Shown here piece by piece: positions 1 to 39,271 of a stretch of DNA of 39,271 bases (its first letter is position 1; each line of letters begins with the position of its first letter). The DNA lies in the NCBI GenBank assembly GCA_003153035.1, contig PMBT01000109.1, positions 22,042 through 61,312 of the forward strand, given 5' to 3'. Made by a program: the position numbers and the translations under genes. The notes under the pieces are model-generated. The model saw only the letters and a program-made list of their open reading frames with translations. It did not search any database and was not told where the DNA came from. Source of the DNA: Opitutia bacterium (lineage in GTDB: Bacteria > Verrucomicrobiota > Verrucomicrobiia > Opitutales > Opitutaceae).

Positions 1-26
1 GAGTTCGAGTCTCACCGGCCCGACCA
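1..26 (+). tRNA. 3' end of a tRNA (truncated by window edge)
   Basis: The first bases read as the end of a tRNA: a T-loop TTCGAGT at 4-10 flanked by GAG and CTCAC, a seven-base acceptor strand CGGCCCG at 16-22, discriminator A at 23 and an encoded CCA at 24-26. The acceptor implies a tRNA beginning CGGGCCG with a C1-G72 pair, which in bacteria is most typical of tRNA-Pro, but the anticodon lies outside the window so identity is open. Confidence 0.7.
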
Positions 27-448
27 TTTCTCTGACAGGCAATTAGTTGGACTACTTCTTGCCTCGCAGTTATGGCGAAAGTCATAACAAGTCCCCAATT
101 CTCTTAGGGTTTCCGCCATTGTGCGGAAGCCTCGAAATGCGGGATTTCCGCAGTTGAAAGCCGAGCCGCGGGGCATTTGCCCGCCGTTCAAAGCAGCTAT
201 TTCCACCCCATAGCCGCCCGCCCGAGATCGGCCCACCTGGGGCGAGGGCCAAAGTGCGCGGACGGCAGCACGCCTCGACCTCAAAGACAGCCCATGAGGT
301 GAAGCAGGAGGCATCCGAGAATTAGCCCGATTACGATACCGGGACGGGGCGATTTCGACTCGCCTCGGTCAGATGTTTTCGGACTACTGGTGGCGGCGGG
401 TTTCGGTCTCCCGTTCCTCCCAGCTTCCGTCGCGGGCCCATTTTCCCC
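27..448. other. Gene-free stretch between tRNA and hydrolase
   Basis: About 420 bases follow the tRNA without a convincing gene; the open frames here are GC-rich shadows with no recognisable protein. Positions 69-88 form a small hairpin (arms GTTATG and CATAAC, loop of eight), not followed by a T-run. A weaker hairpin (GGCGA/TCGCC) lies near 353-370. No integrase or attachment-site duplication is visible next to the tRNA. Confidence 0.5.
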
Positions 449-1570
449 ATGAGAGTAATTCAAATCCTGATCTGGTTCCTGTGGGCCGGCGCCTTGGTGT
501 GCGCCGCAGAAACGCCCTCGCGCAGACTTCCCCGGAGCACTCCGGAGGCGCAGGGCATCTCCTCCGCCGCGATCCTCGAATTCATCGAGTCGGCGGAGGC
601 GAAGATCAACGCGCTGCACAGCTTCATGCTCGTGCGGCACGGCCAGGTCGTGGCCGAAGGATGGTGGGCGCCGCACGCTGCCGGGGAAGAGCATGTCCTG
701 GCCTCGCTCAGCAAGAGCTTCACTTCGACGGCCGTCGGACTTGCGGTGGCCGAGGGAAGACTGAGCATTGACGATCCGGTCCTGCGCTTTTTTCCTGCCG
801 AGGCGCCGGCGGCGCCCAGCGTGGACTTGCAGGCGATGCGGGTGCGCGACCTGCTGACGATGGCCACGGGCCACCGCAAGGAGGACATTAGTTCGTTCCC
901 CTTTAAGTCATTTCCGCTCCTGCCACAGCGGAACCTGGTCAAGGCGTTCTTTGAAATGCCGATCGTGCACAAACCCGGCATGCAATTCCTCTATGACACG
1001 CCGGGAAGCTACATGCTGTCCGCCATTGTCCAGAAGGTCACGGGACAGACGGTGCGGGACTACCTGCGGCCGCGCTTGTTCGAGCCCCTGGGGATGGGCA
1101 ACCCGACCTGGGAGACGAGCGCGCAGGGAGTTTCATTCGGCGGGTTCGGGCTGAGCCTCCGCACCGAGGACCTCGCCTGTTTCGGGCAGCTCTATCTGCA
1201 GAAGGGCGAGTGGAAAGGGCGGCAGCTCGTGCCGGCAACGTGGGTGGAGGCGGCGACTTCACGGCAGATCGCCAACGGGGTCGAGGGCACGAGCGATTGG
1301 AACGAGGGTTACGGCTATCAATTCTGGCGCTGCCGGCACGGCTTCTATCGCGGCGACGGCGCCCGCGGGCAGTTCTGCATCGTCATGCCCCAGTACGATG
1401 CGGTCATGGCAATCACGAGTGACACCGATGACATGGCCGCGGTAATGAACCTCGTGTGGGACGTCATCGTGCCCGCCTTCCAGGACGCGCCACTGCCCGC
1501 CAATCCCGTCGCGTTCGAAAAACTCGGCGCGAAGAGCGCCAGTCTGGACCTGCGCCACCGCTCCCCGTGA
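449..1570 (+). CDS. Secreted serine hydrolase, class C beta-lactamase fold
   Basis: The 373-residue protein starts with a hydrophobic export signal (about residues 1-20, ending ALVCAA), so it should act in the periplasm or at the outer membrane. The catalytic SxxK is seen as S86-L-S-K89 in ASLSKSFTS. The second motif, usually YxN, appears as Y182-D-T in YDTPGSYMLSAIVQKVTG, so the Asn is replaced, and a GARGQ segment near residue 310 takes the place of the KTG-type motif. This pattern suits the broad beta-lactamase-related family (esterases, D-aminopeptidases, 6-aminohexanoate-dimer hydrolase types) more than a true antibiotic-degrading enzyme. Substrate cannot be told. It is convergent with the sugar transferase gene, with only 21 bases between the two stops. 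Confidence 0.85.
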   Translation: MRVIQILIWFLWAGALVCAAETPSRRLPRSTPEAQGISSAAILEFIESAEAKINALHSFMLVRHGQVVAEGWWAPHAAGEEHVLASLSKSFTSTAVGLAVAEGRLSIDDPVLRFFPAEAPAAPSVDLQAMRVRDLLTMATGHRKEDISSFPFKSFPLLPQRNLVKAFFEMPIVHKPGMQFLYDTPGSYMLSAIVQKVTGQTVRDYLRPRLFEPLGMGNPTWETSAQGVSFGGFGLSLRTEDLACFGQLYLQKGEWKGRQLVPATWVEAATSRQIANGVEGTSDWNEGYGYQFWRCRHGFYRGDGARGQFCIVMPQYDAVMAITSDTDDMAAVMNLVWDVIVPAFQDAPLPANPVAFEKLGAKSASLDLRHRSP

Positions 1571-1591
1571 CGAACCGGGCGGGCGCTCAGG

Positions 1592-2314
1592 TCAGGTTTC
1601 GACGGCAATCCCTCGGACAGGCGCTGCACCGGGCTTCCCTTTGCTGCGCGTGTCGAGGAGTTGAACCAGCAGAGCCGGGAAAGTCCTAAGCATGATCCGC
1701 AAGTCCAATAAGAGTGATTTATTCTGGGCGTACTGGATATCCAGGCGGATCATCTCGTCGAAGGTGGTCCGGTTCTTTCCAGAGACCTGCCAGAGGCCGG
1801 TTAATCCAGGCAACGCATCGAAACGGCCGCGCTGCCGGGCGGTGTATTTCTCATACTCGTAGGACATACAGGGGCGAGGTCCAACCAGACTCATCTCGCC
1901 GCGCAGGACGTTGACGATCTGGGGCAGTTCGTCCAAGCCTGAGGCGCGAATCAACCGGCCGCCGGGAATCAGCCGCGCGTCCCCGCGGGCGTCCATCTTG
2001 ACCATCGGTGCGTTCGACTGGATCAGATGATCGCAATGGGTCTGGTGGATGCGGCGGTCAGCCCCGACATGCATGGTGCGAAACTTGTAGCACTGGAAGC
2101 GCCGGCCCTGGAACCCGACGCGTTCCTGACGGAAGAACACCGGCCCGGGCGAGGTGAACTTCATCACGATGGCGGTTAACACGGTGAACAGCGCGAGCAC
2201 TGGCAGCGCCGCCAGGCTGCAGGTGATGTCCACGGCCCGTTTCCAGACTGGCATCTCGACAGACGTTTGGACGGACGGTTCTTTATTCAAAAGTCTGCCG
2301 AAATCGAAGTGCAT
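1592..2314 (-). CDS. Priming sugar transferase (WcaJ/ExoY/RfbP family)
   Basis: Membrane enzyme that transfers a sugar-1-phosphate from a nucleotide sugar to undecaprenyl phosphate, the first step of exopolysaccharide or O-antigen repeat synthesis. One hydrophobic segment follows KRAVDITCSLAALPV. The family blocks are all present: SPGPVFFRQERVG, FQCYKFRTMHVGAD, ASGLDELPQIVNVLRGEMSLVGPRP, and a C-terminal PGLTGLWQVSGKNR. The product is short (240 residues from ATG at 2314), so it has only the catalytic core and lacks the long multi-spanning N-terminus of WbaP types. An in-frame TTG at 2377 would add 21 residues, but that part has no family similarity and would overlap the promoter region. The glycosyltransferase locus from 6.5 kb is a plausible user of its product. 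Confidence 0.9.
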   Translation of the reverse strand: MHFDFGRLLNKEPSVQTSVEMPVWKRAVDITCSLAALPVLALFTVLTAIVMKFTSPGPVFFRQERVGFQGRRFQCYKFRTMHVGADRRIHQTHCDHLIQSNAPMVKMDARGDARLIPGGRLIRASGLDELPQIVNVLRGEMSLVGPRPCMSYEYEKYTARQRGRFDALPGLTGLWQVSGKNRTTFDEMIRLDIQYAQNKSLLLDLRIMLRTFPALLVQLLDTRSKGKPGAAPVRGIAVET

Positions 2315-2370
2315 GAGCAGTGAAAGGGGACGCTGGGCGGTACACGGTGTGCCGCGATCGAGGGACAGTG

Positions 2371-2399
2371 TCGTCAAATCGAGAGTAAGGCAATATAAT
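2371..2399 (+). promoter_or_regulatory. Candidate promoter for the VanZ-ligA pair
   Basis: A perfect TATAAT lies at 2394-2399 in an unusually AT-rich patch (about 2385-2425) of an otherwise GC-rich region. TCGTCA at 2371-2376 is 17 bases upstream and matches four of six positions of a sigma-70 -35 box. This would give a leader of about 210 bases before the VanZ-like gene. The same AT-rich patch could also hold the divergent promoter of the sugar transferase. Confidence 0.45.
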
Positions 2400-2614
2400 G
2401 GTAGATATTATTAGAAGTTATGATAGATGGTGTGGCCCTTCCGATTCAACCCAGGCCTGGCAGAGGATAATCGATTCCGGAACTCGATCGCTCCTCAGCT
2501 GACTGGCGCGTTCGCAACCGAGGAAGCCGACTGCGGTCCTTGCGGGCGGCCTGGCCAACTGAGGCAATCATCACGGTTGGATTTTTCCGGAGGATTTGAG
2601 ATGGTGGGCTGGAG

Positions 2615-5130
<2,516 letters not shown>

Positions 5131-5390
5131 CCGGGCGCGGTGGGTCTGATCCCTCGAAGCTCGCTTCGGCCTGGTCGGGAAGTGGCACGGGTCTCCTGAC
5201 CCGTGGGGAACAGTGACACGGGTCGGGAGACCCGTGCCACGGAACTGACCGATGGATGAGGCGGGACTTGAGGTGTCTTGATCAAATGCCTTGGGGCTTT
5301 TCCCGAGGATCTTCATTTTCTCCGTTACCTCCTGTAGAATGGTTTGATTGTGGTTCCGCCGCGTCAGGAGAAACCCGGCCTGAGAATGTC
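5131..5390. other. Convergent gap with repeat
   Basis: 260 bases separate the stops of ligA and the metallophosphoesterase. Besides the paired palindrome at 5182-5240 there is a small hairpin CGAAG/CTTCG at about 5155-5168. No gene is supported here. Confidence 0.6.
5182..5240. repeat. Paired 24-nt palindromic repeat, copy 1
   Basis: Two 24-nt units, at 5182-5205 and 5217-5240, face each other across an 11-base spacer. They are inverted copies of one another with a single difference. Each unit is also a short hairpin by itself (CACGGGTC paired with GACCCGTG). Lying between two convergent genes, it probably ends transcription from both sides even though no T-run is present. The same paired element recurs at 38892-38949. 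Confidence 0.85.
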
Positions 5391-6365
5391 CTACGTGCCC
5401 GCAACGGACGCCGTACCGTGCACCAGCTCCATGCTGACCGCCCGGCGAAAACCCGTGACCGTGAGGCTCAGATCCGGACGCACGTCGACCACAGCGTAGG
5501 CATTGTTATCCGGTCCCGAGTCCTCGATGATCGCCTTGAGGGTGTAGTAATGGATTCCGTTGATGAGGGAATAGGCGCCCTTGTGATCGTGGCCCTGGAA
5601 TACCGCCAGCACCTTGCCGGCGCCTTCGAGCGCGGCGCGCACTTCCGCCCGGTTGACGACTTGAACGTGTCCGTCGCCGTCGAGGCGCTGGTGCCCGAGA
5701 ATGATGATCGGTTCGGTCGCGGCCTTCAGCTCGGCGCGCAGCCAGTCGAGCTGTGGCGCCGGCAGGTAGATTTCGCGCCAGTCGAAGTTGCCGTGATCGT
5801 AATCCCGGCCGTCCTTGGTGAAATTCGTGTCGATCGTGATAAAGCGGACGCCGCCGTGGCTGAAGGCGTAATGGCTGCGGCCGGCGGGGATGCCCGTATT
5901 GGTGATGCGCGCGAGCACCTGGGCCTTGGACAGGTTGTCCATGTCGTGATTGCCCAGCACGTGGTAGGTCGGTCCGCCGAAGCGCTGGAATTCGTATTCG
6001 ATGGCGACGAGATGGGACAGCGTCCGGGTGTCGGGTTCGTTCAGCGCCATGTCCTTGATGTCGCCCAGCTCTCCCAGGAATTCCACCCGCGCGGCCCGCA
6101 GCCGGTCGACGGCCTCGCGCATTTTGCCAAGGGATTCGCGATAATAACGGGTGCCTCGCGGCTCGGCGTCGGCATAGTGCGGATCGGCCAGGAGGCCGAA
6201 ACGGCAGCCGGCGCGGAGCGGCTCAGCCGCCGCGGTCAGCCGGCGGCTGCCGAGCATCAGGCCAAACAGCGAGGCGGCCGATGCCTTGAGAAAATCGCGG
6301 CGATCGACGCGCCAACCGCCGATCGCCCGTTCGATCTGGTTGAGTCTGCGTCCGGTCGAGGGCAT
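5391..6365 (-). CDS. Tat-exported metallophosphoesterase
   Basis: Calcineurin-like phosphoesterase, probably a periplasmic phosphatase or phosphodiesterase. A twin-arginine signal is clear: DRRDFLKASAASLFGLMLG (about residues 21-39 from the ATG at 6365). The metal-binding blocks follow in order: DPH (D61, H63), GELGDI, GNHD, GHQR, and a C-terminal QGHDHKG. A TTG at 6383 would lengthen it by six residues; ATG is preferred. Its start and the first ATG of the divergent glycosyltransferase frame share the same CATG at 6363-6366, which supports a later start for that neighbour. Substrate is unknown. Confidence 0.85.
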   Translation of the reverse strand: MPSTGRRLNQIERAIGGWRVDRRDFLKASAASLFGLMLGSRRLTAAAEPLRAGCRFGLLADPHYADAEPRGTRYYRESLGKMREAVDRLRAARVEFLGELGDIKDMALNEPDTRTLSHLVAIEYEFQRFGGPTYHVLGNHDMDNLSKAQVLARITNTGIPAGRSHYAFSHGGVRFITIDTNFTKDGRDYDHGNFDWREIYLPAPQLDWLRAELKAATEPIIILGHQRLDGDGHVQVVNRAEVRAALEGAGKVLAVFQGHDHKGAYSLINGIHYYTLKAIIEDSGPDNNAYAVVDVRPDLSLTVTGFRRAVSMELVHGTASVAGT

Positions 6366-6477
6366 GAGATTCTTGGGGGACAAGCGGCATTATCGCCCAT
6401 CGGGGCGGCACGGCAAGCCGTCGCCGGCGCCCATCGCAGGATTGCGCGACGCCGGGCGGCCTGCATGCTCGGACGGA

Positions 6478-7737
6478 TTGGCTGAGCCACCGATTACAGC
6501 GGCGTATCTGTTCACGACCTTTCCGAAGACGTCCGAGGCGTTCCTGCAGCGCGACGTCGCGGCGATGCAGGCGCGCGGAGTCAAACTGCGGCTCTATTCG
6601 CTCTGGGGCGGCGGCGGCGAGTTCAACGGTCTGCCGGTCCGGTCCCTGCCGCGCTGGTGGTTCTTCGTGGCGCTGCTCTGGTGGATCCCCGTTGAATCGG
6701 CGCGCTACCCTGCGATGCTCTGGGAGCTCATCGTGAACACCTGCCGCCGGCGGGCGCCCTCGGCGCTCAATTTCTGGGAGAACATGCTCGGCGCCGGATT
6801 CACCGCCTGTTTTGTCCACGAGTTCCGCCGCGATCCGCCCGACCTGGTGTACGCGGCCTGGACCGGCGCGCCGGCCACGGCGGCCTGGCTCATGTGGCGG
6901 CTGACCGGCATCCCGTATGCCACCGGTGCGCATGCCTACGATCTGTACGAGCACGGCGGCGACTGGTGGCTGATGGAAAAGGTGGCGCTGGCGCGCTTCG
7001 TGCACACGTCGACTGAGATGGGGCGCCGTACGCTGCTGGAACACGGCGCCGACCCAGCCCGGGTGGCGGTCATCCGGCGCGGACTCGAGGTCTTTCCCGA
7101 ACTGAAGCCGCTGCGTCCGGACCGCCGCCCGCTGCGGCTGATATGCGTGGCGCGACTGGTGCCAAAGAAAGGGCTGCGGGCGCAACTCCAGATCTACGCA
7201 GCAGTGCGCCACGCTGGATTGGACTTTGCCGCGCGGATCGTCGGTTCGGGCGAACTGCGCGAGGAACTTGAGCGCGAAACCGCCGCGCTCGGGTTGGCGC
7301 CGCTGGTGACGTTCACCGGCGAGGTGGCGACGGCCGCGGTGTGGGAGCACCTGCGGTGGGCCGACGTGCTGCTGCACACCGGCGTGGTGACGCCGACCGG
7401 CGACCGCGACGGCCTGCCCAACGTAATCCCGGAGGCGATGGCCGCCGGCACCATCGTGCTGACCTCCTTCGCGGCGGCCACGACTGAGGCGATCCAGTCC
7501 GAGGCGACGGGCCTGGTCGCCGACGTAACCCGACCGGCGGAATGGGCCGCGGCCTTGCGGCGCCTGGCAGACGATGATGCGCTAGCGGAGCGGCTGCGGG
7601 TGGCGGCGAGGATCTGGGTCGAGGAAAATTACGACGCGCGCCGGAATGCGGAGCGGCTGCACGCCTGGTTTGCGCAGGCGGCCGCGGAAGGCCGCGTCCA
7701 ATCCCGCGAGAGTCCGCCTGCGGGAACCCGCTCATGA
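6478..7737 (+). CDS. GT4-family glycosyltransferase (WcaL-like)
   Basis: Retaining GT-B glycosyltransferase using a nucleotide sugar at the inner face of the membrane. The recognisable protein begins with ITAAYLFTTFPKTSEAFLQRD, typical of colanic-acid-type WcaL enzymes. The C-terminal half has RLICVARLVPKKGL, VGSGELREELE, and the donor-binding EX7E region DGLPNVIPEAMAAGT. The frame is open back to 6286 but only antisense to the phosphoesterase gene; the residues before about 6478 look random. A TTG at 6478 gives 419 residues, the usual family length, and is chosen here. ATG at 6364 would give 457 residues. Its stop overlaps the next glycosyltransferase start by four bases (ATGA), so they form an operon. 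Confidence 0.85.
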   Translation: MAEPPITAAYLFTTFPKTSEAFLQRDVAAMQARGVKLRLYSLWGGGGEFNGLPVRSLPRWWFFVALLWWIPVESARYPAMLWELIVNTCRRRAPSALNFWENMLGAGFTACFVHEFRRDPPDLVYAAWTGAPATAAWLMWRLTGIPYATGAHAYDLYEHGGDWWLMEKVALARFVHTSTEMGRRTLLEHGADPARVAVIRRGLEVFPELKPLRPDRRPLRLICVARLVPKKGLRAQLQIYAAVRHAGLDFAARIVGSGELREELERETAALGLAPLVTFTGEVATAAVWEHLRWADVLLHTGVVTPTGDRDGLPNVIPEAMAAGTIVLTSFAAATTEAIQSEATGLVADVTRPAEWAAALRRLADDDALAERLRVAARIWVEENYDARRNAERLHAWFAQAAAEGRVQSRESPPAGTRS

Positions 7738-8780
7738 TTTACCTCGATGTCACCAAATCCGGTGCGGCACGGCATCAATCCGGATTGATGCGGCTGAACG
7801 CGCGGCTGCGCGATGAGCTCGGGGCCGCGGCGACCCCGGTGATCTGGGTCGGCGGCAAGGATGGGTGGTTGCAGAGCGGCCACCGGGCGCCGGTGAGGTT
7901 TCTGCCGTCTGACTGGCTTTTAACCGCCGAGCTCTTCAGCGAACCGGAGCGGCCGGGTTTCTGGGACTTCCTGCGCGCGCGGCCGTGCCGGCTGGGCGCG
8001 ATGTTCGCCGACGCGATTCCGCTGCGGCATCCACAGATCACATGGCCGCAAAGTGTGGCACGGCATCCGGAGTACCTGAAGATGCTGGCGGCGTTCGATC
8101 GCGTCTGGGCGATCTCCGAGGCGAGCCGCCGCGATCTTGCGGCGTTCTGGCGCTGGCAGGGCGGGACGGTGCGGGCCATGGCGGGGGCCATCGAGCTTGG
8201 CGCGGATTTCGACCGTCAGCCACGGGTGACAGCGCCGTCCCTGCCGGCAGCCCCGCAGCTGCTGTGTGTTGGCATCCTGGAGCCGCGGAAGAACCAGTTG
8301 TTCCTGCTCGACGTGTGCGAGGCGCTGTGGGCGTCCGGCGGCGATTTCGAGCTTCACCTCGTTGGCCGGGTGAATCCCCATTTTGGCCGACCGATCGCCG
8401 AGCGGTTCAAGGCTTTGCGGAGGACCCAGCCGCGGTTACACCATCACGAGGCTGCGTCCGACGCGCTCATGAGCCGGTTGTTCGCGGCGGCGCGGGCCAC
8501 GGCGTTTCCCACCATCGCGGAGGGCTGTGGCCTGCCGGTGCTGGAGTCGCTGTGGAAGGGGCGGCCATGCGTGTGCAGCGACCTGCCGGTCCTGCGGGAA
8601 ATTGCCGGGGGCGGCGGATGCCGATTGGTGGCGCTCAACGACGCGGGTGCCTGGGCGACTGCGCTGCGCGCCGTGCTCACGGATGACTCGGAGTGGCACC
8701 GGCTGGCAGGGGAGGCGGCGGCCCGGAGGTTACCCGTTTGGGCGGACACGGCGCGGGCGCTGCTCGCAGGCCTAGTTTAG
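7734..8780 (+). CDS. GT4-family glycosyltransferase (mannosyltransferase-like)
   Basis: A 348-residue GT-B glycosyltransferase. The acceptor-side half holds FADAIPLRHP and RVWAISEASRRDL; the donor half holds LLCVGILEPRKNQ, HLVGRVNP and the EX7E box AEGCGLPVLESLWKG. It is clearly paralogous to the product of 11490-12695, with the same blocks in the same order (VGxxExRKN, EGxGLPVLES, GGGC), though that gene lies in the opposite operon. WbdA/WbpZ-like mannosyltransferases share this pattern, but donor and acceptor cannot be assigned. Translationally coupled to the upstream glycosyltransferase; the next gene is convergent. Confidence 0.88.
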   Translation: MIYLDVTKSGAARHQSGLMRLNARLRDELGAAATPVIWVGGKDGWLQSGHRAPVRFLPSDWLLTAELFSEPERPGFWDFLRARPCRLGAMFADAIPLRHPQITWPQSVARHPEYLKMLAAFDRVWAISEASRRDLAAFWRWQGGTVRAMAGAIELGADFDRQPRVTAPSLPAAPQLLCVGILEPRKNQLFLLDVCEALWASGGDFELHLVGRVNPHFGRPIAERFKALRRTQPRLHHHEAASDALMSRLFAAARATAFPTIAEGCGLPVLESLWKGRPCVCSDLPVLREIAGGGGCRLVALNDAGAWATALRAVLTDDSEWHRLAGEAAARRLPVWADTARALLAGLV

Positions 8781-8796
8781 GCCAGAAGCATGGATC

Positions 8797-8818
8797 TGTA
8801 GGAAGCGCGCTTCCTACA
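8797..8818. terminator. 22-bp perfect palindrome between convergent genes
   Basis: TGTAGGAAGCG is followed directly by its reverse complement CGCTTCCTACA, a 22-bp perfect palindrome 17 bases after one stop and 85 bases before the convergent MFS stop. Its first 15 bases are identical to 19866-19880, so it belongs to the REP-like family described there. A transcription-ending role is likely from position; there is no strong T-run. The rest of the gap (8819-8902) shows nothing else. Confidence 0.6.
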
Positions 8819-8902
8819 AATGCATGTTTATTGCCCTGGCGATGATGATCTGAAACCGGCAGACGGAGGGGCCTGCCCGTCCTGTTGCTGCAACCGCCTA
8901 GT

Positions 8903-10168
8903 TCAGGTGGAAACCGGTTCCGCGGCGACTGCCCGGGCCGGCTGCGGGCGCCACAGCAAAAGGGCGGTGGCGAAACCGAGGATGCCGAGAACGCCGCAAG
9001 CCGACTCGGTGAGCAGCATGTTCTTTGGACCAAGGAGGATCTCGGCGGCTGCGAGCAAGAGACCCATGTACCAAATCGGCGTGTTCGAGAGCGAAGCGAA
9101 GCCGTTGTATTTGGTGGCGGCATTGCCGGCGCCGATGGCATCGAACACGAAACCAGAGAACGCGGCGTAGCAGAATCCAGTCACAAGAGCGTAGGCTAGG
9201 CTGAAGATCATGTAGGTCGCAGGGTTCGCTGGTGCAACGGCCATGGCGGCGGTCACCGACGCCATGATCGCCCCGTAAACCACATAAGCCGTACGCGCGC
9301 CGAAGAACCTGCACCCGTACCCGCCAATGAGGCAGCCTACCATGGAGATGACACCGGTGAGGAGACCCTGCACGAGCTCCACCTCGTGCGCGCCCACGCC
9401 CCAGAAGGCCGCGACCTCGGCTTGCGTAAGCACACCGGCCGCCGCGCCCGTGCCGACGGGCACAAAACAAAGCACGGCGCACAGCACACCGTCCCGCGAG
9501 CGGATCACCTGCCAGATATCCACGGCAACGGCGCGAATGGCGCCGGCCAGAGAACCGTCTCGCGGTTCCGCCACCACGTCGGGCAGCAGCGGCAGCACCG
9601 CGGCGCAGCCCAGCGTCAAAGCCGCCAGCACCAGCCCGGTCTGCCAGCCCGCCGGCAGGTTGGTCAGAAGCCACAGCCCGGCGCCTCCGCCGAGGCCGAC
9701 TCCGCCGAGATTGCCGGCCTGAAACCAGCCGCTGACACGGCCGCGGTCCGCTGCCGGTGTCAGATGGGCGATCATGGCCTCCACCGCGAAGCCCAGGAAG
9801 GTCGCGGCCACGCTGGTCACCAGGACAATCACGCCCATGGGCCCAAGCGTGGGCGGCCCCAGCGGCACCGCCGCCATCGCGAACATGCCCGCCGCGCACA
9901 GGATGCAGGAGAGCAGATACCAGCGCTTGCGCGTGAGGGTGGTGTCGGCGAGCGGGGCCCAGAAGAACTTCCAGACGTTGGGGAACATTCCGACCGCAAT
10001 GAGCTCCGCGCCCTGGGCGACGGTCAGGCCCTTCCGGGTGGCGAGGAATGCGAGGGCGACGCTCACAAAGCCGAAGGTCGCCCCGAACGGCGCGATCAGC
10101 ACCGTGTAGAGAAACGGGTGCGGGGGATGGCGGGTCGCTGCGGGAGAACCGGGGCCGGGCGGATTCAA
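8903..10168 (-). CDS. MFS permease, AmpG/acetyl-CoA-transporter-like
   Basis: A 421-residue integral membrane protein with about twelve hydrophobic segments. Features typical of the AmpG-like branch are the N-terminal block VGMFPNVWKFFWAPLADTTL and the adjacent TRKRWYLL, equivalent to the MFS loop 2-3 signature, and the second-half LIGGYGCRFFGARTAY. AmpG-type permeases move muropeptides or other amphiphilic sugars. As the last gene of the glycan operon, 28 bases after the oxoamine synthase, it may move a glycolipid, a building block or a breakdown product, but this is only context. The start is TTG at 10168; no ATG precedes the first membrane segment. Confidence 0.8.
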   Translation of the reverse strand: MNPPGPGSPAATRHPPHPFLYTVLIAPFGATFGFVSVALAFLATRKGLTVAQGAELIAVGMFPNVWKFFWAPLADTTLTRKRWYLLSCILCAAGMFAMAAVPLGPPTLGPMGVIVLVTSVAATFLGFAVEAMIAHLTPAADRGRVSGWFQAGNLGGVGLGGGAGLWLLTNLPAGWQTGLVLAALTLGCAAVLPLLPDVVAEPRDGSLAGAIRAVAVDIWQVIRSRDGVLCAVLCFVPVGTGAAAGVLTQAEVAAFWGVGAHEVELVQGLLTGVISMVGCLIGGYGCRFFGARTAYVVYGAIMASVTAAMAVAPANPATYMIFSLAYALVTGFCYAAFSGFVFDAIGAGNAATKYNGFASLSNTPIWYMGLLLAAAEILLGPKNMLLTESACGVLGILGFATALLLWRPQPARAVAAEPVST

Positions 10169-10196
10169 GTGAAGGCGGCTGCGAGTTTCCCCGCTT

Positions 10197-11393
10197 CTAA
10201 AGTTTCTTCACGGCATAGGCCATGGCTTCGGCGACCTTGTCGAGGTCCTCGTCGCTGTGCAGGGCCGACACGGCGGTGCGCACGAGATCCTTGCCGGGCG
10301 GCACGGCGGGGGCAATGGACATGACCGTGAACACCCCCTTTTCGAGCAGGGCCTGCCAGAAGCGATAGACGAGTTCCTTCGAACCGAGCACGATAGGAAT
10401 CGCCGGCGTGTCGCTCTCCCACGTGTCGAGGCCGAGCCCCTTGAGCATGTCCCGGTAGCGGCGCACATTCCGCCAAAGGCGATCGAGGTGCTGGGGTTCG
10501 CTCTGCATGACCTCGAGGGCGGCCGCGGCGCAGGCGGCCTGGCTCGGGCTGATCGCGGCGCTGAAAATCGTCTGCTTCGAATGAAAACGCAGATAATCAA
10601 TAAGGCTGCGCGAACCGGCGACAAAACCTCCCGTGCTGGCCAGCGACTTGGACAGGCTGCCACAAATGATGTCGACCTTGTCGTTGACCCGGAAGTGATC
10701 GACCGTGCCCCGTCCCTGCCGGCCGAGCACACCGAAGCCGTGGGCATCGTCGAGCACAAGGAAGGAGCCGGACTCCTCCGCAATCTCCGCGATCTCAGGC
10801 AGCCGGGCGATGTGGCCTTCCATGGAATAAACGCCCTCCACTACGATAAGTTTCGGCGTGGTGTAGGGGATCGTCTTGACGAAATGGCGCAGGTCCTCGG
10901 GATTATTGTGTGAGAACCGCTCGACGGCCGCCATCGAGAGCCGGATTCCGTCCAGCACAGAGGAGTGGATGTTCTTGTCAGCCAGGATGACGTCGCCCTT
11001 CTGGGCAAAGGCGGCGACGCTCGACATGCACGAGATGTAGCCCGCGACGCTGACGTGACAGGCCTCGCGGCCGAGGAAGGCGGCCAGTTTCTGCTCCAGC
11101 TCGACATGGCAGGCGCGCGAACCGTTGGAGGGGCGGGCTCCGGTGGTGCTCGTACCCCACTGAAGCAGGGCGGCGCGGCCCGCTTCGATCACCTTGGGAT
11201 GGAAGGACAATCCCAGGTAGTCATTGCTCGCCAGCATGATGATGTCGCGGCCGTTCAGGCGGACGTGCGCCCCCTGCTGCGCGTCCATCGCATGATAGAA
11301 CGGTTTGTATTTGAGGAGCATCTTCGTTGCGTAGTCGTCGCAACAACGCTCGAAAATCGCCTTCTTGTTCCGGTTGAGGAGGGTCAGGGCCAT
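10197..11393 (-). CDS. PLP alpha-oxoamine synthase, serine palmitoyltransferase-like
   Basis: Joins an amino acid to an acyl thioester with loss of CO2 (family: BioF, KBL, ALAS, SPT). From the ATG at 11393 it has 398 residues, the family's length; a TTG at 11435 would add 14. Visible blocks: ASNDYLGL, TTGARPSNGSRACHVELEQ, the VLDDAHGFGVLG aspartate/histidine segment, and the PLP lysine in GSLSKSLASTGGF. The lysine block and the C-terminal GVFTVMSIAPAVPPGKDLVRT look closer to serine palmitoyltransferase than to BioF (no biotin genes nearby) or KBL (no threonine dehydrogenase nearby). If right, it would make a sphingoid base, a possible lipid anchor for the glycans built by the neighbouring transferases. 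Exact substrate is not proven. Confidence 0.75.
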   Translation of the reverse strand: MALTLLNRNKKAIFERCCDDYATKMLLKYKPFYHAMDAQQGAHVRLNGRDIIMLASNDYLGLSFHPKVIEAGRAALLQWGTSTTGARPSNGSRACHVELEQKLAAFLGREACHVSVAGYISCMSSVAAFAQKGDVILADKNIHSSVLDGIRLSMAAVERFSHNNPEDLRHFVKTIPYTTPKLIVVEGVYSMEGHIARLPEIAEIAEESGSFLVLDDAHGFGVLGRQGRGTVDHFRVNDKVDIICGSLSKSLASTGGFVAGSRSLIDYLRFHSKQTIFSAAISPSQAACAAAALEVMQSEPQHLDRLWRNVRRYRDMLKGLGLDTWESDTPAIPIVLGSKELVYRFWQALLEKGVFTVMSIAPAVPPGKDLVRTAVSALHSDEDLDKVAEAMAYAVKKL

Positions 11394-11489
11394 GGGTCGG
11401 GTGGGAACGATTGGAGAGCCGGGACGGCATAGCAAACCGAAAGCCCCGCTAGCGTGAGCCCGACTCCGGCGCTCCGCCCCGGTTTTGCG

Positions 11490-12695
11490 TCAGGCGCCCC
11501 GGCGAGCCAGCGTGGCCATCCAGGACACGAGTTCGCCGGCGTAGGTGGACCAGGTCTTGAACGTGCGGTCCCGCGCGTTGCTGGTAAGCCCCTCGAGACG
11601 GTCAGGATCGGAAAGCAGGGAAGCGATGGCGTCGGCCAGGGCGGAAGCGTCGACCCGCTCGAGGGCCAGGCAGCCGCCGCCGCGGGCGGACTCGCCAAGC
11701 GCGCTGTGAGCAGAACAGATGCACGGTTTCCCGTGGCTGAGGCTTTCGAGCACAGGCAGTCCGAATCCCTCCATCAGCGACGGATAAACGGTGAAAAGGC
11801 AGGTGCGGTAGGCGTCCTGCAAGCCGGCCTCGGACGCCGGTCCATCGTAAAAGAGAGGCCGTCCGGCAGCCTGAAGCGCACGCAAACGCTCAATGGCGGC
11901 GCGGCCCGTTTGCGGGTGGCTGAGTCCAATCAGGCGCAGTTCAAAACGCAGGCCGCGCTCCCAGAGCCTCTCGCAGGCATCGAACAGAGCGAGGTGGTTC
12001 TTGCGGCCCTCGATTGAACCGACGCTTAGAATCACGGGAGACGCCTTCGGTGCGACGGTGTGCCCATAATGCGCGGGGGCCGGCGAATCGATGCCCAACG
12101 GCAGACCAATCACCGGCGGCGGATTCGCGATGCCGAGCCACTGCCAATAATCAACGAGCGTCGCGCGCGAATCCTCGGAAATTGCGGCAATGCCGTCGAA
12201 GCTCAGGAGTTCCTGCAGGTAGGCGGGATAACGGGCGACCGTCTTGGCCGGCGACAGCTCCGGCAGGCGCAGCGCCGTGGCATCGTGGAACAGAGCCACG
12301 CGCGGACCGGAGACACCGGCGAACAGGCCGGGCAGCGCGCGACCGGCGATGGGGGAAAAGATTTCGGGCTCGATAAATGCGCCGCCCGAAATCGCCGGTT
12401 CGCGCCCCGGTTTGCTTCGCGCACCTAGCCAACGGCGGAGACGGCCGCTGATTCTAGCGTGCAGCGGCCAGCGGGCGCCGCGGGCTCCGGCCGTGGTGCC
12501 GCGGGGCGGCGCGAGATTGCGCTTCTCCCAGCCGCGGAGCGGCCGCCAGGCGGACTCATAGGCATCGTACGTCAGCGGCAGCAAATCCTCCCCGCGCCCG
12601 GCCAGCCCCGCATAGAGCGAGCGGCCCAAGCGCTGGATGCCGGTCTGGGCCCGCGTGTGGCTGGTGTGAGTCAGATCGATCAAAAGTCGGGTCAT
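11490..12695 (-). CDS. GT4-family glycosyltransferase
   Basis: A 401-residue retaining GT-B enzyme. It begins RLLIDLTHTSHTRAQTGIQRL, the glycine-rich N-terminal loop common in mannosyl- and rhamnosyltransferases of polysaccharide loci. Then come FHDATALRLPEL, IAAISEDSRATL, ILSVGSIEGRKNHLALF, and the EX7E box MEGFGLPVLESLSHGKP. It is paralogous to the 7734-8780 product, which lacks about 50 residues of the N-terminal half. Its start overlaps the stop of the preceding membrane gene by four bases, so the two are coupled; 96 bases separate it from the oxoamine synthase. Confidence 0.88.
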   Translation of the reverse strand: MTRLLIDLTHTSHTRAQTGIQRLGRSLYAGLAGRGEDLLPLTYDAYESAWRPLRGWEKRNLAPPRGTTAGARGARWPLHARISGRLRRWLGARSKPGREPAISGGAFIEPEIFSPIAGRALPGLFAGVSGPRVALFHDATALRLPELSPAKTVARYPAYLQELLSFDGIAAISEDSRATLVDYWQWLGIANPPPVIGLPLGIDSPAPAHYGHTVAPKASPVILSVGSIEGRKNHLALFDACERLWERGLRFELRLIGLSHPQTGRAAIERLRALQAAGRPLFYDGPASEAGLQDAYRTCLFTVYPSLMEGFGLPVLESLSHGKPCICSAHSALGESARGGGCLALERVDASALADAIASLLSDPDRLEGLTSNARDRTFKTWSTYAGELVSWMATLARRGA

Positions 12696-14284
12696 GGTGG
12701 GGCGGACGGCCTTTCTGACACAGAAATCGCCGGATCATAAAGCGCGAAACCCAGCCGGCGGGCATCCGGGCTGGCGCTCTCCGGGACGGACGGCCCCTCC
12801 GTCGCCAGTTCGAGGTCCATGTCGCCCGTCACCAGCAACGGCGGCAGGCTCGCCGCGGTGAGCGTCCCGCCGATCGGGCCGCGCCAGATTTCGCGCCCGG
12901 CGGCCAGAATGCGAAGCGTGCGTTGCGTCAAGCTCAACAGGCGCAGGGTCAGGCGAGTCTCGATGACCGCGTGGCGCGGCCAGGTGGCGATCGACAGGTG
13001 GCCGTCGGACTCAGCCCATACCCAGCGGTGACGGGCATCCTGTTCCTGTCCATACCAGCCGTCGCGCAGTTGGACTGCTCCAACGGCGCGCCAGTGGCGC
13101 GCCACGACCAGTTCGTGCGGATCACGCGGCGGCGCATCGCGAAACGCGAGCAAGCCGGAGAACACGGTGAGATTGCAGGCCAGGAGCAATGCGACTAGCG
13201 CACGCGTGCGCAGAGCGATCACATTGCAGGCGAGGCTGAGCGGCAGGAGGACACGGGAGGCTGCAACAGGGAAGCCTTCCCAAACCGCCGGGCCGAGGGC
13301 CAGCAGCAGCAGCGTGTAGGCGGCGCCCACGCGCCACCAGGCGTCAGCAGGCCGCGGCCGGAGGAGAACGAACCCGGCCTGCACGGCGAGACCAATCATG
13401 GCGATCAGGGTGGCAAAGGCGTACTCGTTGAGCGGAAGACCGGACTGGATCAAGATGCCCGCGCATTCGGTCGATTTCTCGACGAGACCGACCAGAGGCC
13501 ACGCGAAATTCCCCACACCATGGTTAACCGGCCCGACGCACCAGTTGATGTAGCCGAGCCATGCGATCAACGGCGTCGCAGCCAGCATGATCCAAAGCAG
13601 ATTGCGCCCAACCGCGCGCGGAGATTTCCAGGGTCCGGTGACAAAGGCCGCGCCAGCCAGCAGCGAGGTTTCACGGGTGAGGGCGGCGGCGGCAAGCCAA
13701 CCGACGGCGGTGCGCGGGCGCCCCCGCTCGGCGGCCCACACGGCCGCGGCGACGAGGGTCAATGCCGGCAGATCAATGAGCGCGAACCGGACGCTGCCCA
13801 GCACCCCGGCGGAAAACAGGATTCCGGTCCAGGCGATGAGACTGCGGGCATCGTTAACCGGCAGCATCCGCCACAACACGGCGGCCAGAATCAACCAGCA
13901 GACGATGTTGAGGCCCGAATAAAGCTGGGCAATCCAGGCCGGCTGACCTGCCGCGAGCAGCCAGGCCAGGGCCGGCAGGAGGATACGTTGCGCCCGGTAG
14001 GGGAGGTTGTCGATGGCCGGCCGCAACTCGCCAGCCTTCAGCAGGGGATGGTGAGCGATCTGGGCGTACTGGAGGCCGTCGTAACCGCCGTTATCGCGAT
14101 GGACAAACACTGGGTAATCATGGAAGGCGGCAAGCGCCACGGCCGCACTGCGCGTGTCGAGCTGCAGAAAAGCCGTGAAACCATAGATCGGGTGCCAGAA
14201 GCGCACCACAATTCCGAGGAACAGCACCACGGCCACGACGGCGATGGCTTTCACAAGCCGACCGGCTGGAATAACAGGAGGCAT
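12692..14284 (-). CDS. GT-C-like membrane protein with C-terminal beta-rich domain
   Basis: A 530-residue protein with an N-terminal membrane segment, a periplasmic loop carrying FVHRDNGGYDGLQYAQIA (D69), then about nine more membrane segments up to about residue 385. A GYDxQ-type acidic loop after the first membrane helix is the hallmark of GT-C lipid-linked sugar transferases. The last 130 residues are not hydrophobic and look like a beta sandwich (LTLRLLSLTQRTLRILAAGRE). Residues 58-100 align closely with the product of 15814-17481 (shared DNLPYRAxRIL), so these are paralogs. It starts two bases after the stop of the upstream GT-C gene. No named enzyme is recognised; sugar and acceptor are unknown. 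Confidence 0.75.
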   Translation of the reverse strand: MPPVIPAGRLVKAIAVVAVVLFLGIVVRFWHPIYGFTAFLQLDTRSAAVALAAFHDYPVFVHRDNGGYDGLQYAQIAHHPLLKAGELRPAIDNLPYRAQRILLPALAWLLAAGQPAWIAQLYSGLNIVCWLILAAVLWRMLPVNDARSLIAWTGILFSAGVLGSVRFALIDLPALTLVAAAVWAAERGRPRTAVGWLAAAALTRETSLLAGAAFVTGPWKSPRAVGRNLLWIMLAATPLIAWLGYINWCVGPVNHGVGNFAWPLVGLVEKSTECAGILIQSGLPLNEYAFATLIAMIGLAVQAGFVLLRPRPADAWWRVGAAYTLLLLALGPAVWEGFPVAASRVLLPLSLACNVIALRTRALVALLLACNLTVFSGLLAFRDAPPRDPHELVVARHWRAVGAVQLRDGWYGQEQDARHRWVWAESDGHLSIATWPRHAVIETRLTLRLLSLTQRTLRILAAGREIWRGPIGGTLTAASLPPLLVTGDMDLELATEGPSVPESASPDARRLGFALYDPAISVSERPSAPP

Positions 14285-14286
14285 CT

Positions 14287-15804
14287 CTAGAGGGTCGCAG
14301 GCGGGTCATAGCGCCAGATGCTCACTTGGCGCACGGTGCCGACTTGGGTCCACGGTCCCGGGATGTGATCACGGAAGGCATGCCACTCGTCGATTTCATA
14401 GGGATACAGCACCGCATATATCGGCCGGCCGGCCACCACGCAGGCGCCAGCGATCCGCTGGAAATCTGCCGGTGTGATCATGTCCCACCGCACCAGCGTG
14501 AAATCGGTGTAGTAGAAGAGCGCGCCGGTGGTTTCCATGGCTGCGACCGCGGCATTGGCAGGGACGTGCGCCTGAAGCCACGCCGCCGTTTCGGCGTAAA
14601 TTCCCTCAGTGCGGCCGATGGTCAGCGCATGCAGATGGCGGGACCAGGCGGCACCGTGCAGGAGGACCGCCAGGGCGGCCGGCGCCAGCCACCAGGCCCG
14701 GGGCGTCAGATTGAATCGAACGACCAGTCGTCGCGCGGTCAGGAGACTCGCTACGATGATGGGCGGAAACGCCGGCAACAGGAAACGCAGGTACCACCAG
14801 TCGTCATGCGCATGGGAATAGAAAAGGTAAAAGACCGGGTAGATGAGCCCCCACACGGCGAGCAGACCGGAAAGCCGTAGCCACGGGCGCTTGGACACCG
14901 GCAGGCCCAGCGCCAGCAAGGCGATCGGCGTCAGCAGCACTGGCAGCCAGGTGACATAGTAAACCAGCGTGGCCGGCACGTACACCGGGCTGAATTCGAA
15001 TCCAACGGATCCGTAGCCGGTGGTAATGGCATGACCGTAGGCCGCCAGGTTATGAAACGAGAGGAACAACGCACCCGGCACGCCGCCAAGAAACAACAGG
15101 AGCCAGCGGCGCGGAGTGAGGCCGAAGGCAATGGCCATCGGCGCAACGGCGAGAAGATTGGTGGGACGCACCAGCACCGCGATGGCCAGCGCCATTCCCG
15201 CGGGCAGCGCCATCCAGGTCCGTTCCCGGCTGCGCCAGGCGCAGAGGACCGCAGCGGTCACCCACACCAGCGCGGGCACGTCGCTCATCACCTGCACCGA
15301 CACAAAGAAATAGAGTGGGCTTGCCGCGAGCAGCAGCGCGCCCAACCAGGCCCAGCCGGGTGCCAGGCCAGCCTCGCGCGCCAGCCGGTAAACCAGCCAG
15401 AGGCCGAACAGGGCGTGCGCTCCCATCGCCAGGGCGGGCGCCAGCTCCCAGCCGAAGATTCTTGCCACCGCCAGGATCAGCAGAGGCAGGCCCACGGGAT
15501 AAGTGGGAGTCATCGTGACATGATCCGCGTTGGGGATAAATCCCAGCGGAACATGGGTGTACATCGGCAGGGTGTCCGGCCGGGGATCCGGAACGAGGAG
15601 CATCGGGGCGGTTACACGCCCCTGGTCCAGGAGGCGGGCCTCGTTGAGATAGCCCGACTGGTCGGACCCACCGGCGTAGGCCCCCATAAAATGCGCCAGC
15701 AACAGGGCGTAGAGCAGGAAACCCAGGGCGGGCGGCAGCAGCTGCCACGCAAGCCGGCGGGGAAGGGCAGCGGGCGCCAGGTTGGGGAAAAGGCGGGAAT
15801 CCAT
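14287..15804 (-). CDS. GT-C glycosyltransferase, GT39/GT83 (PMT/ArnT-like)
   Basis: A 505-residue multi-spanning protein. After the first hydrophobic segment (LLPPALGFLLYALLLAHFM) comes GGSDQSGYLNEARLL, the acidic first loop where polyprenyl-phosphate sugar transferases of the PMT/ArnT type hold their catalytic Asp. Ten or so membrane segments follow, with VRPTNLLA and DDWWYLRFLLPAFPP typical of these families. The C-terminus (about 420-505) is a soluble periplasmic tail. It should move a sugar from an undecaprenyl-phosphate carrier to a lipid or protein in the periplasm. An ArnT role is conceivable because arnA and arnD occur at the right end of the window, but they are 22 kb away. First gene of the minus-strand operon. 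Confidence 0.78.
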   Translation of the reverse strand: MDSRLFPNLAPAALPRRLAWQLLPPALGFLLYALLLAHFMGAYAGGSDQSGYLNEARLLDQGRVTAPMLLVPDPRPDTLPMYTHVPLGFIPNADHVTMTPTYPVGLPLLILAVARIFGWELAPALAMGAHALFGLWLVYRLAREAGLAPGWAWLGALLLAASPLYFFVSVQVMSDVPALVWVTAAVLCAWRSRERTWMALPAGMALAIAVLVRPTNLLAVAPMAIAFGLTPRRWLLLFLGGVPGALFLSFHNLAAYGHAITTGYGSVGFEFSPVYVPATLVYYVTWLPVLLTPIALLALGLPVSKRPWLRLSGLLAVWGLIYPVFYLFYSHAHDDWWYLRFLLPAFPPIIVASLLTARRLVVRFNLTPRAWWLAPAALAVLLHGAAWSRHLHALTIGRTEGIYAETAAWLQAHVPANAAVAAMETTGALFYYTDFTLVRWDMITPADFQRIAGACVVAGRPIYAVLYPYEIDEWHAFRDHIPGPWTQVGTVRQVSIWRYDPPATL

Positions 15805-15813
15805 TCTTGCCTC

Positions 15814-17481
15814 GTGAAAGCGAAGCGTGTGGTTTGTCCTCTTTTCGTGGAGCGGATCAAACTATTTCTCCGACGCTGGCACCATTTCTGGTACTGGGCC
15901 GCCAATGGCGCGGCGGCGGGATTCTTCATCTGGAACGCGGCGCAGTTTTATGTGCCGGGCAAGGGCTTCACCTACCTGATCCTTTTCAGTGGCAGTCCGG
16001 GACTGCACCATATCCGGGAACTCCAGTCGGTTGATTATTACGTCCACAAGGATTCCTACGGCTACGACGCCCAGTACTACGCCCAGCTGGCGGTAAAACC
16101 GGTGCTAGGGAGCCGGGATTTGCGGGCGGCGATGGACAATCTGCCCTATCGGGCGCGGCGCATCCTGTTTTGCTGGTCGGCCTACGTATTCGGCCTGGGG
16201 CGGCCCGACCTCGTGCTGCAGGCGTACGCGGTGCAGAACCTGGTCGCGTGGCTGTTGCTCGCCTGGCTGCTGCTGCGGTGGTTTCCCCCGACTGGTCCGG
16301 ACAATCTGGTGCGGTGGGCGGGAACGATGTTTGCGTGGGGCCTGACGCAGAGCGTGAGCGAGGCCCTGATGGACGGTCCCAGCCTGCTGCTGATCGCCTG
16401 CGGAGTGGTCCTGGCCGAACAGGGCCGCCGGTGGACCTCGGCGTGCGTGCTGGGCATCGCCGGGTTGGGCCGCGAAACCAATCTACTTGCCGGGCTGGCC
16501 CACCTTCCGGGCCGCGATTGGAGCTGGCGCGAGATCCTGCGGGCGGCCGGCCGCGGAGCGATCATCGCCGCCCCGCTCGCGCTGTGGTTGGCCTGCCTGT
16601 GGTATGTTTTCCGGGAGCCCAGCAACACCGGTCTGCGCAACTTCGCGCCGCCGTTCGCGGCCGGCTGGAAGAAATGGTGCGACACGGTGCGGGAATTCCA
16701 GGCCAATGGCTGGGACTCCAACGCCCGATGGTCGCTCCTGATGATGATCTCCCTCACGGTGCAATTCCTCGTTATCATGCTGCGCCCGCAATGGACCAGC
16801 CCGTGGTGGCGCATCGGCGCCGCCTATGCGGTGTTGATGGTCTTTCTGGGCGAGGCGGTCTGGGGCGGATTTCCGGGTGCGGCGGCCCGCGTCCTGGTGC
16901 CCATGACGCTCGCGTTTAACATCGTCGTGCCGCGGGGCCGGTGGTGGTGGCTGGTGCTCCTGTTGGGCAACCTCTCGGCCTTCAGCGCGGCCGACCAGTT
17001 GCGACCGCCGGGTCATGAGAGCTTTCTGCTGAAGGGCCCCGCCGCCGTTTGGGAGGCACCGGCCAGGCAACCCCTCGACGTGGCGTTCAACGATCAATGG
17101 TATCAGAGCGAGCAGTCCAGTTTCGAGTACTGGCGCTGGAGCCGCGGCTCGGCCGGAATCGTCATCCGTAATCCCCAGATTATGCCCGTGGAAATCGAGC
17201 TGGATTTCGATCTGCGAGCCTATGATGAGCGGACGGTTCGCGTCTTCCAGGGCAAGACGCTTCGCTGGGAGGGCCGCGTGGGCCGGGAAAGCGCCCTGGT
17301 CCACCTTCCGGAGATCGAACTGGAGCCGGGGGATAACCACTGGCGGTTCGAGACGGACGGGTCCCCGAGCTTTCCCAATGGCGACCAGCTGCGGCCGGTC
17401 GCCTTCAACCTGCGCAACCTGGTGATTCGCGCAGTGCGGAAGATCGACCGGCCCGGTCCGGCCGGCGCATCCCGGCCATGA
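15814..17481 (+). CDS. GT-C-like membrane protein, paralog of 12692-14284
   Basis: About 555 residues, with the same plan as the 12692-14284 product: N-terminal membrane helix, periplasmic YYVHKDSYGYDAQYYAQLA (acidic GYDxQ loop), the shared DNLPYRARRIL, about nine more membrane segments, and a soluble C-terminal beta-rich domain (ELDFDLRAYDERTVRVFQGK). The open frame runs back to 15031, but that part is only the antisense of the neighbouring GT-C gene. GTG at 15814 (nine bases from the divergent ATG at 15804) or GTG at 15847 are the possible starts; the first keeps a positively charged N-terminus before the membrane helix. The two divergent genes must share a very compact promoter. Function: likely lipid-linked sugar transfer, unproven. 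Confidence 0.75.
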   Translation: MKAKRVVCPLFVERIKLFLRRWHHFWYWAANGAAAGFFIWNAAQFYVPGKGFTYLILFSGSPGLHHIRELQSVDYYVHKDSYGYDAQYYAQLAVKPVLGSRDLRAAMDNLPYRARRILFCWSAYVFGLGRPDLVLQAYAVQNLVAWLLLAWLLLRWFPPTGPDNLVRWAGTMFAWGLTQSVSEALMDGPSLLLIACGVVLAEQGRRWTSACVLGIAGLGRETNLLAGLAHLPGRDWSWREILRAAGRGAIIAAPLALWLACLWYVFREPSNTGLRNFAPPFAAGWKKWCDTVREFQANGWDSNARWSLLMMISLTVQFLVIMLRPQWTSPWWRIGAAYAVLMVFLGEAVWGGFPGAAARVLVPMTLAFNIVVPRGRWWWLVLLLGNLSAFSAADQLRPPGHESFLLKGPAAVWEAPARQPLDVAFNDQWYQSEQSSFEYWRWSRGSAGIVIRNPQIMPVEIELDFDLRAYDERTVRVFQGKTLRWEGRVGRESALVHLPEIELEPGDNHWRFETDGSPSFPNGDQLRPVAFNLRNLVIRAVRKIDRPGPAGASRP

Positions 17482-17617
17482 AGGCCAGAGGCCGGCCCGA
17501 ACGCAGTTGCGCAAGATTCCGCGATGGTCAGGCTTGTCAGCACTGATCTGAGCATTTTCATGGGACCGATGCTGTAACGATTCCGCAGAACCCCGGAAGG
17601 TAACCTCGCTAGAACCT
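17482..17617. other. Short gap between membrane-protein genes
   Basis: 136 bases between two same-strand genes. No promoter-like pair, hairpin or small gene stands out. Confidence 0.4.
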
Positions 17618-19831
17618 TTGCTTTTCATCCTCAAAACCTGCAAGGCGGCTCGCTGGGACGTGGCGCGGGTCGTCTTGTTATCCCTGCTGACGGCGATCAT
17701 CTGGTGCTGGCATCATGACCGCCTGGCTTGGTCGGCATGGTCCACGCCGCTGGATTACACGGGCGATTCGCTGGAGATTCTCGCCCGGATCAAGGCGGCC
17801 TCGGAAGGCGACCTGGTGCCGTTCCGCCCGCATTTTGTGCGCCGGCTGGGCGAACCTTTTGACGCCAACTGGAGCGAATACCCCGGTTCCGATGACCTGG
17901 CCAACTTCGGTCTGGGCGTGCTGGCGCGATTGGTCGGCGCGGCCGCGGCCAGCAATTGCGCGCTCCTGCTGGCACAGGTCACGGCCGCGCTGGCCTTCTA
18001 TCTTTGCGCGCGGCTCCTCCGGCATCGTTGGGAATGGGCGTTTGCCGGCGCGCTCCTGTTCTCGTTCTCGTTCTTTAGCCTGAGCCGGGGCCTGCCGCAC
18101 CTGTGGCTGACGTTCACCTACACGGTACCCCTGGCCCTCGTCACGTGCGGGCTCATTGCCGTTGGCCGCCGCGCGACGAGGCGGCCGGCGTGGCGCTGGT
18201 TGTGTTACGGTACGGCGGTGGTGCTGGGCGCGAGCAATCCCTACAATCTCTTCCTTTACCTGCAGTTGCTCGCCTGGTCGGTGCTGGCTCAGTGGCTGCG
18301 GACGCGCTGGTCTGCGGGCGTGCGCCTCGGGCTCGCCTGCGGGCTGCTGGCGGTGTTCGTGTTTGGGGCGATTCACGCGAATCTCTGGCTCAATGTCGCT
18401 GATGAAGGCAAGGCCCCGCTGCTCGTGCGAAACTATGCCGGCACGGAGATCTACGGGCTCAAGCCCATCGAGCTCTTTCTGCCTTCGAGCCGGCATCATG
18501 GCGAATGGCTGTCGGCGATTGGCAGCCGCTACCTGCGCTGGTCCGACTGGCGCGGAGAGACCTTTTCCCCGTATCTTGGACTGGTCGGCGCGGTGGGATT
18601 GATCTGGTTGCTCGCGGCGCTCGTGAGAAGCCTGCTCGCCGCCCGGCGGCGCCGGGCTCCGGGGCTGGCTTTGCCGGCGCTGTGGGTTCTCCTGTTCTCC
18701 GTCATTGGCGGCATCAACAGCATTTTGGCGTTTTACATCGGCCTGAACATCTTCCGGGCCTCCAATCGCTACAGCATCTTTCTCCTGGCGTTGGTCCTGC
18801 TGTTTGTGGTGGCGCGGCTTTCCCACCTGACGCGAAACTGGCGGCCGGCGGTCCGGCTGGGCATGGCCACTCTGGTTGCCGCGATCGGGCTGTGGGATCA
18901 GATTCCGAGGGCGGCGGGCAAGGAGGTCGTGCAGCGCATCGCCGACAGGGTCGGGGCGGATCGCCGGCTCGGCAGGGAAATGGAGCAGCGACTGGGTCGC
19001 GGGGCCATGGTATTCCAGCTTCCCATCCTGGATTTTCCGGAGGGCCTGCCTCAGCTCCGTGTCAATGAGTATGACCATTTCCGGCCGTACCTCGCCACAC
19101 GCACGATCCGTTTTTCCTACGGCGAAAGCAAGAACCGCGCGCGGGGCACCTGGCAGCGTGATTGCCTACGCCTTGCGCCGCCAGCGCTGGTGCAGGCGTT
19201 GGAAAGCTACGGCTTCTCCGCGATCTATATCAACCGGCAGGGATATCCGGACAACGCCGGACAGCTGCTGGCCGGGCTGGCCGCCGCCGGGCGCACCGAG
19301 GTCATTGATGGAATGGACCACAGTCAGATCGTGGTGCTGCTGCATCCCGCGGCCCGGGCGCAGCCGCCGCTGGCCCGGACATTCACCATCGGCCAGGGGT
19401 GGAATCCACGGCCGTCGGGCGAATCCAGCTCCGAGCCACACTGGACCAACGGGTCCGCCTCCTTGACGTATTTCAATCCATCCGCCGGTCCGCTGCAGGT
19501 TTCGCTGCGACTCACAGCCAGCGGCGTCAACGAGCGGACCCTGCGAATCCTGATCAACGGCCGGGAGCAAATCCGGGCCCGGGTCGGACTGATGCCGACG
19601 GAGATCAACCTGCCAACGGCGGAGTTTCCTCCGGGCGTCAACCGGATCGACTTCGTCACCCCGGAGCCGGCCATTCGCGTGAGCGAGCAGCGCTGGAGGT
19701 TGCGCGCCATTGGGGTGCAGCACCTCCAATTGCAGGTGCTTTCCGGGTCCGAAGCCGGGCTGGTTGATGTGTCCGACGATGCGCCGACCGGCGGCGATCC
19801 GGGGCCTTCCGGTGCCGTCGACGTCCGGTGA
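17618..19831 (+). CDS. Large GT-C-like membrane protein with C-terminal beta-rich domain
   Basis: A 737-residue protein from a TTG start; the next in-frame GTG at 17660 is also possible. It has one N-terminal helix, an acidic periplasmic loop (YTGDSLEILARIKA, PFDANWSEYPGSDDLANFG), about ten more membrane segments to about residue 430, then a soluble region. Residues about 465-575 (FQLPILDFPEG, NEYDHFRPYLATRTIRFSYG, SYGFSAIYINRQGYP) form a first periplasmic domain. The last 120 residues (VSLRLTASGVNERTLRILINGRE) match the end domain of the two GT-C-like paralogs nearby. The membrane part differs from those, so the shared module has been combined with a different core. No enzyme name can be given; a lipid-linked sugar or phosphoglycerol-type transferase is the best guess. 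Confidence 0.7.
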   Translation: MLFILKTCKAARWDVARVVLLSLLTAIIWCWHHDRLAWSAWSTPLDYTGDSLEILARIKAASEGDLVPFRPHFVRRLGEPFDANWSEYPGSDDLANFGLGVLARLVGAAAASNCALLLAQVTAALAFYLCARLLRHRWEWAFAGALLFSFSFFSLSRGLPHLWLTFTYTVPLALVTCGLIAVGRRATRRPAWRWLCYGTAVVLGASNPYNLFLYLQLLAWSVLAQWLRTRWSAGVRLGLACGLLAVFVFGAIHANLWLNVADEGKAPLLVRNYAGTEIYGLKPIELFLPSSRHHGEWLSAIGSRYLRWSDWRGETFSPYLGLVGAVGLIWLLAALVRSLLAARRRRAPGLALPALWVLLFSVIGGINSILAFYIGLNIFRASNRYSIFLLALVLLFVVARLSHLTRNWRPAVRLGMATLVAAIGLWDQIPRAAGKEVVQRIADRVGADRRLGREMEQRLGRGAMVFQLPILDFPEGLPQLRVNEYDHFRPYLATRTIRFSYGESKNRARGTWQRDCLRLAPPALVQALESYGFSAIYINRQGYPDNAGQLLAGLAAAGRTEVIDGMDHSQIVVLLHPAARAQPPLARTFTIGQGWNPRPSGESSSEPHWTNGSASLTYFNPSAGPLQVSLRLTASGVNERTLRILINGREQIRARVGLMPTEINLPTAEFPPGVNRIDFVTPEPAIRVSEQRWRLRAIGVQHLQLQVLSGSEAGLVDVSDDAPTGGDPGPSGAVDVR

Positions 19832-19865
19832 CCGCGCTGGCCGGTGGGCGGCCGGCCCCTGTAAT

Positions 19866-19986
19866 TGTAGGAAGCGCGCTCGCGCGCGACTCTTCTTCAG
19901 ACGGGGAATCGCCCGCGAGCGGGCTTCGACATTAATCTGGACCCGCAATTATGGGAAGCGTTCTGCTGTCGAGCAGAAGGCGCGAC
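19866..19986. repeat. REP-like palindrome cluster
   Basis: Three palindromic units in a row. Unit one (19866-19891) reads TGTAGGAAGCGCGCT then an alternating CG core ending CGACT. Unit two (19903-19930, opposite orientation) has a GCCCGC/GCGGGC stem. Unit three (19954-19986) has a seven-base stem TTCTGCT/AGCAGAA inside the same GGAAGCG...GCGAC frame. Unit one shares 15 identical bases with 8797-8811. This resembles the REP elements known from many GC-rich bacteria. No RAYT-type transposase is in the window. Confidence 0.75.
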
Positions 19987-20077
19987 TAGGCTTTTCCCTC
20001 CCTGCGCGTGGGCGATCAGGGTCGGCCAGCGGAGAATTTCGTCGCCACGGTCCGAGGGCGGCGGCATCTACTCCGGC

Positions 20078-20812
20078 ATGGACGAGGCCGAGTACTACAA
20101 GATGGCCGAGGTTGAGGACCGGATGTGGTACTACCGATCGTTGCACGGCCACTGTGCCCGCCTCCTTGCGGCGCACCTCGGAAGCCGGTCGGCGGCGGTG
20201 CTCGACGCCGGCTGCGGCACGGGCGGGATGATCCGCCACCTGGAGAGCACGCTGCCCGCCGCCCGCCTCACCGGACTCGATTTCTCGCCGCTGGCCTGCC
20301 GCCTGGCGCGATCGCGGGTTCGCGCGCCGATCGTGGAGGGATCGGTTGCGGCGATGCCGTTCGAGGCCGCGGCCTTCGACGTCGTTGTCTCCGCTGATGT
20401 CCTGTACGAGTTGGACCGTCCGGCGGCGGCTCTGGCCGAGTTCAGCCGCTGCCTGCGGCCGGGCGGGTGGGTCGTGCTCAACGTCCCGGCGTACCGCTGG
20501 CTCTGGTCGTATCATGATGTCGCCGTGCGCTCGAAGCGCCGCTTCGTGCGGTCCGAGATTGCCGGGTTGCTGGCGGCGGCGGGCTTCGCGGTCGAATTGA
20601 ACACCCATTGGAATGCGCTCCTGTTTCCGCTCATCGTGGCGAAGCGCAAGCTCTTTGCCCGGGCCACCGACACGAGCGACGTGAAGTCGTATCCGGCGCC
20701 GGTCGAGGCGGCCTGTCGTTGCATGATGACGGTTGAGCACGCCTGGCTGCGGCTCGGAGGAATCTGGGCGTGGGGCAGCTCGATTCTCGCGGTGGGACGC
20801 AAGCGCCCATAA
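20078..20812 (+). CDS. Class I SAM-dependent methyltransferase
   Basis: A 244-residue methyltransferase of the type-11 (UbiE-like) fold. Motif I VLDAGCGTGGM is near residue 41, LTGLDFSP follows as the ribose-binding acidic strand end, then VVVSADVLYEL (motif II/post I) and CLRPGGWVVLNVPAY (motif III). The N-terminal YYKMAEVEDRMWYYRSLH is common in methyltransferases found next to polyprenyl-glycosyl and lipid genes. The substrate is not known; the place at the end of the glycan locus suggests a sugar or lipid. The REP cluster separates it from the upstream gene, so it may be transcribed on its own. Convergent with tsaE. Confidence 0.82.
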   Translation: MDEAEYYKMAEVEDRMWYYRSLHGHCARLLAAHLGSRSAAVLDAGCGTGGMIRHLESTLPAARLTGLDFSPLACRLARSRVRAPIVEGSVAAMPFEAAAFDVVVSADVLYELDRPAAALAEFSRCLRPGGWVVLNVPAYRWLWSYHDVAVRSKRRFVRSEIAGLLAAAGFAVELNTHWNALLFPLIVAKRKLFARATDTSDVKSYPAPVEAACRCMMTVEHAWLRLGGIWAWGSSILAVGRKRP

Positions 20813-20817
20813 CCGCT

Positions 20818-20834
20818 CGCCGGGCCGGCCGGCG
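20818..20834. terminator. Hairpin between convergent methyltransferase and tsaE
   Basis: CGCCGG and CCGGCG arms around a five-base loop fill the 23-base gap between two converging stops. The stem is strong but no T-run follows on either strand, so a terminator role rests on position. Confidence 0.4.
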
Positions 20835-20835
20835 G

Positions 20836-21285
20836 TCAGATCAGCATCACGCGGTGCCGGCCGGGCGCCTCGATGGCAAGTGTCAGATGCAGCGCGTCGG
20901 CGGGCAGCCACGCCGCGATCCGCTCGGGCCATTCCACGGCGAGGCAGTACGGTGAAATGAGGAGGTCATCGAGCATCAGCTCGGCGACCTGGTGCGCGTT
21001 CTCGATCCGGTAAGCGTCGAGATGCGCCAGCATGCGCGTTCTCTGGGCGGAAGCCGGCGCGCGGTAAAGATGCAGAATGTTGAAGGTCGGGCTGGTGACG
21101 GCGCTCGGGAGACCAAAGCCGTGCGCCAGACCCTGCACAAAGGTCGTCTTGCCCACGCCGAGATCGCCATGGAGCGCCAGGGTGACATCGGGCGGCAGGG
21201 TAGCGGCCAACCGCGCCCCGAGCCCGCGGGTCTCCTCGGCGGAGGTGGTGACAACACCAATACGAAGTTCAGCCTGGATGCTCAT
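20836..21285 (-). CDS. tsaE: tRNA threonylcarbamoyladenosine ATPase TsaE
   Basis: P-loop ATPase that works with TsaB and TsaD to put threonylcarbamoyl on A37 of ANN-reading tRNAs. The Walker A loop is GDLGVGKTTFVQGL; next come the family blocks SAVTSPTFNILHLY and HLDAYRIEN, and a late VEWPERI. With ATG at 21285 the product is 149 residues, the normal size; an upstream ATG at 21315 adds ten residues of no clear similarity. It follows thiL with a short gap that holds a 21-bp palindrome. Confidence 0.92.
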   Translation of the reverse strand: MSIQAELRIGVVTTSAEETRGLGARLAATLPPDVTLALHGDLGVGKTTFVQGLAHGFGLPSAVTSPTFNILHLYRAPASAQRTRMLAHLDAYRIENAHQVAELMLDDLLISPYCLAVEWPERIAAWLPADALHLTLAIEAPGRHRVMLI

Positions 21286-21336
21286 GGCGGGCCCGCCCGG
21301 AAACTCCGCGACCATTGCTGAAATCTACCAGCCGGT

Positions 21337-21357
21337 TTGTAACGTATTACGTTACAA
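21337..21357. promoter_or_regulatory. 21-bp perfect palindrome upstream of tsaE
   Basis: TTGTAACGTA, a central T, then TACGTTACAA: a perfect inverted repeat in the 54-84 base thiL-tsaE gap, 52 bases before the tsaE ATG. Its size and AT-rich ends suit a binding site for a dimeric regulator. A sister site with the same TTGT...TATTA...ACAA frame is at 27249-27269. Confidence 0.6.
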
Positions 21358-21369
21358 GTGCGATGGCGC

Positions 21370-22326
21370 CTAGCGGAGATGTTCATAGCCGTGCAACGCC
21401 GCCAGGTCGACCGAACCCTCGGCAGGTTGGCCGGCGACAATGAACCGCCCGATCAGGGTGAGGCGGATGCGGGGAAACCTCCGCCTCCAGGCGCGCTCCA
21501 GCGCTGTGCCGGCGGCGCGGCCGGCCACCGCAAAGACCAATTCGTAGTCCTCGCCGTCGCAGAGCGCCTGGTGCAGCGGGCTGCGGCCGGTGCGCGCAGC
21601 CACGGTGCGCGCGGCGGCGCTGATTGGAACGGCGGCGGCCGAGATTGCGGGCCAAGTCCCGGCCGGCGTGAGGGCCGGGAGGTCCTTGGCGAGGCCATCG
21701 CTGACATCCATCATTGCGCGCACCGCGCGGCGGCGCGCCAGCCACGCCCCTTCGGCGAGCCGGGGCATAAACCGCCAATGATGGCCGAGTTGGCTGCCGC
21801 CGAGCATGCCGGTGACGTAGATCCAGTCGCCGGATCGCGCTCCGGTGCGAAGCAGGATGCGCGGGCCGGCCGCCTCTCCGAGAAGCGTGAGGAACGCGCC
21901 GAAGAATCCATCGCCTTGCGCCACGTCGCCGCCGACGACCGAGACGCCGTAACGCCGCGCCACGGCGGCGAGCCCGCGGTAGAAGTCCTCCAGCCAGGAC
22001 GTGCGGACCCGCGGATCAAGCGCCAGGGCGACGACCGCGGCGGTTGGCCGGGCCCCCATCGCAGCGAGGTCGCTCAGATTGCGCTTCAGCAATTTCCCGC
22101 CGACGGCGCGCGGCGGCACCGAAGCGTCAAAATGCCGTCCATAGATCACCGGGTCGGTCGTGATCAACTGCCGGCGCGGGTTGCCGCCCAGCACCGCACA
22201 GTCGTCGCCGATGCCGAAAGGCGCGGGCGGAGAGACGCCGCCCAACCAGCGGCGGATGGAGGCGATCAGGCGCGTTTCGCCAAGCGCGGCGACGGAGTCT
22301 GGATGGTGTTTTGTGAAAGGATGCAT
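21370..22326 (-). CDS. thiL: Thiamine-monophosphate kinase ThiL
   Basis: Phosphorylates thiamine monophosphate to thiamine diphosphate, the last step of cofactor synthesis. At 318 residues the size is normal. Family blocks seen: GETRLIASIRRWL, the acidic FGIGDDCAVL that binds metal and ATP, TTDPVIYGRHF, NLSDLAAMGARP, VVGGDVAQGD, VTGMLGGSQLGH, MDVSDGLAKDL and CDGEDYELVFAV. All key acidic residues are present. The gene starts two bases after the stop of the CPBP protease gene, so it is in the same transcript. Confidence 0.95.
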   Translation of the reverse strand: MHPFTKHHPDSVAALGETRLIASIRRWLGGVSPPAPFGIGDDCAVLGGNPRRQLITTDPVIYGRHFDASVPPRAVGGKLLKRNLSDLAAMGARPTAAVVALALDPRVRTSWLEDFYRGLAAVARRYGVSVVGGDVAQGDGFFGAFLTLLGEAAGPRILLRTGARSGDWIYVTGMLGGSQLGHHWRFMPRLAEGAWLARRRAVRAMMDVSDGLAKDLPALTPAGTWPAISAAAVPISAAARTVAARTGRSPLHQALCDGEDYELVFAVAGRAAGTALERAWRRRFPRIRLTLIGRFIVAGQPAEGSVDLAALHGYEHLR

Positions 22327-22328
22327 GC

Positions 22329-23180
22329 TCAGCGGCCGACGCCGCTCAGGACCAGCAGCAGCGTGTTCAGATTGAAGAAAGCATGGGCCAGCATGGGCAC
22401 GGCCACGCGGCCGGTCCGCTCATAGGCGGCGGCGAACAGCAGGCCGAGCACAAACAACGGGAGCGAACTGACCCAGTTCCCGTGCAGCAGCGCAAAGAGC
22501 CCGGCACTGACGGCGAACGCCACCCAGCGGGGTGCGCGGGAGCGCAGGAAGCGGAAAAGGCCGGCGCGAAAGACAAGTTCCTCGCTGACGGGTGCGACGA
22601 CCAGCGCCAGCGCAATCATCAAGGCGAGCAGCACGGGAGACTTGGTTTGCACGAAAAGATCGACGAGCTCCTGGCGCTCCGTGGGCAGTCCAACGACATT
22701 GAGAAAACGTTCCCAGGCCATCGCAGTCCCGCCGGCCAGCGGCATGACTGCGAGAAAGGCCAGAACCGCGCCGCGAATCGTCAGAAGTGGGGAAACCCGT
22801 GCCGTCGGGGCCCCCGGCAGTGCGGCGGCCTGCCGGCGCCGGCGGACAAGCAAGGGTGCGCAGAGCCAGGCGAGAATGGCGCCGATATGAAAAGTCGAGC
22901 CGTAGAGGATCAGCTCAATCGTGCTGCCTTCGGGCTGCGCGCGGAGCGCGGGGCCGACCGTGGCCCGCAGAAGGAGCTGACCAAGGAAACCGGCCACCAG
23001 GATAAGCCAGGCGAGGAAAAGGAAATCGGTCAAGGTGACGTCCCACACGGTCAGCGCGCACGGGCGGGCCCGCGCCGCCCGGCCGGACGGAACGAAGAAG
23101 AACCAGATGAGAAAACCGCACCCGGCGAGGGTCAGCGCGCTTTCGAAGATAATCACGGATTGCTCAAGAAGTGGGGACAT
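22329..23180 (-). CDS. CPBP-family intramembrane metalloprotease
   Basis: A 283-residue protein with about eight membrane segments. The three catalytic motifs of the CPBP (Abi/Rce1-like) family are in order: EELVFRAGLFRFLR (Glu pair and Arg), FALLHGNW (His) and HAFFNLN (His and Asn). Such proteases cut membrane-embedded or prenylated substrates; in bacteria most have no known target. It lies between the Sel1 protein and thiL in the pyr-led run. The 160 bases before it (23181-23340) show no convincing gene. Confidence 0.87.
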   Translation of the reverse strand: MSPLLEQSVIIFESALTLAGCGFLIWFFFVPSGRAARARPCALTVWDVTLTDFLFLAWLILVAGFLGQLLLRATVGPALRAQPEGSTIELILYGSTFHIGAILAWLCAPLLVRRRRQAAALPGAPTARVSPLLTIRGAVLAFLAVMPLAGGTAMAWERFLNVVGLPTERQELVDLFVQTKSPVLLALMIALALVVAPVSEELVFRAGLFRFLRSRAPRWVAFAVSAGLFALLHGNWVSSLPLFVLGLLFAAAYERTGRVAVPMLAHAFFNLNTLLLVLSGVGR

Positions 23181-23340
23181 GGAGAAACACGTCTGCTCGA
23201 CGGCAGAATGGCGGCGGGCGCATCAAAACCAATCCGAAAGGCGCCCAACAGCACAAACTCCGGCCGCAACCCGCTGGCCGCCTCTGCCCGAGACGCAGCG
23301 GTCACAGCGGTTCCGCTGCGGCCGGCCGGTGTCCTCGGCG

Positions 23341-24186
23341 TCAAGGTTTTGTCGTGCTCGGGGCCTCAGGCGCGAAAACGGGGGGTGGAGCCAGTTCGAT
23401 CTTGGGGCGCTCGATTTGCGGGGCCTCGATCCTGGGCTTTTCCGGCGCCGGAACGACCCTGTCCGGTACCGGCGGAATCGAACTGGCCGTCGGTGGCGGC
23501 CAGGCGGGTTTGGTTCCGCGGCGGGAGTCGATCTCCGTGCGCAATCCGGCCGCGCGCTTTTCCGCCGCGGCGATCATCAGCGGTTGTCCGGCCAGGTGGG
23601 CGCGCGTCCGCTGCTCGCCGTCGGCCTCGATCTGGTTGCGGGAGGCCAGGATGAGCCAGGCGAGGCCTTCGACATTATCGCGTTTTACGCCGCGGCCGCT
23701 CACCAGCATTGCGCCGAGGTTGTACTGGGCAAGAGGCACGTCGGCCAGCGCCGCCAATCGGTAGAGCTCGCCGGCCATGGCAGCGTCCGACGCGACGCCG
23801 GTTCCGTTCTGGTAGAACCGGCCCAACCGATAAATCGCCAGCGCCACGCCGCCGGCCGCCGCCTGCTCGTACTCGGCCTTCGCCTGCAGGTAGTCCTGAG
23901 CCACCCCGTCGCCGGTTTCATAACGCAGGCCGAGCTGCAGGCAGGCGTCGGGATCGCCGGCCCCGGCCAGCTTCTGCAGCTCTTTCAGCGTCTTCGGGGC
24001 GGTTTCACCCTTACCTCCGGTGGTCGAGATCAGCTTGGGCGCTTCATCTCTCGGCTGGCCGCCGATCAGAGGCGACAACCCGAGCAGTGGCACTGCGATC
24101 ACAATCCACCGATCGCGGCGGAACCGAGACAGTAATCGGTGCCCGGATGCCGCGGTCCGGCTAAACCACGATCTTGGCTCCGTCAT
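23341..24186 (-). CDS. Sel1-repeat membrane-anchored protein
   Basis: A 281-residue protein with one hydrophobic segment near residue 30 (WIVIAVPLLGLSPLIGG), so it is probably anchored in the inner membrane and faces the periplasm. Three Sel1-like repeats follow (DACLQLGLRYETGDGVAQD, LAIYRLGRFYQNGTGVASD, LAQYNLGAMLVSGRGVKRD), then WLILASRNQIEADG. The C-terminal 70 residues are Pro-rich and low in complexity (PPVPDRVVPAPEKP). Sel1 repeats are protein-binding scaffolds; the partner is unknown. Its ATG lies 26 bases inside the end of pyrC, giving translational coupling; a TTG at 24192 is also possible. Confidence 0.8.
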   Translation of the reverse strand: MTEPRSWFSRTAASGHRLLSRFRRDRWIVIAVPLLGLSPLIGGQPRDEAPKLISTTGGKGETAPKTLKELQKLAGAGDPDACLQLGLRYETGDGVAQDYLQAKAEYEQAAAGGVALAIYRLGRFYQNGTGVASDAAMAGELYRLAALADVPLAQYNLGAMLVSGRGVKRDNVEGLAWLILASRNQIEADGEQRTRAHLAGQPLMIAAAEKRAAGLRTEIDSRRGTKPAWPPPTASSIPPVPDRVVPAPEKPRIEAPQIERPKIELAPPPVFAPEAPSTTKP

Positions 24187-25453
24187 AGACAATCCGGCCC
24201 GAGACCACCGTGGTCTTGACGCGGCCGGTCAGGGTTTGGCCCTGCCACGGGGAATTGGCGGATTTGCTGAATCCAGCCTCGGCGTCGTAGCGCCATCGCT
24301 CGCCGGGGTCGAAGAGCGCGACATCGGCGGCGGCGCCCGCCGCGAGCGTGCCGGCGGGCAGGCCCAGCAGGCGCGCAGGCTTGCAGGTCATGAGCGCGAT
24401 GATCTCCGGCAGGGAGAATTTGCCCTGGCGAAACAGCACGTCGAGGACGATGGGCAGCGCCGTTTCGAGGCCGATCACGCCGAAAGGCGCATAGTCGAAC
24501 TCCTTGTCCTTCTCATAGTCAGTGTGCGGTGCGTGGTCGGTGGCGACGCAGTCAAGCGTGCCATCGCGCAGACCCTCGATAAGCGCGCGGCGGTCCTCCT
24601 CGGTGCGCAGCGGCGGGTTCATCTTGTAGCTGGGGTCGTAACCGGCGAGAACGGCGTCGGTGAGCGCGAGATGGTGCGGCGTGGCCTCGGCCGTGATGGA
24701 CACCCCGCGGCCCTTGGCGCGGCGGATGAGGTCCACGGAGTATTTGGACGAAATATGCTGCAGGTGAATGTGCGCTCCGGTGTAGGTGGAGAGGATGACG
24801 TTGCGCGAGACGATGACGTCCTCGGCGGCATGAGGCCAGCCGCGGAGGCCGAGCCGGGTGGACATCACGCCCTCATTCATCGCGGCGTTCTGGGTCATGG
24901 CCTCATCCTGGCAATGGTCCATGACCGGCAGGGCGAACATCTTCGCATATTCAACCGCGCGGCGCATGATCTCGTTGTTCTGCACACAGCGGCCGTCATC
25001 GGTAATGGCGACCACCCCGGCGCGCTTGAGCGATCCGGTGGGCGCGAGCTGCTCGCCTTTCTGGCCGACCGTGATGCAGCCGGTCGGGTAGACGTGAACC
25101 ACGGCGCCTCGCTCGATGGCGTTGTGGATGTACTCGATCGTGCCCGCCGAGTCGGCGACGGGGCTGGTGTTCGGCATGCAGACGACCGTGGTGAACCCGC
25201 CGGCGGCCGCGGCCCACGAACCGGTCTGGATGGTCTCCTTGTGCGTCTGGCCGGGCTCGCGAAAATGCACGTGAATGTCAACGAGCCCGGGGCAGGCAAC
25301 GAGGCCGCGGGCATCGATCTTCCTGGCCTGCTTCTTTTGGGCGGGCGTGAATCTGGCCACGAACCGCCCGTCTGCGATGAACAGGTCGCCCTTGCCGTCG
25401 CGCTTGGCCGCGGGATCGATCACCCGGGCGTTGGATATCCAGAGAAGGCTCAT
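24161..25453 (-). CDS. pyrC: Dihydroorotase PyrC (class I)
   Basis: Closes carbamoyl-aspartate to dihydroorotate, the third step of pyrimidine synthesis. From the ATG at 25453 the protein is 430 residues, normal for the class I bacterial enzyme. Metal-binding blocks: LVDIHVHFREPG (HxH), the DDGRCVQN region, DHCQDEAM and HIHLQHISS histidines, and TDHAPHTDYEK with the catalytic Asp. The 5' extension to a TTG at 25486 falls inside the repeat element and is rejected. The gap to pyrB is entirely filled by a heptad-repeat hairpin. Confidence 0.95.
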   Translation of the reverse strand: MSLLWISNARVIDPAAKRDGKGDLFIADGRFVARFTPAQKKQARKIDARGLVACPGLVDIHVHFREPGQTHKETIQTGSWAAAAGGFTTVVCMPNTSPVADSAGTIEYIHNAIERGAVVHVYPTGCITVGQKGEQLAPTGSLKRAGVVAITDDGRCVQNNEIMRRAVEYAKMFALPVMDHCQDEAMTQNAAMNEGVMSTRLGLRGWPHAAEDVIVSRNVILSTYTGAHIHLQHISSKYSVDLIRRAKGRGVSITAEATPHHLALTDAVLAGYDPSYKMNPPLRTEEDRRALIEGLRDGTLDCVATDHAPHTDYEKDKEFDYAPFGVIGLETALPIVLDVLFRQGKFSLPEIIALMTCKPARLLGLPAGTLAAGAAADVALFDPGERWRYDAEAGFSKSANSPWQGQTLTGRVKTTVVSGRIVYDGAKIVV

Positions 25454-25456
25454 GGG

Positions 25457-25557
25457 GAAGGGAAAGTGACAAGTAACAAGTACCAAGGAACCAGAAGGCG
25501 TGATGCCGGGGAGAATCGCATACTTGATACTTGTGACTTGAAACTTGGAACTTAGGC
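25457..25557. repeat. Heptad-repeat hairpin element in pyrB-pyrC gap
   Basis: Left arm (25463-25497) is a run of seven-base units with the theme CAAGTnn (CAAGTAA, CAAGTAC, CAAGGAA). Right arm (25523-25557) is the inverted theme (CTTGATA, CTTGTGA, CTTGAAA, CTTGGAA, CTTAGGC). In the pyr transcript an 18-base stretch pairs with one mismatch and one G-U, with a loop of about 25. The pyrB stop lies in the right arm and the pyrC ATG is just beyond the left arm, so the hairpin sits directly before pyrC. It shares the exact 13-mer GAAGGGAAAGTGA with the element at 30215. Confidence 0.85.
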
Positions 25558-26496
25558 CGGCGGCAGGACCGGCTCGGGATGTGCGCCCGCACAGAGGTAG
25601 AGCGCGGCCATGCGGACGGCGATGCCATTGCTGACCTGTTCGAGGATGACGCTGCGGTCGGAGTCGGCGAGGTCGCTATCGATCTCGACGCCGCGGTTGA
25701 TCGGGCCGGGATGCATGATGATGGCCTTGGGGTTCAGCCAGGAGGCGCGGGTCTTGTTGAGGCCGAACATGCTGGTGTATTCGCCAAGCGACGGGAAATG
25801 GCTGGAGGCCTGGCGCTCGTGCTGAATGCGGAGGAGCATGACGACTTCGGCGTCGGCCAGCGCGGACTTGAGGTCGTGCGAAACCTTCACTCCGAGGTCG
25901 GTGAACCAGTGCGGCACGAGGGTCGAGGGGCCGACCAGGGTGACATCTGCTTCGAGCTTGGTGAGCGCCCAGATATTGGAGCGCGCGACGCGGCTGAATA
26001 GAATGTCACCGAGAATGACGACCTTGCGGCCCTTCAGCGAACCGAGGTGCTCCGTCATCGTGAACGTGTCGAGCAGGGCCTGTGTCGGGTGTTCGTGGGC
26101 GCCGTCACCGGCGTTGATGACCGGAATATTGAGCAGGCGGCTGAGGTAGAGCGGGGAGCCGGCCGCGGAGTGGCGCAACACGATCATGTCGGCCTTGAGC
26201 GCCTGGATGTTCTGCGCGGTGTCGCGCAGAGTCTCGCCCTTGGTGGTGCTGGAGGAGGCGGAGTCGAAGGAGATGACGTCGGCGCTGAGCCGCTTGGCGG
26301 CCATTTCGAACGCCATGCGCGTGCGGGTGCTCGGCTCGAGGAAGAGATTGACGATGGTCTTGCCGCGCAGCGCGGGCACCTTCTTGACGCTGCGCTGCAG
26401 GATCTTCTTGAAGGCCGCGGCGGTCGTGTGGACCTGGTCGATCTCGGCTCGACTCAGCTCCTCGATGGCGATGAGGTTTCGGCGATTCCAGGGCAT
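25552..26496 (-). CDS. pyrB: Aspartate carbamoyltransferase catalytic subunit PyrB
   Basis: Joins carbamoyl phosphate and aspartate, the committed step of pyrimidine synthesis. The 314-residue length is normal. The carbamoyl-phosphate site FLEPSTRTRMAFE is near residue 53, SSTTKGETLRDT supplies the neighbouring-subunit Ser/Lys, then VLRHSAAGSP, GDGAHEHPTQALLD, and the aspartate-binding MLLRIQHERQ and HPGPINRGVEI. No pyrI regulatory subunit follows, so control probably rests on PyrR. Second gene of the pyr run, 60 bases after pyrR. Confidence 0.96.
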   Translation of the reverse strand: MPWNRRNLIAIEELSRAEIDQVHTTAAAFKKILQRSVKKVPALRGKTIVNLFLEPSTRTRMAFEMAAKRLSADVISFDSASSSTTKGETLRDTAQNIQALKADMIVLRHSAAGSPLYLSRLLNIPVINAGDGAHEHPTQALLDTFTMTEHLGSLKGRKVVILGDILFSRVARSNIWALTKLEADVTLVGPSTLVPHWFTDLGVKVSHDLKSALADAEVVMLLRIQHERQASSHFPSLGEYTSMFGLNKTRASWLNPKAIIMHPGPINRGVEIDSDLADSDRSVILEQVSNGIAVRMAALYLCAGAHPEPVLPPA

Positions 26497-26556
26497 CGGC
26501 GGTGGGGCTTGGCGTGGAGGGAAGGGCGAACTCGTGAAGAGTGCTCGGGGGTCGGG

Positions 26557-27081
26557 TCAAACGGCCTGAACGGTGATGGCATCCCGGCCGGGATCCTTGG
26601 GATCAAGCGTGACGACCACCTTTTCGGTGCCGCCAGCGGCGAGCGTGAGACCACAGTAGTCAGCCGCGACCGGGAGCCGGCGGCCGCCACGGTCGACGAG
26701 CACGGCCAGCTCAACCTTGGCCGGACGACCGTGGTCAAAGAGTTCGTCGAGCGCGGCCTTCACCGTGCGACCGGAGAAAAGCACATCGTCGACGAGCAGG
26801 ACGGTGGCACCGCTGACGTCGACCGGGATTTGCGTGGGAGCGAATTCCTTGGGGATCGGATGGCGGTCAATGTCATCGCGATGAAACGAGATGTCGATCA
26901 CGCCGCAGGGCGCGCCCGGAAGCAGGGCGGCGAGCCGGCGGGCGAGAATGATGCCGCCGTTGGCGATACCGAGGAGGACGGGAGGCTTGGCGGCGTGGCA
27001 TCGGGTGATGGCCGCAGCCAGTCGTTGGATCGCCCGCTGGATTCCTTCGGAGCCAATGCGTTTCGATGGGGCCACGAGCAT
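26557..27081 (-). CDS. pyrR: PyrR bifunctional pyr regulator / uracil phosphoribosyltransferase
   Basis: A 174-residue type I phosphoribosyltransferase. The PRPP-binding loop VLLVDDVLFSGRTVKAALD is near residue 93, LLGIANGGIILA supplies the N-terminal loop, and DISFHRDDI is the PyrR-specific segment. In Firmicutes PyrR binds leader RNA and stops pyr transcription when UMP is plentiful; in other phyla it may act on translation or only as an enzyme. It leads the pyrRBC run, as expected for the regulator. No clear attenuator with antiterminator could be drawn in its leader by eye. Confidence 0.93.
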   Translation of the reverse strand: MLVAPSKRIGSEGIQRAIQRLAAAITRCHAAKPPVLLGIANGGIILARRLAALLPGAPCGVIDISFHRDDIDRHPIPKEFAPTQIPVDVSGATVLLVDDVLFSGRTVKAALDELFDHGRPAKVELAVLVDRGGRRLPVAADYCGLTLAAGGTEKVVVTLDPKDPGRDAITVQAV

Positions 27082-27404
27082 TCGTTGTGACGCAGGCGGG
27101 CGGACCGGTAAAGAGAAAAGCCGGTTTTCGACGAACCGTCATCCCCGGCGCTTTGAGGAAACCGGCGACGGACCGGTCGGCGCGTCGCCGCGACCACCAG
27201 AACCCCGACCGCCGCCCGCCGCTGTCTGCCGGCCCGGCACACCGCCCCTTGTCAGCTATTAGTTGACAATGGAACGGGCTTACCGGGCCGGGTTTCGGAA
27301 ATCGGTTTTTGCGTTACAGCCGGGCAACCGGCGACAAGGGTGTCGCCACTTCAAGACGAAGCCTGCCTGATGGAGACGCGACGGCCCCGGTCGATTAAGG
27401 CCAG
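27082..27404. other. Gap upstream of pyrR
   Basis: 323 bases between the pyrR start and the helicase stop, both on the minus strand. It holds the 21-bp palindrome at 27249-27269. No conserved PyrR anti-antiterminator loop and no small gene could be supported; the leader is GC-rich with several weak hairpins. Confidence 0.4.
27249..27269. promoter_or_regulatory. 21-bp near-palindrome upstream of pyrR
   Basis: TTGTCAGCTA, central T, then TTAGTTGACAA shifted by one base pair gives a 21-bp inverted repeat with only one mismatched pair around the centre. It is 168 bases before the pyrR ATG and shares the frame TTGT-n-A-nn-TATTA-nn-T-n-ACAA with the site at 21337-21357. It overlaps plus-strand TTGACA (27263-27268), but no plus-strand gene follows. 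Confidence 0.5.
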
Positions 27405-30206
27405 TCAGCTCTGCAGCCAGGCAGCGAGCTCCAGATCCGTGGCGAGGTGTTCGCCGTGCTGGTATTCCGGCGAGAGCAGGGTGGCATAGGAGGGATCTGC
27501 GAACCGGCGGCAGTGCAGCAGCACCCGGGCCTGCTGGCCGGGCGCGCGCACCAGGCGGCCGAGCGCCTGGTTGACCTTGGTCATGCCCGGAATCTGGTAC
27601 ACACGGCGGAACGCGGCATCCCGGCTGAGTCCGGAGCGTTCGAGTTCCGAAAGGCGCGTGCGCTGGATGGCGTTCACTTCCGGCAGCGCCGGGCCGACGA
27701 CCATAGCGTGGGTCACGCGGCCCCCGAGCAGGTCGATGCTTTCCGCGAAGCTGCTGCCGAGTACCAGAAAGAGCGCGTCGGTCTGGGCCAGCGATTCCTC
27801 GACCCACGCAGCCTGCGCTGCCAGATCGACCGAGCGCGGCTGGAGCGCCACGTGCAACGGGGAACCGGCGGTTTCCAGGGCCTGCAGGATGCTATCCGCG
27901 TAGGCATAGGAGGGAAAGAAGACCACGATAGCCCGGCGGGCAGCGTCATGGAGAATCTCTACCGTGGCGGCGGTTGCACCGTAATAGCGAACGCGGTGCT
28001 GGAAGGTCGTGTCGATGCGAAGGTCGATTCCCACGCGGTAGGCGGATTCGCGCCAGGGCGCCCGAGCCTGCAGCATTCGCGGCTGCGCGCCTTCCCGCGC
28101 CTCCGCAACCTGTAAAAGGGCGGCGCCGGAGGTGAGTTCGCGCAGCGTCTTGCGCGCTCTCCGTGAAAGCCTGCCGAGCACAGCGGGCGGCTCCAGGACG
28201 CCGGGGTGTGCGCGTTGGGCGGGCAGCTCGCCGAGCCCGCAGCTGGCGGCAAACACGTCTGCAGGCCGCAAGGTGGCGGAGGCGAGAATCACGCGGCCGA
28301 AGGCGCGCAATGTCCGGCCGATCAGGACCGAGGCATCCAGGCATGTGAAGTGCAGTTCGCCGTCGCGCGGACACCACAAGAGGGTTGGAACGACCGGATT
28401 CCCAATTCCACTTCCTGATTCCGGCTCCGGCTCAGCATGAAAACCTCCGGTCAGCCAGTCGCGCAGCGCGAGTGGCTGCCAGAGGTGCTCGGCGACATGC
28501 GGACCAAGCGCCACGTAATCAAGCGGCGTGGTGACAATGAGCGTGGCTAGCCGGTCGATGGCGTCGCGAATCTCATCCTCGACGGGAAGCCCGAGGCCTT
28601 CAGCGTGGCGGAGTCCGGACAGGATCCGGGTCCAGTGCTCCCAGGCGAGGACCAGCGAGGCGAGCGGCCGGATGCGGTGGAGCTCGACAAGCACAGCCTC
28701 GGCATCGCCGGCGCGCGCGACATGCGAATAGGCGTCGGCCACGCGGGCTGGCAGGTTGTGGGCCTCGTCAATGATGAGGAGCGTTTCCGCCGGATTGAAG
28801 CCGGGCCGCTCAAAGAACACCCCGCGGCTGTCGGGTGAGAAGACATAGTTGTAGTCGCCGATCCAGATGTCGTTAAAGGGCAGAGCGGCGCGGGTGATTT
28901 CGTACGGGCAGAAGCGGGCGTCGCGGCCCGCTTCGCGGAGGGCCGGCAAATCGTGGGGCTGGGCCTGGTGCAGATAGAAGCGAGCGAGTCCGCTCTGCGG
29001 CCAGCGAGCCTCGAGATCGGCGAGGAACGAGCAGGCATCGCGCATGCAATGAAAAACGGGGTTGATGCAGTGTTCGGACTTCGGCCGGACCTGCCAGGCG
29101 GCCACCGCCACCGGCGGGGCGGGGACCGCCCCGCCGGCGACGGCGAGGAAAGAGGGAAGAGGAAAGACAGAAGAGGGAGAATCAGCGGAGGTCATTTCGG
29201 TCAGGGTCCGCATGACCTGGAGCTGGCCGGTCGATTTGCCCGTCAGATAGAGCAGGCGCGCGAAGCGGCCGGCCCGCAGCCGGCCCAGCGCAAATTCCAG
29301 CAGCACACCGGTCTTGCCGTAACCGGTGGGGGCTTCGAAGAGGAGCACCGGCGAAAACCGCGGTTCGATCGTCGGCCGGCCGGAACCACGTCTGCCATCT
29401 GCAAACTCTGACTGTTCAGCGTCACACGCGGCGAGCAACTCGGCTTGGACGGTTTCTTGGCCGGGACGGAGAATGGCGAAAGGCGGACGGAACTGCAGAT
29501 TCTTCAGCCGGTCGCGCGCGCCAAGCCGCAGATCGAGGAATTCGACGAGACGTTCAAGTTGCGACCGGAAGAGGATTTCGTCGTCGGCGCCGAGGATCAC
29601 CGTCTGAGTGATCCCGGTGCCAACCTCGACGAAAATGAGCTCCGCTCCAAGGGCGGCGCCGGGCGGAAGTCCGGAAACCAAGGCGGAAAGCTGGTCGTCA
29701 TCCGGGCTTTCGGCGTGCGCCGTTCGCACGGTGCCGCTGCCGGGAGCGGTGCGAAGCAGGGCCAGATAAGTGATGACCTGAAGGAAGTACTCCGGATAGT
29801 CGGCCCGGAGCGTGGTTTCTTCAGCGGGCAGCGGACCGGAGATGGTCTTGATCTCCCGGATGATGACCCGAACGGCTGGCGTTCCCTTATTCTCGCCGGC
29901 GGGAGGAAGATCGAAAATGGTGACTATCTGGTCGACGCGGCCGTTGAGGATGACCTTCCATCCGCGGTGGATGGACGGAAGGGTCAGCGGCACTTCAAAG
30001 GCGGCGTCGGCCCGGGTGCGCGCGCCATTCCTGAGCGCGACCTCAGCGTCCGTCTGGCTCCGAAGCTGGGCGTGCCATTGCTGGCCCAGTTGCGCCCGCC
30101 ACAAGCCCGCCGGTCCCCCCGAGCCGGCATCGCGCGGGCCGAGCGTAAAGCTGGCAAACTCGCCGACGCTCAGGGCGCAGCTGCGGTCATCGAGGGAGAA
30201 CTGCAT
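27405..30206 (-). CDS. RecB-like nuclease fused to Fe-S XPD/DinG-type helicase
   Basis: A 933-residue protein from the ATG at 30206 (an earlier frame start at 30266 lies in the repeat). Residues about 1-180 resemble a PD-(D/E)XK domain of the RecB/Cas4 type: GRVDQI (D92), REIKTI (E118, K120) and QVITYLALL (Q143, Y147). The helicase part has Walker A EAPTGYGKTGVLLEF near 305, four cysteines placed as in the XPD iron-sulphur domain (HC, HC, AC and FCPYEITRAAL), IGDYNYVF, and the DEAH box IIDEAHNLPAR. The last third is helicase domain 2 (LGSSFAESIDL, VNQALGRLVRAPGQQ). It should unwind 5'-3' and perhaps cut DNA. It lies just after recO. Two low-complexity heptad tracts are inserted in frame. Confidence 0.85.
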   Translation of the reverse strand: MQFSLDDRSCALSVGEFASFTLGPRDAGSGGPAGLWRAQLGQQWHAQLRSQTDAEVALRNGARTRADAAFEVPLTLPSIHRGWKVILNGRVDQIVTIFDLPPAGENKGTPAVRVIIREIKTISGPLPAEETTLRADYPEYFLQVITYLALLRTAPGSGTVRTAHAESPDDDQLSALVSGLPPGAALGAELIFVEVGTGITQTVILGADDEILFRSQLERLVEFLDLRLGARDRLKNLQFRPPFAILRPGQETVQAELLAACDAEQSEFADGRRGSGRPTIEPRFSPVLLFEAPTGYGKTGVLLEFALGRLRAGRFARLLYLTGKSTGQLQVMRTLTEMTSADSPSSVFPLPSFLAVAGGAVPAPPVAVAAWQVRPKSEHCINPVFHCMRDACSFLADLEARWPQSGLARFYLHQAQPHDLPALREAGRDARFCPYEITRAALPFNDIWIGDYNYVFSPDSRGVFFERPGFNPAETLLIIDEAHNLPARVADAYSHVARAGDAEAVLVELHRIRPLASLVLAWEHWTRILSGLRHAEGLGLPVEDEIRDAIDRLATLIVTTPLDYVALGPHVAEHLWQPLALRDWLTGGFHAEPEPESGSGIGNPVVPTLLWCPRDGELHFTCLDASVLIGRTLRAFGRVILASATLRPADVFAASCGLGELPAQRAHPGVLEPPAVLGRLSRRARKTLRELTSGAALLQVAEAREGAQPRMLQARAPWRESAYRVGIDLRIDTTFQHRVRYYGATAATVEILHDAARRAIVVFFPSYAYADSILQALETAGSPLHVALQPRSVDLAAQAAWVEESLAQTDALFLVLGSSFAESIDLLGGRVTHAMVVGPALPEVNAIQRTRLSELERSGLSRDAAFRRVYQIPGMTKVNQALGRLVRAPGQQARVLLHCRRFADPSYATLLSPEYQHGEHLATDLELAAWLQS
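28397..28431. repeat. Degenerate 6-7 nt periodic tract inside helicase gene
   Basis: TTCC recurs at 28399, 28406, 28412 and 28419, with a related TCC at 28426, so the spacing is six or seven bases. In the helicase it encodes a low-complexity EPEPESGSGIGNP segment between conserved parts, consistent with an in-frame insertion. Confidence 0.5.
29111..29137. repeat. Perfect 12-bp inverted repeat inside helicase gene
   Basis: CCGGCGGGGCGG, the three-base loop GGA, then CCGCCCCGCCGG. It lies six bases from the heptad tract at 29143 and together they code for a low-complexity stretch (AVAGGAVPAPP) not expected in XPD-type helicases. Confidence 0.7.
29143..29184. repeat. Heptad tract inside helicase gene
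   Basis: Consecutive seven-base units on the plus strand: GCGAGGA, AAGAGGG, AAGAGGA, AAGACAG, AAGAGGG, AGAATCA. The tract is read through in frame as SPSSVFPLPSFLA on the minus strand. Same period as the pyrB-pyrC element but a different unit sequence. Confidence 0.75.
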
Positions 30207-30214
30207 GGCGGGAA

Positions 30215-30293
30215 GAAGGGAAAGTGAGGGTGAACGGGGATGACGCCAAGTCAGGGTTGCGCACATCCCTCACTTTCACGGTCACTCTCACTC
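30215..30293. repeat. Hexad-repeat hairpin element in recO-helicase gap
   Basis: Right arm (30270-30293) is four exact-period units TCACTT, TCACGG, TCACTC, TCACTC. The left arm (30224-30235) is GTGAGG, GTGAAC. In the minus-strand transcript GAAAGTGAGGG pairs perfectly with CCCTCACTTTC over 11 bases. The recO stop lies in the right arm and the helicase ATG is nine bases beyond the left end. The 13-mer GAAGGGAAAGTGA at 30215-30227 is identical to 25457-25469. Confidence 0.8.
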
Positions 30294-30902
30294 GAGGAGA
30301 ATCTCCGTGTGTGTGCGAAGGTAGTCTTCGAGGCGGCGGGTCAGGTCGGCGACGACCGGCCCGGCGGCGGTCTGGACGGCGAGCGGCTGGTTTAGAATCT
30401 CCGCCGTGGCGGCGCGGGGGCCCGCGGACAGCCCCTCCCACCATTCCTGTTTGACCGGATAGCCCTCATCACGAGCGAAACAGAAGAGCGCCTTGAAGTA
30501 GACAAAATCCGGACGGGCGGCGGTGCCGAACGCGGCAAACACCTGCCGGAGCAGGGCATACACACCGGCCCGGCTTTCCTCGTGGACCGGGTTGCGGACG
30601 ATGACCGCGGCAAAGGTGGAGGCGAAGCGCAAGGCGTCGTAGCTTCGGCCGATGGCGTCGTGTCGCCGGACCAGGCGGGCCTCCTTGAGGAACCACGTCT
30701 GGCCCTGGTTCGAGCTCTCGAGAAAGAAATCCGCCTCGTCGAACAGATCGAGCACGGCTGTGGGCGTGGATTTGGTGGCGAGCCGCTGCAGGCAGAGGAG
30801 TCCCCCGTGTGATTCCGAGAACAGCGCCAATTGTCGAAACCGATCAGCCGGCGGCTTTCGGGAGAGCACGAACGCCTCGGTATGAAGCGGCTGGCCGGGC
30901 AT
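30288..30902 (-). CDS. recO: DNA repair protein RecO (probable)
   Basis: RecO binds single-stranded DNA and SSB and loads RecA with RecR. The N-terminus HTEAFVLSRKPPADRFRQLALFSESHGGLLCLQRLATKS has the layout of the RecO OB fold (about residues 5-80), and the following mainly helical part fits the rest of the family. At 204 residues it is somewhat short, and the four-Cys zinc site found in many RecO proteins is absent (only single cysteines). It is followed by the nuclease-helicase gene, which supports a repair role. The assignment rests on the N-terminal pattern and context, so it is moderate. Confidence 0.65.
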   Translation of the reverse strand: MPGQPLHTEAFVLSRKPPADRFRQLALFSESHGGLLCLQRLATKSTPTAVLDLFDEADFFLESSNQGQTWFLKEARLVRRHDAIGRSYDALRFASTFAAVIVRNPVHEESRAGVYALLRQVFAAFGTAARPDFVYFKALFCFARDEGYPVKQEWWEGLSAGPRAATAEILNQPLAVQTAAGPVVADLTRRLEDYLRTHTEILLE

Positions 30903-30961
30903 CGGAAGGAACGCGGGCGCGAGCGGGAACGACAGGAATCGGGCAGAGACGGCCTCCGCCT

Positions 30962-31642
30962 CTATCGGGTGCCGTCGCCGTGGGTGGGGAGTTGCGGCGG
31001 TACGGGGCTGCGGCTGCCCGTGGAGGCGGGCGAGACGACGGTGCCGCCGGAAATGACCATTTTCATGCCCTCGCCCACCGACATCTCCATTTCAATGATG
31101 TCCCGCTTGGGCAGCATCAGGAGAAACCCACTGGTCGGGTTCGGGGTGGTGGGGACGAAGACGCTCCAGAGCTCCTCGCTGAACTTGGCCTGCAGATCGA
31201 CGCGGACCTTACTGGTGAGAAAGCCGATGGTGTAGGTGCCCTTGTGCGGAAACTCCACGAGCACGACTTTGGAGAAGAGGTTCCGGTTCTGCGTGGAAAA
31301 GGTGTCCACCAGCTGTTTCACCGTCTTGTAGACGGTGTTCACACCGGGAATGCTCTGGATGAAACGCTCGGCCAGCCCGCCAAAATACTGGCCAAAGACG
31401 TAACGCGAGAGGTAGCCCAGACCGGTGATCATCAGCAGCACGACAACGGTGGCAATGGCGTCCCAGAGCAGGGCAAGGCTCTGCAGCGACCTCGGCAGGT
31501 AGGGTTCGAACAGCGGACGGAACGAGCCACCGACCAAGTCGAAGATCCGGCCAAAAACCCAGACGGTGACCGCCAGCGGCGCCAACAGGAGGAGCCCGGA
31601 GAGAAAGGCGTTGCGAAGGGAAGTGAGCAGACCCTTGTTCAT
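30962..31642 (-). CDS. DUF502 membrane protein
   Basis: A 226-residue protein with two or three membrane segments (FLSGLLLLAPLAVTVWVF near residue 13 and LLWDAIATVVVLLMITGLG near 58). The DUF502 signature continues with IPGVNTVYKTVKQLVDTF, VVLVEFPHKGTYTIGFLT and FVPTTPNPTSGFLLMLPKRD. The family is widespread in Gram-negative bacteria and plants, but its biochemical role is unknown. The C-terminal 30 residues are Ser/Pro-rich and variable. It lies between the lipid kinase and recO genes on the same strand. Confidence 0.9.
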   Translation of the reverse strand: MNKGLLTSLRNAFLSGLLLLAPLAVTVWVFGRIFDLVGGSFRPLFEPYLPRSLQSLALLWDAIATVVVLLMITGLGYLSRYVFGQYFGGLAERFIQSIPGVNTVYKTVKQLVDTFSTQNRNLFSKVVLVEFPHKGTYTIGFLTSKVRVDLQAKFSEELWSVFVPTTPNPTSGFLLMLPKRDIIEMEMSVGEGMKMVISGGTVVSPASTGSRSPVPPQLPTHGDGTR

Positions 31643-31730
31643 GAGAAAGCTGAGCAGCGTATGATGTGCGCGGCGCTACGGGAACGCACGTAAAATCCTG
31701 ACTGGGCTGACCGGGCGGCCGGGGCGGAGG

Positions 31731-32606
31731 CTACGCCGGCACCATGACGTGCAAGGATCGCGGTCGGATGATCACCTCGATGTCAGGTCCCGTCTCGTGC
31801 ACCTCACCATCGGTATGAATGCAGCCCGGCGCGGTACGCTGGATGGTAAAGCGTCCGCCCCGGAGGTGGACCACCCCCGGGCCGCGATCAAAGGAATTGA
31901 GAAAAAGCCGGGCCAGGAGCGGAACGGCCTGGAGAAAGCTGGAGGCGGGTACGGCGATGAGGTCCAACCGGCCGTCGTCGACCTGCGCGCCCGTCGCGAC
32001 GAAAGCCGCGCCGCCGTACTGGTCGGAGTTGCCCACGGCCACGAGGGTAGCCCGGATGGTGACGGTGTTCTGGCCGTCGCGAATGACAAAGGTCTCCGGA
32101 TGGAAGCGGTGCCAGGCGCTCACGCCGATCCGGAAATACGCCGCGACGCCGCGGCTGGTGATCCGATTGAATTGCCGGCTGATCTCGGCGTCGAACCCCG
32201 CTCCCATGACATTGAAGAAAGGAATTCCGTTGGCCGTGCCGGTGTCGATCGTGCGCCGCCGGCCGGCGAGCAGGGTACGGAAAGCGCGATCGTCCGGCCG
32301 GGCAAGACCGAGATGGCGGCTGAGGCCGTTGCCCGAACCGCAAGGGATGAGTCCGAGAACGGTGTCGGTGCCAACGAGGGCCTGCGCCACCTCGTTGATC
32401 AAGCCGTCTCCGCCGACGGCAACCACGAGCCCGCAGCCATCGTCGACGGCGCGCCGCGCCAGCTCGGTGGCGTGGCGGGGGCGCTCGGTCGGCACCACGG
32501 CGGCGGCGAGATGGTGTTCCGTGATAAACGCATGGATCCTGTCGAGCAGCCGGGGTCCGCCAGGGCCGCGGCCCGCGCGGGGATTGAAGATAAAACGGAG
32601 ATTCAA
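31731..32606 (-). CDS. YegS/DAGK-type lipid kinase
   Basis: Diacylglycerol-kinase-fold enzyme of 291 residues. The nucleotide-binding FIFNPRAGRGPGG is near residue 5; the catalytic block VVAVGGDGLINEVAQAL is near 62, followed by LGLIPCGSGNGLSRHLGL and FNVMGAGFDAEIS. All family motifs are intact. Related proteins phosphorylate diacylglycerol, phosphatidylglycerol or sphingoid bases. The last is of interest because an SPT-like gene occurs in this window, but no direct link is shown. TTG at 32606 is the only start that keeps the NPRAG motif. Divergent from miaA. Confidence 0.88.
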   Translation of the reverse strand: MNLRFIFNPRAGRGPGGPRLLDRIHAFITEHHLAAAVVPTERPRHATELARRAVDDGCGLVVAVGGDGLINEVAQALVGTDTVLGLIPCGSGNGLSRHLGLARPDDRAFRTLLAGRRRTIDTGTANGIPFFNVMGAGFDAEISRQFNRITSRGVAAYFRIGVSAWHRFHPETFVIRDGQNTVTIRATLVAVGNSDQYGGAAFVATGAQVDDGRLDLIAVPASSFLQAVPLLARLFLNSFDRGPGVVHLRGGRFTIQRTAPGCIHTDGEVHETGPDIEVIIRPRSLHVMVPA

Positions 32607-32704
32607 GCCGGCCAGCCTAGGACTCGCCTGAGCGAGCGCAAACCTTCAACGGCGGATGTGCCGGGGATTGCATGCGGCCATCATTCGGCGAAGATCGCCC
32701 GGAG

Positions 32705-33643
32705 ATGGATCGCATCCTCCATGTGCTCACGGGCCCCACGGCGGTTGGAAAAACCGAATGGGCATTGCGCTGGGCAGAGGCCCACGGGGCCGAGATCGTG
32801 TCGTGCGATTCCCTGCTGTTCTACCGGGGGATGGATATCGGCACGGCGAAGCCGACACCGGCCGAGCGGGCGCGGGTGCCCCACCATCTCATTGATATCC
32901 TGGACCTGGGCGAGACCTGGGATGTGGCCCGTTTCGTGGCAGCCGCGCGGGCGGCGTGTGAGGAGATCCACGCACGCGGCCGGCGGGTGCTCGTCACTGG
33001 CGGCAGCGGATTCTATCTGAAGGCGTTTTTCGCACCGGTGGCCGACGAGGTGGCGGTGCCGGGGGAGCTCCGCCTGGAAGTGGCTGCCCGGCTGGCGCGG
33101 GAGGGGCAACCGGCGCTCGTGGATGATTTGCGTCGGCTCAATCCGCAGGGGCTGGGTTCGCTCGATGTGCACAATCCGCGGAGGGTGGTGCGGGCGCTGG
33201 AGCGATGCCTGGCGTCGCAGCGCACCCTGGCGGATCTGGCCGCGGCGTTTGCCTGCCAACCGGCGCCCTTCACTGGATGGCAGGCACAGCTGGCGCGACT
33301 GGACCGGCCGCGCGCGGAACTCGACGCGCGCATCGATGGGCGCGTCCAGGCGATGCTGGCCGGCGGCCTGGTTGACGAGGTGCGGCGGCTGGTGGCTGCG
33401 GGAATCGAAGGGAATCCCCGCGCAGTGCGGGCCATCGGCTACCGGGAGACCATCGCCTGGCTCCATGGCCAGCTGCGCAAGGACGAGCTCGCCCCGGCGA
33501 TTGCGAAGGATACGCGGGCCCTCGTGAGGAAGCAGCTCACTTGGTTCCGAACGCAACTGCCGCCGCATCCGGTGCTGGCGGCAGGCAGCCTCACACTGGA
33601 GGCGTTGTTTCTGGAGCCTCGCGGCCCAGCCGCACAAAGATGA
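32705..33643 (+). CDS. miaA: tRNA dimethylallyltransferase MiaA
   Basis: Adds a dimethylallyl group to N6 of A37 in tRNAs reading UNN codons. With the ATG at 32705 the protein has 312 residues; an upstream ATG at 32672 would add 11. Blocks seen: P-loop LTGPTAVGKTEWAL, SCDSLLFYRGMDIGTAKPT (catalytic Asp region), VPHHLIDILDLGETWDVARF, VTGGSGFYLKA, NPRRVVRALER, and AVRAIGYRETIAWL. The end of the gene overlaps the 3' end of the convergent membrane protein gene by 53 bases. Confidence 0.95.
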   Translation: MDRILHVLTGPTAVGKTEWALRWAEAHGAEIVSCDSLLFYRGMDIGTAKPTPAERARVPHHLIDILDLGETWDVARFVAAARAACEEIHARGRRVLVTGGSGFYLKAFFAPVADEVAVPGELRLEVAARLAREGQPALVDDLRRLNPQGLGSLDVHNPRRVVRALERCLASQRTLADLAAAFACQPAPFTGWQAQLARLDRPRAELDARIDGRVQAMLAGGLVDEVRRLVAAGIEGNPRAVRAIGYRETIAWLHGQLRKDELAPAIAKDTRALVRKQLTWFRTQLPPHPVLAAGSLTLEALFLEPRGPAAQR

Positions 33644-34175
33644 TCACGTGAGTCGCGATGATCAGCGGCACGAGGAAGGTCGGCAGAATGCTGAGTGGCA
33701 GGACCTGGAGCGCGCGGAGTTGCCACGGGTGGGAGAATCCGATCCGGGTCGCGATGGCGACGACCAGCAGAATGTCCACCAGGCCGAAGGTATTCCAGAT
33801 GACGTAGGCGTGGCGGCGGATCCCCGCGCGCATCGGCACGAGAACGACCAGCAAAGCCAGGAATGCCACGAGGATATCGCCCCAGCCGCCGGGCACAGCG
33901 AACGCATAGGGCAGCGCGCCGCGGTGGTATAGGAACAGAAAATACCCGCCAACGAAACGGGAAACGTGCACCAGGACGAGCGCGCGCACGTCGAGCGCCT
34001 GCAGCCAGGTGCGGACCGCGGGGATGCCGAAACAGGTGGCCAGCACCAGAACCGTCAGAACCGCGAGAACACCCTGCGTCGCCGCCGCGGGCAGGCGTGC
34101 CAGCAGTTCAAGCCGGCCAACGACGATCGCGACGATGAACCACGTCCAGAGGGCGATTCGAACCAGCACACGCAC
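33591..34175 (-). CDS. Small multi-spanning membrane protein, unknown function
   Basis: A 194-residue protein with a GTG start and about six hydrophobic segments (for example ALWTWFIVAIVVG, VLAVLTVLVLATCFGI, ILVAFLALLVVLVPM). It has conserved-looking polar residues inside the membrane region (HVSRFVGGYFLFLYHRG, WNTFGLVDILLV). The family is not recognised. It overlaps the 3' end of miaA by 53 bases on the opposite strand, and the overlap encodes its C-terminal tail, which is hydrophilic. Confidence 0.65.
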   Translation of the reverse strand: MRVLVRIALWTWFIVAIVVGRLELLARLPAAATQGVLAVLTVLVLATCFGIPAVRTWLQALDVRALVLVHVSRFVGGYFLFLYHRGALPYAFAVPGGWGDILVAFLALLVVLVPMRAGIRRHAYVIWNTFGLVDILLVVAIATRIGFSHPWQLRALQVLPLSILPTFLVPLIIATHVIIFVRLGREAPETTPPV

Positions 34176-34288
34176 GGTGAACCTGGGTTAGAAAAGGGGT
34201 GGAGAGAAGGTCGCGGGGGCCGCCGTGCGAAAGGCCCCGGGCCGGGGGCCGGCCGGCCGGCGGAGCAGTCGGGAACGGAGCCGGTGTC

Positions 34289-35794
34289 CTATTCAGACAG
34301 CGCGATTTGATACCGCTCGAGCGAGCTGCCTTCGAGCCGATGCAGGGCAGAGATGGAATTCTGGAGCGTGATCCGGGCCTGCAGCTCGGCGACGCGGGCG
34401 TTCTGCAAGTCCGACTGGGTCTGCAGCACGTCCCGACTAGTGGCCAGACCGGCGGCGAACCGGGCGCTCTCCAGGTCATACTGCTTGCCGCTGAACTCGG
34501 CGGCGAGCGCGGCAATCTTCACTTTTTCGTTGTTGGTCTCGACCGTGCGCACGGCGGCACGAACCTGCACCAAGATGCTCTGCTCGAGCTGGCGGACCAC
34601 TAGCGTCTGCTGGTCGAGCAGGGAAAGACTCTGGCGGTACCGGGCCTTGTCGCTGACCCGGCCCAGCGGATAGCTCAGCGTGAGGCCGAGCTGCCAGGAG
34701 TTATTGTCCCGGGCCACGGCGCTGTTGATCGCGGCATAGCTGCTCCCCCGCGTGCCGTTGAGCCCGAGCGCACCGTCAACATTAAGAGTGGGTTTGAGGC
34801 CATTCTTGGCGACCATGAGATCGAGCTTCAACTGATCAAGCTGCATCTTGGCCGAGATGTAGTCGGGCTGGTTGTGGAGCGCGAGCTGGTAGGACGACGC
34901 CGTCACCGGCAACTGGCCGGTAAAGTCATCGAATTTCGCGACGCCCAGCGGGGAGTCGAGTTCGAAGCGACCGATGATGGCCAGCAGGGCGTCGGAGGTA
35001 TCATGGACCGATTTTTCTCCGGACAGCACGTTACTACGAGCATTGGCCACGCCGACCTGTGCCTGCAGGACGTCGATATCGGTAGCCGTGCCCACGGTCT
35101 TCTTTGCCTGCGCCTCCTCGAGCAGGCGATTGGCCAGCGCGAGGGACACCTGGAATACGCTGAGCTGCTCGCGGGCGTAAACCAGGCTATAGTAGGCGCC
35201 CTCGGTCTGCTGGATAATGTCGAGCGCACTGGCCCTGAAGTCGAAACCGGCGCGGGCGAGGCCGATTCTGGCCCGGTTAAGGACGGCCGTGGTGACGGCG
35301 GTGCCGGCGCCGCGGAGGAGCGGCTGGGTCACGGAAATCGTGAAGTCCGAATTGTAGATCGGATTGTAGAAGCTGATGTACGAGGGCGAGGTGTTGGCGT
35401 TGCGGTTGAGGTCGGTACCGAGGTTTACGGTGGTGCCGGTTTCGAGCAGTTCGGTGATGCCGAGGCGAAAGCTGCGGGCGTCCTCTTTGCTGCCGGCCAG
35501 AGCCAGCATCGGTCCGGTATTGGCATGGCTTTGCGAGCCGGTTGCCGAGAGCACGGGCGTGAAGCTGCCCCGGGCGATGTCGACCGAGTCCTTGGCCATG
35601 GAGGGGTTGTAGCGCTGGATTTCCAGAGCAAATCCGTTTTGGAGCGCCCGCTTGATGCAGTCCTCCAGCGTCAGGGGCGCGGTGGCGACCGCGGCCTCAG
35701 CAGCGGGCGAAGGGGTTTCTTGTGCGCTGGCCGGCAGGCAAAGGCCGGCGAACAGGCTGACAGCGGCGAGGGAAGAGCGGAGACGGTTCGGCAT
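34289..35794 (-). CDS. TolC-family outer membrane efflux protein
   Basis: A 501-residue protein with a signal peptide (about 1-24, ending LPASA before QETPSP). The two internal repeats of the OEP fold are visible as paired helical, Ala/Gln-rich stretches: DIIQQTEGAYYSLVYAREQLSVFQ and RQLEQSILVQVRAAVRTVETN. LGLTLSYPLG and VTQPLLRG mark the two beta segments crossing the outer membrane. It would form a trimeric channel with an inner-membrane pump and a periplasmic adaptor, but neither gene is in the window, so the exported substrate is unknown. Confidence 0.9.
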   Translation of the reverse strand: MPNRLRSSLAAVSLFAGLCLPASAQETPSPAAEAAVATAPLTLEDCIKRALQNGFALEIQRYNPSMAKDSVDIARGSFTPVLSATGSQSHANTGPMLALAGSKEDARSFRLGITELLETGTTVNLGTDLNRNANTSPSYISFYNPIYNSDFTISVTQPLLRGAGTAVTTAVLNRARIGLARAGFDFRASALDIIQQTEGAYYSLVYAREQLSVFQVSLALANRLLEEAQAKKTVGTATDIDVLQAQVGVANARSNVLSGEKSVHDTSDALLAIIGRFELDSPLGVAKFDDFTGQLPVTASSYQLALHNQPDYISAKMQLDQLKLDLMVAKNGLKPTLNVDGALGLNGTRGSSYAAINSAVARDNNSWQLGLTLSYPLGRVSDKARYRQSLSLLDQQTLVVRQLEQSILVQVRAAVRTVETNNEKVKIAALAAEFSGKQYDLESARFAAGLATSRDVLQTQSDLQNARVAELQARITLQNSISALHRLEGSSLERYQIALSE

Positions 35795-36165
35795 GGCGGG
35801 AAAAACTTATGGGAAAGCTGGCGGGAGAAGCGGGACCACGGGCGAAGGGCGGATCAAGAACACATCTGGTGGGGAGATGGTTGGATTCTTTTCAAACCCA
35901 CCCGTCAAGGGCACACCCAACAACGAAAGCCGGGTGGCCTCGAGACTGAGACGCCGGGCCGGGCGGAAAGTTTCGTGGATCCGGCACTTGCGGCGTACGC
36001 AGTGAGGGTCTGGCCGGCGAGCGGACGGGAGAAAGGGGGCGGGAAAGCAGGGCGGCCATGACGCCAAGGAGTCTGCCGGACGGCCGGTGCGGAGTTGAAA
36101 GCTTTTTGACCGGCGGCAAGGAGAAAGGATCAACGGTTCCGGCTGGCGGTCGGCGGTCCACCGCT
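35795..36165. other. Gap between TolC-family and PpiD-like genes
   Basis: 371 bases between two minus-strand genes. A minus-strand TTGACG lies near 35912, but no -10 box stands at the right distance. No gene, clear terminator or repeat was found. Confidence 0.4.
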
Positions 36166-37839
36166 TCAGCGCGCGGCGGCCGGCGTATTCCTCTTCAGCT
36201 CACGGGAGACGATTTCCTCCATGAACAAGTTCCGGTTTGCGCTCACGGACAGGCGGGCGAGTTGCGCCTGCGTCGCGGCAAACTGCGGGCTGGTCTCGGC
36301 CAGATCAGGGCTCTTTTTATCCTTCACGTAGACGAAGAGCCCCTTGTCCTCGGTCAGCAACATGTCGGATACCTGGCCCCGCTCCAAACGATCGAGCGGG
36401 CCCAGCACCGTGGCCTCGATTTCTTTCGGAGGCTGGCGGCGGAGAAAGGACGGATACTCCTTCACCACCAGTTTGGGCTGGCTGCCGCCCGTGACGGCGG
36501 CGGCCGCCCTGTCAAATGCTTCGCCCGCCTTGAGGCGCGTCTCGAGCTGACCGCGGAGCGTCCGGCCGAACTCGACAAAACGCTGGCGACGTTCGTTCTC
36601 CTTGAAGTCGGCACCCACGCGATCGCGGACCTGGGCAAGACCCGGCTGGAAGGAAGGCAGGGTCTCCCGCCAGAAAAGCACCAGGCTGCCGGCCGTGCCG
36701 GACAGGGCGTCGGACACCGGATGATCCGCCCCGAGTTGCAGAGCCTGCTCGACGATCGTTGGAGTCCAGTCGAGCCCCGGCGGAACGGCGTCCCGATGGA
36801 ACGGGGCCACGGCCTTGAGGGTGAGTTTGTTCTTGGCGAGGAAATCATCAAAGGCCGGCGTGTGGGGCGTTAGTTTCTGTTCGTAAATGGCCACGGTCAG
36901 GTCGGCGGCCGCCTTGGCCGCCAGGCGCTGGGCCCGTTCAGTCTTGAGCGCCTGTTCGACTTGCGGCCGCACCGCGGCGAAATCGGCGTCGAGATTGACC
37001 GCCTTGGCGGCGTCCGCGGCTTTGGGTTCAGCGGGCTTTGGAAACCGAAGCGGATTCTCATCGAAATAGGCACGCACCTCGGCCGCGGTGACGCTGACCG
37101 CGCCCAGAAAGGCGCTGGCGGGATACTCAACAAAGTCGACCCCGACGCGCGGGGGCACCATGTAGCGAAAGGCCGTGTCATCGTAGAAGCGCTTAAGCGC
37201 ATCCTCTGCCACCGGAAGGTCGGGTTGGAAGGAGGCGTAATCGGCGGTGGCGACCGCGATCGTCCACGTGGAGTCGGCGAGCGCCAGCTGGGCCCTGATC
37301 TCACCCGGCAGGACATAGCCGGGGCCGACCAGAATCTGCTGGAGGCGCATGATCCGGACGTCATCACTCAGGACTCGGGAGATATCGCCCTCGGAGAGGC
37401 GGGGATTGGTCTTGAGGCTGTCGCGAAAAGTGGCGTAGCGGTTGGCATCGAACTGGCCATCGGCCCCGGCGAAGGCGCCGAGATTCTTGATGTAGGTGGC
37501 GAGGTCCTCCCTGGACGGAGCGGGGATCTTGAGCTGGTCGGCGAGGGCGAGGGCGGCGATGCGCTGGAGGCCGTATTCCTGGACTTGCGCGCTCTCGCGG
37601 GGCATGAAGCCGGCCTGAAGCTGCACGCTGAGCGCGGCATCGCCATACAGGCTTTCGCTGGCGCCTTGCCGGCTGAGGTCGTGACCGAAGAACAATTGGG
37701 AATACGTCTTGGGTCCGGCCCGACCGATGCCCGGGGAGGCACCGATCGTGAAGATGAACGAGATGATGGTGACGGCCAGCAGCACGCCAAACACGACGCG
37801 AAAGTGGTGCTGGAAGGAGCGTTGAATCCAAGAAATCAT
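36166..37839 (-). CDS. PpiD/SurA-N-like periplasmic chaperone without clear parvulin domain
   Basis: From the ATG at 37839 the product has 557 residues. ISWIQRSFQHHFRVVFGVLLAVTIISFIFTIG gives one N-terminal inner-membrane helix, the typical PpiD start. Residues about 35-200 (TYSQLFFGHDLSR, LQRIAALALADQLKI, FDANRYATFRDSLKTNPRLSEGDI) match the SurA-N type chaperone domain. The following 350 residues are helix-rich, and the histidine motif of parvulin isomerases (xHILV) is not seen, so it may be a chaperone only. An extended frame to 37977 has a Pro/Arg-rich non-homologous N-terminus and is rejected. Confidence 0.82.
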   Translation of the reverse strand: MISWIQRSFQHHFRVVFGVLLAVTIISFIFTIGASPGIGRAGPKTYSQLFFGHDLSRQGASESLYGDAALSVQLQAGFMPRESAQVQEYGLQRIAALALADQLKIPAPSREDLATYIKNLGAFAGADGQFDANRYATFRDSLKTNPRLSEGDISRVLSDDVRIMRLQQILVGPGYVLPGEIRAQLALADSTWTIAVATADYASFQPDLPVAEDALKRFYDDTAFRYMVPPRVGVDFVEYPASAFLGAVSVTAAEVRAYFDENPLRFPKPAEPKAADAAKAVNLDADFAAVRPQVEQALKTERAQRLAAKAAADLTVAIYEQKLTPHTPAFDDFLAKNKLTLKAVAPFHRDAVPPGLDWTPTIVEQALQLGADHPVSDALSGTAGSLVLFWRETLPSFQPGLAQVRDRVGADFKENERRQRFVEFGRTLRGQLETRLKAGEAFDRAAAAVTGGSQPKLVVKEYPSFLRRQPPKEIEATVLGPLDRLERGQVSDMLLTEDKGLFVYVKDKKSPDLAETSPQFAATQAQLARLSVSANRNLFMEEIVSRELKRNTPAAAR

Positions 37840-37973
37840 GGGCGAAAGAGGGCGAGCTAACGCGGGGCGGGAAGAGGTGTCAACCGGGGATTGGGCCAAA
37901 CACCGCGGTCGGGCTTCTCCGGGCCGATCTGGAGTGTCCGTCGCGGCGGCCGCATAGGCCGGGCGCGGCGCCG

Positions 37974-38876
37974 TCACACCGCTTGCGTGGCCACGAGGCC
38001 GGAGCGACCGTCGACGGGGGCCAGGACCTGATCGCGCACCGGAATGGTTGCGCGGTTGGCAAGGAGTTCGCGCGCCAGGTCGTCCAGACGCATGAACTGG
38101 ATCCCGCTTCCGATGCAGGCGCGCAGCAGGGCGCGGAACAGGTCGCGTTTGCCCATGCCTTCGATTTCGGCGTGAATGGTGAGGACGTTGGGCTGGTCGG
38201 GGCGCAGGAGCGAGAGATAGTGGGCCACGATGCGGCCGTCGGGATACTCCGCCCGGCCGAGCAACTCGTCAAAGGTTGGCAGGGTGCTGGGGATTTCCAG
38301 CGTCTTGAACACGCGGCCATCGATGCGGGGGAAGAAAGGCGATCCGTTGCGGGTATCGCTCGCGTAGAGGAGTCCGGCCTCATCGTAAACCTCGCGGCTG
38401 CGGGCGTTGCTCTGCCAGCCGGCGGCGCCCGCCGTGTGCGCCTCGCGCCCGAAGATGCGTACGAACTCGGCGCGGGCGGCGGCGAATTCCGCCCGGACCG
38501 CCTCAAGGCTCATCTTCTGCACGTAATCCTGCCAGCGGTAGTGGTTGTAGCAGTGAATGCCCACTTCGTAGCCGGCGTCGCGCACGGCGCGCATAACCTC
38601 CGGGTGGCGGCGCCCGATGTGGGGCGCGGGCAGCAACGTGCCGTTCAAGAGCGCGCGGATGCCGTAGATCTGGACGACGCTGGTGCGGCTGACCTTTTTG
38701 AAGAATCCCGGGCGGAAGATGCGCGTGATCGCGCGGCCGGTCTGGTCGGGGCCGAGCGAGAAAAGAAAACACGCGGGGATGCCGGCTGCGCGGCAGTCGG
38801 CCGCGAGGTTGGGCAAGCCGAGCCGCGTGCCGCGGTCGGTGTCGACATCGACCTTAAGTGCGAGGCGGATGGGCAT
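37974..38876 (-). CDS. arnD: ArnD: undecaprenyl-phosphate-L-Ara4FN deformylase
   Basis: Polysaccharide-deacetylase (NodB) enzyme that removes the formyl group from undecaprenyl-phosphate-Ara4FN before the sugar is moved to lipid A, a route to cationic-peptide (polymyxin) resistance. The 300-residue protein follows E. coli ArnD along its whole length: LALKVDVDTDRGTRLGLP, FLFSLGPDQTGRAI, YEVGIHCYNHYRWQD, AAGWQSN, IPSTLPTFDELLGR and TIHAEIEGMG. The metal-binding Asp and His residues are present. ATG at 38876 is chosen; the frame running to 39035 goes through the repeat. It follows arnA with a gap of about 74 bases filled by the paired palindrome. Confidence 0.9.
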   Translation of the reverse strand: MPIRLALKVDVDTDRGTRLGLPNLAADCRAAGIPACFLFSLGPDQTGRAITRIFRPGFFKKVSRTSVVQIYGIRALLNGTLLPAPHIGRRHPEVMRAVRDAGYEVGIHCYNHYRWQDYVQKMSLEAVRAEFAAARAEFVRIFGREAHTAGAAGWQSNARSREVYDEAGLLYASDTRNGSPFFPRIDGRVFKTLEIPSTLPTFDELLGRAEYPDGRIVAHYLSLLRPDQPNVLTIHAEIEGMGKRDLFRALLRACIGSGIQFMRLDDLARELLANRATIPVRDQVLAPVDGRSGLVATQAV

Positions 38877-38891
38877 GCGGTAGGATTTCTC

Positions 38892-38949
38892 GTGGCATGG
38901 GTCTCCCGACCCATGTTTAGGACGCCACCGGTCGGGAGACCCGTGCCAC
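38892..38949. repeat. Paired 24-nt palindromic repeat, copy 2
   Basis: Units at 38892-38915 and 38926-38949 repeat the arrangement of 5182-5240, with a ten-base spacer. The first unit carries CATGGGTC and GACCCATG where the other copies have CACGGGTC and GACCCGTG: both strands of its stem have changed together. It lies between arnA and arnD on the same transcript. Confidence 0.85.
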
Positions 38950-38950
38950 C

Positions 38951-39271
38951 TTACTCCAGCTGGTAATCCTTGTGCGCGAGGTGGTAGTCGAGGGTGAGCC
39001 TGATGGCGGTCTGAAGGTCGACCTTGGGCTTCCAACCGAGATACTTCCTCGCGTTGCCGATGGCGGGCACGCGATTCTGGATGTCCTGGTAGTATTTGCC
39101 GAAATAGGTGCCCGATGGCACGACGACGACCCTGGCCAGCTGGGCGTGCTCGCGGTATTCCGGATACCGTCGGAATGCGGCGATGATCAGCCGGGCGAGC
39201 CGGGCGACGCTCACATTATTCTTCGGGTTGCCGATGTTGAAAATGCGGCGCGAGGCGCAGCCGTCCTTGTT
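38951..39271 (-). CDS. arnA: ArnA C-terminal end (UDP-glucuronate decarboxylase domain), partial
   Basis: The last 106 codons of a gene running off the right edge. The readable protein RIFNIGNPKNNVSVARLARLI, then SGTYFGKYYQDIQNRVPAI and NARKYLGWKPKVDLQTAI, matches the C-terminal end of E. coli ArnA (INIGNPxNxxSI, YYGKGYQD, P.I.NA...L.W.PK.D). This domain oxidises and decarboxylates UDP-glucuronate to UDP-Ara4O. Whether the N-terminal formyltransferase domain is fused cannot be seen. It should be the gene before arnD in an arn operon. Confidence 0.85.
   Translation of the reverse strand, partial: NKDGCASRRIFNIGNPKNNVSVARLARLIIAAFRRYPEYREHAQLARVVVVPSGTYFGKYYQDIQNRVPAIGNARKYLGWKPKVDLQTAIRLTLDYHLAHKDYQLE

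Follow-up and report, generated by a model that had tools for sequence, protein, structure and literature searches.

An SPT-like enzyme conserved with its own acyl carrier and with glycosyltransferases in Opitutia suggests a glycosylated membrane lipid

Background

Several bacterial systems come close to the locus described here. In Rhodobacteria, it is established that serine palmitoyltransferase (SPT) is fed by a dedicated acyl carrier protein (ACP), AcpR, in the company of an acyl-ACP synthetase (PMC9386255). In Caulobacter, ceramide is glycosylated by the GT4 enzymes Sgt1 and Sgt2 of the GSL-2 pathway (PMC6445935). SulA of Alistipes, a cysteate acyl-ACP transferase, has the SPT fold, uses acyl-ACP, and bears Lys281 as a signature residue (PMC9304779). 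Within Verrucomicrobiota themselves, 22 MAGs from the Black Sea have been called sphingolipid producers on the strength of Spt-like genes (PMC11334938). In the literature searched, we found no paper on sphingolipids of Opitutaceae or on a cluster of an alpha-oxoamine synthase (AOS), a ketosynthase, an ACP and glycosyltransferases.

The locus lies in a window of 39,271 nucleotides, the whole stretch of DNA analyzed, from an Opitutia bacterium (assembly GCA_003153035.1, contig PMBT01000109.1, positions 22,042 to 61,312). An earlier note on this DNA, the coordinates of which are correct and the named genes of which are present, took the locus to suggest a glycosphingolipid-like surface lipid. In Opitutia, a poorly studied class, an SPT-like AOS appears to have been inherited together with fatty-acid-building genes of its own and sugar transferases, and our analysis suggests an undescribed, sugar-coated membrane lipid, distinct from whatever ordinary sphingolipids this genome also encodes.

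An SPT-like enzyme distinct from canonical SPT

The AOS is encoded on the minus strand (10197–11396; 399 amino acids from the ATG start, with a TTG frame extending to 11435). It matches the Pfam family Aminotran_1_2 with 164 bits, and its best NCBIfam models are those of SPT (SPT-CFB, 375 bits; SPT-betaP, 351), followed by BioF (325) and KBL (314); nevertheless, it falls below all the curated SPT equivalog cut-offs (375 against 640 bits, 351 against 500, and 267 against 670). In two trees, computed without eukaryotic SPT, CqsA or known SulA sequences, the AOS is found on the SPT side, split from BioF, KBL and ALAS with supports of 100/99 and 100/98; a grouping with BioF or KBL, which the earlier note had named as refuting its proposal, is not seen. 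It forms a separate clade of single origin, and identity of at least 53% is seen only within the class Opitutia. The equivalents of the catalytic SPT residues Asn52, His138, Asp210, His213, Lys244 and Arg367 are invariant in 133 orthologs. Judged by its sequence, this is an SPT-like enzyme but not a canonical SPT.

That the AOS is simply BioF, serving biotin synthesis, or KBL, serving threonine catabolism, is very hard to credit. Membership in the same enzyme superfamily and the scores against the two models would allow such an identity, but the tree sets the AOS apart from both and the distribution of BioB contradicts it as well: BioB was detected in none of the 10 Opitutaceae sampled and in 7 of the 61 genomes that carry the AOS, compared to 37 of the 71 that lack it. 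Furthermore, a separate KBL is already present (L003). We also considered SulA, which shares with the Opitutia AOS the SPT fold, and rejected it because, at the discriminating position, where SulA has Lys281 and SPT has Ala, all 133 orthologs have Ala.

The closest known relative is the Bacteroidota-type SPT, with that of Sphingobacterium multivorum as the best PDB match (3A2B/8GUH, 307 bits; NCBIfam NF047600). The AOS resembles this enzyme in the catalytic residues and in its side of the tree, but differs in the score of 375 bits for a cut-off of 640, in the long private stem of its clade, and in the residue equivalent to Ser81, which is Ala in 127 of the 133 orthologs, so that the amino acid substrate of the AOS may differ from that of SPT. 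The genomic surroundings differ too: the Opitutia AOS has no linked ceramide synthase and is partnered by an ACP-FabZ fusion and a ketosynthase (KAS).

This contrast bears on the possibility, raised in the earlier note, of a canonical glycosphingolipid locus, in which SPT and ceramide synthase would act with the sugar transferases. Away from the window, this genome carries a putative ceramide synthase on contig C60, near a near-canonical SPT (613 bits against the cut-off of 640), and the ACP-FabZ fusion on contig C175. The C60 candidate is a GNAT-type putative homolog of bCerS, and a PAP2 gene accompanies it. Among 132 genomes of the order, with this putative GNAT homolog and not a proven bCerS as the query, the C60-type gene was detected in only 6, the window AOS being present in 61, with no association between the two. 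Thus, the SPT-side phylogeny and catalytic residues of the AOS fit a canonical locus, whereas the location and rarity of the ceramide synthase candidate, along with the failure of the AOS to reach any SPT equivalog cut-off, speak against it; we consider such a locus improbable. What stands of the original proposal is the SPT-side placement and the conserved coupling to glycosyltransferases; what finds no support is a canonical SPT of a ceramide pathway.

Coupling to glycosyltransferases

The three GT4 enzymes that had been recognized in the window all score above the Pfam cut-offs. The first gene upstream of the AOS (11490–12695, minus strand; Glycos_transf_1, 71 bits) adjoins it in most Opitutaceae loci. 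On the opposite strand, GTupB (7734–8780, plus; 63 bits in Pfam), which clusters with that enzyme, is the convergent neighbor of the AOS, again in most loci of the family. The preceding gene, GTupA (6478–7737, plus), is an EpsE-like GT4 (Glycos_transf_1, 83 bits; NCBIfam EpsE, 117 bits, below the cut-off), and its ortholog is linked to ACP-FabZ and the AOS across several families of the order. Because the arrangement of GT4 next to the AOS with convergent GT4 genes recurs in most of the approximately 80 Opitutaceae loci, the order of the genes is more than chance, and the coupling between the AOS and glycosyltransferases is conserved over the Opitutaceae and, via GTupA, over several families of the order.

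Caulobacter GSL-2 likewise combines an SPT-type enzyme with two GT4 enzymes. The similarity ends there: GSL-2 is based on ceramide and involves bCerS, its sgt genes are not adjacent to spt, to judge by the locus numbers, and the GT-C, GT28 and KAS components of the Opitutia system are absent from its description (PMC6445935).

The GT-C proteins of the window are a more variable element. GTC1 (12692–14284, minus strand) is an accessory protein found only in part of the relatives. It has no Pfam match and reaches 130 bits with the NCBIfam model AZOBR_p60025, under the cut-off of 150; a sequence profile search against the PDB gave nothing useful, and it was placed by fold comparison only. Its AlphaFold model (pLDDT 92.5) matches ArnT, AglB, PimE and ALG3 with Z of 14–16 over some 300 residues (VIA Z, 16.2 for ArnT, 16.4 for AglB and 15.9 for PimE), with a predicted CBM35-like beta-sandwich at the C-terminus (residues 389–526, approximately; Z of 8.8 for CBM35). 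GTC2 (14287–15804, minus) is PMT/GT39-like, with 24.7 bits for Pfam PMT at a cut-off of 22.7. GTC3 (plus strand, about 15847–17481, the start being approximate) is a paralog of GTC1 at 33% identity, with no Pfam match and 108 bits for AZOBR_p60025, below the cut-off. The earlier assignment of these proteins to GT-C is borne out for GTC1 by the predicted fold, for GTC2 by Pfam, and for GTC3 by identity; GTC4 (17618–19831, plus), a large membrane protein with a C-terminal beta-sandwich, matches nothing in Pfam or NCBIfam and has a poor model (pLDDT 64).

This variability lends some substance to a reading in which the conserved product of the AOS is a free lipid, either sphingoid-type or an aminoketone, and a variable island of glycosyltransferases around it serves an unrelated surface glycan. 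The GT-C and outer glycosyltransferase genes indeed differ from locus to locus, and the AOS stands alone among housekeeping genes in families f8, f21 and f22 and in part of f20. However, such independence is at odds with the immediate GT4 neighborhood of the AOS in most Opitutaceae, as well as with the way in which GTupA follows both the AOS and ACP-FabZ through several further families, and we deem a free lipid unlikely, if worth keeping in mind.

A dedicated acyl-chain module

In relatives, the AOS adjoins not only GT4 genes but also a GT28 gene, an extra KAS, an SDR and the ACP-FabZ fusion, and the latter four stand beside GTupA; in this genome, the block is on contig C175. These most telling partners, being on another contig, were outside the view of the earlier note. 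The KAS is additional to the housekeeping FabF (324 against 632 bits), and the SDR, of the classical type, is weakly KDSR-like (89 bits for a cut-off of 400). ACP-FabZ was found in 60 of the 61 AOS-bearing genomes versus 15 of the 71 without AOS, a strong co-occurrence, although the Fisher test applied to it takes no account of common ancestry or of genome size, and many of the AOS-negative genomes are small. The two genes are at most 12 kb apart in 27 genomes from 10 families. The AOS thus resembles the Rhodobacterial SPT in being conserved with a carrier of its own, but unlike AcpR, the Opitutia carrier forms a single protein with a FabZ-like dehydratase, and a ketosynthase and an SDR accompany it.

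Aryl polyene clusters employ KAS, SDR and ACP/dehydratase components for a lipid-linked chain, and the Opitutia set appears similar in these components. The module could supply an aryl-polyene-like chain or an acyl chain of lipid A, its link to the AOS reflecting nothing but shared chromosomal history; in keeping with this, the set occurs without AOS in 15 genomes, once beside a kdtA-like gene (a label read from the sequence). The near-complete presence of the carrier in AOS genomes and the close linkage across 10 families are difficult to reconcile with such a history, and LpxC is near-universal (124 of the 132 genomes, and G000) whether the AOS is present or absent, so that the association cannot be put down to lipid A. 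We therefore regard this possibility, too, as remote from probable. Retention of the lipid A pathway also led us to reject a glycosphingolipid of the Sphingomonas type that replaces LPS.

Proposed pathway and its implications

It seems plausible, with a likelihood a little short of even, that the window holds the glycosyltransferase half and the amino-lipid-forming enzyme of one glycolipid pathway conserved in the class Opitutia. The reading that we favor is an SPT-like, ACP-fed step leading to a glycosylated sphingoid-type lipid. The dedicated ketosynthase, SDR and ACP-FabZ, the genes for which are adjacent in many relatives, would assemble or modify an acyl chain bound to a carrier of their own; the AOS would join this chain to an amino acid, most likely serine, yielding CO2 and a 3-keto long-chain amine; the ketone would be reduced by the SDR or another reductase; sugars would be added by the GT4 and GT28 enzymes at the cytoplasmic face; and at the periplasmic face, the glycan would be extended from polyprenyl-phosphate sugars by GT-C enzymes, a few of which bear a carbohydrate-binding domain. 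The computation shows the gene set with its co-occurrence and linkage, the SPT-side phylogeny, the intact catalytic residues and the GT-C fold of one paralog; from these we infer the substrates, the order of the steps, the joint action of all parts in one pathway and the product, and the lipid would presumably reside in the outer membrane. Weighing against this reading are the families in which the AOS is solitary, the genomes that carry the KAS and ACP-FabZ set but no AOS, the lack of an associated ceramide synthase, the weak likeness of the SDR to KDSR and the Ala in place of Ser81.

More tentatively, these genes might define an undescribed lipid class of Opitutia, an aminolipid made by the SPT-like enzyme with its own KAS and ACP-FabZ, glycosylated by GT4, GT28 and GT-C enzymes, and independent of the sphingolipids that some members may make with a second SPT. 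If the Opitutia AOS, fed by a carrier of its own, does make another kind of glycosylated lipid, calls of sphingolipid producers based on Spt will need a finer split, and a class widespread in water and soil will gain a directly testable membrane lipid, with the ACP-FabZ fusion, the extra KAS and the SPT-like enzyme as handles for finding the product.

Other genes in and around the locus

The earlier note included an AmpG-like permease in the minus-strand operon. The gene in question (8903–10168, minus) encodes an MFS permease (MFS_1, 57 bits in Pfam) that has no AmpG match in NCBIfam, no relative in the PDB, and a sub-threshold similarity to BT1 only. None of the other loci compared has it, and GTupB directly abuts the AOS in L043; the permease is an insertion specific to this genome, outside the conserved locus, and, for this reason, we do not count an AmpG partner as part of the locus. 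An upstream exopolysaccharide locus was also rejected, the genes in the 22 kb of the contig before the window resembling, as read by eye, those of respiration and efflux; near the start of the window there is an orphan priming sugar transferase (1592–2377, minus). At the other end of the locus, the predicted methyltransferase is confirmed as a class I SAM enzyme (20078–20812, plus; Methyltransf_11, 80 bits in Pfam).

Identity of the oxoamine synthase

All ten genes that the earlier note placed between 6478 and 20812, and read as a glycosphingolipid-like glycan locus, were found. Pfam and NCBIfam back the three GT4 proteins (GTupA, 6478-7737 (+); GTupB, 7734-8780 (+); and 11490-12695 (-)), the α-oxoamine synthase (AOS; 10197-11396 (-)), the MFS protein, the PMT-like protein and the methyltransferase; three further membrane proteins of the locus have no Pfam match. 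The proposed phylogenetic check puts AOS on the side of the serine palmitoyltransferases (SPTs): in two maximum-likelihood trees, it clusters with them, away from BioF and KBL (support 100/98-99), and in the second, the only one to include ALAS, it falls apart from that family as well. The nearest branch sampled is a Rubrobacter enzyme (97/97 in the first tree, 82/94 in the second), whose gene lies beside those for a GNAT protein and for an epimerase-like reductase. The tree and the lack of BioB in the ten Opitutaceae sampled exclude BioF. Across 133 orthologs, the catalytic residues do not vary; SulA is ruled out by the position that marks it, which carries the Ala of SPT (PMC9304779). The equivalent of S. 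multivorum SPT Ser81 is Ala in 127 of these orthologs, so that the amino-acid substrate may differ from that of SPT.

For the enzyme of the window, SPT-like is a better name than SPT, because it falls short of every curated SPT cut-off, a second, near-canonical SPT lies on contig C60 of the same genome (NF047600, 613 bits against a cut-off of 640; grouping with Bacteroidota SPTs), and the GNAT-type putative ceramide synthase of the C60 locus (6396-12629 of locus L180, with a PAP2_3 protein and a methyltransferase nearby, which makes it a second sphingolipid locus of this genome) occurs in only 6/132 genomes of the order. The reading of AOS as a canonical SPT of a ceramide pathway is not supported. 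Other AOS genes directly beside a GNAT homolog (G080:C26:119603-121851, G050:C1:1572832-1575086 and G102:C29:37214-39447) lie in open frames of 1341-1372 codons, and possibly encode multidomain sphingolipid enzymes. In an E. coli PN43 plasmid record, an SPT above the NF047599 cut-off (600 bits versus 500) shares an operon with a fatty acyl-AMP ligase, an NAD-epimerase and an ACP, adjoining lptG and lptF.

Conservation and partners of the locus

Many genomes in the order and the class carry AOS at no less than 53% identity; in the sampled phylum outside the class, no match exceeds 43%. Of about 80 Opitutaceae loci, most repeat the order GT-C, GT4, AOS, with GTupB and GTupA facing it. The MFS gene (8903-10168 (-)), between AOS and GTupB, is an insertion found in none of the other loci compared; in the relative of closest layout, AOS and GTupB abut. 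Past GTupA, many relatives encode a GT28-like protein, an SDR, a ketosynthase, an ACP-FabZ fusion, a GT4 and a thioesterase. In the window genome (4.02 Mb, 86% complete, 176 contigs, the window being C43:22042-61312; closest named relatives, Opitutaceae/Opitutia MAGs), this block lies on contig C175 (26243-30670), its active-site motifs seemingly intact by eye, and it is likewise split off in two other Opitutaceae, one a complete genome.

Among 132 genomes of the order, AOS was scored, at high score, in 61, and the ACP accompanies it in 60 of these versus 15 of the 71 others, counts that ignore ancestry and genome size. The two lie within 12 kb in 27 genomes from ten families; in families f8, f21, f22 and part of f20, AOS sits amid housekeeping genes, and linkage is therefore not obligatory. 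A housekeeping FabF is also present in all four Opitutaceae genomes that were tested, which makes the ketosynthase of the cluster an additional one. Ketosynthase/FabZ modules also occur without AOS (L165 of G020, L166 of G016), one adjoining what we take, from its sequence, to be a kdtA-like gene.

The claim of several GT-C proteins stands for GTC1 (12692-14284 (-)) and GTC3 (15847-17481 (+)), paralogs of the AZOBR_p60025 family that each score under its cut-off. In a GTC1 model built from 30 relatives (pLDDT 92.5), the predicted fold of the first 388 residues matches ArnT, AglB, PimE and ALG3 (Z 14-16), which makes the assignment good; for GTC3, it holds through homology. Residues 389-526 align in predicted fold with CBM35 domains (Z about 8.8), a C-terminal carbohydrate-binding-like β-sandwich reminiscent of Emb arabinosyltransferases.

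A possible pathway

The SPT of Rhodobacteria works with a dedicated ACP (PMC9386255), and SulA takes acyl-ACP (PMC9304779). By analogy, AOS might perform an ACP-fed condensation, with ketone reduction and then glycosylation following, the last modeled on Sgt1/Sgt2, which glycosylate ceramide in Caulobacter (PMC6445935). A single shared pathway may join these parts, the GT-C role and the feeding of AOS by the ketosynthase module being its weakest links. Replacement of lipid A by the proposed lipid is ruled out, since LpxC was found in 124/132 genomes. Spt-like proteins had already been counted in 22 Verrucomicrobiota MAGs from the Black Sea (PMC11334938), and a cyanobacterial case shows that an SPT-like sequence need not mean sphingolipid production (PMC8895605); new here are the placing of AOS in a clade of its own, the carrier protein and ketosynthase that partner it, and the glycosyltransferases beside it.

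Other genes of the window include an orphan priming sugar transferase (1592-2377 (-); Bac_transf, 198 bits) without adjoining polysaccharide genes. The contig 5' of the window has, by eye, a presumably respiratory and efflux-related character, and downstream window genes include what we take, by reading of the sequence, to be tsaE and thiL. A YegS/diacylglycerol-kinase family protein is encoded at 31731-32606 (-); in Bacteroides and Parabacteroides records (L172, L177), a diacylglycerol kinase family gene adjoins SPT.
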